Assembly (NCBI GenBank): GCA_031763025.1
Contig: JASSKH010000010.1
Location: 9,193,427 to 9,257,426 of the forward strand
Source: Macrocystis pyrifera
Taxonomy: Eukaryota > Sar > Phaeophyceae > Laminariales > Laminariaceae
Reading direction: 5' to 3'
Length of the DNA stretch: 64,000 nucleotides
Shown here piece after piece: positions 1 through 64,000 of this stretch. The notes under the pieces are model-generated. The model searched no databases. It worked only from the letters and a program-made list of their open reading frames with translations, and was not told the DNA's origin. Position 1 is the first letter of the stretch. Every line of letters starts with the position of its first letter. The translations under genes and the position numbers were made by a program.

Positions 1-1370
1 GTGGGAGCTTGCTTGTGCAGCTTCTGTATACGTATACACTAGTGCAGATCCAACCCAGGAAAATAGGCCCCGGATCGTCCAGAAGATACGGCTCCCACAC
101 CGGCAACATGAGCTAGATCATACAGATCATCACAGATCATACATATATCTGCTCTGAGAGATCTATTATAGATCATGATCTATCTGTAGATGATTTATCT
201 GACCTGTTCGATGTGTGTATCCTTTCCCAGGAGCTGCTGTACCTGTTTGTATCTGTGGTGCGCATATGGACCTACCTACTGTATGTGAGGTTGGCCTCTG
301 TTGTACCCGCTGCCGCTGCTGCTGTTGGGCTATAGATGTACTGCGCCGGTACTTGTTAACGTCCGGAGGGAGTGTGGGTTGGAGTCGTCCCGATGTTGTC
401 AGGATGGTACAGACGCGCGCACAGACACGCGCACACCCAGAAGCACTGCCCGTGACTTTCACAAAGAGAACTACCGTGAAGTGCGGCTACTGCTGCTGCT
501 GCTGTTGTATCATCTGGGTGCCGCAACGTCCGTGTAGATAGCGTGAAGGACGGGGTGATACAGATGACCCCGGTACGCAGCAACAGCAGCAGTAGTAGGC
601 AGCACGGCTTGAAACAGACACACGTTGAAATTGCACCGCACTTTGTGCTCCTACTGTACTTCGTATGCTGCTTGCTGTAGGATCGGTGGGTCGCACACAC
701 ACTGACACCCTCACTCCCAGACAGAAGCACCCTTGATGTCCTTGTCCCATAGGGACAAGCGTCAAACGCGGCTGCTGTTGTATCGTGGCTTCGTCGCTGT
801 TCTAAAGCGTTCGAGGACTGGTGTGGTACTTTTCGTAGATACTGATTGATACACAGCAGCAGAGCGCAAAACTTCTTCCTTTTTTTTTTTCATCAACACT
901 CTGGGGTTGTCGATGGGCCTGGTTTGCTCTGGCTCGGCGGAAAGCAATCCCGTGATTATTTCCCAGTTCCGCGCGACTAACTGTTGAGCGCACTGAAGCA
1001 CGCGCCACGCAGCCCGGCCGGGGCCCCAAGCAATCACCGTAGTGCACACGCGAGCCCCCTGCATGCCCCGCCGCCGACAGCGCGAAGAAATGTCCGCAGT
1101 CGGAAGAGAAACGGTCTCCGATGTGCCAAACAAGGACAATCCTGTACGTGCTTGGTATACCTATAATGTTGTACGACTTGAAACAGTTTTGTTTGATTTC
1201 TCGCTTGATTTTCGCTCAATTTTGGTTCGATTTCTTCTTTTTTGTTTTTTTTTTTTTTTTTTGTTTTTTTTGAGATTTTTGTTTTAATTTTTGTGTGATT
1301 CTCGTTCGACCTCAGTTTGATTTTCGTTTTGATTTTTGTGTTGTTTTTTTCGTTTGTTCTGTTTGCGCAG
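1..1370. other. No gene supported; triplet-rich and dispersed-repeat DNA
   Basis: Bases 90-215 are a GATC-rich dispersed repeat. Short CTG/CAG runs occur around 310-330, 480-510 and 585-600. T-rich sequence at 1186-1350 looks like the pyrimidine tract before the 1371 exon. A minus-strand open frame near 900-1100 (including IAWGPGRAAWRVLQCAQQLV) could be an exon but lacks convincing splice partners. Confidence 0.4.
90..220. repeat. GATC-rich dispersed repeat, copy 1
   Basis: Core GGCTCCCACNCCGGCAACATGAG followed by AGATCATACAGATC motifs and GATCTGTAGATGAT. Related copies are at 29560-29700, 34312-34400 and (reverse) 62185-62400. The ends are not defined. Confidence 0.6.
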
Positions 1371-2497
1371 GGGGGGCACCAGCCGGCTGAAAAAAGCGAG
1401 GGCGCCGACGACGCCAGTCAGGGCTGGCGAGAACTGGTCGACGTCATGTTGGCATCCGGTTTCGGTTCCGAGAGGTAACACCGTATCGGTAACGCCGCTG
1501 TGGTATTGTTGTGTCTGTGTTATTGCGGCGGTGGTGCGGTGGTGGTGATGCTGTCATGGTAACGCCGCGGCGGGAATGGTGCGGAGACAGTCGTCACAGT
1601 ATGTCCCCGTTTCCCCCCTATTGTTGTGGATGTTGGCGCTACTATTTAGCACTCCTCTTGGCTGGGTAATCGATCGATCGATATTTGCACCACCCCGATA
1701 GCCGAGTAGGTAACACCTTCACACGACCGTGCCAACAAAGTGGCGATTCCCTAGTGGTGTTGCGGAAGCGGCAATTCCTCGGCGGTGCTGCCAAAGCGGT
1801 GTTTTTAAGACGGCAGTGCCAAGGCGGTAATTCCTTGGCGAGAAGACTGACAGACGGATGGAAGGAGGATAAGGAAAGCCCGGCAGAAGAAAACGCCTCT
1901 TTTCCGTTGGCGCTGTTTACCTGCTATGAATACGTGGACGATGACGCGTCATTTTGTGTGTTTCGTTTGCCACATTCGTCTTTTCCATGGCTGTTGGTTT
2001 GGGTTGGTTTGGTCTGATCTGGTCTGGTTTGGTGTGGATCGATTTTGTATTTGATCTGGTCTGGATTGGTTTGGTTTGATCTGGTTTGGATTGGTTTGAT
2101 CTGATCTGGTCTGGTTTGGTCTAGATCGGTTTTGTTTTGATCTGTTGTGGTTTGGTCTAATCTGGATTGGATCGGTTTGGTCTGGTCTGATCTGGTTCGG
2201 TTTGATTTGTTCGGTTCGGTATTGGTTTCGGCTCCATCTTTTTCCCCTTCATGTTTCGAGTGGTTTTTCGCGCGCTCTCTTTTCGAGCGCTGCGCAGCCG
2301 GGTTATATTTTTTGGCTAACCTCGGCGAAAGGAGGCGTGAAAGCAAAATTGTTTCTTGGAGGGAAAAAAAACGCCCAGCGGGGCCATAGTGACTCCACAC
2401 CTGGGTAGCTGGAGAGGGAGGGGGGGGGCTATCACACGACCGTTTTTGGAGGATTTATTAGCAGCAGGTACCGCCGCCGATGCGAAGCTCGCGCAGG
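1371..2497 (+). CDS. Two exons of an unidentified plus-strand gene (partial)
   Basis: Exon 1371-1474 (GCGCAG|GGGGGG ... GAGAG|GTAACA) encodes SQGWRELVDVMLASGFGSE and ends phase 2. Exon 2409-2497 (GGGTAG|CTGGAG ... CGCAGG|GTGAGT) starts with the one base needed and encodes ITRPFLEDLLAAGTAADAKL. The fit of phase, splice sites and plausible soluble protein sequence is the only evidence. I do not recognise the family and cannot place the start or the remaining exons. An open stretch around 2980-3040 (LAMYVAQDFGVSAGSRGYG) could be a third exon, but its phase does not match. Confidence 0.4.
2000..2230. repeat. Degenerate GGTCTGRTCT/GGTTT tandem array
   Basis: About 230 bases of alternating TTGGT, CTGGT and GATCTG units on the plus strand; low complexity. 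Confidence 0.8.
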
Positions 2498-2739
2498 GTG
2501 AGTGTGTTGGTGGCTTAATGGCCTTCACAGCGAACGGAACGTTCCCAGGTTCGGTGTTCTCGAAAACCGATTTTTTATTAATTTCTGGTGTTGTTTCGAA
2601 TCGAATGTTTTTTTTTACGGCGGTGGTGACGAATACAGTATTTGTTGATGGATTCGTGGGGAAACAAGGTGTCGATCCGTTGCTGATGCTGTTTGAATCG
2701 AAGGTTCGACGGCGGTGGTGGTGGTGGTGCCGTAACTAT

Positions 2740-2850
2740 GTGACCGTTGAGAGTAGACCGTTGCCGCCGGTTAGTATGTGACCGTTGAGAGTAGACCGTT
2801 ACCACCGGTTAACATGTGACCGTTGAGAGTAGACCGTTGCCGCCGGTTAA
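2740..2850 (+). repeat. 34-bp tandem repeat, three copies
   Basis: GTGACCGTTGAGAGTAGACC followed by GTTGCCGCCGGTTA, repeated three times with few changes. Confidence 0.8.
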
Positions 2851-3508
2851 CGGTGAAAATGGTGGAGTGCCACCCGTGGTTTGGTGCCTTGGTTTTTTTT
2901 TTTTTTTAGTCTTGGTTTGTTTTTGGTTTTCATGACGATCGGTAGTCGCTATGGGTTGGGGCGAAGGTGTCTTGCACAGCAGCTAGCTATGTACGTCGCT
3001 CAGGATTTCGGCGTGTCGGCAGGGAGTCGTGGATATGGCTCTAGGTGCTGCTGCTGCTACTGCGTACGAACGAGTTGATCCTTGTTCGGCGGTCGGTAGT
3101 CGCTGGGAGTTAGTGCGATTGCTGTCGGGTTCATAAAAGGCGGACCGTTATGTTGTGATGCTTTCGGTTCTATTTTTTTTTCGTGGCATTTGTGTTTTCA
3201 GTTTTTCGTATCCTCGAAAAATACGGTCCTCGCGGTTGCTTGCGTTTAGTAAATACATGACGCCGGCACGTCTTCAGTTATAGTTTTTTTTCATCATTTT
3301 CTTCGAACGGGAAGGTTCCAGGATTTGTTTTGGCTGCAAATGTAAGGACCGTTTTAGTATCGATATGACTAACCAAGCATTCCATATATTTTCGGACATA
3401 ATGGTGTACGTTTTGATACCTTTTATAATGCGAGCATTACTCGTATTCAATTTTTTGGCGGAGTTAGAGCGTTACGGGGATATGGGACGAACGAGGGAGG
3501 TGGGGGCG

Positions 3509-3605
3509 GGAAGGATGTACTCATGTCATGCATGGCCGTAGTCGTACTGCCGTAGACCCTCGCATCCCCTACGGTGCCGGGACGAAGCACGTGGGGTGTT
3601 TTTAA
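3509..3605 (-). mobile_element. Poly(C)-tailed repeat, truncated
   Basis: Reverse orientation: TGTACTCATGTCATGCATGG, then CCGTAGACCCTCGCATCCC and CCGACCAGGCAG. A G-rich stretch (3485-3508) is at its 3' side. Confidence 0.65.
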
Positions 3606-4169
3606 CCGACCAGGCAGCGGGGAGGGTGGGGAGGGGTCGTTTGGCCCATAGTATTTACGGTCGGGCGTATTTTTCAGTTGTCAAAATAAGTTTGGTTCCA
3701 CCGATTTCATTAACGGTAATGTTTATCCTCAAGAGCGCTGATGATACGGGCTGTATACCCATTCCATTGACGGTAAAGTTTATCCTTGAGAGCGTTGACG
3801 ATGCGGGCTGTATGTGCGTAGCTGCGCGGTGCTGTCGATAGTCCCGTCAAATTCCGCATGAACAGCAACAAAAAGCAAAATCAGCGATGACAGACAGGAC
3901 ACGAGGTTTTCCCGCCAAAAGTGCGTTTTAGGCTTGTTGGGTACAGTAGGGGGGAATGTAGAAGAAGAGAGAACGGCTATATGTGCATGCTTTTTTGTGA
4001 CACGCATGGCACGGACGGACGAACGGGTGGATGCTTGTGCACCGGACACTCACGAGAGTTCGTAGAGAGCTATGTGTATTTCTGTTGTTTTTTTGTCGGT
4101 GCCCGGGACGGTTTTTGCGCCGCGCCTGCCTGTCCCGCTAAGCTGAGCAAGGGCAGATGGTTATCGAAG

Positions 4170-4207
<38 letters not shown>

Positions 4208-4436
4208 GGAGGAGGCAGAGGGGGGGAGAGAGGGACGGAGGCAGGGGAGTAGGTCAGCCCTTGCTTGCTCGGAGGGAGAGAGGGAGGCAGGGAGTAAGTC
4301 AGTCCTTACTTGCTCCATTTTGTTTTTTTGCAGCATACGAAAACTAGACACTCCTGGTACAGGAGCAAGTGCGTGTGCCTACAGCAGTCCTGGACATTCC
4401 AATACCAGTTTAGTGCACACCCTTCTGGACCGAGTA

Positions 4437-4540
4437 TTACGCAAGACCATAGTAAATAGGACCTACGGTACACACTAAAAATTGCATGTGTTCCTATTTT
4501 TAATGACAATATTTGTTCTATTTACTATGGCCCTCCGTAA
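4437..4540. mobile_element. TA-flanked palindromic MITE, copy 1
   Basis: TA|TTACGCAAGACCATAG ... CTATGGCCCTCCGTAA|TA. Inverted ends of about 30 bp, 104 bp long. The GTAAATAGG subfamily. Confidence 0.75.
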
Positions 4541-4639
4541 TAGTAAGGGGCGTCTGGCCTTCATGTTCACGGCCAAACCCTCCTCGTGTTTCCGGACACA
4601 GTGGTAAGGAACAGGAATGCCGGCCCCACCACGGGCTAT

Positions 4640-4765
4640 TTTCAGGGATGTTCACGAGTCGGGTCAAACCTCGCGGGTCAGGTCGGATAACGGTGACCGA
4701 GCCCGATCCGTCTGACTTTGAGAACCTCCTGACACGACCCGACTCGACCCCACCCGATTTTTTTC
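4640..4765. repeat. GGGTCGGGT-type repeat with TTTGAAAACTTCCTGAC module
   Basis: Contains TTTGAGAACCTCCTGACACG and CGACTCGACCCCACCC. The same module pair recurs, in longer form, at 44690-44950. Confidence 0.6.
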
Positions 4766-5501
4766 CTGCACCGACCGGCTGGTTGGGAGTCGTGAACCGC
4801 GAAGAGCCGTGGTAGTTTTCGCTGGGGGGGGGCGGGGTGTGTTCTGCACGTCCAAGATATAGCGGGGCGAGTTGACTGCTTCTGGAATTATTGTTTTCCT
4901 GTGTAAAGTTTCAGCCCCCCCCCCCTTTTTTTTTTCTTGGCTTTCTTATTTTAACGCTCGAAGTAATCTTTGTTTCTTGAGTGTACATTGGTTGGTGCCT
5001 GGGGTATGTGTACCGTGCCTGGTGCCATAAGCGTCCCATCCTGTCAACGTTGCTGTTACCGTTGTTGCTGCTGCTGCTGCTGCTGTCGGAGGTAGCTCGT
5101 TTTTAAGGAGAAGAGGTGAGGACAGACGAACCGTCCTCGTCGTACTTGAGAGCGTAGAGGGAGCTAGCAAGCAAGCAGGGACGAAGAAGGGATGGGATGG
5201 GGAGGAGGTTGGGCGGTCCTCTCTTGCCTGTTGTTTTTTGGCATTTCTCGGTTTTTTTCTCTCTCGCCCGGTTGTCAGCCCATCAGGGAAGACGAGGGAA
5301 GGTGGGGGGGGGGGGGGTTGGTAGTTGTGGGTGATGGGACTGCTGAACAAATTTTTGTTTTGCTTTGCTGATGAGTCGCGGGCAAACCAGGTAGAGTTTA
5401 ATTGGGAGTGAGCACGGAGTGAGCACAGCAGTAGAGCAGTGGGACCGATTCTGTTGATTGAGATGTACTGCAAGTGGCAGTACTGGAGGAGCGGGGGTAG
5501 G

Positions 5502-5604
5502 GGGGTGTACTCGTTATCATGCATGGCCGTAGTCGTATGACCTTCCTAGACCCTCGCATCCCTACAATGTCGGGACGGGGGGGGGGGGGGGGGGGGGGGG
5601 GGGG
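5502..5604 (-). mobile_element. Poly(C)-tailed repeat, truncated inside a G tract
   Basis: GGGGGGTGTACTCGTTATCA through CCTCGCATCCCTACAATG, then a 27-base G tract where the rest of the element should be. Confidence 0.7.
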
Positions 5605-7723
5605 TCGTTCTGTTGATAGTTCTTCGTAGGATGTGCCGAAACATATCGCGTATTGTTTTGGTGTACAATCTATTTTTATCACGGCTCTGGCTCGCAGCTT
5701 GAATTCTGGTACTCGTGTATAGCTCCGCAGGAACACAGTATTTATTGTATTACGTATTAATATGAACATATTCATATTAATAGTACTCAACAGGTACCAG
5801 TTAGATGAGTATTGATAGCACAGCACCCGTTTACTGCTGTTGTGGAAGGTGTCACATGTAATTGCTTCACAAATTCCGGCAAGCCAACACCCTCGGGTGA
5901 CCAACGTACTAGTTAGCGCTCGCATTTGTTTTGTTTTGTTAACAACGTACCTGGTGTTTCTTTAGAGGCCTCCAGTAGACCATTTTCGTGACGGGTTGTA
6001 CGTAGGTACGTACACTAGTTGAGACGCGTACGATATAATTAGTTTTAAGATACAGAAACGGAACGCTGGTCCATGCTAGCTTTCTTATGCTGAAAAATGG
6101 TGGGTCCTGTACTTGGTAAAACGACTCCCGGATTTCTTGTTTTTCTTGAAGAGAGCCTGGCTTTCTTGTCAGTGCTCGTTTTCTTCGTATCAGTTTGGCC
6201 GGAAAATGTAGTCACCGTTTGATTGATGGCATCAGAGTCCGAACGTGTGTTATATATCCAGCCGGATTACTACCGCCGTATAGGTGGTATTATCGTAGAG
6301 TATGACAGGGCCACCCTGGTGGTGGTTGTTGTGGTTGGTATATTCCTAGTGCAAGATAGGTGGTACCCCTCTGTCCCAGTATGACTGATATTCGATCAAA
6401 AAGGTCATTACATTCTGGGAGAGAGTAGTATGTGTGGTAGCATGCATGCATACACGCGGAGACTGTTGATCGATGAGTTCGATTCCCTTTCCTGACGCGC
6501 TCGATGCTCCACTTCTCTTCTCTCTAGTTTGTTTCTGTTTGTTTTTTTCACAGCGCGCGGAACCGTTTCTCCTTGTGTAGTGCTGTGTGGTGTGGTGTTG
6601 TGTTCCCTGTGACTGCTAATATTTGCTGCTGCTGAAATATTTTCGGTTGGGATTGGCTTGTTGGTATGTGGTTGGGTTTGGAGGTGGGTTAGCTTCTTCA
6701 TACGTAGTCGTGTACGTGATTAGTAGCACCGGAAAAGCATACTATCAACCAAATTGACGTGGTGGTGAGAAGGAAGGAAGGAAGGGACTGTCGATAACTC
6801 CCATCGCGGGAATATGTAAACCAAGCACGTTACGACACCTTGTCGGCGGACGGACGCGCGATGGGGGGGGGCTGTTGAGAATGAGACCCCTGACACCAGG
6901 TACGCGTTACGACAGAAGGAAAACAAAGACGGGTCCTATAATGGTCAAGGGCTAAGCTACCACTGAAAATGTAACATATATGCACCTAGCGAAGATGTGT
7001 GGAAAAACGATATTTTAGTGTTCTTCGCGCCAAGTTATACGCTCTCCCTCACGTACAACTCGCAACATGCGTCGTCAAAAAAATGTTTTTTTACAAAAAA
7101 TGGCGACCTCCTCTCGTGCGAGCGTCCAACCTTTAGAATTAAGCAGTACACTGGGGAACAGCAGAGCGGCGCTTATCGTTGGCTTATTATGCGCAGCGTC
7201 GCCCAAAAACGGGGGGGGCTCGGTTCATTGCTTGCGGGTGTAGTAGAACCCGAGTATCGTGGTAAGGGGATGGATGGAATGCACGTACTATTGGAACTGG
7301 CTAGGAAATCAGTTCCTCTTGTTCAGTAGACTTCTTGTGTAACAGTTGTCGCATTATTCCTCATGACGAGAGAAGGGAGCTAGCTAGCTTTTGAGAGAGT
7401 GGTTCGATAGGGGCTTGATTCAAGGCATCGAACCCACTCTGCTATCCTTCTAATAGCTCACTAGACGGGTAAAGACACTTGTCCGGGGAACGTTCCTCTG
7501 GCGCTTGTCTACTCTCCTCCTATCGGCTATCCTAGCCATGTGCTGCAAAGGAAACTTCAGAGCCCCGGGAATACTCGTAGGGTATTCAGGGCTTTAGTAC
7601 TACGGCCTGTATCATAACCGCTTCTATGGCCGGACACTGTGTCATATCACACGGGTAAATTCTCCAGTGGGCACACCACACTGGGGTAAATAATAGAATT
7701 TGCACGATCGTGCTGGTTTCTTG

Positions 7724-7895
7724 AATCAAGGTAAATGTCCCATCGATTTTTCCCTCTAAAATCAAGGTAAATGTCCTATCGACTTTCCCTCTGAACTCAA
7801 GTTAAAGTCCTCCTTGGGTTTTTTCCCTCTAAAATCAACGTATTGTATTAATAGTATGATGTTAAATGTCCGATTAGGTGTGTCTGTCTAAAATC
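7724..7895. repeat. Tandem repeat, about 50-bp unit
   Basis: AATCAAGGTAAATGTCCCAT then CGATTTTTCCCTCTAAA repeats three to four times with substitutions. Confidence 0.7.
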
Positions 7896-8237
7896 CAAGA
7901 TGCTTTTATTTAGGATGTATGTATCGGTTTTGACGGATTCCCGTGGTATTGTATATAGATCGTACGTGCGTGCAGGCACTTCAACGCCCGATCCAATTCA
8001 TGGAAACCAGAGATACATGCTTTTAACGCACGCGCATGCGTTTCTGCAAAAAATTAAAATTACTTTCAAAGTTCAATGGTTCGAACCAACCCCGAGTCCT
8101 CGATGACGTCAAATAAAAGCAAAAAAAGTGGGGGCAAAGTTACGTACGAGTGCGTAGTAATGAGTGTGAGAGCTACCCGGGGGGGGAATAGTCACAGGGC
8201 AAGCCTTCTAACATTCGGTGATCACCACACAGCAACG

Positions 8238-8396
8238 ACATACATACATACATACATACATACATACATACATACATACATACATACATACATACATACA
8301 TACATACATACATACATACATACATACATACATACATACATACATACATACATACATACATACATACATACATACATACATACATACATACATACA

Positions 8397-8428
<32 letters not shown>

Positions 8429-8438
8429 CATACATACA

Positions 8439-8470
<32 letters not shown>

Positions 8471-8528
8471 CATACATACATACATACATACATACATACA
8501 TACATACATACATACATACATACATACA
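8238..8528. repeat. (CATA)n microsatellite, about 290 bp
   Basis: Nearly perfect tetranucleotide array with two CATATA interruptions. All the long Tyr/Cys/Met-type open frames here are artefacts of it. Confidence 0.98.
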
Positions 8529-8859
8529 GGCCAAGATGCAACGCCAACAATCGTGTCGTACATGAATATTAATAGTAAGTAATGCTGTACCTGGTGTTAA
8601 TAGTAGTGTAACACAACAGAGATATATACGACAAAATATATATATATGTGAAATCAAGCAGTTTCCCTATGATACCAGGTATTATACCGGTGGTACATGA
8701 TCACTCCCCACAAACGGATTTTTATCTGCGGTTGGGGGTTTCTGAATAAAAATTCGAAACGCATGTGGATCCAGGAGTAGGTTTAGCAATCTGGGAGAAG
8801 GGATCTTTAGGGGTGTTTTTAACTTAAAAATTGCGTAGCGCGGTCTGCACTTCGGAATC

Positions 8860-9010
8860 GTCGTCTGCTATTCAGAAATTTCCTGGTTCGATACAAACGC
8901 GGCGCAGCCGCGTTTATGGCCAGTTTTGGCCCGTTTTGGCTGCGGTTTGGGGTCAGGGTTAGGGTTAGGGTTAGGGTTAGAGTCAGGGGTTGGGTTGGGT
9001 CTTCGCCCGT
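8860..9010 (+). repeat. Telomere-like (TTAGGG) stretch in a dispersed element
   Basis: GGGTTAGGGTTAGGGTTAGG preceded by GCGGCGCAGCCGCG and GGCCAGTTTTGGCCCG. Related in layout to the elements at 23695-23990 and 43218-43531, so probably not a chromosome end. Confidence 0.6.
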
Positions 9011-9039
9011 ACCTTGATCCCAACATGGACCAAAATACC

Positions 9040-9420
9040 TGAACAGCCTACCAACCTAAAGATCCCTTCTCCCAGATTGCTAGGGGACCTCGACAGAAGA
9101 AACAGCATCTGGGTTCAAAACACCTGGATCCCAAACCGTTTATTATTTGGATCCGATAATCTCGTGGTGGATCCAACAAGAATGCATCTGGCTCCAACAG
9201 CCATCATTTGGATCCAAGATATATATGGTCTGGATCCAAAAGCACCTGTATTCAAAAACACCAGGTAGGTCCTGTTGGATTCAAAAACCTTCTGGATCCA
9301 AAAACACATTCTAAAGATACGAAAGCACATGGATCTTATGGGCTATGACCGTCATAGCCCATAGCATCTTGACTCGTAAAACGTCTGACTTCTTTCTGGC
9401 TTTGGATCCGAAAAAACATC
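9040..9420. repeat. TGGATCCAAA-rich degenerate array
   Basis: Repeated GGATCCAAAA/TTTGGATCC motifs at irregular spacing just upstream of CFAP57. Confidence 0.6.
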
Positions 9421-9633
9421 CCTCGTAAGTACTACAAACTCCGTTGAATGAAACGACCTAGTTTTTTCAAAAATAAAAAAGACTGTCGGAACTGAAGTCG
9501 GATCGAGACAACCGCACTTGCAGACAGCAGCAGTATTATAGCGGCAACACCAGCAGCGACGCGAACAACGGACAGGCCGATCTTTGGCTTGGGCCGAGAT
9601 TAGACTTTGTTATCACGAATATACCACGTGCTC

Positions 9634-10086
9634 ATGGGGAGCAAAGCAGGCACAAAAGGCGGTACCACTGGTGGTGGTGTGCGAGGCAATGGTGGCAATC
9701 GAGGCACTCCTCCCTCCGCGACGGTGGCCGGCTGCCCCCCGCCGATCGAAGTGGTGCACGCCTTTGGCTCCTGCCCCGATAGAGTCCGAGACAACATGTG
9801 TTTACTCGGCGACCAGAGAGTCGCGTACGCAGTGGGGTCCCGAGTAGCAGTCACGGACGTCGAGGGTGGTGGCGTGGGCGGTTCCGGCGCTCTGACGTTC
9901 CTCAGCACTGGTCTGCGAGTCAGCCGCGTGAGCGCCGTCGCCTGCAGTGCCGACAAGAGGTTTGTTGCCATGTGCTTCAAAGCGGTGGACGAACCGCACA
10001 CGGCTTACGCTACGGTGTACCACATGCCCACGCAGCCACGCCCTTCTCGGGTTAAAACGCTTTCGTATGAGCGCCCTAGGCGGCAA

Positions 10087-10118
<32 letters not shown>

Positions 10119-10527
10119 ACAGCAGGAAGATGCGTCGGAAGGCAGTCGCTGTGCCCCTGACCTGAATTCGAGCGGAACCGGGGTGACCAGTCGTAGTAGC
10201 AAGAGATGGGCCCCGGCGGCGGTGGCGGCGGTGACCGGGGCGACATCTGTTACTACTGCTGAATTCGTTACCGCTAACTTCTCGCACGACGACCGGATCC
10301 TTGCGTTGCTCGATGGCGGCCCCGAGTGGACCTTGCTTTGGTTTGAATGGAAGACTGGGAAAAAAATGTGCACCCTTGAATTGGGGTCACCCGTGCACAG
10401 GGTAGTTTCGTCTCCTCTGGATCAGAGCAAGACTGCTACCGCTGGGGCTAACGGTCTGTTTCGGATATGGCGAACGCATGCGGGTGGGAAAGTTGCGCCC
10501 ATGGCGCCCATAGCTGGACTGAGAGAG
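9634..10527 (+). CDS. CFAP57: CFAP57 exon 1 (WD40 start)
   Basis: 298 codons from ATG, ending phase 0 at GAG|GTGAGT. It begins with a Gly-rich leader, carries a polyglutamine run (CAG/CAA at about 10085-10125), then NFSHDDRILALLDGGPEW, which resembles the first WD40 blades of CFAP57, and ends GLRE. Confidence 0.8.
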
Positions 10528-13500
10528 GTGAGTGAAAGAAATGAAAAGAGAACGAGGCAGCTCGAGGGGTTGTATCGTACAGCAGTCTTCACAGTATCAA
10601 CAGTAGTACACTAGGTGTGTATGGCAAAAGAGAGCGATACGAATTTTCGCAAAAGCATTTCAAGTGCAGTACAGTACAGACGAGTTCGACCGAATTACTA
10701 CTGTAGTCGGCACTCAGCTTTGACGCTCTGCACACGTATTGCTGACTCGGGGGGAGAGTGTGGTCGCCGCTCGACGGTCTTATATCATCGCCGCGGCAAA
10801 AACCAGCGGCATGCATATCTTGCCCATGCGTGCAGAAAACGATGAATACTGTAGTACCGGCGGGGGAGAACGGAATACACCTGTGACCTGTGACCTCGAC
10901 TTGTCCGGCTGGTCGCCGAGAGCAAAACCTCTTGCGACCAGGGATGTAAAAAACACAAGCAACGATGTAAACAACAACAGAAAACAACCACTACCGTTTC
11001 GCCATGCTTCGAAGTATGTGCTGTGTAGAATTCCATCATCAACGGCTATTTCGTGGAGAGTACCGCCTGAGAACACAGCTGCCTGCAGAGACACTCCTGC
11101 CCGTCCGCCCCTCCTCCTGCCTCAATGAAACAGAACGTCTGCTATCGGGATGTCACGTGGCTTAACGGCGACCGCTTAGTCCTGGCTGCGCACGAGGGTA
11201 TCGTAGTGCTGATTTCGCCGAGCGACGTCCTGCAAGAGTGGGATGTGCATGCCGGCGGCAAGCTTGACGGGCCGACTTCCTTTCGATCTCGCGACCCCAA
11301 ACCCGGGTCAAGAAAATAGTACTTTCCTTGAAACCGACGGTAACTTCTACTCCGGTGACTCCTCTTCCTCCTCTTCCGGGTTGGCAGGTAGACCACAGGG
11401 GGACAACATGAGTGTGAGCGAATCTTTTTGTTGTTTTAGGCAGGGTGGCTTCTCCGCACGAACTCATCAGGGCACATCATATACATCGCCTCACGAGTGT
11501 GTTATAGTATGTGCATTCTCTGTGTTTAAACACCCTTTTCTAAACCTATCCGGTGCTTGTGGATCCCTGCTGGCCAGTTATCAGTTTGTTTCCCGTTTCT
11601 TTCGCGGAACGATGTATAGGCGAACCGTATATCATTCCTGCGTCTACCATCACCCAGCGCCCGCGAGTAGTGGCGACAAAAAGCAGGTGTAGAGACACCA
11701 TACGCCTGATGTTTGAACCACGCTTACCTGGACGTTCAGTAGTTTATTGATAACCATGACGCCTGCGGAAGACGATATCCCATCGACGGATGGCGTTTTT
11801 GCGTGATCAGGTCATGGCGGGGGGCTCAACGTTGTCGCAGCCCACGGGATGGGTTTCCTGGTCGGCGGCGACAGCGGGCGAGTGCTGGTTTTCGAGGAGG
11901 ATAGGAAGGAAGGCGGCGCCGCCGCCAGGGATGCGTACACGCTGACCCGCGTTGTGCGGGTGTTCGCCGTCGATCTCGTAGAGCTCAAGCCGGCGGAGGG
12001 TTCAAACTACCGATGGGTGGGTGGATGGGTAGGCGGGTGGGTGGGTAGGTTGGATGAAATGTAAAAAAAATCGCGACAAACGTACGAAAGCGCTTTGTAA
12101 TCACGAATCATTTACGTACCTGGTACCAGGTATGACACACGGATTATACGGTCTGGGTGCACGTTTTCAATTTTACCGTGCTCCTCGCTTGAGGAACTCT
12201 CCATCTCCCCCCGCAAAAAAAAAGGCTTCAGAAAAAATCTTACGCTTGACCCGGTGAGAAAAAAAAAAAGGATTGCCTAGATCCGCAACGAAAAATACCT
12301 AAAGCAGTATAAAAACAAAGGACGCTGGGTAGTTAGTTTTTCAGTAGAGAAGCCCCGTCACCCAGAAGAAGCTTGGCCGAAAGGGGCTACATCACCCTAT
12401 AAGGCACGCGTCGTTCGTGCTCTCCTAGAGACTACCGATGGGTGGGTGGAATGGAATGCATACTACTGACGACAGAAACATCTTGCGAAAGCGCTTTGGG
12501 TTTCCACGAAATATTGATTTTTTTGTGCGTTCGTACCAGCCGATGGGTGGGTAAATGGAATGGGGTGTGCTTTCTTGGCGACAAAGCGTACGAAACCGCC
12601 GCGGCGGTTCCGACAGATGTTTCCAACAAATGTTTGCAAGGTATCAATACACGCGATCCCCACAGCCCCAGCGACGTCTCCTGCCCCAACCTGAGTTTTC
12701 TGTCACCTCTTCCTCCTTCTCCCTCTTCATCTCCCTGATCATCCTTCGAGGAAACTAGCCCCAACCGAAATACCTCAGAATGTCGTTTTTAGGCAGAGTC
12801 ACCGACGATCCGAGATTGAGCTTACGCCTCAAGGAAGGAGGGGCTGGGGGCGGGAGATTGGAGACGCTGTTGTGGTGTAGATGCCCCAAATTCTTGCTAA
12901 CGCCTTGCTCCACTCTCTTGTGACACCCCTTTTAATTGACGTAAACAGGTGTTTCGCGCAAGGGCAGGTATGCAGACGGAAAAACACATTCGTAAGACAG
13001 ACAGGCACCACCACCTAGGCTATGAAACACGCTGTGTGTCCACGATGCACCTCAAAATCAAAACCCAGGTCACATGACAGCTCTTCTCAGCTATGTTCTC
13101 CTACACGCCCAATCATTGATTACGCCAAGCGACCCATACTTAGCATAATGCCGTCTCCCCCCCCCCCCCCTCTCTCCCCGCTTGTTGCACCCGCGCAGCT
13201 CTTAGCAGGGGCGGGAGATGGAGAAATCGGACTCCTTGACTCGCACGAACTTTTCAGCAGAAGCAGCAGTACTGTAATTCCTGATGGTGACTCCTCCACG
13301 TCTAGCTCCCCCTCCGTCGGTGGTGACGGGCCGACGAGGCGAGTTCGCGCGTCGGCAACAAGGGGCAAGGGAGAAACCCTGCAGGTGGCGTTACCGGCGG
13401 TGCCTCGGTCTTCTTCCCGCCACGCGCCGAAAAAGTCGCGCGGTGTCAACGGCGGCAATGTGCAGCCGATATCTACGGGTACAGCGGCGGGGGTGGGGGC

Positions 13501-16500
13501 GGGGGCAGCACAAGGAGAAAGTCTTGAAACAAGCGCGGCTGGCGGGGGTGGAGACGGTGGCTGTGGCGGCGAAGTCATACCCCGAGGGTTTGCTAAAGCT
13601 ATGGACGCGTTTGAGGTCTCGCTGTCTAGAGACGCCACGGAGGCGGAGGTTTTCTCTGGAGGTGGGTCCAGGCAACAAGCGAAGGGCGGGGGGACAGGTA
13701 CCGCTGCCGCCACCGCGGTGGTTGATGTTACTCCCGAGCCTGGAGCGTTGGGAACACCCAGCGCTCTGTACCGCCCCGTGGTGCGCGGACTCGGCATACC
13801 GGAGCAGCTGATGCACGGCGAGGGCGCGCGAGGATCGTTGGGCTGCCTCTGTTTGTGCGCGAGAAAGCCGTTGATAGCGGGGATCGCACGGCGGGGGGTG
13901 AAGCAGCAGGCAGAGTCTTCAGGTCGGGGGGCGGCGGCGGCGGGAACGGGAACGGGAGTGCCGGCGTTGATGTTGGTGCCGAGGTAGGCGGCAGTGATGG
14001 TGGCAGTGAGATTGGCAGGGGCGATGAGGAAAGGCCGCGGTACCAGCGGCCGGGAGCGGTATTCGGCGCCGCGGGGGTCGAAATTCAAGTCTGGAACTAC
14101 CGCACGAAGCGGCCGCTCGTGAAGCACCGGTTTGGGGAAGGCTCTTCTGGTGGTGGCAGCGATGAGGTGGCAGGGGGCGCTGGAGAAATGAACGCCCCCG
14201 GGGGAGAAGCAGACCCAAACGGAGGAGGGGACGGGGGGGGGGGGGGGGGGGGGGAGACGCTGTGAACCCCGTCGCGATATCCCTCCATCCTTCCGGAGAC
14301 TTCATCGCGGTCGCCTTCCGCCATTATGTGAACATTTTTTATATTGTAGGCGGCGGCGGAGGCGACGCCATCGGTACGGGGGACGGCAATAACGGGAACG
14401 AAGGCGGTGGCAATGGCGGTGGCGGTGATGGTGATGGCGGCGATGGCGGACATAGAAGCATGACTTCATCTGCGGATGCCTCATCCGTACTGCTGCCGCA
14501 TTCAGGGGCCGCGCTTTCAATCGACGCGGCAGAGCTGGCCCCCCTCGCGGTTCTCCGATCCGACCAGCGGGAGTTCATGACGAAGGGGATGTTTAGCGCG
14601 GCGGGGGAGCAGGATCCGGTGATCAACCACGACCCGATTTCGGCCCTCCACTATTCCCCGGGAGGGCATCTGCTAGCGGTGGTCACAGGAAAGGTACATA
14701 CCGCATTCCATTGAAAAACACTGACGACCCTGCCTGTACCGGGGGAACATTTTTCTCTGCCTCACGGTCTGTGACCACAAAATTAATATCTCTCCAGGAT
14801 GAGGAATCAAGACGGAGACTGGATGTACTCCAGGGTAAGGAATTAAGACGGACACTGGATGTACTGTCGGGTAGGAAGAACGGTTCAATGTGAACACAAC
14901 ACGCACAATAGTGAGAACGTAAAATGGTGTGAAAACATAGGGGGTACATGACTTTTAGGTCTATCATGGGTTCTTATTAGCATCATATGCCCCCCCAGTA
15001 CTAGAACGCCTGCCAGAGAGGGGGTAGCTTTTCTGGGCGACAGGAAAGCGCTTTTCTATCAGACGGGCCCCTCCAAGGCCGTTGGAAATCCTGGAGAACT
15101 GAAAATCTATTACAGCGAAACCCACCACGGGTTTCTATGTCCCCACCGTCTGTACAATAACTTAACATGTTACTTGATACTACACGCACTGCCTTCCCCG
15201 TGCAGTAGATTCATCTTGCCCAGTATCCCCCCAAAGTCTTGGGCCGGGGACCTCAGGGACTCCGTGCTTAACACCCGGTCGGGCACCAGTGTCCCCCCCG
15301 GGCCGAGAGTAGATCTACCCATGCGACTCTGTCAACCATTGGCAACTATGCAGGAAAGTCCGCCTCACAAGCGGTTCTTAGCACGACGCAGCTCACGTCT
15401 GTCTACATAGTCGGTGAAAACCCGATGTGCTCTATCCCCGCTGCAGGGATGCGAGGGTCTATGGTCATACGACGACGGCCATGCATGACACGGGTGCACC
15501 CCCCCTCCCCTCCACCCGACACGCCTGATCCGCAATACCTCGTACCCCCCTCCTTCCCTCCCATCGGAAACCTAGGTGGTGCAAATCCTGGGCGTTCATA
15601 GCGGCGCCGCGGGAGGCCGCCTCGGGCGCGTTCAGACTCTCTCAGGCCACGCCTCCCTAGTCTCCTCGTTCTGCTGGGGAGCGGATGACCGGCGCTGCTG
15701 GACGGCGGCGGACGGTTATCTGTTCGAGTGGGAGGTACGGCGTCAGCTGGGATTCAACTTCAATTCCGAACGCCATGTTTGTGACGAAACTAAGTTACAC
15801 TCTGTCCGAAAATGCAAGGACTGTTGGGGTATCGATGTGATGATGATGATGACATGATGATGTTTTTACATTAGCTCGTTTCCCTGAAAACTAGCCCTTG
15901 GTCACATAGAAATACCTAAACGGAGGACTTCAGTTCCAAACGCTCTGCTGGTGAAAAATAAAAACTGAGCACTCGATCCGAAATTAGAAGGACCGTTTGG
16001 GCAATCATATAATTCGTATCGATTGCCAAACGTTCTTACTTTTTCGGACAGAATGGAAGTATTTTTCAGTTTCGACTTTGGTTTCTGTCGCTGTCTATCC
16101 TTGCGCGAATGGCCTATGATACTTACATACACTAGGACGAGCGTGGCCCTTCGTGCGGACTCTGGGAGATGGGGCTCTGAGACAAGGGAGAAAAATTGAT
16201 GCAAGTGGAAACGGGTGCAGCAAACCACCAGCGATCATACCGTATACGACCGCTGTTCCTGGACACTGCTGTTCGGTGTCCTCGCCGACGATCCGTGCCC
16301 CGTCCCGCCTCGCTCCGACATATACACCAGGTTGGCGCCGGGATGGGCGCACTCGGAAACGACGGTGTCCGGCGCGGGGAGTTCGTCAGCAAACGCGTGA
16401 TTTTCGAGGGGATAGTATCCGATCCCGCCCTCGACGGAGGCGTTGCTGCCTGCTGCGTCGCTGGCAACGGCGGCGCCTTCAACCCTAGCGCTAACTATGG

Positions 16501-19500
16501 AAGCACCCGCAGCGGCACTAATTTCGGAAGTACCCGCGGCGGTGGTGGCGGCGGCGGAGTGCCGGGAGCGGCCGTACGCGGAGCTGACGGGGGGGGAGGC
16601 ACGAGTAGCAGTCGAAAAAAAACCTCACCACCGTGACGGAGGATCACCGGCAGACTTAGCCCTCGTGACAAGCGGCAGCGCCACCAAAGATCATGGCCGA
16701 GACGAATCAGGTCACGGCGGCCGACGCCCCTCGCGAGGACAAAGCTTCGATGGGAACGACCAGACAGATGCTGCGTCGCCTTTTTTTGTTGCTCCTGTTT
16801 CAGTCCCTATATCTGCCCCTGGCGGAAGCGGTGGCGGCAGCGGCGGCGGTGGCGGTGGCAGTGACGGTGGTCCCGCTGGTCGCGTCTACAGCGGCCGCGC
16901 TACAGCCGGAGGGAGTTCCACACCCGCGGAAGGCGTCTCCATCAAAGGCGGCAGGGTTAGGGGAACTGGCAGTGGTGGTGGTGTCGGAGGGATGGGGGGC
17001 GGCAGAGACACGTCGTTCGTGTTTGTGTGGCCCGGTAAGCTGGAGGCCACAACGGAGGCCGGGCTGCAGGCGCGGGTTCCGTATCGACTGACCTGCGTGA
17101 GGGTAACAGCGTTCGAGTCTCGCTTCAGGGGGGCACGGAATGCCCTACTGGCGGGGACGAAGGAGGGTTTGGTGCTGGCGTTCGACTGGGGTTGTCTTCT
17201 TCGAGACAGTGCGAGCGGGGGGGGGGAAAAATGAAGGACAACTGGGGTGGGAGGGCGAGGTGCTCGCTCCTTCTGCGCAGGTGAGGTAGGCGGCGGGGGG
17301 GGGGGAGAGGGTTGACGCGATTCCCAAACATCCCTCTTCGCGGTATGTTCTTGTTGATGCCGTCTCTTTTTAAATTAAACGGGATGTTACAGTTTGTGAC
17401 TGGTTCGATTTTTACCGTTGGATGTGTAACCGTTTCAGTGTTTACCGCTTTAAGTGTGACAGTTTCAGTTGTTACCGGCCCCTTGGTGACCGTTGAAGTT
17501 TTTACAGGTATGCGTGTGACCGTTTCAGCTTTTACCGGTGCATTTGAGACCATTTCATCTTTTTCCCGTTACCTTCGTGAACGTTTCATTTTTACCGCGA
17601 CAAGTGTGACCGCTTCAGTTTTTTTATGCTGCGTATGTATCTACGAGGATTCCTGCCTACCTTCCGATCAAGTGCTCTCAACGTCTCAGCTACTATGTAA
17701 GTGCGTACTTGTGAACGGCGTTTCGGTAAATCTTCTACACCATCGCAACACGCAAGCACCGCTTTTTCTCTTTTTGCTCTGAAAACAACACCTCGCGGCG
17801 GCAGGTCTGCCTGCACAGCCGACCAATAACTTCACTAGCGCTGACGGCCGACGGAAAACATTTCTTCACCGCATCGAGCGACGGCGCTGTTTTCATGTGC
17901 AAGATTCAGGTGAACTAAAAAAACGACAGTCTGGCGGAAGATGGGGGGGGATACGTAAACCGCGCGTGTCTAGCGATGGGGAGAAGGGGAGGGGGGGGGG
18001 GGGGGGGGGGTACGTGAACCGCACGTGCGCAAATGGAAGTTGGGGTGGCTAAACTCTTTACGGACTTGACTACAGTATGGCAGGGAAAAAAGACACAGGC
18101 TATGACGATTTGTGGTACTCAGGGGACCCCGACGAGATTAATATCCACATAATAAGAAACCTGGGGGAGTGCCAGGATGTCCCCTGACTACCACATATTT
18201 ATCAGCATTCGCTACGCATGGCAGCCTTGTACTGTTAAGTTTAGGGGTCACGCATTTTAGTACCGGAACAACGGAACCCCAAGGGAGAGAGTTGTACATG
18301 AAGCTCGAATCGTTGTCCTGCTGGTTTTTCAGATTGCTTGCCATACACCGTAACGTTCTTGCTATGTCCCGAAAGGTAAGGGAAGAGTGTATTAAACATT
18401 TTATATAGAAAATGTCCTTGTGGATTTAGGGCAGAGTGGTAGGTAACTTCAAGCCTAGTGTTGCCATAAAACGTCCGGTACCACTCGCAATGAGCGCACC
18501 AACAGATCGCACGGAGGTCTTGGTCGGCGGCGGCGAAAGGCGAGAGGAGAAAGGGACTGTACTGGCGCCTCATTTATAGCATGCCTAACTGCGCAATGTG
18601 GTCAGTCCTGTCGGCAGCTCCTTCTGACCAGTATATATCGTGGTGCGTAAGGTGGTCCCATCCCATGCCGCCACAGGGCGTGCGGGTGAATGTCTTGGCA
18701 TGCACGTATGTATACTACCAGTTTTTCCTCAAAAATATACTGACCGCTTCCATATTTGTATTTTATCAAGAAGCTTTCCTCATATTTCTGGACCCGAGTG
18801 GTATTTTGTATGTACTGAATGCTTTGTGTTTATCTTGCGCCCCATGTATGCGAATCTAGTGTGCCTGTGGTGGAGGCGAGTGTTGAGCGCGACATGAAAG
18901 GATACTTCAATATTTTATTCCGGATTTCTACATCCAGGGAGAAGTAGGAGTCGATTCGCCCTCTCCGCTGCGTCTGCTCTGTTCCATTCTGCTTATTGAT
19001 GCATCTTAGTTGCACTGAATCGGAGATAAACAATTTCTGCTAATGTATGTAACTGCCACAGCACGAGAAATGTAGAACGTAAATGTTGCCCGTCGTGTAT
19101 TCCTCCTCCTCCTCCTCCTCCTCCTCCTCCTTCTCCTCCCCCTCTTCTCGAGAAAGATTCAGTGCCGCAGCAACTATAACTCTACGTACCCCTCTCCCCT
19201 CTCCCGCCCGTACATTCTCACGACGACAACAACAACAAACATCCGCCAGCTGGAAGGGAGACGCATGAACGCTGACGTCACGGCAACAGGTGCCGAAGCT
19301 ACCCCGACAACAACGATGCCGCTATCCACCACACAAACCCGACAGTCGGGAAACCTTGCGGTGAAGAAGCTCCTCGGGGACAACAAGGTGGCAAACAATT
19401 AATAATTTAACCCTCTTCAACAAGCTCCCTATCACATGCCGTGGAGCACGAAAGATAACACACCCGGTGGAAATGGCGGCTTATAAGAGGCCCACATAGT

Positions 19501-22500
19501 GAAAATGGCCGCTTCACATACGCCTGGGACGAATTTTCGGAGCTGAATATCTCCAAAGCAGGGGGGGGGGGGGGGGTGTACTCGATAGGAGAGATGTACT
19601 CGATCTCATGCATGGCCGTAGTCGTATGACCATAGACCCTCGCATCCCTACAATGCCGGGACGGAGCATGTCGGGTTTTCACCGACCAGGCAGACATTGC
19701 TTGCACCAAGCGCGAAGCGCCGTGAGGTGTCCGGCGAGTCGCATGAAGGGTGAGCTGCATCTTACGAAGAACCGCTTGTGAGGCGGACGTGCATATGGAT
19801 GACAGCTTCAATTAGTTAGTTTAATTTCCGGTGTAGCCAAAGCAGGGGGGGGGGGGGGAGGCACACACAACAACGAATTTTTGGCGGCTTTAGAAAAACC
19901 TCGACCATACCTTTTTTTCGCCATAAAACGCATCGCTCGGCGTTCGTTTGCACCTCCCTCGTTTGTCGAGAAGAAACCAGCTTCGAAATTCGTTGGAGGG
20001 GGTGTGTTATCTTATCACCCGAGCGTGATAGTGTGATACGGTATACAAATATGCGTGTGCGGTAGGTAGCCCTCTACAAAATGACTCCGCGACAGGGGGA
20101 AACAAGGGGAGTCATATTTTTGCCCACTATTTTTCGCCCACATACCGACCGTATGCGGCCGGTACCAACTCTGATGAGGGACGTCTTATCCAGAACGCAC
20201 TATGTTGCCCTCAAAGGGGCAACGCACTATCACGGGGGTCCATAGTTAATAGGACCTATGGTATACATAAAAACCTATATGTTTACATATTTTTACAACA
20301 ACAAAATGTGGTCCCATTAACTATGGACCCCCGCAATAGGGCTTGTTCTCGTTCTGGGAAGAATACGGGTTTCGTGTGGATGCCGTTTTCCGCCCCTAAG
20401 GGGTTGTCTGTTCTTTGGGGACAACGGGTATTTTCTCCGTCGTATTCTTCGGGAGGAAAACGGGTTTACTATGTGTGCCGCGTTTTCCAGCCAGAAAAAA
20501 AAAAAGGGTTTAGTTTTGTTTTGTCGTGCTCTGGGCTTGAGCGTCTACTAGATAGCATGCGCTTCAACTAGCGGGGTATATTCGTTGAATAGTGCTGGGA
20601 GAGAACGAGTATTTTCTGCGTATGCCATTTGTTTGATTTTGACCTCAGCGTTAAGAGGTCTATGCCGCTCAGAAACAGCGATAGAAGGCGTATGGTGGGG
20701 GGGGGGGCGAGGTGGAGTATACTCGTGTCATGCATGACCGTAGTCGCTTGACTATAGACCCCTACATCCCTACAATGCCGGGGCGATACACGTCAGTTTT
20801 TCGCCGGCCAGACAGACATTGCTTTGCTTGCACCAAGCGCGGAGCGAAACATGACGTGCTCGGCGAGTAGCAAATGGAGGGTGAGCTGTGTGTGGTGGGG
20901 GGGGGGGGGGAGAAGGGCGCGGTGGGCCGGTATGTATGCTCTCTCATGTAGGGAGAAAGACGGAGCGAAGCCCGCGCCAGGAGGCCTACAAAAAGGCTGA
21001 ACTCAGGAACGCTAAACGGGTACGAAAAAGCTGCAGAACGCCCATCTCACTGTTTTGCGGTGGGGACGTCATACTATCTCCTCTGCCATGTTGTTGTTGC
21101 TACATCAGGCGGTGGAACGCGGGATGGAAGGGGCCGCATGCATGACGGTAGCAACAGCAGGCGGGAGCTGCATGGCTTTGGAGGCGTCTGTGGAGGAGAG
21201 CTTGGTGCTCATGGAGCAAGAGGTTCGGCTTGCGTGTAACCGACCCAAAGCTTTTTTTTTTGGCTACGCGTCTTCTTTTACCGCGTCAAAGGCGACCCAG
21301 GCCTGTCCCCCATGGGCTCAGAATCGGTGATGGATTTTTGTTTTTTTTTGCATTTCCGGGATCGTTTCACAAGCAGACGCGATGTATGCATGTTTTGGAA
21401 ACCTTTTATTAAGCATGTTATGGTCAGTACTAAGCAGAGATATATGCTCCCTTAACAAGGACATATGTACCATTCATGAGGTCATATAAATCCCGTAGAG
21501 CAACGCAATTGAAGTATCGCACACGGCTTGAAAAAAAAATTATAAATTTGACGAAATCCTCGATCTCACAGCCGATGTGTATTTCTTTCAAAAAATTATG
21601 TTAATGCCGGCACGTTTCATGTTCGAACGCCCTCTTGCTAGACCCCTGCGCCTCGTCTATTATTTGTTGCCACTGAAGGAAAGAAGCACACGCCTGGTGC
21701 TACGGGGTGCGTGTATACGTACCTGCATTGGTTGAGTGCGCCCCGTCTTGCCGCCGAGGGAAAACTTGACGCAAAAAACGCCTCCCTGACCGGAAAGCCA
21801 GCACGCTTCTACTGATGCCTGCCGGAACCTACAGTAGCTAACTGTTCGATACGAAACGCCTAGCCCCCGCCCCGCCCCACCCGGTTCAGTTTGTTCGCTC
21901 GGAGGCTCGGAGATACGTACGTACGCACGCATGTATGTATGTATGCACGGGTCTAAGTTTCCCAATGCTCACGGCCAAAAATGGTTGTGTGACATCTGGG
22001 ACAACAGGGATGCCAGCAAGGCAGGAGTGAAAAACAAGCTTGCTGTTGACGCTTAAAACGCTTCGAACAAGCGGTAAACCCCCCCCCCCCTCCCACGCCT
22101 TACCCCCCCCCCCGGGGCGTGCACGCGCGCGTGGATCCCCCCCCCCCCCTCCGTTCCACTCGACACTGTGTTTTATATGCTAGAAAGTCCGCCTTACAAG
22201 CGGTTCTTAGTCAGATGCAGCTCACCCCTTCATGCGACTCGCCCAACACCTTACGGTACTTCGCACTTGGTGCAAGCAATGCTTGCCCAGTCGGTGAAAA
22301 CGCCAACGTGCTCTGTCCCAACTTTTCAAGGAGGCAACGGTCAATAATCGTACGACTACGGCTACGCATAACATGAGTACACCTTCCCCCCCCCTCCCCC
22401 CCCTCCCGCCCGACCCTCCCACGCCCCGCCGGCGGTCGCCGATCGTACATGTGCGCGTAAATCCCCCCCCCCTCTCCTCCCTGGTCGGTGAAACTCCGAC

Positions 22501-24816
22501 GTGCTCCGTCCCGACATTGTAAGGATGCGAGGGTCTGTAGTCATACGACTACGGCCATGCATGACAGTGAGTACACCCCCCCTCCCTCCTGCTCCCTGAT
22601 ACCGTGGCAATTTCCTCGGCGGCGTAGGTGGTCGGAAAGCTTCAGGCCAAGGCCGCTTCGGCTCTCCAGCAGCTGACGCAGGTTCAACATCAGGCCAGCT
22701 TCAAGCTGGAGAGGCAGCGTCTGGCCCACGAAAAAGACGCTCGCGGCTGCAAAGGCAACCGGCAGAGAAGAGGTGCGGTAGCCACGTACTTGGCATGCAG
22801 AGTAGAGCAAGCGAGCCCCCAGGAGATAGAGGAGGGAGGGGGGGCGGGAGCGGTAAGACTGTAAGGGGTGTGTTAAGATCTCCCAACTGTAGACAACGAA
22901 CAGTTCCGTTTGTGATGAATATAGTCGCTTGCTACCAGAAAGCTAGGATATGAGATGCAAAGGCGGGTCCCCGGGGGTGGGTGGGCGGATGGGCGGGCGG
23001 CTGGGTGGGCGGACGTCCAAGCCGCGCAACCCCCACCTGCCCAACCCCCACCCACGTATCTTCCCCCCCCCCCCGACCTCCCCCTCCCCCTCCATCCCTC
23101 CCCAACCCCCCCGAACCCCCCCCCCCCCCCATCAAGTAATGACTGCCTGGTCGGTGAAAACCCGATCTGCTCCGCCCCGTCATGGCAAGGATAACGGACA
23201 CGGGTATGTGGTCATACGACTATGTACGGGCACGTGTGACATGAATACCTTTCCCCCCCTAACCTTCTCACTCCTGCACCCACTTCACCTGCAATGTCTG
23301 GCTACCGCGCGAAAACGAATGGTGCCTGGTGTTTTGTACATAGCTCTCTCGCGTGGAGGGCGAGCTTGAGGCGCTGCGGCTGGTCCTTGTTCGGGCCGAG
23401 CGTGATCGGGAGAGCGACTCCCGAAGAAACGCCGAACAGAGGAAGAGGTAGGTTGCGACTTGGTGCGACAGCGAAACCATATACGTACGGTGTATATATA
23501 TTAGTTATTTTGCGTCTGTGCACGAACTATTAATAAACCCTTTGGGGCTTAAGAGGGGACAAGCAAAATCGCCCGAAAAAAAAAAAAAAAAAAGAATCAA
23601 AACAGGATACGCGCGGCGCAATCTTCAAGGGGCTAACACAAACAAATACCAGAGCCGTGCTACGGTACTTTGGGGCTCCCGCCATGTGCAAGATCGACCG
23701 ACCTCCACAAATTTTTGTGCAGGACGTGCGTCATCAATTTCAACCTTGCACGTCGGCCCAAACCAACCCGACCCCAGGCCCAACTCTAACCCTAACCCTG
23801 ACCTTGACCCTAACCCTAACCCTGACGCCAACTCCAACCCTAACCCCAACCGTTTGGGGGGCTCGAGGTCACTAGGGCCGGCACGCGGCTCCGCCGCGTA
23901 TTTCGGAAGCGTTTTCCCCAAAAAAACGCCTGGCGGCCGAAAGACCCGCCTTGACCAATAAGATCCGCATCCTGCGCGAAGTTTTGTGCTGGCCGCTCCT
24001 GCGCATAGATCGAGTCATATTTTGGGGGTTTTACGCTTTTGAGTGGAGGCCTTTGCCACCGGGGGGGGGGGGGGTCCTGAAGTGAGGAGCTAGATACAAA
24101 ACATAATTGGGGTCCAATGCGTATTTTTTTATGCTACTCGAGGGAGGCCTAGTCTCTAGCCCATGGGATCGTTGTCACAAGGCTCAACGTTGGTTGCCGG
24201 CGCGAGACATTGAGCTCTTCGGAGAAGTGAGGGGAACCCCAGAAAAAGGTCGGTTGCTACGCCTATACCGTGGCACGTGTCTACGATAGCCGTGCGGCGG
24301 TATCAACAGTAGTCTACTGCTTCGGTAAATTAACTCAACAGTAGTCTATTGCTTCGACAACAGACTCAACAATAGTCTACTGCTTCGATATTTAGACTCA
24401 ACAGTAGTCTACAGGTTGACACTAGACTCAACAATAGTCTATTGCTTCGACAAAGAGACTCAACAATGGTCTATTTCTTCGAAAAAAATCTCAACAGTAG
24501 GCCGCTGCTTCGACAATAGGCTCAACAACAGCATATAGCTTAGAAAATAGGCGGGGGTGGGAAATCTACCGATATCCACTGCACTACCGGCTACTCAAGA
24601 CTGAGGAACGTGTCTATCGATAAGACCTTTTCGGCGACAATACATTGGAAAATTGGGAGCAATGGGCGATTGTCGTGGTGAGATGCAGAATTCTTCATGC
24701 AAGATGCCATAGCATAGGCACTAGAACAAAAGCATTGCTGTAGGTTTCCCCCGCTTGCCGTTGCACGGCTCGTTGCACAGTAATTATTTCGTGCATACCC
24801 ATAGGATCTTCGCCCG

Positions 24817-24852
<36 letters not shown>

Positions 24853-27386
24853 GTACTCGATCTCATGCATGGCCGTAGTCGTATGGCCATAGACCTCCAA
24901 TGCCGGGACGGAGCATGTCGGGTTTTCACCGACCGGGCAGGCATTGCTTGCACCAAGCGCGAAGCGCCGCGAGGTGTTGGGCGAGTCGCATAAATAGTGA
25001 GAGCTGCATCCTACTAAGAAGCGCTTGTGAGGCGGATATTCTTGCACATGGATGACAGCATCAATGAATCGGTTTCATTTCTGGCGTGGACACTTCCAGA
25101 GACAGCAATGGGTTTACTATGTAACTGTCTCGTGGGTGCCTCACCATATACACACGACGTAATACGATCATCACTCATTTGTTGCTTGCCTTAGTCATCT
25201 GACCAATGACCACGCATCCCTTTCGAGACGGAGCGCAATTGGGGGGACGAGGGGGGTAGCGATGCACCATGCTTGCAGATAAGTACACAGAAGAGAAAAA
25301 CGCCTCAGAGCTCAGAGGTTTCTAAGGGCACGCAGGTATTACGCGTGTCCATCAAATTTAAATGGTCCGTCGCCTGCGACTATTATTGCACGCTCGCTAT
25401 TTTTTTTTCGATTGATTGGTTGATCGTGAATTGGTTGGTTGATTGATTGATTGGTTGGTTGATTGATTGGTAGCGGTTGGTTGGTTGACTGGTTGATTGG
25501 TTGATTGGTTGGTTGGTTGGTGGGCTGGTGCATTGAGTGATTGTTTGATTGATTGGATGATAGGTTTATTGCATACGGGGAAGGGGGGGCGAGGGAGAGG
25601 GGGGGGTTGTCGGAACCAAGCGTCTTCAAATGAAAACTGGTTTTCAGCTGGATGCGTTTGTTGGGTACTGCTGTGCGCTGCGTGCAGATATCAGGCACAT
25701 TCCGGGAAACTGAGCTCCGACCGGAGGAATCCCTTAACCTGAACGTCCCCGCTCACCCGCCCCCCCCCCTCCCCCCCCCTCCCTCTTCCCCCCCACCCCC
25801 CCTCCCCCCTCCCCCCCCCCCCCCCCTCCCCCCCCCCCCCCCCCTCCCCCCCCCTCCCCCCTCCTCCCTCCTCCGCCCCTCCCCCCGCTCTCTCCCCTCT
25901 CTCTGCCCGCTCACACCTGCATGTATCTTTGCGGCGTTTCCGACGACCATTCCAAACAACTCTCAACCTATCCAAAATGTAAAACAAATGGCGATGGATG
26001 CGTGCAGAGAAGCTTCGGTGATGCACGCCATGTACGAGAAAAAGCTTGCACTGCAGGCGGAGAGTTACATCCAGCTCAAGGTCGCCTACGAGGAGCTTAG
26101 CGAGGTATCAACACTGTACCGGCCCTCATTAGCAAGCGATCCCCCAATGGGAAAGTGTCCCTCGATAGAAAAAAAGGTCCCTCGATAAGAAACTGCACCT
26201 CAACAAGAAACTGTGACTCAATAAAAAACTGACCCTCAATAAAAAAATGTCCCTCAAAGAAAACCTATCCCTCATTAAGAAAATGTCTCTCACTGAGAAT
26301 TTTTCCCTCGATAAGAAACTGGACGTCAGTGAGAAAAAGGAATTCGAAAAGAAGTTTTACCACAATAAGAAAACGCACCAGAATGAAAAACTGCCCTTCG
26401 TAAATATTTTTTCCCTCGATAAGGAACTGGACCTCATTAAGAAACTGAAATCAAAATGAGACCGACCCTGAAAGAGAAACTGATCCTCCATAAGAAAATG
26501 GCGCTCATTGCGAAACTGTGTCTCAAGAATAAACTTTCCCTCAACGAAAAACTGGCCCTGTGTAAGAAACGGCCCTCAGTGAGATAACTGGGGTACTGGT
26601 CCGGGCTACCTTTCTTATATAAGAAAGGGGTGTCTTCCGCAGAAAAATTACTGCAATATAACCACTCTCAAACTTCTTATTTTTTCGGTGAATCTTGACC
26701 TGGCTTTCTTGTGGGTCTCTTTTATGGCAGGTATTACGGGGGGCCATAGCAAATAGGACCAAATATTGCTAGTAAAATTAGCCAAATGTATAGGTTTTTG
26801 TGTAGCCGTAGGTCCTATTAACTATGGCCCCCCGTAACAGTGTACTACACTAATGCAGGACGGCCGTTGTGTACTCGTACTGCAGTGACAAATTGATCGT
26901 CGCTTTATCTCGTACCAATCTGGCCGATAATATAAGATTTATCTAGTGTTGTTATCAGAGCGCAATCGGGGACAATATTCTCGTTTGGGTTAAGAAGTGG
27001 TAGGTATAGACTTTGGGATTAGGGAGGTTTTCCTGCTGCGATCAGTCGGAGCCTCTCACCCAGGGGTTGCTTCGATGGCGATCAACGCGGCACCTCGTTG
27101 CAGAGAGTGTATATACAGTAGTTGCTCCGGGCGCGAAAAGTAGGCCGGAAAAACACAGTAGCACTTTTATTGTTACTCTGATTGCCATCGTGCAATGTAC
27201 AGCATGAATTCTAAAGCTTGATCACTCGTACACATTTCTTAAATATTCCCTAATAAAGAAAGAAAACACAGCGAAGAAACGAAACAAAATGAACACCCAT
27301 CGTAGTGACTCCTTTACCCTTCCTTTTTTGTTTGCCGTCTCACTGTGTCGCCCCTCTCATACGACTACAGCCGGGCATGACATGAG

Positions 27387-27435
<49 letters not shown>

Positions 27436-30400
27436 ACCGGTACGGGTACGGGGACACGCATCGGCCTAGTGTTGGCGGTGGTGGTGGTGTTGATGATGTT
27501 GATGATGTGGATGATAAAGTTGGGGGATGTTGATGATGATGGTGATTGTGATGCTCAAGATGTCGATGATGATGCTAATGGTGTTCACGATGTTGATGAT
27601 GGTGTAATGGTGGTGCTGATTTGTGATGATGACGATGACGATGATGGTGCTGTTCGATGGTGTTGATCACGTTGGTAAGGTTGATGATACCGGTGGTAAT
27701 AATGTCGATGATGCTGATGATATCGATGATGTCGATGCTGTCGATGATCACGGTGTTGTCGACTATGCTGAGGTTAGGCCGCTCGGGACGACGCGGAAGA
27801 GATGCAGGCGAAGGCAGAAGCTGCAGAGAGGGACCACGAGAACACGAAAAGGTTCGCAACAAAGCAGCGGAATTGATGTAAGGATCGCTTGGGCACATTT
27901 CACCGTAATCGTTTTTGAGTTTCCCTTGGTTACTTCCGTCTCTATCTGGGGGTGTTCGTGAGGCATACGGACGTTGAAGCTCAAGCTTATGCTGCGCATT
28001 GTCTGGTGGCAATCATGTTTTCAGATCGAGAATCATCTGGAACAACCAAACGGGCGTGACAGTCTCGGACAGAGAAGTTGTAGTCCACAATAGTAGTGCA
28101 GCATGCAACACAACACTTTCGTCAACATTGAGATTTATTTTTTTGCTCAAAATTTGCGCGAAAAAAAAAAACACATTTTATTTTGGACCGCTTTTTGCAC
28201 GGACTTGGGCCCGGCCCCAAGCTAAAGTTCCTCAAGTTTCAACTATATGTTCAGCGCCCTTTCAAGTTCCGTTCAAGTCCATTCTAAGTCCCTTCTAGGT
28301 TCCTTTTTAAGTCCCTTTTACGTCCCTTTTTACAGTAGGTCCTTTCTAACTTCCTTTTTAAGCCCCTTTCAAGTCCCACGGGAATCAACCCATGCACTAC
28401 TGGAAAAAAAAATCCCACACTAATTCCTACCTGGTAGTAGTTTTGCCTCCCCAGGAAAAAAGTTGCAGTCCTTCAGGGGTTAACACCAACACGTCAATCG
28501 CACACACAGGGAAGACATGAGAAAAATTCTGGAAGACCATCGCGTTTTGAAGGGCTACGTGGACTTCGTGGGAGCGCAGTACCACAAGGCCATCGATCAG
28601 CAGGAGCAAGGTCACGACAAACAGGTGTGTACGCAACCTCTGTCATAGAAGGCGCCGTACTGTACGGTTACGTTGTCGTGCATCTGGGTCCGGAAACGCA
28701 AGGAGCATTTTTCGGCTAATATTACGGGGGACCATAGTAAATAGGGCCAAGTACTGCCGGTAAAAATAGGTGAATATGTAGGTTTTTGTTTGTACCGTAG
28801 GTCCTATTTACTATGGTCCCCCGTAATATTAATATTACGGGGGGTCCATAGTTAACAGGACCTATGGAGTACATAAAAACCTACATGTTTGCCTATTTTT
28901 ACTAACAAAATTTGGTCCTATTTACTATGGACCCCCGTAATAGTATGAACACAGGGTTTGCCAAACCTGTTGGCTTGAGGTGTGTGCTACAATGTTGGTC
29001 AACTTTTTTTTCGTCAAGACGGCTCCTTTTCGCGAAATTTGAAACGTTCACGAAGTAGAATGTGCGTACGCGGTGTGCCGCCGACCACGCTGAGAGAGGT
29101 TAACGTGCGAGGCATTCCAACCTTTAGGCTGGCACGGACCCCATTCACCAGTAAATAAGGTCCAAACCATCCCGCCAGCACTACTGCCCCAAGCTACCCC
29201 TCTAGTACTACTGAAGATTGCCTAAACCACTGCTCCAGTACTACAGCGGTACTTCCTAAGCCATCCCGTCAGTACTATTGTTACCTCGTACTGCCCATTG
29301 TTGCTAGTGCCCAGACTACTCAACACGCCGGACTGACCATCTATAGTTCATCTACACTTCATCTACAGCTCGTCTGCAGTTCATTTACAGATTTATAAGA
29401 TATATCATATACATATTAGATAGATTATTTAGATCATCAACAGTAGATCCTAACATGCCGACTTGAGATGTTGTGCAGGATCTATTCACAGCAGTAGTAC
29501 GGATACACACAGCAGTAGTACGGATACAACCCGGAAAGCATATCCTAATTCAAGCCGACTTTACGGCTCCCACCCGGCAACATTTATTAGATCATACAGA
29601 TCACACAGATCATACAGATAAAGAATATGTCTGCCCTGAAAGATCTAGATCATGAGGTGGGAACGATCTGTTTGATCTGTAGATGATCTGATCGATGTGT
29701 GAAAAACTGCTACTCCTCAAGCCAACCCCAACAGTTTCCCCGAACCACCGCTCCAAACCATTGGCCACACCACCCACCAGCGCTACTTCCCAAAACCACG
29801 CTGCCAGTTATCCTGCCTATTACTAATAATCGCCCACTCCACCGTACTACTGCCCAATACGTAGTACTACTGCCCCAACCAAACACCAGTCCTAGGAGTT
29901 CTGCTGCCCTAAGCACCCTACCGATGCTACTGCCCGATAGCACCACAGTCCACCCCGCCCCACGCGAGCACTACCAGGAAATGTACATCTCAAACTACTG
30001 TACTCCATCTACCAACTCTGCCGCAAACCTCCCCGCCAGTACTACTGCCTACCAGTACTACCCTATATCCAGATAACAAGAGAAGCAACCACCATGCTAA
30101 AAAATCGAACCTAGAATCAGCACGCCCCACGAGCGTGTCTCACGTATCACGCAGTTTGCAAAAGTCTGGGTTTCAACCACTCAATCGGTCGTTCTCACAG
30201 CTGACGTATTTGTAACAATTTTTTGAACTAAAGGAAAACTAAAAGACAAGCAACCGGGCGCCTACCACCGAAACAAACTACACGTCGCCAAAAAAAAAAA
30301 GGTGAACGTGCTTCGAGCAACGGAGGAAATCGGAGAAATCGACAAGAAGAGGGTCCGAGAGGAGGCAAAGTCGGAGGTGATGGCGGCGAAGAAGGAGCTA

Positions 30401-33400
30401 AGGACGCTGTCCAAGCGCATGGACCAGCAGTGCACTCGCGAGGTATACGTAGCAGATACCAGGTACCAGGTAGAAAATACCACTCTGTCTGTAAATACAA
30501 GAAACTCTGTTATTGATATTGAATAAAATGTGTGCCTATGTTTTGGAACATAGTGGTAGATGTTGAGCCGGAAGTACTGCTGTAGGCACACAAGGGAACT
30601 AGGGCCGTGCTCATCATCGAATAAAGTTTATTTTCTCTTTCGCGGGACCCATGTAATCAGTACGCAGGACCCACCATATACACAAAAACCTATATATTCC
30701 AGTATGTTTACTTCCATCATGTTTGGTCCTTATTACTATGTTCCCCTGTAACACCCACTTGGTTTATTTTTCAAGAAAGCGCGTGTATGTAGACAGTGTA
30801 CAAAGGCGCTCGACGTCTGCTGGAAATCGTAGGAAACCTACAGCAGTAGCCCCTCCTCGTTCCGCCCGAAGAAACATGCTAGCCATACCATTTCAAGATA
30901 CATACGGGAGGGACGATACTGTCTGTGTGATGACAGCAATATAGTATCACTATTACGGGGGACCATATTAATAGTAAATAGGACCGAATCTTGTTAGCGA
31001 AAATAGGTAAATGTATAGGTTTTTGTGTATGCAGTAGGTCCTATTTATTATTGTCTCCCGTAATATGTATTTTTTGCTGATTGTCGTAGCATATATACTC
31101 GTATGCACATTCCAGGTGGACGCGGTTTTGTCGCTAGCGACGGAGAAGGAGAAGGCAGAGCAGCTCGAAGCGAGAGTTAGAGCGCTGGAACAAGAGGTGG
31201 GTCGGTGGCTGGGTCGACGTATGACACCACCGCTTGCATTCAATTTCTCAGGAAGGGAGGGGGGAAGGGAAAGGGGTAAGGAAGAAATCATATTCATGGA
31301 AGGCCTACGCTGCGACGCCTTGTGCCTCTTGGGGACCTCTTCAGGTGGGGGAGGGGGGGGGGATTGACGACACAAAGCGACGAACGACCACAGCAGCAAA
31401 GACCACTGCATGATAGGGATGGTACAAATCATCGTCCCGAGTTCCAAGTTAAGGAGGCGTTCGTACCCACGGCACGGGCGCTGCATGTTCACAAGCGTTA
31501 CCAACCACTGTTTTGCTAGCTATCTCGGGGTTATTTTATAAAATCATGCTATTGTATCGGAGGGCCATAGTAAATAGGACCTACGGTAGAGACAAAAATA
31601 TATATATATTGACCTATTTTTACTAACAATATTTAGTCCTGTTTACTATGGTCCCCCGTAAAAAATACTGTAGTTGAAGACATTAATTAGTTTGCACCCT
31701 CTGAGGCACACGATCGGTGGGGAGGGAACCAAGGTACGAGGGGAGGGGGGGGGGGGGGGAGGAGAGGGTTGTTTTTTTTTTTCTGCTTCCAATTAGACGC
31801 GAGTACACTAGGGCAACCCAGGACTCAAGTGTTTTTCTAGGGAAAACAATGAAAGCACCATCTGTAGTGGAGAGGGGGGAGGAGAGCCTGCCATGTGACT
31901 GACCCCGATCTGAGTTACGATTATTAATAGGAGGAAGGGAGAAAAGAAGGGAGAAGACAATAGGTGGGAAGATAAACAGTAAACACAAACTTGACCACGA
32001 ACCACTACTGTGGCCTACTACAGCAGTCTACTTGATACAACGTAGAACATAGTCTCCGTTTCGGCTCTGATATGAAAACATCAAAATAGCAAGGGGGCAT
32101 ACGCAATCGGGGCCAGAGAGTGGTGAGAGTTTATCGATAACACAAACCAGGTAAAAGACTGCACCTGCCACCAGGTATCAAGCGTTCTGGTTGGATTTTC
32201 GTTCCTTGTTTTAGTTTTCTTCAACACGTAGATAGGTTTTCTTGGTATCCGGGGATTTCTTCTTTCAGGAATGTTTTGATCGATCAACGGTGAAGCTCAT
32301 CATGCTGCACACTGATTGTCGGATGCCAAGCCCAATAATAATACAATTAAGGACCGTTTGCGTGTGGTCTTCATAGTTAATTCACCCCATCGGTTTCCTT
32401 GCGTTTCCGTCCGAACGCCTCACGGCGCTTCGCGCTTGGTGCAAGCAGTTTCTTCCAAGTAGTGGTCGATGAAAACCCGACGTGCTGCATCCCAGCAATG
32501 TATTCTAGGGATGCGAGGGTCTACGGCCATACTGTACGACTAGGGCAACGCATTTCAACGAGTACCCCCCCCACACCCCCCAGCTATATTGTATACCTGG
32601 TATATATTTGTATGGGTTGGGTTGGCGACGGTTGGCGACGACGCGGCAATACACGCCTCTCACTGCGTGAATTAGACAGCCAGGGTACCGTTTTTGTTTT
32701 TTTTTTTCGCGGTTACCACGGCTGGCGGTCGAGTTAGATCGTTTTTTGCGCGGAGAGAACCTTAACTCCGCACAAGGGGGATGATCGTATCACGTAGTGT
32801 GTATATATAGTAAAGGCACCCGCGAGGCAGTTACGTAGTGAACCCATTGCTGTCTCTGGAGGTGGTCACACCAGAAAATAAATATATTAATTGACGCTGC
32901 TGTCATCCATATGCAAGAAAACCCGCCTCAATAGCGGTTGCCAGGAGGATGCAGGTTACCCTCCATGCGACTCGCCCAACACCTCATGGCGCTCCGGGCT
33001 TGGTGCAAGCAATTTCTGCCTGGTCGGCGAAAAGCCGACGTGCTCCGTCCCGGCATTGTAGGGATATGCGAGGGTCTATGGTCATGCGACTACGGTCATG
33101 CACGACAATGAGTACACCCCCCCCTCGCCACACCCCCACCCGCCCCCTTCAGGTTCGGACGAAGGCGCAACGTTTGAGCGAGTGGGAGAACATGACAGAC
33201 AAACAGAAAACCGCCGTCATCGAGCTGGAGAAGCTCAAAAAGGCATTGACCACGCAGGCAAGCAATTGCATGCATGCACCTGTAGCGCTGCGGGATGTTC
33301 GTATACGACTCGTACGAAGAGGTCGTCAGCTTGTGTTCGTTGGATCCCGGACGGTCGGTCGATCGATCGCTTCAGCCATTTCGACAGGGGACGTGCACGT

Positions 33401-34886
33401 TTTAGAAGCTCGCATTTTCTTGTTTTTATGTTCTTGTTGTTCTCACGGTGCTCTTACGAGATGTTCATGCGGTGCTCTTACTCCGTCCGGTGGTCTTGTT
33501 CATACGGGGTTGTTGCGGTGTTTTCTAGGTGTTTCTTATGTCCCCGTTCTTAACCTCTTGTTGTTATTATGTGGTTGGTACGATGTGCTTGTTCTTGTGT
33601 TTTTCTTTTCTTATGTTTTACTCTGATGTTGTCGTTATGATGTAGTACGTGTTTTTGTTTTCCCCCTCTTATGTTATTTCTTATGTTGTTCTTGCTCGTA
33701 AGTTTTAGCATGAAACAAGCATACTAGATGACGGCAGCCGGCAACATGAAAGTCAACTACAGTCTTCCCGTCGATCTTGTGTCCCTGTGCTTATGTTCTC
33801 GCGCTTATCTTCTTGCTCTTCTATATTTACTGTTACGGTTCTTGTTCTTGCGGTGCTCCTATTATTATACGGCGTTCTCACTGCTGTGTTTGTTTTTCGG
33901 TTTGTTCGTGTTGTTTATGGTGTCAACAACACACACTCAGCTGGTGGAGCAAAGGTCTCAGCTGGAGGAGAAGGATGCGCTGGTCGCCACGACCAAAGAA
34001 AAGCTAGCTAGACTAGCCAAATTGCATGTAAGATTGTTCAACATGTCGGACGGATCACGATCTACTTATTATTATCTAAATCTACTGTAAATAATACCAC
34101 TCTGACCGAAAATATAGAAACCGTTTTATATCGGTATCAGAGTTTAAATGGGTGTTATATTTTCGGTCCGAGTGGTATGTACACGGCTGTAGATGCTAAC
34201 CTGCGCAGCCGTTACGATATATTATTTTGTGCATAACCCGTATTAAATAAAGCACAGACAGGCCCAACCCGGGAAATAAGTCACCATGCTAAATTTAAGC
34301 GAGATCATACATACGATTCCCACCCGGCAACTTGAGCTACTGCTATGCTGTAGACTATACTCGTACAGGCCAGGATTATATCTGCACTGAAGAATCTGCA
34401 GTGCGTATCGAAGAAGTGGGAATCAATGATGGTGCCGGATGTGTGCACGTACATGACATTCTTGTTACCCTTATCTTTTTTATCAATTTGCACAGCAGTA
34501 GTAGTACCGGTAAAAATACGAGGTGCGCATAAGATATCTACGAGTTCGTACGTAGCCTGACCCAGTACGTATACTACACAGGTAGGTATACTCTATCCCG
34601 GATTTCTTGTGAGGACTGTGGTATCGGTACTTGCTGTATGCGCCCCCCGGCTCCCGTGAAACAACGCTGCGATCCTATATACTGCATGTATGTCTGTGTA
34701 TACGTTTATTTCTTGTACCTCACTCGCTGGTCAGATGGAGGGGGTGCAGCAGATGGTGAGTTTGCAGAAGGATGCCGCAGAGAAGATGAGGTCGTTCCAA
34801 GCGCTCCGAACTGACATGGACCGCCTCAAGACGTCTCTAAAGGTACCGTATGTATACAGTAGTAGTCAGTAGTCAGTAGTCAGTAG

Positions 34887-34921
<35 letters not shown>

Positions 34922-37900
34922 AATGTTGTATAAATTCAAGAGCAAGTCAGCGAGTGTAGCACAGCGACAACGATCACCGTAAAGATTATTCGCCATTCTT
35001 TTTTCGGACGTTGCATCATGTATGTTTTCTCTCAATTTGCATTCTATTGATTGTTCGAACACTGCTGTACACACATGGCAGTTAGAGCGCCTGGGGTCGT
35101 CAGTACCCCCTGTCCAATACGTCCTGCTACTGCTGCCAACATTTCAGTACGCTATTGATACGTACACCCCACATTCGTGCGTACGACAACAGCAGTAGTA
35201 CTACTACAGTAGGTATGTATTACACAGCAGTAAAATAGTGCCGAATCCTATACTGGCATATAATATGTATATTATAGAAGTGCAAAATATGGCCAGCCCC
35301 CCATGACTTTCCGTCGGTCGTGTCTAATTAGTATAGTGGTCAGTACACCACATTGTGGCTGTGGAAACCCGAGTTCGATTCTCGGATTGGACATCGATTT
35401 GCTTTTTATTTTCGTGAGTAAACGCGGCGCGAGTGTTTGCCTCTCTCCTTTTTTACTGATGATACCTTTCGATAGAAAATATTGATTGATCGGGCAGAGC
35501 AGGATTCGTCATGCCATCCACTACTACTACTGCTTGTTGTACTGGTACTACGCCTTGCTGTTGTTTCTTGTGGTGTGCTGTTGGTTGTAGCGTGACAAGA
35601 GGGTATCCTGCTGACGGCGGCGTCATACAGACAGCAGTGCGTTATTAGACCAAACAGAAGGAGGAGTGCATTATACAGAGAAGCAGTAAATTATACAGAA
35701 ACGGTAACGACGCATTACACAGAATACAGAAGCACTGCATTACACAGCGGCAGCAATGCATTATACAGCTATACACAGCCGTTTCGGGTATGCACATCAC
35801 TTGAAATACTTGAATACCTCGTACTACTTTACCTACATAGATACGTACGTACGTACAGAGCAAAAAAAATCTGCACAGGAGTGCGATATACCGTAGTATT
35901 ATTGGAAGCAACAACGACTTTTGGTTGGCCTGCCCGGTTTCAGCTCGATGAATATAATACTGCAGCAAAGTCTACCTCATAATATGTACGTGCGTCATAA
36001 ATAGCTAGCTGTACCAGGTACCAGGTAGCAAGCGGTAATGCGTACCAGGTGTAGCACTGAATTACATAGGAATTATCATCGATGAATAGTCTGCACAGCA
36101 GAGCTAGCTGTACCCATCTACACGACGAGTACAAGGAAGGACCAAAACGAACGACCCGAATGCTTCTGTGGCCTTACGTACTTATATTGTTCTTGTTTCA
36201 TGATGCATGATTGATATTCGGCAGCACCGAGAGTCCCTACTGAAGGCGGCGGCAACGCGCGTGATGGCCGTACTCGACTCGGCCAACGAGAGGGATCACT
36301 GGCTCGCCGCCAAGAAGCAGGCAAGGGAAAACACCAAAAACGAATTATCAAAAACTGAACCCCCCCCCCCCCCTAGCGTTCGACTACTACGGCCATGCAT
36401 GATATCGAGTACACTCCGCCCTTTAGCAATGCCTCGCTAGTCGGTAAAAACCCGACGTGCTCCGTGCCGGCATTGTACAAGGGTGCGAGGGTCTACGGTC
36501 ATATATTGATTACGGCCATGGATGACATGAGTACACCCGCCCTCCCCGCTCACGGCAGGTCTACTGTGGCGCCTCTCACTACGTGAGCTAGACAGCCAGG
36601 GCACCGTTTTGTTTTTGCGGTCACCACGGCTGGCGGTCGAGTTAGATCATTTTTGTGCAGGGAGAACCTTCCCTCCGCACAAGGCGGATAATCGTATCAC
36701 GTAGTGTGTATATGGTGAGGCACTGACGAGGCAGTTACATAGTAAATCCATTGCTGTCTCTGAAAGTGATCACACCAGAAAATAAATCAATTCATTGACG
36801 CTGTCATCCATACGCAAGAAAATCCGCCTCAAAAGCGGTTCTTAGTAGAATGCAGCTCACCCTTCATGCGACTCGCCCAACAACACCTCGCCACGGCGCT
36901 TCGCGCTTGGTGCACGCAATGTCTGCCTGGTCGGTGAAAATCCGACGTGCTTCGTCCCGGCATTGTGGGGATGCGAGGGTCTATGGTCATACGATCGCGG
37001 CCATTCATGACAATGAGTACATCCCACGGCAGGTCATTTCGATACAGCGATCGTCTTCGTTGGTTTACATGATGATCTACCTAGTTGTTGACTGCTACTT
37101 TCATACGCACAGCTGATACGACTGATACAACTCATTACCAGGTACTTGATATACCAGGTACTTGATACAACTCATGCAAATCATACTACACCACTTATGC
37201 AATCCCTTCAACCCATGCAGCTCATACAACTCATACATCCTTTGCAACTCGTACACCAATCTAACAGGTGGAAGCGATAGTTCTTCCGATCTTGGAGAGA
37301 GATGTGGTCGACCTTGACCCCGACGAGTTCGATTACCGCTCATGCAACTCATGCATACAACTCATACAACTCATACAACTCATACAACTCGTACAACTGA
37401 TACCAATCAAATGCCTCATACAGTATAGGCCCACCAATGAGAAAGCAACCAACAAGAGCGTAATAATGCTCACTTTTCGGAGAACGCTAAAAAATAGGGT
37501 TAAGAAAAACGGCTCAGTGGAGAACTATACACTAAATCCTTCATATTAGCCTACGCTCAAGGTTGTTTGAAGATGGCGCCCCAATAAAAATCTCAGGCTT
37601 GCCCTGATTACTCGCATGTGTTTTTTGTTGGCGGGCCAACGCTGTACAACCCTCACAGTTCCTTCAATCCCAACTACTAAGACAACTGATACAACTCATA
37701 CACCAACTTGACAGGTGGAAGCGATAGTTCTGCCGATCTTGGAGAGAGGCGTGCTCGACGAACTTGACCCCGATGAGGTCGCAGCGGAGCAAGCACGCCA
37801 GCGTACCAAGATGCAGGTGAGGGGCAAAGATGCCCTTCATACAAGTAGTATGTTTTGCGTTTGCCGTCGGACAATGTGCAGCACCATGAAATGTCTTCTT

Positions 37901-40900
37901 CGTTGATCACTCAGAAAGATTCCCCCGAAAATAAAGAAAACCAAGGGAAAAACCAAGGCCTCCACAGTAGTTATATTGTCGCCCAGGAAGACTGCATAGA
38001 CTCAGAGGTTCCAGGGTTTGAAAATACTGCTGGGGGGGATGCACCGTTGAAGTACGTCGAGAAGGCATTTCTCGTGAGAGGAAGACGCGGAAAAACGTGC
38101 TCCAGAAGGTCAGCCTCACAACCGATTCTTAGTAGGATGCAGCTCACCCTTCATGCGACTCGCCGAACATCCTACGGCGCATCGCGATTCGTGCAAGCAA
38201 TGTCTACCTCGGCGGTGAAATCCGACGTGCTCCGTCCCGGCGTTGCAGGGATGCGAGTGTCTATGGTCATTCGACTACGGCCATGCATGATATGAGTGCC
38301 CCCCCTCCGCCCCTCTCTCTCTGCTTCTCCGCTCCTTTCCTAGCCAACAGCGCCCAACAGTTGTTACCCTTTGCTTCCATCCCCGCTCACATCCCCCCCC
38401 CCCCCCCCCGCCGCCGCCCCCGCCCCCGCCACATGAAGGAAAGCATCTACAAGATGCGTGAGGCGTTGCGCCGAGAGCACGAGAGCAGCGAGCAGCAGAA
38501 TATTGTGCGCATCGGGGAGAACCTGGAGCTGACCCGAGATCTCAACCACGTCCGAAAGAAGAATGCTGTCTTGGAGGCTGTGATCGTTCGACTCGAAGCT
38601 GATATCAAGGTATTTAGTTCAACTGACATACCAGGCACTGTAAACCGCCATGGCTGTGAGTTGGTTTACCACTACAACCATAGTTGTGTGGCGAAGTAAA
38701 CGCACTGTAGTACGTAACTGTCTTTAGTATTCATTACTAAAGATACGGCCAACGCACCAAGTATCTTACAGATAACACGTCGCCCACGCACATCACACGC
38801 AGACGACACCATTTCCGCCAGACACTCTCCGTCATCGCCCCTCACCCCCTGCTCCCACCCCTCCCCCCACCCCCCCCCCATCCCCTCCCCCTTCTCCCCC
38901 CCCCCCTACTCCCCTCTCTACTTCCTCCCTCCTTCCCTCCACTTCCCCCCCCACCACCACCTACCCACGGGGGTGGTGTACGCCTCTCATCTCCATCTTC
39001 CCCGCTCATCATGCTTTCTAAACAATGACCAAAAGTTCGACAAGAACGCAAGGAGGAAGAGAGCCCGAGCCGCCGCCCGCAACTCCAGCTCCGCCCCGGA
39101 GTTCCTCTCCGCTCTCCACCACCATCACCACGGGGGCGGCGGCATGGCTCTCCTTGGGAGCGGTGGTGGCGGTGTTGGAGGGGGGGGGACGCTTGTCAGA
39201 AGTCCCCTGGCGAGCCTCGCGAGCCTCTCCTCCCCCTCCCCCGCGGATCCCGGCGGCTCCGCTGGCAGTGGTCTTGCCGGCGGGGGACACCCGACTTCTT
39301 TGATTCCGCCGCCCCGCCTTATTCTTAACAGCAACGCTGACAAAAGTATTGGCCGCAGCCTGGATGAGACCAATCGTGTCTTGATAGCGTCCTCGTTGGG
39401 CGGTGAAGAAGAAGCAGAAGCGGAGCAGCTGCAGCACCTAGCACCCGACGGAACATCATCATCATCAGCAGCAGCAGCAGTAGCAGTGGGTGGCCAGCTG
39501 CGAAAACCGCTTCAACCTCAAAACATCGGCGCATCTTCACTAACACGGAACGATCCTCGGAGCAGCGATCATCGGAACGATCCTAGGAACGATAATCTCG
39601 GTCTCCTTCACGCTTCTTCTCCTGCTGCTAGCCACGGCGTGGTCCAGGGAAGGGCGGCGACAGCCCTCCGACGCGGGCTTGACCCGCGCGATAATGTCAA
39701 CAGCGCAGGAGTAGGCGGAGGAGGAGGAGAAAGAGGAGGGAGAGGAGGAGGGGGAACGGTTCGAAAGTTCCTGGACGTCGGCTACAACAAATATCCGGAA
39801 GAAAAACAGACGACTCCCGGATCCGGGGGCACGGGGGGCACGAGGTGGGCGAGGTGGCAGGCCGACGACGACAGGGGTGACCAACGGGGTGCGTGTCTTG
39901 TTGCCCGGGGAAGGCGCCCGGGACTACTCGGCGTTGCTGAGGGGCGCCTCGGGGCTGAGAGGGAGGGAGCTGGAGTCGAGGGCGGCGACAGCCGAAGCGG
40001 AGGTGCGCTTTTTTCTATGGTGTTGGTATCAGGAGAGCGGGGGGGGGAGTACTCATTATTTGTTGATTTCCCTAGTCATTAGACCGTTGAGCACGCATCC
40101 CTTTCGAGACGGGGCACCGTTCCTACTCCTATTAGATTGTTATTTGTCGCGTGAACTGTGCGTTCACCCCCTACTTACATCCCGCCTCCTCATGTTTTTA
40201 TAATGATATGATAGTCATCGTACACCTACCCTGTTTTTTCCATGTCAGACTATTACGGGGGACCATAGTAAATAGGACCTACGGTACACACAAAAAAATA
40301 TATATTTCGCGGTTTTTACTAACAATATTTGGTCCTATTTACTATGGTCCCCCGTTGTAGACGTTCCGGTTAAATTACACTGGTGCGCTACGAATGCGGA
40401 AGGCGATACACGAATATCCTCTGGATATACAATACATATCACCGGTTTCGTTTCGGAATACACTTTACTAATGGTTTCATTCAGTACATGGTAGTGCACG
40501 ACCATACACCTCGCCAAACACCTCGCCAAAAAGTAGCAAATTGCAAGAGAGGTTCATAGGCATGGGTTTTCGCCTTGCCCGTACCACAAGCACATTAACA
40601 TAATCGTCGAGAGATTGACGTATTCGCTCGTGCACCACCCAGACACACGGGGTAGTCCCCCCCCCCCCCCCGCCCCGACGAGACAGTTGCATAGTAACCC
40701 CATTGCTGTCTCTGTAAGTGGCTACACCAGAAATGAAATCAATTCGTTGATACTGTCATCCATATGCAAGAAAATCCGCCTCTAAAGCGGTTCTTGGCAG
40801 GATGCAGCTCACCCTTCATGCGACTCGCCCAACACCTCACGGTGCTTCGCGCTTGGTGCAAGCGATGTCTGCCTGGTCGGTAAAAACCCGACGTGCTCCG

Positions 40901-43854
40901 TCCCGGCATTGTAGGGATGCGAGGGTCTATGGCCATATGACTACGGCCATGCACGATAATGAGTACACCCTCCCCCCGCCCGCCCCGACCATCCCATCAG
41001 CACCGCTCACTGCTTATCCCCGCCGCTCCCCCTGGTCACGCAAGAAAGTCTGCATCAAAGGCGCTTCTACAGGATGCAGCTCACTCTTCATGCGACTCGC
41101 CGAACGCCTCACGGCGGAGCTTCGCGCTTGATGCAGGCAATGCCTGCTTAATCAGTGAAAACCCGACGTGCTTCGTCCCGGCATTGTGGGGGCGCGAGGG
41201 CCTCTGTGGTTATAAAACTACGGCCATCCATAACATGAGCACCCCCCCTCCCCCCCCCCCCCCCCCCCCCCCCCCGCTTCTTCTCGAAAAGGATGCGTGG
41301 TCAATGGCCCAATGACCTAGGCGAGCAACGAATGAGTCCCCCCCCCCGCCCACCCCCCCCCCCACCCCCCACCCCCCCCCCCCCGCCGATCCCCACAAGA
41401 ACCCTATTAACACTATGATCGTAAATATAAGGAACATTTATACATCAATATGAAGACCAAGCGCTCCTTCTATTTACGGGGAGAGCTGTTAATCGGCAGG
41501 ATTTCACGGGAAAAAAAGAAAGTAATCTGATCTAATCGGTAGGTAGGCGCCGTTAGCTGGCTAAACACACCTGATTTTTTTCGCCAAGTCAGGTGACGAA
41601 GCTAAAGCCGTGCGCCAAATCCTCTTCTCGTATGGAACGCCCCATCCATCCGCGCCGCTGTCCGTAGATCATTGGCTGCTGTTACAGTTACTAGCAGCCG
41701 ATATTAACCACAGTCCTGTTTAGGAGACAAACCAGTCAAATTATGAATAGTTTGTCGCCGAAAACGGGACTGTCATACTAAAAGGGTTAACTTGAGTAAG
41801 TCCTAAATCCTGCAGCAGTGCCGACTCGGAGCTCTAGTTACAAGGCTTACCTCTGGGTCCATTCAACACACGACCCTTGCTAGAATTGCACTGCTGCTGT
41901 ACAGATCGGTCCAATTTCGAGCCGTTTCACAGAAACGGGACTGGCTGACCGCGATCCTCCACAAAACAACTAAAAAAAGCTCCCGTTTTTCGCTGCTACC
42001 TTATCAGGCGAGCTTCCTAGCTTTCGAAAACCATCGAATTGCGGCAGAGGGAAAGCGTGCGGTCAAGGCGGTCGAGGCCGAAGCTGTGAAAGCTGTCGGC
42101 GCCCTCAGCGCGGAACTGCATAAACTCCGAACACACAATAACACCACAAATGCGAATAACACCATGAACACCAATAGTAACACTGACTACGGTGCTGGAG
42201 GGTTTCCTAGTGATGATATACTCGGCGGATGTTCCTGGGGGATGGCGGAGAAAGCGGAGATGGCGGCGGCCACGGACCTCGGGGGGGGAGGTGCACGTGA
42301 CAGGTATGTGTGACAAATGTGTGTATTTCGCGCGTATCATATTGTTGTTATTGCGTTGATTTGCCATCCTTTCGAAGTTGATCACTCAGAAACACCCCCC
42401 GATAAAAGAAAAACCAAGAGCTACCTATCATATTATTGTTTTCTTGCGCTCCAAACATGCGTGGCATGAGCTTCAACGTTGATCACTCAAAAGCATCCGG
42501 GAAGAAGAAAACACGGAAACATTTTTTTTTTTTGTCTGGGTGTGGGGTTGCTAACCCTATCCCTCCCTCCGCCCTCCGTCACATTTAAGGGGCCACCCGT
42601 CCGCCCGTGTGTAGGGTTGGGTACGCCTTACAGCCCTATTCCTATTGAACCCCAACCCCGACCGCCCCGGAAAATTATCCGAGATATCATAGAAATTTCT
42701 CGGAAAGGAGAGGTAGTGAGGAGTTTGTGTATACTAACAACCATTGTGTCGACCACTTTGGACAGAAAATGTAAGGACCGTTTGGTCTTCGTATGGTCAT
42801 GCCATTGTTCAAACGATCCTTATTTTTTTCCGTCAAGACTGTTGCTACGTACTGTACCAGGTATATTTTAGTTTCTTTTTTTTGTTTCTTTTCTCTTTCG
42901 AATTGTCTTTGTTTTTGTTTTTGTTTTTTCTCTTTGTTTCGTTTTTGTTTCTCTAGGTCATGGAATGTGTATGTCGTGCCTGTCGTACGCAGTATCATGA
43001 CATGGCATTGCATTACATACGTGGCAACGTAGTATCTCTGTGGCGTAGCTTTGTGACCACAGAACTTGTATCTCTCTATTAATAGGATTGAAGAATCGGC
43101 ACGGACACTGGTTGTGCTGGATGTCGACGCGTAGAAAGAACGGTTTAATGTGAAGAAAAAACAACAACAACAACAACAACAACAACTGTGTGGTATACTG
43201 GACTAGTCCTATGTTGCAGGACGACTGATCGGCACAAAACTTTGTGCCGGGTGTGGGATCTTTTTATTGGACAAGGCTGTGGCCTTTCGGTCCGGCTCGG
43301 AATTTTTCTGGATAAACGACACCCAAACACTCGGCGGAGCCGCGTGGCTGACCCTGCCGACCTCGATCCCCCCCAAAGGGTTCGGGTTCGGGTTCGGGTT
43401 CGGGTTCGGGTTAAAGGGAGGGTTAGGGCTGGGGTCAGGGTGAGGCCTGGGGTCGGGTTCGTCTGGGCCAACGTGCTTCGTTGAAACTGACCACGCACGT
43501 CCTGCGCAAAGAGTTGTGCCGATCAGTCCTGTGGACTATAGCGAGGGCTGAATGGAGAGTTTGCTTTCGAGATTTTCGACTTGGTCGAGCGAGCCGAGCA
43601 ACGATTTGCTGCATACCTGGTACCTGGTCGTATATATATATATATATTGTCACACGCTAAAATCGTCGGTTAATTTTCTGCCACCCGCCGTTGTTTTTTT
43701 AATTTTCCTAATGCATTGTTGTTTTAGCAGCCGAGAAAAAGGCGTTGCGGGACTGTCAGAATCAGAATCAGAATCACCAGCAGCAGCAACAGCAGCAGCA
43801 ACAACAACAGCAACAAGGGCGTCTGTAGCGACAACCGCAGGAGGACAAAAACCC

Positions 43855-43895
<41 letters not shown>

Positions 43896-43959
43896 GCAGC
43901 GGCAGGAGAAGGACAAGCCACCGGCGGTGCAGCAGAAGAGGATGGAGGGAGCCCCGTGA
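9634..43959 (+). CDS. CFAP57: CFAP57/WDR65-like flagellar WD40-coiled-coil protein (whole gene, about 25 exons)
   Basis: Known family role: CFAP57 is an axonemal protein linked to inner dynein arm assembly, with N-terminal WD40 propellers followed by a long coiled coil. Seen here: exons whose phases join, encoding in order a WD40 start (PEWTLLWFEW), WLNGDRLVLAAHEG, GFLVGGDSGRVLVFE, ARKPLIAGIA, EIQVWNYRTKRPLV, AISLHPSGDFIAVAF, LSGHASLVSSFCWGADD, NALLAGTKEGLVLAFDW and FFTASSDGAVFMCKIQ, then charged heptad-rich exons ending near NIVRIGENLELTRDLNHVRKK. This is the order of blocks I recall for CFAP57. Summed exons give roughly 2,400 residues, about twice the usual 1,250; the excess is Gly/Ser/Ala/Gln low-complexity insert. 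The first ATG (9634) is in frame after an open stretch starting at TTG 9607. The stop is TGA at 43957. Apparent frame breaks fall at homopolymers. One short exon between 12017 and 13198 is probably missing. The introns hold a tRNA-His gene and most of the repeat families. Confidence 0.82.
11134..11387 (+). CDS. CFAP57: CFAP57 exon 2 (WD40)
   Basis: Acceptor AAACAG|AACGTC, phase 0 continuation from exon 1. Encodes NVCYRDVTWLNGDRLVLAAH and so on. That frame stops at 11317-11319. A neighbouring frame ends SSSGLAG at CAG|GTAGAC in exactly the phase (1) that exon 3 needs, so a frame slip near the CCCC/AAA/CCC/GGG/AAAA tracts at 11290-11316 is likely. The donor is therefore less certain than the start. 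Confidence 0.6.
11811..12016 (+). CDS. CFAP57: CFAP57 exon 3 (WD40)
   Basis: Acceptor ATCAG|GTCATG; two bases complete the previous codon. Encodes GMGFLVGGDSGRVLVFEEDR. The donor chosen, GATGG|GTGGGT, returns to phase 0, but it lies in a GGGTGGGT repeat and could be off by a few bases. Confidence 0.6.
12009..12605 (+). repeat. Three partial copies of a roughly 100-bp unit in CFAP57 intron
   Basis: Each copy starts ACCGATGGGTGGGTGGA or CCGATGGGTGGGTAAATGG, then runs to GCGACAAACGTACGAAAGC or a variant (12009, 12433, 12541). The first copy overlaps the end of an exon. Confidence 0.6.
13199..14693 (+). CDS. CFAP57: CFAP57 exon with large Gly/Ser-rich insert
   Basis: Acceptor CGCGCAG|CTCTTA, phase 0; donor AAAG|GTACAT at 14694, phase 0. 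It begins LLAGAGDGEIGLLDSHELFS (WD40-like), followed by a long Ser/Gly/Ala insert. CLCARKPLIAGIA is in one frame, EIQVWNYRTKRPLVKHRF in a second and NPVAISLHPSGDFIAVAF in a third. These three blocks are contiguous in the family. The two frame changes fall at G6 tracts (13893 or 13925) and at the roughly 23-base G tract at 14230-14252. Confidence 0.68.
15335..15515 (+). mobile_element. Poly(C)-tailed repeat
   Basis: GCAGGAAAGTCCGCCTCACA ... GATGCGAGGGTCTATGG ... CATGCATGACACGGGTGC, then CCCCCCCTCCCC. Confidence 0.75.
15576..15734 (+). CDS. CFAP57: CFAP57 exon, WD40 blade
   Basis: 53 codons, phase 0 on both sides (CCTAG|GTGGTG ... GGGAG|GTACGG). Encodes TLSGHASLVSSFCWGADDRR, then AADGYLFEWE, a textbook WD40 unit. 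Confidence 0.8.
15970..16065. mobile_element. CCGAAAAT-type MITE
   Basis: TCCGAAATTAGAAGGACCGT ... TTGCCAAACGTTCTTACTTT then TTCGGACAGAATGG: an imperfect palindrome related to copies near 3345, 15795, 34094, 42755 and 56590. Confidence 0.55.
16331..17280 (+). CDS. CFAP57: CFAP57 exon, WD40 with Gly/Ser insert
   Basis: Acceptor ACCAG|GTTGGC, phase 0; donor GCGCAG|GTGAGG. Starts VGAGMGALGNDGVRRGEF and continues RVIFEGIVSDPALDGGVAACC. Low-complexity sequence follows, then LTCVRVTAFESRF and NALLAGTKEGLVLAFDWG. Frame slips are needed at G8/A8 (16587-16622) and at G9/A5 (17216-17232) to keep the exon open and to reach phase 0 for the next exon. Confidence 0.65.
17390..17620 (+). repeat. About 36-bp tandem repeat, seven copies
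   Basis: Unit close to GTGACCGTTTCAGTTTTTAC then CG plus a variable part; units begin about every 36 bases in a CFAP57 intron. Confidence 0.75.
17805..17909 (+). CDS. CFAP57: CFAP57 exon, last WD40 blade
   Basis: 35 codons, phase 0 on both sides (GGCAG|GTCTGC ... TTCAG|GTGAAC). Encodes SRPITSLALTADGKHFFT, then ASSDGAVFMCKIQ, a terminal propeller blade before the coiled coil. Confidence 0.75.
19250..19387 (+). CDS. CFAP57: CFAP57 candidate linker exon
   Basis: 46 codons, phase 0 on both sides (CGCCAG|CTGGAA ... AACAAG|GTGGCA). Thr-rich, ending GNLAVKKLLGDNK. It sits between the propeller and the coiled coil, where the family has a poorly conserved linker. Support is splice phase only. Confidence 0.45.
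19555..19860 (-). mobile_element. Poly(C)-tailed repeat with apparent target-site duplication
   Basis: GGGGTGTACTCGATAGGAGA ... GCATGGCCGTAGTCGTATG ... GTTTAATTTCCGGTGTAGCC. Both sides read CCAAAGCAGGGGGGGGG, a direct repeat that includes the G tract. Confidence 0.75.
20230..20336. mobile_element. TA-flanked palindromic MITE, copy 2
   Basis: TA|TCACGGGGGTCCATAG ... CTATGGACCCCCGCAA|TA; the GTTAATAGG subfamily. Confidence 0.8.
20700..20890 (-). mobile_element. Poly(C)-tailed repeat
   Basis: GGGGGGG then GTATACTCGTGTCATGCATG ... CCCTACATCCCTACAATGCC ... CACCAAGCGCGGAGCG. Confidence 0.7.
21109..21222 (+). CDS. CFAP57: CFAP57 exon, start of coiled coil
   Basis: 38 codons, phase 0 on both sides (ACATCAG|GCGGTG ... 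CAAGAG|GTTCGG). Ends ASVEESLVLMEQE, comparable to the EEVLV region that opens the coiled coil in CFAP57. Confidence 0.55.
22165..22590 (+). mobile_element. Two poly(C)-tailed repeat copies in tandem
   Basis: Copy one 22175-22400 (AGAAAGTCCGCCTTACAAGC ... ACATGAGTACACCTTCCCCC); a 5'-truncated copy at 22484-22590 (CTGGTCGGTGAAACTCCGAC ... GAGTACACCCCCCC). A C-rich tract precedes each. Confidence 0.75.
22628..22852 (+). CDS. CFAP57: CFAP57 exon, coiled coil
   Basis: Acceptor GCGTAG|GTGGTC, phase 0; donor GAGCG|GTAAGA, phase 0. Begins VVGKLQAKAASALQQLTQV and continues in heptads to LERQRLAHEKDA. An alternative donor, GTGCGG near 22774, would drop the less helical end. Confidence 0.65.
23148..23260 (+). 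mobile_element. Poly(C)-tailed repeat, 5'-truncated
   Basis: CTGGTCGGTGAAAACCCGAT ... GGTCATACGACTATG ... GACATGAATACCTTTCCCCC; preceded by a C tract (23118-23130). Confidence 0.65.
23344..23447 (+). CDS. CFAP57: CFAP57 exon, coiled coil
   Basis: Acceptor ACATAG|CTCTCT; ends phase 2 at GAAGAG|GTAGGT. Encodes LSRVEGELEALRLVLVRAER, then DRESDSRRNAEQRK, a charged helix. The next exon supplies the single missing base. Confidence 0.75.
23695..23990 (-). mobile_element. Element with internal CCCTAA minisatellite
   Basis: TTTTGTGCAGGACGTGCGTC ... CCCGACCCCAGGCCCAACTC, then CTAACCCTAACCCTGACC and further degenerate units, then CGGCTCCGCCGCGTATTTCG. Clearly homologous to the complement of 43218-43531. 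Confidence 0.7.
24296..24545. repeat. About 36-bp tandem repeat, seven copies
   Basis: CTCAACAGTAGTCTACTGCT then TCGACAATAGA repeated with variation in a CFAP57 intron. Confidence 0.8.
24822..25255 (-). mobile_element. Poly(C)-tailed repeat plus second-family module
   Basis: A 30-base G tract (24822-24851) runs straight into TGTACTCGATCTCATGCATG and the element body to about 25165. It is followed by a copy of the second family (ACTCATTTGTTGCTTGCCTT ... CATCCCTTTCGAGACGG). Confidence 0.8.
25405..25565. repeat. (GATT/GGTT)n array
   Basis: GATTGATTGGTTGGTTGATT-type simple repeat. Confidence 0.9.
25757..25920. repeat. C-rich pyrimidine tract
   Basis: About 160 bases of C runs broken by T, upstream of a CFAP57 exon acceptor; may act as an oversized pyrimidine tract. 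Confidence 0.85.
26008..26104 (+). CDS. CFAP57: CFAP57 exon, coiled coil
   Basis: Acceptor GTGCAG|AGAAGC, one base then 32 codons to GCGAG|GTATCA. Encodes EASVMHAMYEKKLALQAE, then SYIQLKVAYEELSE. The YEKKL motif is typical of this part of CFAP57. The phase match with the previous exon is exact. Confidence 0.8.
26150..26585 (+). repeat. About 18-bp degenerate tandem repeat
   Basis: CCCTCAATAAGAAACTG-like units repeated more than 20 times, with the open frames they create. Confidence 0.8.
26734..26837. mobile_element. TA-flanked palindromic MITE, copy 3
   Basis: TA|TTACGGGGGGCCATAG ... CTATGGCCCCCCGTAA. Confidence 0.8.
27355..27435 (+). mobile_element. 3' end of poly(C)-tailed repeat with 46-base C tract
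   Basis: ATACGACTACAGCCGGGCAT then GACATGAGCTG leads directly into 46 uninterrupted C. Only the last ~35 bases of the element are present, a severe 5' truncation. Confidence 0.75.
27465..27775. repeat. GAT-rich (GATGAT/GTTGAT) array
   Basis: About 300 bases of GATGATGTTGATGATGTGG-type sequence; the Asp-rich open frames are by-products. Confidence 0.85.
27778..27851 (+). CDS. CFAP57: CFAP57 exon, coiled coil
   Basis: Acceptor GGTTAG|GCCGCT, phase 0; ends phase 2 at AAAAG|GTTCGC. Encodes AARDDAEEMQAKAEAAERDH, then ENTK. Confidence 0.72.
28226..28380. repeat. AAGTYCCTTTT degenerate tandem repeat
   Basis: Short units AAGTCCCTTTTA, AAGTTCC and similar, repeated for about 150 bases. Confidence 0.7.
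28510..28624 (+). CDS. CFAP57: CFAP57 exon, coiled coil
   Basis: Acceptor CACACAG|GGAAGA, one base then 38 codons to AAACAG|GTGTGT. Encodes EDMRKILEDHRVLKGYVDF, then GAQYHKAIDQQEQGHDKQ. Confidence 0.72.
28722..28940. mobile_element. Two adjacent TA-flanked MITEs, copies 4 and 5
   Basis: 28722-28826 is of the GTAAATAGG type and 28835-28940 of the GTTAACAGG type. They are separated by TATTAATA, so two subfamilies inserted side by side. Confidence 0.85.
29160..30075. repeat. Dispersed GATC-rich repeat and CAGTACTACTGCC-type repeats
   Basis: 29180-29310 and 29700-30070 are degenerate copies of CCAGTACTACTGCCCMA. Between them 29560-29700 is GATC-rich copy 2 (CGGCTCCCACCCGGCAACAT). Confidence 0.65.
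30302..30442 (+). CDS. CFAP57: CFAP57 exon, coiled coil
   Basis: 47 codons, phase 0 on both sides, donor GCGAG|GTATAC. Encodes RATEEIGEIDKKRVREEAK, then SEVMAAKKELRTLSKRM. The acceptor is unusual: the AG follows a run of about 11 A with no pyrimidine tract next to it. Confidence 0.7.
30646..30752. mobile_element. TA-flanked MITE, degenerate copy 6
   Basis: CACAAAAACCTATATATTCC ... GGTCCTTATTACTATG then TTCCCCTGTAA; left end decayed. Confidence 0.55.
30953..31063. mobile_element. TA-flanked palindromic MITE, copy 7
   Basis: TA|TTACGGGGGACCATATTA ... TATTGTCTCCCGTAA|TA, with a short insertion (TTAATA) in the left arm. Confidence 0.8.
31116..31196 (+). CDS. CFAP57: CFAP57 exon, coiled coil
   Basis: 27 codons, phase 0 on both sides (TTCCAG|GTGGAC ... 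CAAGAG|GTGGGT). Encodes LATEKEKAEQLEARVRALEQ, a clear heptad helix. Confidence 0.78.
31557..31662. mobile_element. TA-flanked palindromic MITE, copy 8
   Basis: TA|TCGGAGGGCCATAG ... CTATGGTCCCCCGTAA. Confidence 0.8.
32400..32575 (+). mobile_element. Poly(C)-tailed repeat, partial
   Basis: CGAACGCCTCACGGCGCTTC ... AAACCCGACGTGCTGCATC ... ACGAGTACCCCCCCCACACC. Confidence 0.7.
32605..33130 (+). mobile_element. Poly(C)-tailed repeat, longest uninterrupted copy (about 520 bp)
   Basis: 5' part GGGTTGGGTTGGCGACGG, then ACGCCTCTCACTGCGTGA, GGCTGGCGGTCGAGTTAGAT, CGTATCACGTAGTGTGTATA, CCATTGCTGTCTCTGGAGG, CATCCATATGCAAGAAAACC, the GTCGGCGAAAAGCCGAC hairpin, and 3' GACAATGAGTACACCCCCCC. No coding capacity and no tRNA or 5S head that I can see. 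Confidence 0.8.
33153..33257 (+). CDS. CFAP57: CFAP57 exon, coiled coil, GC donor
   Basis: 35 codons, phase 0, acceptor CTTCAG|GTTCGG. Encodes SEWENMTDKQKTAVIELEKL, then KKALTTQ. The 3' junction is CAG|GCAAGC, a GC-AG intron with an otherwise perfect donor consensus. The exon abuts the poly(C) end of a repeat copy just upstream. Confidence 0.72.
33941..34027 (+). CDS. CFAP57: CFAP57 exon, coiled coil
   Basis: 29 codons, phase 0 on both sides (ACTCAG|CTGGTG ... TGCAT|GTAAGA). Encodes LVEQRSQLEEKDALVATTKE, then KLARLAKLH. Confidence 0.77.
34094..34178. mobile_element. Palindromic MITE with ATACCACTC ends
   Basis: ATACCACTCTGACCGAAAAT ... ATTTTCGGTCCGAGTGGTAT: 85 bp, nearly perfect inverted ends of about 23 bp, in a CFAP57 intron. 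Confidence 0.8.
34312..34400. repeat. GATC-family dispersed repeat, partial
   Basis: CGATTCCCACCCGGCAACTT, GAGCTACTG and ATATCTGCACTGAAGAATCT match copies at 90 and 29560. Confidence 0.5.
34735..34842 (+). CDS. CFAP57: CFAP57 exon, coiled coil
   Basis: 36 codons, phase 0 on both sides (GGTCAG|ATGGAG ... TAAAG|GTACCG). Encodes VQQMVSLQKDAAEKMRSFQ, then ALRTDMDRLKTSLK. The tRNA-His gene lies in the intron that follows. Confidence 0.75.
34860..34921. repeat. AGTAGTC and (CTG)n microsatellites
   Basis: AGTAGTCAGTAGTC, then 11 or so CTG units, right after a CFAP57 donor. Confidence 0.85.
35322..35393 (+). tRNA. tRNA-His(GTG)
   Basis: Cloverleaf read by eye. Acceptor GTCTAAT pairs with ATTGGAC (one G-T). 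The D arm contains TTAGTATAGTGG (A box). Anticodon stem CCACA/TGTGG encloses TTGTGGC, giving anticodon GTG. The T arm contains GAGTTCGATTCTC (B box). No intron and no encoded CCA; the base before G1 is T, so the extra 5' G of tRNA-His would be added after transcription. A T-run (TTTTT) lies about 10 bases downstream as a Pol III terminator. It sits inside a CFAP57 intron on the same strand. Confidence 0.93.
36225..36320 (+). CDS. CFAP57: CFAP57 exon, coiled coil, GC donor
   Basis: 32 codons, phase 0, acceptor TCGGCAG|CACCGA. Encodes HRESLLKAAATRVMAVLDSA, then NERDHWLAAKKQ. The 3' junction is CAG|GCAAGG, a second GC-AG intron in this gene. Confidence 0.7.
36383..37030 (+). mobile_element. Poly(C)-tailed repeats, fragments and one near-complete copy
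   Basis: Fragments at 36383-36420 and 36435-36545 end GAGTACACTCCGCC and ATGAGTACACCCGCC. A copy at 36555-37030 runs from CGCCTCTCACTACGTGAGCT to GACAATGAGTACATCCCACG; this last one lacks a long C tail. Confidence 0.75.
37120..37400. repeat. ACTCATACA degenerate array
   Basis: CAACTCATACAACTCATACA units flank and follow the relic exon at 37269. Confidence 0.75.
37269..37338 (+). pseudogene. Degenerate duplicate of the 37715 CFAP57 exon
   Basis: Encodes VEAIVLPILERDVVDLDPDE after CTAACAG, nearly identical to the exon at 37715 and with the same upstream flank (ACACCAA.CT..ACAG). It lacks one codon, then runs into an ACTCAT repeat with no matching donor. It is probably a skipped relic of a local exon duplication. 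Confidence 0.6.
37715..37816 (+). CDS. CFAP57: CFAP57 exon
   Basis: 34 codons, phase 0 on both sides (TTGACAG|GTGGAA ... ATGCAG|GTGAGG). Encodes VEAIVLPILERGVLDELDPD, then EVAAEQARQRTKMQ. A degenerate second copy of its first 70 bases lies upstream at 37269. Confidence 0.73.
38105..38320 (+). mobile_element. Poly(C)-tailed repeat
   Basis: GGTCAGCCTCACAACCGATT ... ATGCGAGTGTCTATGGTCAT ... GATATGAGTGCCCCCCC. Confidence 0.75.
38439..38609 (+). CDS. CFAP57: CFAP57 exon, conserved C-terminal coiled coil
   Basis: 57 codons, phase 0 on both sides (ATGAAG|GAAAGC ... ATCAAG|GTATTT). Encodes KMREALRREHESSEQQNIVR, then IGENLELTRDLNHVRKKNAV. The VRIGENLELTRDLN block matches the VRIMQEN..LI..IN block near the CFAP57 C-terminus, one of the best anchors for the family call. 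Confidence 0.82.
39036..40002 (+). CDS. CFAP57: CFAP57 exon, C-terminal low-complexity tail
   Basis: Acceptor AAAAG|TTCGAC, phase 0. Begins FDKNARRKRARAAARN, then His, Gly, Ser and Ala runs. The last part, VRVLLPGEGARDYSALLRG then RELESRAATAEAE, is in a different frame and ends phase 0 at GCGGAG|GTGCGC. The slip is likely in the G5/G6 tracts at 39823-39836. Confidence 0.6.
40253..40357. mobile_element. TA-flanked palindromic MITE, copy 9
   Basis: TA|TTACGGGGGACCATAG ... CTATGGTCCCCCGTTG. Confidence 0.8.
40658..41275 (+). mobile_element. Two poly(C)-tailed repeats in tandem, both 5'-truncated
   Basis: Copy one starts after a C tract at CGACGAGACAGTTGCATAG (40676) and ends GATAATGAGTACACCCTCCC. 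Copy two, 41040-41275, ends AACATGAGCACCCCCC plus a long C tract. Confidence 0.78.
41278..41390 (+). mobile_element. Second poly(C)-tailed family, copy
   Basis: TCTCGAAAAGGATGCGTGGT ... CCTAGGCGAGCAACGAATGA then GTCCCCCCCCC. Unrelated in body to the longer family but with the same type of 3' end. Confidence 0.65.
42008..42303 (+). CDS. CFAP57: CFAP57 exon, C-terminal
   Basis: Acceptor TTATCAG|GCGAGC, phase 0; ends phase 2 at GACAG|GTATGT. Encodes AFENHRIAAEGKRAVKAVEA, then a helical stretch and an Asn-rich part. The next exon supplies the one base needed. Confidence 0.65.
42755..42845. mobile_element. CCGAAAAT-type MITE
   Basis: CACTTTGGACAGAAAATGTA, AGGACCGTTTGG ... CAAACGATCCTTATTTTTTT, CCGTCAAGACTG: inverted ends. 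Confidence 0.6.
43218..43531 (+). mobile_element. Inverted-repeat element with internal telomere-like minisatellite
   Basis: Left end AGGACGACTGATCGGCACAA; right end, complement, AGGACTGATCGGCACAACTC. Inside are (GGGTTC)n at 43379-43411, then GGGTTAGGGCTGGGGTCAGG. 314 bp, non-coding, in the last CFAP57 intron. Confidence 0.75.
43728..43959 (+). CDS. CFAP57: CFAP57 terminal exon
   Basis: Acceptor GTTTTAG|CAGCCG, one base then SREKGVAGLSESESESPAA, an Ala/Thr run, a polyglutamine run, KPPAVQQKRMEGAP and TGA. The phase fits the previous exon. The tail is low complexity and not conserved in the family. Confidence 0.62.
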
Positions 43960-44433
43960 TGACAGTACGCCTCCCATCTCCTCCTGTGGAAACCGTGCAA
44001 TTTGACTTGTCGGAACCGACCCCTTTCGAGCACGGCGGGGACGAAAGCTACATGTCTCAGGAAGGGGGGGAGGGAATCCATACATACATACGTTGACCAA
44101 CAACAGCAGAAGGAGTTATTGCTTTGAGAGTAAACACGTGCATCTGGTACAGTCCAAGCTGCCGCTAATTATCATACTGGTATGAACTCGCGCATTGCCA
44201 GATCTATTTGTAAGTGCCGTCAACGTGTTGCGTGCGTTGGTGGATAAGGGTCGGTGGCTTCGGCCAGACGTAAAAAAAATTATGACTCCTTTTTTTCGGT
44301 GCCGTGCAAAATGTATTTTGGCCGTACGTATACAGTAGTAGTGTATAACACTTACTTGCAGCTAGGGACTTACGCAGCAGGAAATACGTTCGTTCGCGGC
44401 TACGCATCTGCAGTCACTTTGCTGGCTGTGCTA

Positions 44434-44538
44434 TTGCGGGGGTCCATAGTTAACGGGACCAAATTTTGTTAGTAAAAATAGGTAAATTTATAGGTTTTTA
44501 TGTACACCATAGGTCCTATTAACTATGGACCTCCGTAA
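44434..44538. mobile_element. TA-flanked palindromic MITE, copy 10
   Basis: TA|TTGCGGGGGTCCATAG ... CTATGGACCTCCGTAA|TA; the GTTAACGGG type. Confidence 0.8.
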
Positions 44539-44689
44539 TAGGAAGTTTTTGTTCGAACAGAAAAAAAAAGCGACCTGCCGTCCTAATTTCTTACTTCTTG
44601 GAGACTACTGTGCAGCCTTCTGTATCCCGCGGTCGGTCGCCGATAGTTTAAGGCTTCGGCGATCTCGAAAGGGTCACAGTACCTTTTGG

Positions 44690-44950
44690 TTCATCAGGAC
44701 TGTTCAGGGGGCAGGTCAAACCTGGCGGGTCGGGTTGGGTCGGGTCGGGGTGATCCGGCCCGACGCGTAAAATCTTGAAAACTTCCTGACCCGACTCGAC
44801 CCGACCCGACCCGACCAGGGTGACCCGGCCCGACCCGGGAGGTTTTGAAAACTTCCTGACCCGACAAGACCTGACCAGACTCGGTAGACCCGTGATGTTT
44901 GGAAGACCTTCTGAACCCGAACCGCGGGTCGGGTCATGACCCGTGAAAAA
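44690..44950. repeat. GGGTCGGGT/TTTGAAAACTTCCTGAC repeat
   Basis: CGGGTCGGGTTGGGTCGGGT and three copies of TTGAAAACTTCCTGACCCGA. Confidence 0.75.
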
Positions 44951-45082
44951 AAATGGCCGAAAATATAAGGTACGTTCAGTATTGGAATCAGAGACCAAAC
45001 GGATATTTTGTTCACAAACGGAGTGGGCTTTTTTATTTGGCCATCCGTCAACATGGTGGAGCGTGAGTGTCGAGTTACCGTC

Positions 45083-45168
45083 GTATATAGGACCAGTAAA
45101 AATATGAAAATATACGTATGTTTTTGTGTGTACTGTATGTCCTATTTACTATGGTCCCCCGTATTATT
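45083..45168. mobile_element. TA-flanked MITE, left end lost, copy 11
   Basis: AGGACCAGTAAAAATATG ... CTATTTACTATGGTCCCCCG; about 20 bases missing on the left. Confidence 0.65.
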
Positions 45169-45676
45169 ATAGGCATCAATCAACGAAAAAAAAAAGCTCG
45201 ACGCATGCAAAGCTTCGTCATGATACACCTACTGTAATACGTACATGTCACGGAGTGCCGCCCTGGAGGGGTCGAAGATGTCAGGAGACAGAACGTTCAC
45301 ACACCCCTTGACAGACAGCAACTTTGCCTTGACATGCCTACTTGACTGACACCAAACTACTACCAGGTAGGTTTTAGTGCGGGACACTCGGCCCTACACC
45401 CTTGACAGCGCCTGTTGCTTTGCCTTGCTCGGCGTGTCTCCGGACAACTTCGAGGGAGACGAATACAAATAAATGACGCCGGAAGGTATAATACTTGAAA
45501 AAAAAGTCCTTTCACACCTTTTCGGTGGTGGGCTGTTGTCTTCACCACCTCTCTTGCGAATATGCAACTATTAATAGCTGTAGACAGATAGATATTTTTC
45601 TTTTTCTTGAGTGCTGCTGTACTTCTGCTGTGCTCTCTTGTGTATTATTTTGCGGGTTACTGATCTTCCTCCGTCC

Positions 45677-45677
<1 letters not shown>

Positions 45678-45743
<66 letters not shown>
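45678..45743. repeat. Uninterrupted C66 homopolymer
   Basis: 66 consecutive C with no recognisable poly(C)-tailed element at its left side (TTCCTCCGTCCA). Confidence 0.9.
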
Positions 45744-45749
<6 letters not shown>

Positions 45750-46059
45750 TCTCGCTTTCTTTTTACGATTTGTTTCGATTTTTTCTTGTTTTGGCGGTAT
45801 ATGCCTTCCCACCGGGTTCTTGCAACTCTTTTGAGCACAACACGTAACGTGCATCTGGTACGTACGCACGCTGATTTCTGATCTCAGGTGTATTTCTTTT
45901 GTGTATCAGTTCCGTCTGATTGTTCCCTGAGGCAGTATTCCCTCTTCCACTCCAGAGCTATTATTGGAGCCTATCCTATGACTACCGAGTCGACTTTTTT
46001 GGCGATGAGTCAACGTGAGAACAACAGCAACAACTGCGACGTCATTACCCGCCAAACTA

Positions 46060-46174
46060 TCACGGGGGGGGCCATAGTAAATAGGACCTACGGTACACAC
46101 AACAACCTATATATATATTTCCATGTTTTTACTAACAATATTTATTTGGTCATGTTTAATATGGTTCCCCGTAA
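46060..46174. mobile_element. TA-flanked palindromic MITE, copy 12
   Basis: TA|TCACGGGGGGGGCCATAG ... ATATGGTTCCCCGTAA|TA. Confidence 0.78.
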
Positions 46175-49058
46175 TATGATTAATAATAGTATTATTAGTA
46201 TAAAAAGGAACGACGAAAAAAAAAATTAACGGAGACGGATCTCCCCGAACAAAGCGGGGCGGCGTATACATCCACGTATATACCAGGTATATATATCCAT
46301 GTTTCTGACATACAGTATATACTTTTGTTACTTGCTCGATATGACGAAAGCTATACTACACCTACTACCTGTTTCTTTTTGTGTGCCAGTGCTTAACTTG
46401 GCCGTTTCATCGTGCTTTTCGTGTGTGAAATTAAGCGAACTATTATTGATAACAGCGTCATTTTTGCCCCGGGCGGCGCCCTCGGCGGGATATGCCTGAG
46501 GCGCCTCCAGCGGGGCCCCCTCGCCGGGAGGAACTTTTTTGGCTCGATTTGCTCGCGTGACTTTAGCGCCAGCTAAATATTCGACCAAAGTCAGTTAGTT
46601 CACCAGCCAGCACATAAGCAGGCGGGAACTCCATAAACGATTATTAATTTGGTGAAAATAAGGAAAAAGAAAACATCGATTTTGGCGATTTATCGGCATG
46701 TAGATTGATTATTAAATACTGTACGCATCTTCTCATCATGGCGCCATGTAGAATGCTGCTGCTGCTGACTGCGTCTTCCACAAAGAAAGCCACACATATC
46801 TCCGGCTTGTCAACTATACCACACGCAACACCAGGGGGTGGGAGGGGGGGGAAGGGTGGTCCGAGCTTCACAGATAGACGATACTTCAAACACCAAGCAC
46901 GCCGCTCCCCCTCCCCTCCGACCCGTCCTATGCGACGCCGCCATGAAAAGACGGGAAAAAAAAAAGTGTCTAAAAGAAATCGTGTTTCATTAATTTGCGA
47001 TCTGATCGCAAGCAAGCTTAAGCCTACCATACCGACGCCCTGTACAAAAAGCCAGACAGAAGGGGGAGAACAATCGCAAAGTACTGCTACTGTTTCTGTA
47101 AACACAAGTCGAACACAAGTTTCGAGCACAAGTCGCTAGGACGGTCTGTAGGAGAGCTCTCGCCGACAGAGAGAGACGAAAACGGAAAAAAAACGAACAA
47201 ACCTGAATAAACCCGACACACTTCACCCAAAAAAGCGAAGGGAAAAAACCCCGAAAATACCCACTCTCATAAAAAAACACAACACTCCACCCCACCAAAA
47301 AACCCAATTAGCTAAAACTAATATAGAGCAAACAGTCCGACACTTACTTTCTTCCCCACACAACGCGAGGAGAGAAGGAGAGCAAATACCACGATATATA
47401 CCGAAAGCGAGCGGGACCCCCCCCCCCCCCTCCCCCCCCGCCCGCCTCCTCCCCCCCACATCCCCCTCCCGCCTCCCTACACTCGACACAACGGCTCACT
47501 ATGATATCATAATACCGAGTAAAAAAATGCCACCAGAACTAACAAAACCCGCACCGAATTCACACCCAACGAATAAGATCTAACCCATCATTTATTATTG
47601 TTGCGCGTAAGAGATGCTTCACCTCATTATAACTGCAGCCACGCTTTTCGGGACAAACTACTTGGAATAAGTGTGGGATCGTTTTTGCAGCAGTCAAAAG
47701 GGTTTAGGAGGTCGGAAAGCGGGGTGCGTGGGTGGGTGGGGTGGGTGGGGGAGGGGGGATAAGGGGATGAAAACAGCTACACACAATGCCCTGCAACCAA
47801 CGAATGCACCAAACGTACAAACACACAAGGGAGCGCCGTCGCCTGGCACCAGTGCGCCCGCAAAAAAACCCGTTAAAAAGTGTAAAAACTCAGAGCCCAA
47901 AGGGCATCTACAACAACCACATTAACAATAGGAATAGCACATGACCAGACACGCACCCGGATTGAGCCAAGCCCACAACCAGAACCGCTCATCTCCGAAC
48001 CAAAACCGAACTGAACCGACACGCTCGTCCGTCCGCGTGAAGGCAGCGAAACGACGAGCGAACCTCGACACGAGGCCGAAAACACAGGTGAAAGAAAAAA
48101 AAAAAAAACTGCTCCTGCTGCTAGGTTAGCGTAGCATTGGCCCACTAGCTGGCTCGCCGCGTTTTTTTTTTCACAATCCAATCTCCCTTCTGCTTGGCAC
48201 CCTACAGCATAGCTCGCGAGACCCGCGATGGATCAGATGACCTCCCGCGGACCCACAGCACTAGCAGCACGATAGCGCTTGCATGTTCCGTTTCATGCCC
48301 CCCTCTCCCTCCCCCCGCACCGTACGAACGTATGTTTTGCACCGCTGTTTTTTTCCCCATGTCGCGGCTATTTATACGCGCCAGCACGCCGATTTTTTTT
48401 TTTTTTACCCCCCCCAAACACCCCCACGAAAAGGAGAGAGGGGTTCGGGGAGGGAGAGAGACAGAGAAGCCGGCGGCTGCGGCAGCGGCAGTGGCAGCGG
48501 CGGCGGAGGTTGTTCCCTTGCGTGGCAAATCAAACCCCTCCCCCCAATGATGCAACTACCTACGAAAACCTCAATAGATGTCTACCTTCCTTCTGTATAG
48601 AGGATACAATATGTAGTGCCCTGTTTTGCCCCGGGTAGATAGACTACACCGTGTAACTGCGAGAGGCAGATGCACCCTTTTTTTTTCCGTCCGTGGGATC
48701 ATATTTCCGCCGCTGTTAAAATTCTCAACTGCTCTGCAAAAAAAGGGGCTCGAGGCTTATCTAGCGAATCAACCACCCGACGAAACGGTCTGTATAGGCA
48801 GCAAGAGCCCCCGCCTCAAAACTTGAGCACCGCCTTATACCCCCCCCCCCCCCTCAAACCCCTGGAGAAAATGCCCTTCCTACGCCTGCCCTTCTTGCGA
48901 AAATATACATACACACGCCCGACGCGTAGCACTCCTTATTCGCCACCGATTTTCGCCACCGATTTTCGCCACCGTTTTCGGTCGCCGTTTTTGGCCACCC
49001 TTACACCCGCCACCGTTTTTTGGTCACCTTTGTTCGCCACCGCCTAAACTATCGGTCG

Positions 49059-49093
<35 letters not shown>

Positions 49094-49247
49094 CAAGCTG
49101 AAAAAAACTGCCTCAAAACAAACAAACAAACAAACCAAAAACAGCCCCCGCCCCAAGAAAAAAAAAGAGCCCCCCCAAAAAAAAAAAAAAAAAAACAAAA
49201 CTCCACCAACTCCCACCCCAAAAACGGGACAAGAAAAATGTCTTAGA

Positions 49248-49297
<50 letters not shown>

Positions 49298-49499
49298 GTT
49301 TTCTGGAGAAACTCACTTGGAGCTGGAGTGGGTTCACGTTTTTTCAGTGGTAAACAGGTTCGTAAGTTCAAAGGCAAAGCCGCATCCCCAGTAGCGTACC
49401 GTAAGAACTAGCATGCTACCAGGCATGTACTACGGTACAGCGACACCCGACGACTCAAAAACAAATCGTAGCCGCAGAAGCCGAGTAAAGCCAGCACGG

Positions 49500-49553
49500 G
49501 GAGGGAGGGGGGGGGGGGGGGGGGGGAGGGGGGGGGGGGGGGGGGGGGGGGGA

Positions 49554-49622
<69 letters not shown>
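49500..49622. repeat. G-rich tract ending in 67 uninterrupted G
   Basis: About 120 bases of G broken by a few A, the last 67 uninterrupted. Length in a consensus sequence is unlikely to be exact. Confidence 0.85.
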
Positions 49623-49623
<1 letters not shown>

Positions 49624-51367
49624 ATACACCATTGTTTTTATTTATTCAGAGCTACACACACCCAACAGCGTAACCCAAAACCGAGAGTCTAGAAAACCCG
49701 ACGAAACAGACACGACGACCGCAAACAAAAATCTGATCCCGCCCCCCCCCCCCCCCCCCCCCCCCCGCTTCTTCTGCCCAACGCAGCAGCAGAACACGAA
49801 AAAATAAAGTTAAACCACCCGTAGCCCCGAGATCATCCTTTTATAATACTCGAGGCCCAGGGGGGGGGGGGGGGGGGGGCGGGAGGAAGGGAGGGGAAAC
49901 AAAATAGGTCGGCGCTGGTACATCAACCCACACACCGCGCGCGCCAAAAAAACACCAGAAAAAAAAAAAACCGCGACAAGTTTTCTTTCCCTCATCTGCA
50001 GAAAAATATGACGCAGAAACTTCCGCTGGGAAGCTCTGAAAAATTCCGCTGGAATCGTCAGCTTGCCGGAAACTCAGCAGGATGGTTCGGAACTTTCCGC
50101 TGGAACTTTCTGCATCCGCTCATCCACCGACACTGGAAACGGGCCTGGATGCCTGGATGTTCAGCTCACTCATTCAAGTCTAGCACGACTCTGCTCCCGA
50201 ACAAACAAACACATATTTGTACAGTACTACCACTATAAAAAAAAAAAATAGGAAGGCGGAAGGGGCGGGGAGGGCAATAAGCGGCGGCGCTCTACGCATC
50301 TAAACCAGGCCCCTGCTACTGCTAAGGCTATGTAGGAGTAGAACCCGTTAGCTACAGACTGGAACTAGAACTAGCTAGCTAAGACTGGAACTAGACCTAC
50401 CGTAGGCTTAAAAATAATAGACTGGCCTAGGATGTAACTCTCGAACTAGCCCAGACTATAACCTGAACTAAATAGTCAAGACTATTGACCAGAAATGGCT
50501 GAGACTACAACAATATCCAGCTAAGACTAGAGCTGGGACTAGCTAGGACCATAACTAAAACCTGCCAGGACTCCAGCTATGTAGAGCTAGAACTCGAAAC
50601 ACCCCAGGGCTTGCACCGTCGTACAAGAATGAGAACCAGCTATGGAACTTAGGGATGGTCCCATCCCGCCAAGACACCCAGCAGAACACCTGCCAACAGG
50701 TAGAGGCAAGCCGCACTGCACGCGCAGCGCCAACGAGCGCTCGGCTCACGGAAACGAAGCATCGCAAGTCGCGAAGCCCTCCCGAAGAAAACACCCGACC
50801 TCTGCGCAATGCACACCCGCGCCGCGGTTAGAACAAAAAAAAACGTAACTTTTCAGCGTACCGGTAGTACACAAATCTGCAAAAAAAAACAAAAAGTGAC
50901 AAGAGGTCGTACGTTTCCCGGCACCACTCACTCATTCACTCACCTTATCCGGGCAGGCCAGGGAGGACCCCGTACCCCTCCCATCCTTTCCCCCCAGCGA
51001 TTATAAAAAATACTATAGATATCGAATTCACATAGAAAACAGCAACCCTCCGCCACTTCCCTCCCACCATACAAACGTCTACCCTCTCTTCCCACCCATC
51101 CAAAGTCTACCCCCCCCCCCCCTTAAAAAAAAGCATCATGTCCCGAGGAGAAAACAATCGGCGCCGTCCGTATCTCTCTGATCCTCCATTTTTGCGCACG
51201 AAAAATGGAAAACACAAGAATCCAAGAAAACGCAAAACAAAAAAAGGGCGCCGAAAAAAAAACATAGATGCAAAAAAAAAAACGACGAAAAAAAAAACAA
51301 CGCAGAAAAACAAGAAGAGAAAAAAAAATCGCACGCTCCAACACAAAAACCTGTTCGAACGATGGGA

Positions 51368-51553
51368 GAAAAAAAACTCACCCCCAACTTACCCCGTTAA
51401 AACTACATAGAAATTGGGTAGGGTCATTTTTGCAGTGTGGTACAAGAGTAATATTCTCTGGGGAGAAAAAAAAACTCACCCTCAACTTAACCCGTTTAAA
51501 ACTACATAGAATTTGGGTAGGGTCATTTTTGCAGTGTGGTACAAGAGTACTAC
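51368..51553 (+). repeat. Direct duplication, about 90-bp unit, two copies
   Basis: ACTCACCCCCAACTTACCCC ... GGGTAGGGTCATTTTTGCAG, TGTGGTACAAGAGTA appears twice in a row with few changes. Confidence 0.85.
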
Positions 51554-52716
51554 CTTACCCCCCCCCCCCCCCTCCCCCCGAACATTGGCAGGGGGTAGCC
51601 CGAAGACCATACATTAAAATTCAAGTCAAGTCTGATAAAAAGCCCGTTTGATCCACAACACATTAAAAAAGCGACACACCACTATCTTACTAACCCCCTC
51701 CAGACAAGGAGGAACGGCATAATAACCCTCCCACCTCCTGGTCCCTCCCTCCCAAACCCTCTAGGTACTCCACAAAAAAAAAAACATGTATACGAATACT
51801 CCTCAGCCGTACCTGTCGTACGTCAGGGCTACTCGTATACTTATTGAAAAAGAGGCGTGTCGGAAGCGGGAGCGAGTTTAAAGCACCCTCGGCTACAACC
51901 CTCCACGACGCTGCTATGTACAGAGACTTCCTTGGCCTTGCCCCCAAAGATGAGGCAAAGCCGACAGCCGTCCCGTATATTCCTAAGCCGTCCCGTCCTT
52001 TCTCAAGCGGCTCCGTCCCGTCTTTCTCAAGCGATTCCATAACGTCCCCCCCCCCCCGCCCTTTCCCAAGTCGTCCCGTTCCCTCCCAAACCGTCCCGAT
52101 CACGGATAGTCGCTCCCCTGGCCGCTGTCAGCAACTGTCCTCACGTCCGAAACGCCGGAGGTTCAAGTTCAACATGCAGTTTAACACCCAAGCTCAAGCT
52201 CAACTTGAATTTCAACTTGACTTGCATGTTCAACTTGAAGCTCGAATCCAAGTGGGGGCCGCCAAGTGGCCTTCCTCGCCCTGACAATCTGAAGGAAAAG
52301 CGTCTCTCCCTGCCCCTCCGCTCTACTGGCTCTGCTGCAGTTTCTGTTCATGCTGCTCTCTCTTTCTTTCCCGCTTTCCCATCTCTCTCTCTCCATCCTT
52401 CTCAGCAGCAGCAACAGAAGTCGCAGCGATCCTCTCCCTCCGCCAGTCTCCAACCTCAACTCCCGGGTGTTACGCCTCAAGTCTCATCAAACTCCCCAAC
52501 ACGCCTCGCGCTCCCTAAAAAGCCTCATCATAAGGTTTGAAAGAACCCTAGCGCCCCCAACGAAAGCCTCCATAAGCCTCACACTCCCTCCATGAAGCCC
52601 CACAAAGCCCCCATAGGCCTCCCTCCCGCTCCACCTAAAGCCCCCCACCAAGCATCCCGCCTCTCCAAGCGCCATCAAAACCCTCACCCTCGCCCCCGCT
52701 CACCATGAAAATACTC

Positions 52717-53032
52717 TTACGCCCGTAGCCCGCGTGTATTGGTCACCGATCCTGTTCGAAGAAGCACCCCCCTCCCCCCTCCCCCACCCCCCCCCCCTCC
52801 TCCTCCCCCTCCACCCCCGCTCCCATCCCCCATTCCCGTCGCACCCCCAAGGGCCTCCGTGGAAAACTCCGACGATGTTCCAGATGTGACGGATGCCACC
52901 GCCTTGCCAGTGCGGGCCGCGACAACCGCAGCGGAGGAAGACGAGGAAGACGATGGGGAGGGGCCGGTAGCTGTAGCGGGGCTCTCCTTTCGAACGAACC
53001 TGGAGAACTGGTTCCGGAAGGAAGTCGTGCTC
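52717..53032 (-). CDS. Globin gene terminal exon, Ser/Gly tail part 2
   Basis: CCCCCAG|GAGCAC, one base then 105 codons including TAA. Encodes STTSFRNQFSRFVRKESPA, a Ser run, SVTSGTSSEFSTEALGG, a Gly run and RGLRA. The length fits the phase exactly. The opposite strand is also open but has no splice support. Confidence 0.62.
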
Positions 53033-54192
53033 CTGGGGGGGGTGGGGGGCGGGGGGGGGAGGCGGGATTGTACGGTATATGGGGAGGGCGGGTGAGTGGG
53101 TAAGTTGGTGGGTGTGTGGGAAGTTTTTTGACAGGTGGATGGATGGCTTTGTTAGTGGTGGATGGGTGGATTGTTGTTGGTGGGTGGGTGGGTGGGTGAT
53201 CGAGGTTTGGTCGGATCGGGGCGCGTCGGGGTAGAGTTTGGTTGAGGAGGGTTCGGTTGGTGGGGTTCGGCCGGTGGGATTCGGTGCGGTACACTGGCGG
53301 CGTGCCTACGGTCTCATATATCGTTTAAAACTAAGGTTGTACAACGGTTAAAGGTGCCGCACAGCTTCACATGGCCTATAAATGTCGGGCAGTTAAAGGT
53401 TACACGACGGTTTAAAAGCGGAAGAAAAATAAAAAAAAAAAAAAACGATAAAACATCGGTATATCACACCAGGTACCGACTAAATGTTGGTTACGATAGT
53501 AAAGGTTCAACAGGTACATGACGTTTTTTTTATCGCTCAAACGCCGGTGTCGTGTCCGTGTACTCCGGTAAAATATCGGATGAACATCGGTCAGCGCCGG
53601 TACAATACCGGTCAAAGAAGGTACAATATCAGTTCAATATCGGTACATTCCGGCACAGTACCCGCGTACAGAAGTATTCGTCAACGCTTCCACAAACAGT
53701 AGGGGAGGTGCAGCACCAAAGGATCCCCCCTCCCCTCCACAAAAAACTAAGCTAAAACAGAACCCATCGACACACTCATCGGCCCATCGGGGCAAGACCG
53801 TGCCCTCCGAATCCCACAGCTACACGTAGTATAAACCACCGCCGTCGGCCTGTCGAGCTCGGTTCCCGTCCCCTTACACCGTTTGCGCAGGCGCGCCGAC
53901 TGCATCAATACGCATCATTCCAAGAACTAGCATGAGTCATTGTGACCAATCACCACAGCGGCCAAACCACAGTAATACCCTCGAGAGTACTACCCCATGA
54001 GACAGACGGTGGTCACAAAAGGCGAATCAGGAAGGAGATAAGAGAAGCACACAGTGTTCAATGTCATATATGGAAAAAAGCGCATTTAGAGCATGAACGT
54101 TTGCGGTGTTTCTACAAGGACTTCGGACGGTGCTCCGTCTCGAACGCGATGCGTTGTCAAACGCCAAGCAACCAGGCCAAGCAACAAATGAG

Positions 54193-54239
<47 letters not shown>

Positions 54240-56831
54240 TGCGACTTGCAGAACACTTCACGGCGCTTCGCGCTTGGTGCCAGCAATGGCTGCCTGGTCG
54301 GTGAAAACCCGACGTGCTCAGTCCCGGCGTTATAGGGATGCGAAGGTCTATGGTCTTACGAATACGGCCATGCATGACATGAGTACAATCTATCTCCCCC
54401 TTCCTCCCAACCCCTTCTCTCCCCCCCTCCCTCCGTCTCGAAAGGGATGCGCGGTCAACGGTCAAAAGACTAAGGCAAGCGACAAATGAGTACGCCCCCC
54501 CCCCCCCCCCCCCAGCCTTCCCACCCCCCCCTCCAACCCAACCTCCCGAATGTTCTCCACCAAGCAACTTCTCACCTACGGTAAATCCCCCGCGCGCTCG
54601 CCGTAAGACTGCCGCTGGCGCTGCCACCACCGCCTCCGCCGCCCCCGCCGCCTCCGCCCGACCCTCCTGTGACCTCTCCGACACTGCTCGACATCTCCGC
54701 GTTCATGCTGCCGCTCGACCCCGCCACCTGAAACGCCATGCTGTCTCGTGAACGCCCGTCCGAGCTAATGGACGACGTTTCAACCATGCTCCCCACCGGC
54801 TCCTCATCCGGGGGAGGCTCCAGCACCGAGATCTGTCGGTGGAAAGACGAAACGGGGGGGGGGGGGGGGGGTGTACTCATTATCATGCATGGCCGTAGTC
54901 GTATGACCGTGGGCCCTCGCACCCTTGCAATGCCGGTACGGAGTACGTCGGGTTTTCACCGACCAGGCAGGCATTGCTTGAACCAAGCGCGAAGCACCGT
55001 GAGGTGCTCGGCGAGTCGCATGAAAGGTGAGCTGCATCCTACTGAGAACCGCTTTAGAGGCGGATTTTCTTGCATATGGATGACAGCATCAATGAATTGA
55101 TTTAATTCCTGGTGTGGCCACTTCCAGAGACAGCAATAGGTTTACTAAGTAACTGCCTCGTGGATGCCTCACCATATACACACTACGTGATACAATCATC
55201 CTCCTTGTGCGGAGTAAAGGTTCTCCCCGCACAAAAATGATCTAACTCGACCGCCAGCCGTGATAAGAGCCCATCTTAACGGGGAACGCTGAACTTCGTT
55301 AGTTGGAAATAAAACTTCAATTTCGATGAATTTTAATTTGATTTCGAACAAAAAACGTGTTTGTATCCTATCGGGAAACGGCACATTCATCGTCAAACAA
55401 AAAGGAATTCGAAACAACCTGGAACAACGCACCGCGTCACACAACGCCCAGCCGACAAGCAGCGACGAGCGTACACGAGAGCGAAGGTGTGCGTTGTCGC
55501 GTGCGCGCCGCCGCCAGTTTTTTTTCTTCTTTTTGGTGGCGCAGGATAGGAAGCTATGACCCTCAGGGTGGCGGGGGGAGCCCTCAAGCGCCACGTGCGG
55601 AACAGCAACGGTGATGCAGCTATAGAGGTCTCGAGCGTATTCTCTGTGTTTTTGCTCGTTTGCTCGGTTTTCGTGATGGTTGGCCGATCGAGCAGGTCGA
55701 AAAATTGGGCTTGCGGCCGCCATGATTTCTTTTGAGGCGCCACCGCCGGGATACGATGTGCTATGGTCTGTGGCCGTGAGCGCGGCTATTGCTCCGGTCG
55801 CCTGTCGTCGAGGTTCGCGTTTTATCGCCTCGACGGTGGTCACCGAAGCGGCCAAGAATCACCCCAGACTCCACCCGGGGGTGTTGACCCACCATGAACA
55901 TGCTACATCAAGGCAGATCAACTCCCAAATTCAAAATTGAAATTAAAAAAATCACACGAAAAAAGTCCCAAAAGACTTTCACTCAAATAGTTTTTTTCTG
56001 ATTTGCCCCTTCGAATCCTGCCTGGTCGTTCACTCTTCGGCTAATCAGATGCAAATTAAAATAGCAAAACAAAAATCAAATCAAATTGAAAGAACCAAAA
56101 GTCCTCGATAAGATGGGCCCTAACCGCCAAGAAAAAAAACAAAAAGAAAAAAAAAACGGTACCCTGGCTGTCTAGCTCACGCAGTGAGAGGCGTGTTTTA
56201 CAGCGTCGTCGCCAACCGACGCCAACCCAACCTATATATATAGGGGGGGGGGGGGGGGGGGGGGGGGGGTACTAGATAGGAGAGATGTACTCGATCTCAT
56301 GCATGGCCGTAGTCGTATGACCATAGACCCTTGCATCCCTACAATGCCGGGACGGAGCATGTCGGGTTTTCACCGACCAGGCAGACATTGCTTGCACCAA
56401 GCGCGAAGCGCCGTGAGGTGTCCGGCGAGTCGCATGAAGGGCGAGCTGCATCCTACTAAGAACCGCTTGTGAGGCGGACTTGCATGTGGATGACAGCATC
56501 AACGGGTTAGTTTAATTTCCGGTGTAGCCACTTCCAGAGACAGCAATGGGAGGGGGGGGGGGGGGGGGGGGGGGGGGCATTTCTGGCACCGAGACATCAC
56601 TATGGACAGAAATATAAGGAACACTCGGTATTGATATTTCTCTCTAGACGATCCTTATCTTAAGTCCAGAAAGAATGCTAAGCTGTTGGAGAGATGGAAA
56701 GGAGCGGAGAGAGGGGGGGGGGGGTGGGCGGGGGGGGATAAAGCTGGGACAGGGGGCGTTAAGATGAGAGGAAGGAGGGGGGGGGGGGGGGGGGTGCACT
56801 GATGTCATGCATGTAGTTGGATGGCCATAGG

Positions 56832-56868
<37 letters not shown>

Positions 56869-59800
56869 GGGGAGGGGAGGGTACTCACTATTATGATGAG
56901 TGTAGTCGTGTGACCATAGACCCTCGCATCAGGGTTCAGATGGGGACGGGGAAGAGACTGGGTCGAGCACGACACATCACACGGTGGTATGGTCTCCAAC
57001 GAGCCTCGCGGCTGCTCTACTGATTTTTAATTTTTTCTTGCCATGAACGGAGTGCGGAATACGGAGGGTTAAGGAGTGGTGGACATTGGGATACCGGATG
57101 ACATTTACTTTTTGAGCACTGAATATTGTGAACCAGGTGTGATACAGCTTAAAACGTCCAGGTCACGACTACAATACAGCTCTCGAACTATTACGGGGGT
57201 CCATAGTTAACAGGACCTATGGTATACATAAAAACATATACATTTACCAATTTTTACTAACAAAATTTGGTCCCGTTAACTATGGACCCCCGTAATAGCT
57301 ACAGGACTGGAACTACTGTTAGCTGCCGAGAGGCGTTTCGCTGAGTACTGACCATGATGTTGGACATGAGCGCGTAGACAGCCACCCACGACTGGCGCGT
57401 CTCGGCGGTGAAGTCCTTCCCAAGGGCAAGGCTCAAGGTGGCCACCAGAGCATCGCCCACGACGGGGAAGTGCTCCTTGCGGACCTGGAAAGGACGTGCA
57501 GCAGGCGCAAAACGGACACACGAAACAAAAACAAACCAAAAAAAAAAAAACGTGCGAGGAAAAACATCGCGACGCGACGCTCCATTAATAGGGGGGGCAT
57601 ACAGGGCACACAGACTTTGCTTGCGCAAAAGCAGATCAGGCATGAAAACAAAACAGACAACAACAACAAAAAACAACAAACAAAAAAGTATAAAATGCAA
57701 CGAAGTTTTCAGAGGGGAAAGGCTGCTGACAACAACGTATACACTCCTAATAATTGTACGTTTCAAGTATCGGCGGTGTATATACGGCGGACACCCACCC
57801 ACGGCTGCCGACCAAGAATATATATATATATGTCAACTTCACCTTGACCTGCAACTCTCAATTTCAATTTCATTTTTTCTCTAAATCCTTCGGCGGATTG
57901 ATGGGGGGGGGGAAAAAAGTCACCACACTTCCAAAATCAGTTGATGCACTTTGGCGCTCGTGGTTCCACTCTGAAATAAACCCACAAGCTTTTACACCTC
58001 GAAGTACGAACAAAATTTACCTTGTAGGCGTTGTGCCTCAGTCCGAGCTGGATCAGCAGGGGGACGAGGTCCTGTAAATTGTTGAGCAGTCTCACCGACG
58101 AGTCGACGATGCCCATCAGCATCTGAGAAGTGCGCGTATACGGGCATATGGAAGCGCACGGGGTCACGAAGAAGCCGAAAAATACATCAGGCAGATTAAC
58201 AAGCAACAGTCAACCACACACTACCCCTATCCCTGCTCCCATCCCCCCCCCCCCCACCCCTCAAGTATCTCCTTCCCAGGCGATTAAAGAAAAAGCAAGC
58301 ACCTCGTCCTATCCCTCCCTCTCCCCTCCGCTCCCCTACCCCCCTCCTTCATTCCCTTCTTCCATGGCGCAAGCGAAGCACGCCCCTCGCCTGACTCCCT
58401 AGCCTTTCCTCTTTCTGTCCCTCTCCTATCCCCCCCCCCTCCATTATCTCCTTCCATTGCCAAAACAAAGCACACACCTCGCCCTGTACCCCCCTCCTAT
58501 CCTTTCCTACTACCCCCCCCCTCCCACCCCCCCCCGGTTCCTCCCTCCCCTATCCCCCCCTGCACATACCCTCCTTCCGTCGAAAAACAGAGCACATCTC
58601 ACCCTGCACCCCCTACAGTCTTCGCATCTCTTCTATCCCCCCCCCCCCCCTACCCCCCCCCCCCCCCCCCCCTCTCTCTCTTTCCTTCTTCCATAGCGAA
58701 AAAAACAAAATCTGCCACACGTACCTCGCCCTGCACCCTCTTCGACCTGGTGAACAAGCCTTCCACGAAGGGAGCAATCTCGAACAGCACCGAGTAGAAA
58801 GATTCTGAAGCAGGCAGGCGGCAGCGGTGCACATACGCCATCAGTCAACGCGCAAAACACAAAAGCGCATGGCGTGTACAAGATGCACAAAAGAGAAACA
58901 CGCATGGCAAGAGCAAGAAACGCGCAAGACAGACGAAACAAGACAAACGCAGCAAAACACGGGAAAACAAACGCAAAACAAGTGACAGCGAGAGAGCGAA
59001 ACCAAAAGCAACATGGAAAATGGGGACGCCGAGGAACAGGCGAACAGGTGGGGGGGGGGGGGGGGGTATAAGCAACAGGTGCCACAGCAGAGAGAAGACG
59101 GTAAACGAAGGAGTGTTCCGATGCAACAAGAGGCCATGAGGGCAAGAGGTAGCAGGGGACGAAATGAGGCGGCCCAGAAGATTTTGGATCCACCTACAAA
59201 TATTTCACAAATACGACATGCACCGCCCTAAGCGCGACCCTACGCCCCGCGAGGATAACTTCTCCCCCCAAAAAAACAAAAGCAGCAGGTAGAGCGAGTC
59301 GTTCCCACGACACGGAGGGTACTACAGGAGTCGACACAGTATCTGCCGCACCGTCTCATCCCGTCCCGTCCCATTCCGTTCCGTCCCATGCCGATCCGAC
59401 CCGTCCTCGTACCATCACGTGCTCACGCAGTCCTGTATTCGTCCCGTACTCGAGTGTACTGTATCCGTATCGTACCGTACCCGTCCAGTCCCGTCCTGGC
59501 TTGTACCCGTACCACCCCATACCCGTCTAATCTCATACTCGTCCCGTACTATTACGGGGGTCCATAGTTAATAGGACCTACGGTATACATAAAAACCTAT
59601 ATATATACCTATTTTTACTAACAATATTTGGTCTTGTTTACTATGGTCCCCCGAAATAGCGCCGTTACGTACCCGTTCAGTTCCATACCCGTCCCGTAGC
59701 CACACAGTCCTGCAGCAGTTCCGTCGTTCTGTCCCATACCGGTCCCCTACCCGTATCCGTACCGTCCCATACCCGCCCCCTACCCGTACAGTCCCGTATC

Positions 59801-62800
59801 AGTCCCGTCCCCTACCCCGTACAATGCTGTACAGTGTAACAGTACCGTCGCGTGCCCGTAGCATACCTCCTGCGTCCTCCACTCCGAAGCCTTCCACGAT
59901 TTTTTTTCCAGCTGGCCTCGATGTTCCGCACGGTGCTGGCGGCGAACCTTGGGTAGGGGCCGAGCGCCAACATGTTCTCCACCTGTTCCGACCCCCGAGA
60001 ATACAAGAAGAAGAAGAAAAAGAAGAAGACAGGCCAAGGCAAGGCAACAAAACCATCAGGTTAAATATCCACAAACGGGTGCCTTTTGATTGAGGGATCG
60101 CGCGGTCGTGCCCCCCCACCCCCTGAGGGTCTAAAGGTCATACGACTACATCCATGCTTGAAATCGAGTACACCCCCCCCCGCGCGCGCTGCCTTTTTTT
60201 ATTACCGCAAACCGTATCACACTCTGCTCACAAGTGCTACAGTCTCTTAGCGGAATGTCGGTGCAGTTGGAACAACTAAACTATCAAAAGTAGAGCTTGC
60301 CATATATTCGACACTATGGTTGAGACACACTGTGTACGAGACAAGGGAGCCAACGCCACCCAATGGTTGAGTGGGTCTCACTGGCTTCTGGTTAGGGTGA
60401 CGGTGCGAGGCAAAGGAACCAACGCCAACCATTGTTCGAGTGGGTCTGATTGGCTCAAGGCTTGGGGTCACCGTGAGAGACAAAGGGACCAACGCCAACC
60501 ATTGGTTGAGCGGGTCTGATTGGCTCAAGGCTTGGGGCTACTTCTACTCGTCTCGTATACAGGGTGTGTCAACCATGCTTCTCGAATAAGAGCGATCACT
60601 ACCTTCAGCTCGAAACAGACAGAAACACAGCAGTACGAATGGGGCCCAGCCGCAAGTCACCAAAAAACCGTGCAGCACATTCTACGATAGAGGACGGCAG
60701 TAGAGGCATGTAGCACGTCTGGCTAAGCTATGAACGGGACTGGTGTGGGACCCTCTCAACCGAAGGGAACCACTCCAACTACCCAACCCAACATCGTGTG
60801 TTTTTTACAATCAACTTTCTTTACGGGCCTATTAAATAGTAAAGCCGTGGGAATTGCTTGCTCGTCGGAATACCTGTGCGATTTCTCTTCACCCTTTGTT
60901 GCTTGAGACCTTCAATCCCGTTTGGGGGACAAACCGCTTAGACTTTGAGCGGTTTGTGAATGTCATGCTATAAGGATCAAGGGCAGCTCTTTGGGCAAGA
61001 CACACACCAGGCATATCCAAGAGCTATTCAAGTCAAAAGATTCGTAAACAGGCAGGGTCACCACATGCGGCGCAATCAGTTTGTCTGGCGGAGGCCCGCG
61101 CAGCAGTACGTACATACTATACCACTGGCATCCTGCGGCATACGTCGTTTAGATGTGAGTCCTTTCTTTCCTTTTTTAGAGGATGACCGCCCCATTGGGT
61201 AGGGTGGACCGTAGCTGGACCGAGTCCGGCGGGAAGGCCTCGTAGCCTAGGTTTTGGCTGGTGGGTGAGCTCGCGAGAGTCGCACACTACCCGGAGGAGA
61301 TGACTCTCCCGGGGGTGGCTATGTCCACAGCACCTGCCCCTCTCGGGGGTGAGGTCAGGTCGAGTCAACGTGCCCAAACGTCAGTGGTAGCAGCAGCCTG
61401 CTCTGACGTCGCTATCGGGAGCTACGGGTTAAATTGACACACGACACGAAGTTTGAACGCGAAAGTGTGGTGACACTTAAGCTTTTATCTTTACGAATCC
61501 GCGGGAGGATAAAACAATAAAAAGCACTCTTCTACATGCCATTTACTGTGTTCACCCTTTTTTCGCTCCTGATCGCTCCCTATATAGCTGTAACTCAGAT
61601 CCGGGGCCTCAAAGTAAGCACCCCCGTCCCCCCCCCCCCTTGCCCCCGACCAGGGTACGCGCCTCGGGCTTTCATCACGAGAGGGCTTCAGCACTTCGTT
61701 CCCTCGTCGACTCGCGTCAAATTGTGCCCACACCTCCTATATGCCTCAGCAGCCCGGCTTACTTCGAGTCTCCGATGCTGCTTGCTGTACGTGTGACTTT
61801 TCTTCCGGCAACTTTTTGCCCATGATTGTATGCGCCTCGAAGCCCCGAAGGGGTTCCCATTACCCAACAACAGACCTAGAGCGGGTATCCTCGCTGACCA
61901 AACTCACATCGACACACGACATGCACACTGAACGAGGGAGTGGAGCGCGGTATTTTGACTAATCCACCGGAGGATAAAAAAAAAAAAAAAAAGGTAAAAA
62001 CTTTCCACACCTCGGTCAGATCATCGATCAATCTATTACTCGTAGTATTACGGGAGAACATATTAAATAGAACCAAATTTTGTCAGTAAAAATAGGGACA
62101 ATTTTAGGTTTTTTTGTGTAGCGTACCTGGTATAGGTCCTACTTACTATGGTCCCCCGTAATATTAATAGTAAACCTTCCAGGGTAGACAGATCTGTATG
62201 ATCTGTATGTTCTGTATGAACTACCTCATGTTGCCGGGTGGGACCTGTATAATGCAGCACGACCTAGCGCATGTTTCTTGGATTGGATCTGTAGTACACA
62301 TGCAGTTCGCTCTCACGACGGTAGGTGACGAACTAGATCATCTACAGATCATCTCGAACAGATCATCTCGAACAGATGATCTAGATCATGATCTGTCCCC
62401 AGGGTAGAAGTTATCACGCACCGCCTACAAGTTCCGAGACCTCGAACCCTCGCGAGCGCCCAATTACAACCAACTCCGATCTCGATCTCCCCGTCGTTCT
62501 TATTTTGCGTGTTCCCACTAATTACTGTTATTATTATATCTATGGACTCCCTACTTTCGTAGAGTTCCAAGGGTCCCCACTGATGTCGTAGCTATGACCT
62601 GCTACCGAAGGCTGCACCTTTCCTTTCTTAGATTTTAGGGCAAGGAGAGAGCCCTCCACGGTGGGTTAGCAGCTTGGAGAAAAGAGAGAGGTCGAGTGAG
62701 ATTCAGACGGGCAAAAACAAGGCCCGTCTCGACTTCAAGGAGGCTCGGGCTACTAAGCCGAGTTCTCCCGGTTTTCGGAAATATTCTCAGATGTGACACC

Positions 62801-64000
62801 ACTCCTCATGTATCTTCCAGGGGTACATGTGCGATGACCGTGCTGCGAACCTTTCCCAAAACTTGTCCTCCAAATTTCAAATTCTTTAAAAATAAACGAC
62901 CGTAGTTAAATTCTCATTTACGTTCGTAAATATATCTTCATACTCCCATTTACGTTCGTAAAGCTATCCTTTTCTTACTCTTATTTCACATTCATATTCT
63001 TGTTTATCATTCATTGTGGTTCCTATTGTCCATCAAGACCTTCATCAGTGCGCAGCCCAAGAGTCCGGATGCGCACCGCCGATCGCCCGAGTCCCAGGCC
63101 ATAATTGTATTCAATGCACACGCACAGTAGGAGCAGCAGAGGATACCCCGACTTACGAGAGGGCACGTCAGCCTTGTCAGTATTGCGGTCCCTCCGCGGG
63201 GACAAAACTACTTAAGCATTTACAGGTTTATCCACAAAAAAGGACTGCAGTTTGCCCTCGGGTCACGATGATACTATCAATACGGTTAAGAGAGGCCAAA
63301 TCGGCTGGACCCGCCTACACAGAGCTGTATATTTCCCGCTGTGGACAACAGAGAGAATACTATCGATCGTCAAGAGAGGTGTTCTCGGCCTGGCCTGTAC
63401 CAAAAAGTCTTCTATTACTATTAATATTAATAGTATTGCAGTGACGTTTTGGGGATAAACAACCTATGAGGGGGGGCCATAGCAAATAGGACCAAATATT
63501 GTGACTAAAAACAGGTAAATATGTACCTGGTAGGTTTTTGTGGGCACCCTAGGTCCTACCTGGTATTTACTATGGTATGGTCCCCCGTAACAGAAATCGG
63601 GTGGTTTTGTCTCCAACTTGGGACTGCAGTCCTGAACGGGTCAAGTCGGGATATCCACTGCTGTACCGCTATTAGCATTCACACATATTATACGAGTACT
63701 CGTAACATATTTTGTTCGTTTTTTTGTTGGCTCCAATCGCTTCATAACAACAATACTAACATTAACATTCTCATTATTTCGTCATTATTTCGTCAAACCT
63801 GAATCAGCGCCAAGTCGAAGAGCCCACACCCAATCGCCTGAGCCCCGGGCCTTCCCTCCAACGCTCCCAGAACATTTTCCCGGTCCTCGTGGGAAATGTT
63901 AACCTGTCACCGAAAAAAAAACATACGCACACAGCATTACGTAGCCTTTGTCAGACCCCCGCCCACAATTACCCATCATCAACCTTACCAAACATACCTT
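52717..64000 (-). CDS. Globin-domain protein with Ser/Gly-rich C-terminal tail (5' end outside window)
   Basis: Six exons joined by exact phase matches. Helix A region: ASTVRNIEASWKKIVEGF. Helices B-C: SFYSVLFEIAPFVEGLF. Helices E-F: MLMGIVDSSVRLLNNL, then LVPLLIQLGLRHNAYK, with the proximal (F8) histidine in LRHNAYK. Helices G-H: RKEHFPVVGDALVATL, then FTAETRQSWVAVYALMSNIM. This is a canonical single-domain globin of the type found in flavohaemoglobins and protist globins, so haem and O2/NO binding is expected. No reductase domain follows; two exons of Ser/Gly-rich sequence end at TAA 52717. A probable upstream exon lies at 63799-63903. A donor AAG|GTATGT at the right edge (63996-64000) shows the gene continues beyond the window. 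It is convergent with CFAP57. Confidence 0.8.
53330..53665. repeat. CGGTACAATATCGGT-type degenerate repeat
   Basis: Repeated GGTTAAAGGT, CGGTACAATA and ATCGGT units, in the globin gene's last intron. Confidence 0.5.
54125..54520 (+). mobile_element. Two second-family poly(C) elements flanking one long-family copy
   Basis: 54135-54238: TCCGTCTCGAACGCGATGCG ... GCAACAAATGAG plus 46 C. 54239-54420: long-family copy (GCGACTTGCAGAACACTTCA ... GACATGAGTACAATCTATC). 54428-54515: CCGTCTCGAAAGGGATGCGC ... GCGACAAATGAGTACGCCCC. All lie in the intron between the two tail exons of the globin gene. Confidence 0.75.
54576..54832 (-). CDS. Globin gene exon, Ser/Gly tail part 1
   Basis: CCGACAG|ATCTCG to CGTAG|GTGAGA: 85 codons plus two bases. 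Encodes ISVLEPPPDEEPVGSMVETS, then SSSVGEVTGGSGGGGG. Phase 0 in and phase 2 out fit both neighbours. No known domain. Confidence 0.62.
54850..56240 (-). mobile_element. Poly(C)-tailed repeat interrupted by a Harbinger-like element
   Basis: Its 3' end is at 54868 (G tract then TGTACTCATTATCATGCATG); the body runs to CGACCGCCAGCCGTGATAA (55266) and resumes at TAACCGCCAAG (56121) to AACCCAACCTATATATATAG. The inserted 854 bp are listed separately. Confidence 0.78.
55267..56120. mobile_element. PIF/Harbinger-like nonautonomous element, 854 bp
   Basis: TAA duplicated at both sides (55264-55266, 56121-56123). Ends GAGCCCATCTTAACGGGG and, complement, GGGCCCATCTTATCGAGG. A 3-bp TWA duplication and GGGCC-type ends are known for PIF/Harbinger. 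The insertion splits a poly(C)-tailed repeat whose consensus continues across the gap. An 86-codon frame at 55680-55940 is not recognised as transposase. Confidence 0.7.
56240..56577 (-). mobile_element. Poly(C)-tailed repeat flanked by G tracts
   Basis: G tract 56240-56268, then TACTCGATCTCATGCATGG within the body, CATGAAGGGCGAGCTGCATC, and CAGAGACAGCAATGGGA followed by a second G tract (56553-56577). Confidence 0.78.
56778..56935 (-). mobile_element. Two 3'-end fragments of poly(C)-tailed repeat
   Basis: G tract then TGCACTGATGTCATGCATGT, a further G tract (56827-56866), then GTACTCACTATTATGATGAG and CCATAGACCCTCGCATC. Confidence 0.65.
57191..57295. mobile_element. TA-flanked palindromic MITE, copy 13
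   Basis: TA|TTACGGGGGTCCATAG ... CTATGGACCCCCGTAA|TA, just downstream of the globin G-H exon. Confidence 0.85.
57353..57484 (-). CDS. Globin exon, helices G-H
   Basis: TTTCCAG|GTCCGC to ATCATG|GTCAGT, 44 codons, phase 0. Encodes VRKEHFPVVGDALVATLSLA, then RQSWVAVYALMSNIM. Without splicing the frame runs on to a TAG at 57299-57301, just outside a MITE, which would give an alternative short C-terminus. Confidence 0.8.
58021..58122 (-). CDS. Globin exon, helices E-F with proximal His
   Basis: TTCTCAG|ATGCTG to TACAAG|GTAAAT, 34 codons, phase 0. Encodes MLMGIVDSSVRLLNNLQDLV, then PLLIQLGLRHNAYK. The His in LRHNAY is at the F8 position. Confidence 0.85.
58725..58804 (-). CDS. Globin exon, helices B-C
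   Basis: CTTCAG|AATCTT to GGCGAG|GTACGT: two bases then 26 codons. Encodes SFYSVLFEIAPFVEGLFTRS, then KRVQGE, the classic B-C region with Phe and Pro before LF. Confidence 0.82.
59340..59850. repeat. CGTCCCGTACC degenerate satellite split by a MITE
   Basis: CCCGTCCCGTCCCATTCCGT-type units on both sides of the MITE at 59552-59656; located in a globin-gene intron. Confidence 0.8.
59552..59656. mobile_element. TA-flanked palindromic MITE, copy 14
   Basis: TA|TTACGGGGGTCCATAG ... CTATGGTCCCCCGAAA|TA. The two arms are of different subfamilies (left GTTAATAGG, right GTTTACTATGG), a possible recombinant. Confidence 0.82.
59867..59982 (-). CDS. Globin exon, helix A
   Basis: GGAACAG|GTGGAG to GGAG|GTATGC. 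Encodes VENMLALGPYPRFAASTVRN, then IEASWKK. The frame that continues as IVEGFGVEDAG is reached only if the A8 tract (T8 at 59900-59907 on the plus strand) is read as A7. With that, the exon ends phase 1, which the next exon requires. Confidence 0.72.
60335..60540 (+). repeat. About 66-bp tandem repeat, three copies
   Basis: CCAACGCCAACCATTGGTTG, GCGGGTCTGATTGGCTCAAG then GGTGAGAGACAAAGG, repeated three times. Confidence 0.85.
62048..62161. mobile_element. TA-flanked MITE, copy 15, with CCTGGTA insert
   Basis: TA|TTACGGGAGAACATA ... GCGTACCTGGTATAGGTCC ... GTCCCCCGTAA|TA; extra CCTGGTATA compared with the other copies. Confidence 0.78.
62185..62400. repeat. GATC-rich dispersed repeat, reverse copy
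   Basis: GATCTGTATGATCTGTATG, CATGTTGCCGGGTGGGACC, and AGATCATCTCGAACAGATC. Confidence 0.6.
63466..63590. mobile_element. TA-flanked MITE, copy 16, with two CCTGGTA inserts
   Basis: GGGGGGGCCATAGCAAATAGG ... ATGTACCTGGTAGGTTTTTG ... CCTACCTGGTATTTACTATGG ... TCCCCCGTAA. Two 7-base inserts plus a TATGG duplication relative to other copies. Confidence 0.78.
63799..63903 (-). CDS. Probable upstream exon of the globin gene
   Basis: 35 codons, phase 0 on both sides (GTGACAG|GTTAAC ... ATTCAG|GTTTGA on the minus strand). Encodes NISHEDRENVLGALEGRPGA, then QAIGCGLFDLALIQ. Phase allows direct joining to the helix-A exon at 59982. I do not recognise the sequence; it could instead belong to a separate gene. 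Confidence 0.45.

Follow-up and report, generated by a model that had tools for sequence, protein, structure and literature searches.

The window, by which we mean the whole stretch of 64,000 nucleotides of Macrocystis pyrifera DNA that was analysed, contains a full-length copy of a ~535-bp SINE-like element, located at about 32582-33115 of the forward strand, which ends in GAGTAC and is followed by a single A and C8. The first-pass annotation had placed a retroposon-like element at about 32605..33130; this element proved to be real, with its tail running from 33116. The copy, hereafter the title copy, sits within the tail of another copy at 32411-32572. Further copies of the same family and 3' fragments of a LINE are spread over the window, and both families together occupy 8.4% of its bases. 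Copies and fragments were located with BLASTN, nhmmer and alignment to the LINE, as given in brackets.

32582..33115, +: title copy, full-length SINE-like, ends GAGTAC; both ends match the LINE (BLASTN, nhmmer)
33116..33127, +: tail of the title copy: A, C8, TCG (sequence)
32571..32580, +: candidate duplication CCACACCCCC upstream of the title copy (score 4.4; C-rich, not proof alone)
33128..33137, +: candidate duplication CCACACCCCC downstream of the title copy (position-bound duplication search)
32411..32572, +: older 5'-truncated copy whose C-rich tail houses the title copy (BLASTN, nhmmer)
36570..37025, +: copy flanked on both sides by the duplication CACGGCAGGTC (BLASTN, duplication search)
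40674..40990, +: truncated copy with the duplication CCCGCCCCGAC (BLASTN, duplication search)
54864..55266, -: long copy, tail C18 at 54854-54871 (BLASTN)
19595..19834, -: truncated copy flanked at either end by the duplication C14+TGCTTTGG (paralogs L037 and L038 are unoccupied)
24828..25172, -: copy whose tail is C30 at 24822-24851; LINE 3' fragment 25173-25234 immediately upstream
27363..27435, +: very short remnant (~27-30 nt), then C46 from 27390
5500..5578, -: short copy starting right after C28 at 5577-5604 (BLASTN)
54233..54387, +: truncated copy inside the C46 tail of a LINE 3' fragment at 53990-54199 (BLASTN, LINE alignment)
54431..54497, +: 67-bp LINE 3' fragment, tail C19 (LINE alignment)
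56286..56550, -: truncated copy, start beside C26 at 56552-56577, tail C27 at 56243-56269 (BLASTN)
56141-56242: further copy abutting the C27 tail at 56243-56269 (BLASTN, tract survey)
40045..40136, -: LINE 3' fragment (LINE alignment)
41040-41267: SINE-like copy, tail C26 at 41250-41275 (BLASTN)
41276..41343, +: LINE 3' fragment right after the C26 tail at 41250-41275 (LINE alignment)

The window also holds an ACAT repeat at 8238-8528 (about 74 copies, 97% matches), telomere-like hexamer arrays (GGGTTA, AACCCT, GGGTTC) located inside the contig at 8950-9000, 23782-23851 and 43378-43412, and a tRNA gene at 35322-35393 (+; RF00005, 64.6 bits), the sole Rfam match, which is unlinked to the retroposons.

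Copies with a fixed 3' end

BLASTN with the title copy returned 23 pieces in the window, the title copy included, in agreement with the about 20 copies counted in the first-pass annotation. Using nhmmer, we obtained 51 matches in the window and 20 loci of up to 10 kb, and a second-round profile gave 101 matches in 33 sequences (321 kb in total); 96 of these matches extend to the 3' end. The family had been described as having a fixed 3' end and variable 5' ends. Indeed, 49 of the 51 nhmmer matches finish at query position 540 or later and their starts are spread over query positions 1 to 498, while the reverse pattern of coinciding 5' ends and varying 3' ends was absent. The motif GAGTAC+N+CCCCC occurs 10 times in the window against 0.07 expected, and GAGTAC, with or without one further base, in no case precedes five A, G or T there. 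Genome-wide (537,376,219 bases in 223 contigs), the exact 16-mer ATGAGTACACCCCCCC is present 3776 times, compared with 3 for the reversed control. Outside this genome, the search for the exact motif gave one match in IMG/VR (L040), with no surrounding element. About 0.32 Mb was examined in detail, and densities from the fetched loci are biased upwards, because these loci were picked by exact ATGAGTACACCCCCCC or RT match. Our data confirm an abundant and coherent retroposon system that is real in the M. pyrifera genome.

A subfamily of the SINE-like element carries a doubled end, GAGTACATCTCTCCTATC followed by GAGTACA-Cn or TAGTA-Cn, at 19561-19630 (-) and 56243-56300 (-). In addition, loci L005, L006, L009, L010 and L013 (on the small contigs labelled C19, C22, C5, C14 and C60) have one long segment in common, and in each of them the same SINE-like copy occupies the matching position; the segment is a duplicated repeat unit, and no Rfam match was found in L010.

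The partner LINE and the ends of the SINE-like element

Apart from the ATGAGTACACCCCCCC type, a second end type, GCAAGCAACAAATGAGTAC-Cn, was identified, some copies of which extend kilobases upstream and contain RT frames. A genome search with the RT piece of L011 gave 5264 first-look candidates, and the 150 scored ones were 83-100% identical. Eight LINE loci, chosen for long frames, were fetched; their main alignments show about 95-98% identity over 1-5.3 kb with differing start points, and among them are 5'-truncated copies that start at several points and have a common 3' end. The end in front of the C tract is GAGTAC, or GAGTGC (L036), in all eight loci, and the tract is interrupted in L033. 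The first-pass annotation had suggested looking for a LINE that shares the family's terminal motif and C tail, and such an element, an APE-endonuclease/RT LINE ending in AACAAATGAGTAC-Cn, was found in L029. It is about 5.9 kb long there (with an estimated 5' end), contains ~60-bp repeats in its 5' region and encodes a 1137-aa frame (1852-5262) with matches to Exo_endo_phos (E 9.6e-11) and RVT_1 (E 1.6e-29). In L029-L032 a TGA lies inside AAATGAGTAC, directly before the C tail, and a single frame runs from the RT to this TGA in L030, L031 and L032, the one in L029 being interrupted by a frameshift. The LINE thus has practically no 3' UTR, only a few bases and then the C tail. With RT and endonuclease in one frame, 5' truncation and target duplications, the partner is a non-LTR retrotransposon. 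The solved structures nearest to its protein by sequence are R2 and L1 ORF2p, and the Pfam and PDB matches do not resolve the clade. A very short 3' UTR and a simple-repeat tail are traits of the RTE/RTE-X clade; the LINE shows both (L029-L032), and by analogy we suspect that it belongs to RTE-X.

The last ~80 nt of the ~535-bp element align with the last ~75 of the LINE (76% identity in 83 columns, E 3.75e-9), as do bases 8-50 of the element with the LINE 5' end (91% identity in 43 columns, E 3.75e-9); for the middle ~375 nt no match was found in L029 and none in Rfam. Since the 3' ~80 nt and the 5' 43 nt match the LINE, the SINE-like element is best seen, judging from these alignments, as a putative LINE-derived non-autonomous retroposon carrying both LINE ends. 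The reported absence of a tRNA, 5S or 7SL head was borne out, as no copy in the window, L010 or L029 gave an Rfam match at gathering score. A strict SINE with an RNA polymerase III head derived from tRNA, 5S or 7SL was rejected on this ground and because the 5' 43 nt are LINE-like. This amends the first reading, in that part of the element's head comes, judging by similarity, from the 5' end of the LINE itself. The median pairwise identity of the 11 full-length copies is 0.83 (0.77-0.92), below the 95-98% of the LINE copies, and hence much of the SINE-like family may be older, in a comparison in which LINE copies chosen for long frames favour young ones.

Typical LINE and SINE-like ends, which are alike in sequence, are predicted to fold alike, with an outer stem GUGCUC/GAGUAC beside the tail and two inner hairpins. 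As an addition to C-tailed retrotransposition, and not a true rival to it, the LINE protein might recognise this folded 3' RNA in the manner of stringent-type LINEs, the C tail being secondary. In an alignment of 41 ends (a subset of copies, picked by regular expression), 92.3% of the predicted stem cells are paired versus 27-48% with slid partners, a control that favours any structure derived from these sequences. Furthermore, the 5' starts of 70 copies comprise 11 of full length, 14 at model positions 427-437, 8 at 460-463 and 37 elsewhere, and the 427-437 cluster, which includes ~65-69 bp LINE 3' fragments, lies at the 5' edge of the fold. It coincides with CTCCGTC, also the start of these fragments, and might reflect either an RT stop past the 3' structure or pairing of C-rich element bases with the C-tract at the upstream junction. 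On the other hand, covariation in the 41 copies was not above shuffles, RNAalifold gave a partly different fold, and the folding z-scores of seven copies ranged from -2.3 to +0.2, the predicted fold not being given by all. A conserved 3' RNA structure is therefore a prediction without statistical support, which we keep as an add-on hypothesis only; that the protein reads such a fold is tentative, with the odds somewhat below even.

C tails, C-tracts and target duplications

In 59 copies with a measurable tail, the uninterrupted C run after GAGTAC(N) has a median length of 7 and a maximum of 42, and is zero in 10. This wide variation, along with the interruptions sometimes seen, is what would be expected if the C tail were absent from the RNA and grew by slippage, either while a few Cs were being reverse-transcribed or afterwards in genomic DNA. 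Long uninterrupted tails are, however, present on LINE copies that are 95-98% alike, so any such growth must be fast; we consider this origin of the tails unlikely, and slippage in reverse transcription would also be compatible with the best explanation, set out below.

The first-pass annotation had explained many long G/C tracts in the window as tails. By proximity this holds for the three tracts that it named, including C46 at 27390, which is preceded by an element remnant of ~30 nt as claimed, but not for most of the 64 C/G tracts of at least 10 bases. Fourteen of these are tails, 10 of them tails only and 4 both the tail of one copy and the target of the next, so that chains are formed; 9 are targets only. 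The remaining 41 are without an adjoining copy (38 with nothing, 3 with a bare motif), as are 11 of the 19 tracts of at least 20 bases. Tails as the source of most long C/G tracts were thus rejected. No copy of either family was found beside C66 (45678-45743), C34 (49059-49092) or a G-rich run of 125 (49498-49622, longest G67), which may be independent C-tracts, or else tails left by decayed or different families.

We analysed the 5' flanks of 70 SINE-like and short LINE copies, after dropping 31 of the 101 profile matches (5 without the 3' end, 16 in the LINE interior, 9 already counted and 1 at a locus edge). In 47 of them a C-run of at least 6 is found no more than 25 nt from the 5' end, against a background of 2.0%, whereas a run of G, A or T of this length was found in none. 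Because the 5' ends of the 11 full-length copies were set by the C-run, the unforced count is 36 of 59 truncated copies. Likewise, in a first flank count at least half of the bases were C in 51 of 95 flanks and half were G in 0 of 95 (background 3.0%). The 5' flanks of the LINE are C-rich in 13 of 15 cases, namely in 11 of 12 first pieces (L008 and L033 gave no first-piece flank) and in 2 of 3 further ones; the exceptions are L015 and the long copy in L030, which directly adjoins a SINE-like end with no intervening C-tract. Five of the 12 LINE pieces (L026, L030, L031, L034 and L035) start in the tract after another copy's end motif. Insertions are concentrated in C-tracts and in one orientation, which places the LINE among target-specific LINEs. 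On the reverse strand of L030, near 2587, a truncated LINE directly joins a SINE-like end with no C-tract between them, possibly through an RT template jump or loss of the tract.

Target duplications were identified at several individual sites. The LINE in L032 has a clear one, CCCCCCCCCTCGTAACT on both sides (C9-TCGTAACT), and that in L031 is shorter. The duplications in L022 (CCCTCTGCAA), in L024 (CCCCCCTCCCG) and at window position 40673 (CCCGCCCCGAC) start in a C-run, while CACGGCAGGTC at 36570 starts with CA, outside any C-run. At the 19834 site, the joined flanks with one copy of the duplication (C14-TGCTTTGG) match a dispersed repeat at 72-75%. Two of its members, L037 and L038, continue across the site with no element inserted (L038: TGTGCCTGCCCCCCTTAAGGCATGCTTTGGAGG), and a third, L039, diverges there. 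Since L037 and L038 lack the insertion, the duplicated bases were once single, beside a C stretch, which in L038 is C6. A joined-flank search was carried out for the 19834 and L032 sites and revealed no unoccupied paralogs of the latter.

When all copies are taken together, the signal from duplications is modest, since a pure-C duplication is indistinguishable from the tail. The 106 entries comprised the 101 matches and five hand-entered LINE copies. A free search of 83 entries found 6 duplications at score 7 versus 5.7 expected, no excess. The position-bound search, which dropped 21 and kept 85 entries, gave 9 versus 4.0 at score 6 (shuffle maximum 8) and 5 versus 2.4 at score 7 (shuffle maximum 6). 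With C-runs collapsed, which dropped 31 entries, 7 of 75 versus 2.5 were found at 6 letters (P 0.008) and 2 versus 1.0 at 7 letters (P 0.27). Statistical proof from target duplications over all copies was not achieved.

These data bear on a reading in which C-tailed retrotransposition is real and insertion is not C-specific, the C at the 5' ends arising during or after insertion or reflecting a C-rich genome. The 41 of 64 long tracts without a copy do mark the genome as rich in such tracts, and a C-run of 6 is missing from the 5' end of 23 of the 70 copies. Nevertheless, the low background, the single orientation (C 47 versus G 0 of 70), the agreement of the LINE 5' ends and the C6 stretch at the unoccupied site in L038 speak against it, and we regard it as improbable. 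A DNA transposon, Helitron or spreading tandem unit, which the chains of copies resemble as arrays at first sight, was rejected as highly implausible, given the fixed 3' and scattered 5' ends, the RT-coding partner with the same end and the title copy's lack of inverted repeats at its termini (15-mers identical at 9/15 positions at best).

Proposed mechanism and related elements

We conclude, with a probability of about 0.85, that the LINE and its SINE-like dependant are poly(C)-tailed non-LTR retrotransposons that insert into C-tracts. Target-primed reverse transcription, put forward in the first-pass annotation, is supported by the fixed 3' end, the 5' truncation, the C tail and the LINE with the same end, and the one duplication with unoccupied paralogs fits it as well. 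Most likely the C tail of the RNA pairs with the nicked G-strand. The endonuclease would nick the G-rich strand of a C-tract, and the G-ending primer would anneal to the C tail of the RNA. The RT would then copy towards the 5' end, often halting early, and a cut of the second strand some 8-17 nt downstream would yield duplications starting in the C-run. The LINE protein presumably moves the ~535-bp element in trans. As the chains show, every insertion leaves a C tail that may later become a target. It is moderately probable that the elements thereby occupy a self-propagating niche, in which the tail of the RNA and the genomic target consist of the same mononucleotide, their pairing not only primes reverse transcription but also selects the site, and insertions build new targets. 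This would accommodate thousands of copies, nested chains and a shared 3' end placed inside the coding end of the LINE.

How a LINE chooses its RNA and its target is a long-standing question, and with a C tail and a C target, what tail:primer pairing contributes could be told apart from the A/T preference of the L1 endonuclease. Our data also name one source of C/G homopolymers and of C-tract insertion variation in kelp genomes. L1 and Alu likewise have a homopolymer tail and duplications starting in the matching homopolymer, and share only poly(A) with each other; in the kelp pair, C replaces A. LINEs that target repeats or microsatellites were reportedly described by Kojima and Fujiwara in 2004, and no repeat-targeting LINE is known to us that combines a C-homopolymer target with a C tail to match. 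In the open-licence literature searched, no poly(C)-tailed or C-tract-targeting LINE or SINE was recognised, and within that literature the combination of a poly(C) tail with C-tract targeting looks new. Insertion into repeated sequence, as described for the LINE Utopia (PMC4640811), is common to such repeat-targeting LINEs and the kelp LINE. With the stringent pairs of zebrafish ZfL2 and eel UnaL2 (PMC4176376, PMC3747384) the kelp pair has in common a 3' end shared by SINE and LINE; UnaL2 ends in TGTAA repeats, whereas the shared 3' sequence of the kelp pair lies within the LINE coding end and its fold is a prediction. Green-algal RTEX LINEs are similar in their short simple-repeat tails, but Table 3 of PMC3747384 gives the algal RTEX tails as (CA)n, (CAA)n, (CCAT)n, (ACAATG)n or (CTTGTAA)n, and (C)n is not among them.

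By analogy, the nearest kind would be a brown-algal RTE-X-like LINE with a SINE-like dependant. Ectocarpus harbours RTE-X LINEs together with RTEX-N1_Ec32, a ~600-bp non-autonomous family with a LINE-like 3' end whose 5' origin was left open (PMC12477816). The searched text of that paper makes no mention of a C tail or a C-tract target. Both systems thus pair, in a brown alga, an abundant LINE with a short non-autonomous family that has a LINE-like 3' end. They differ, in a comparison by description only, in that the 5' 43 nt of the kelp element match the 5' end of its LINE, which hints at where brown-algal SINE-like families may have obtained their 5' part, the point left open for Ectocarpus (PMC12477816).
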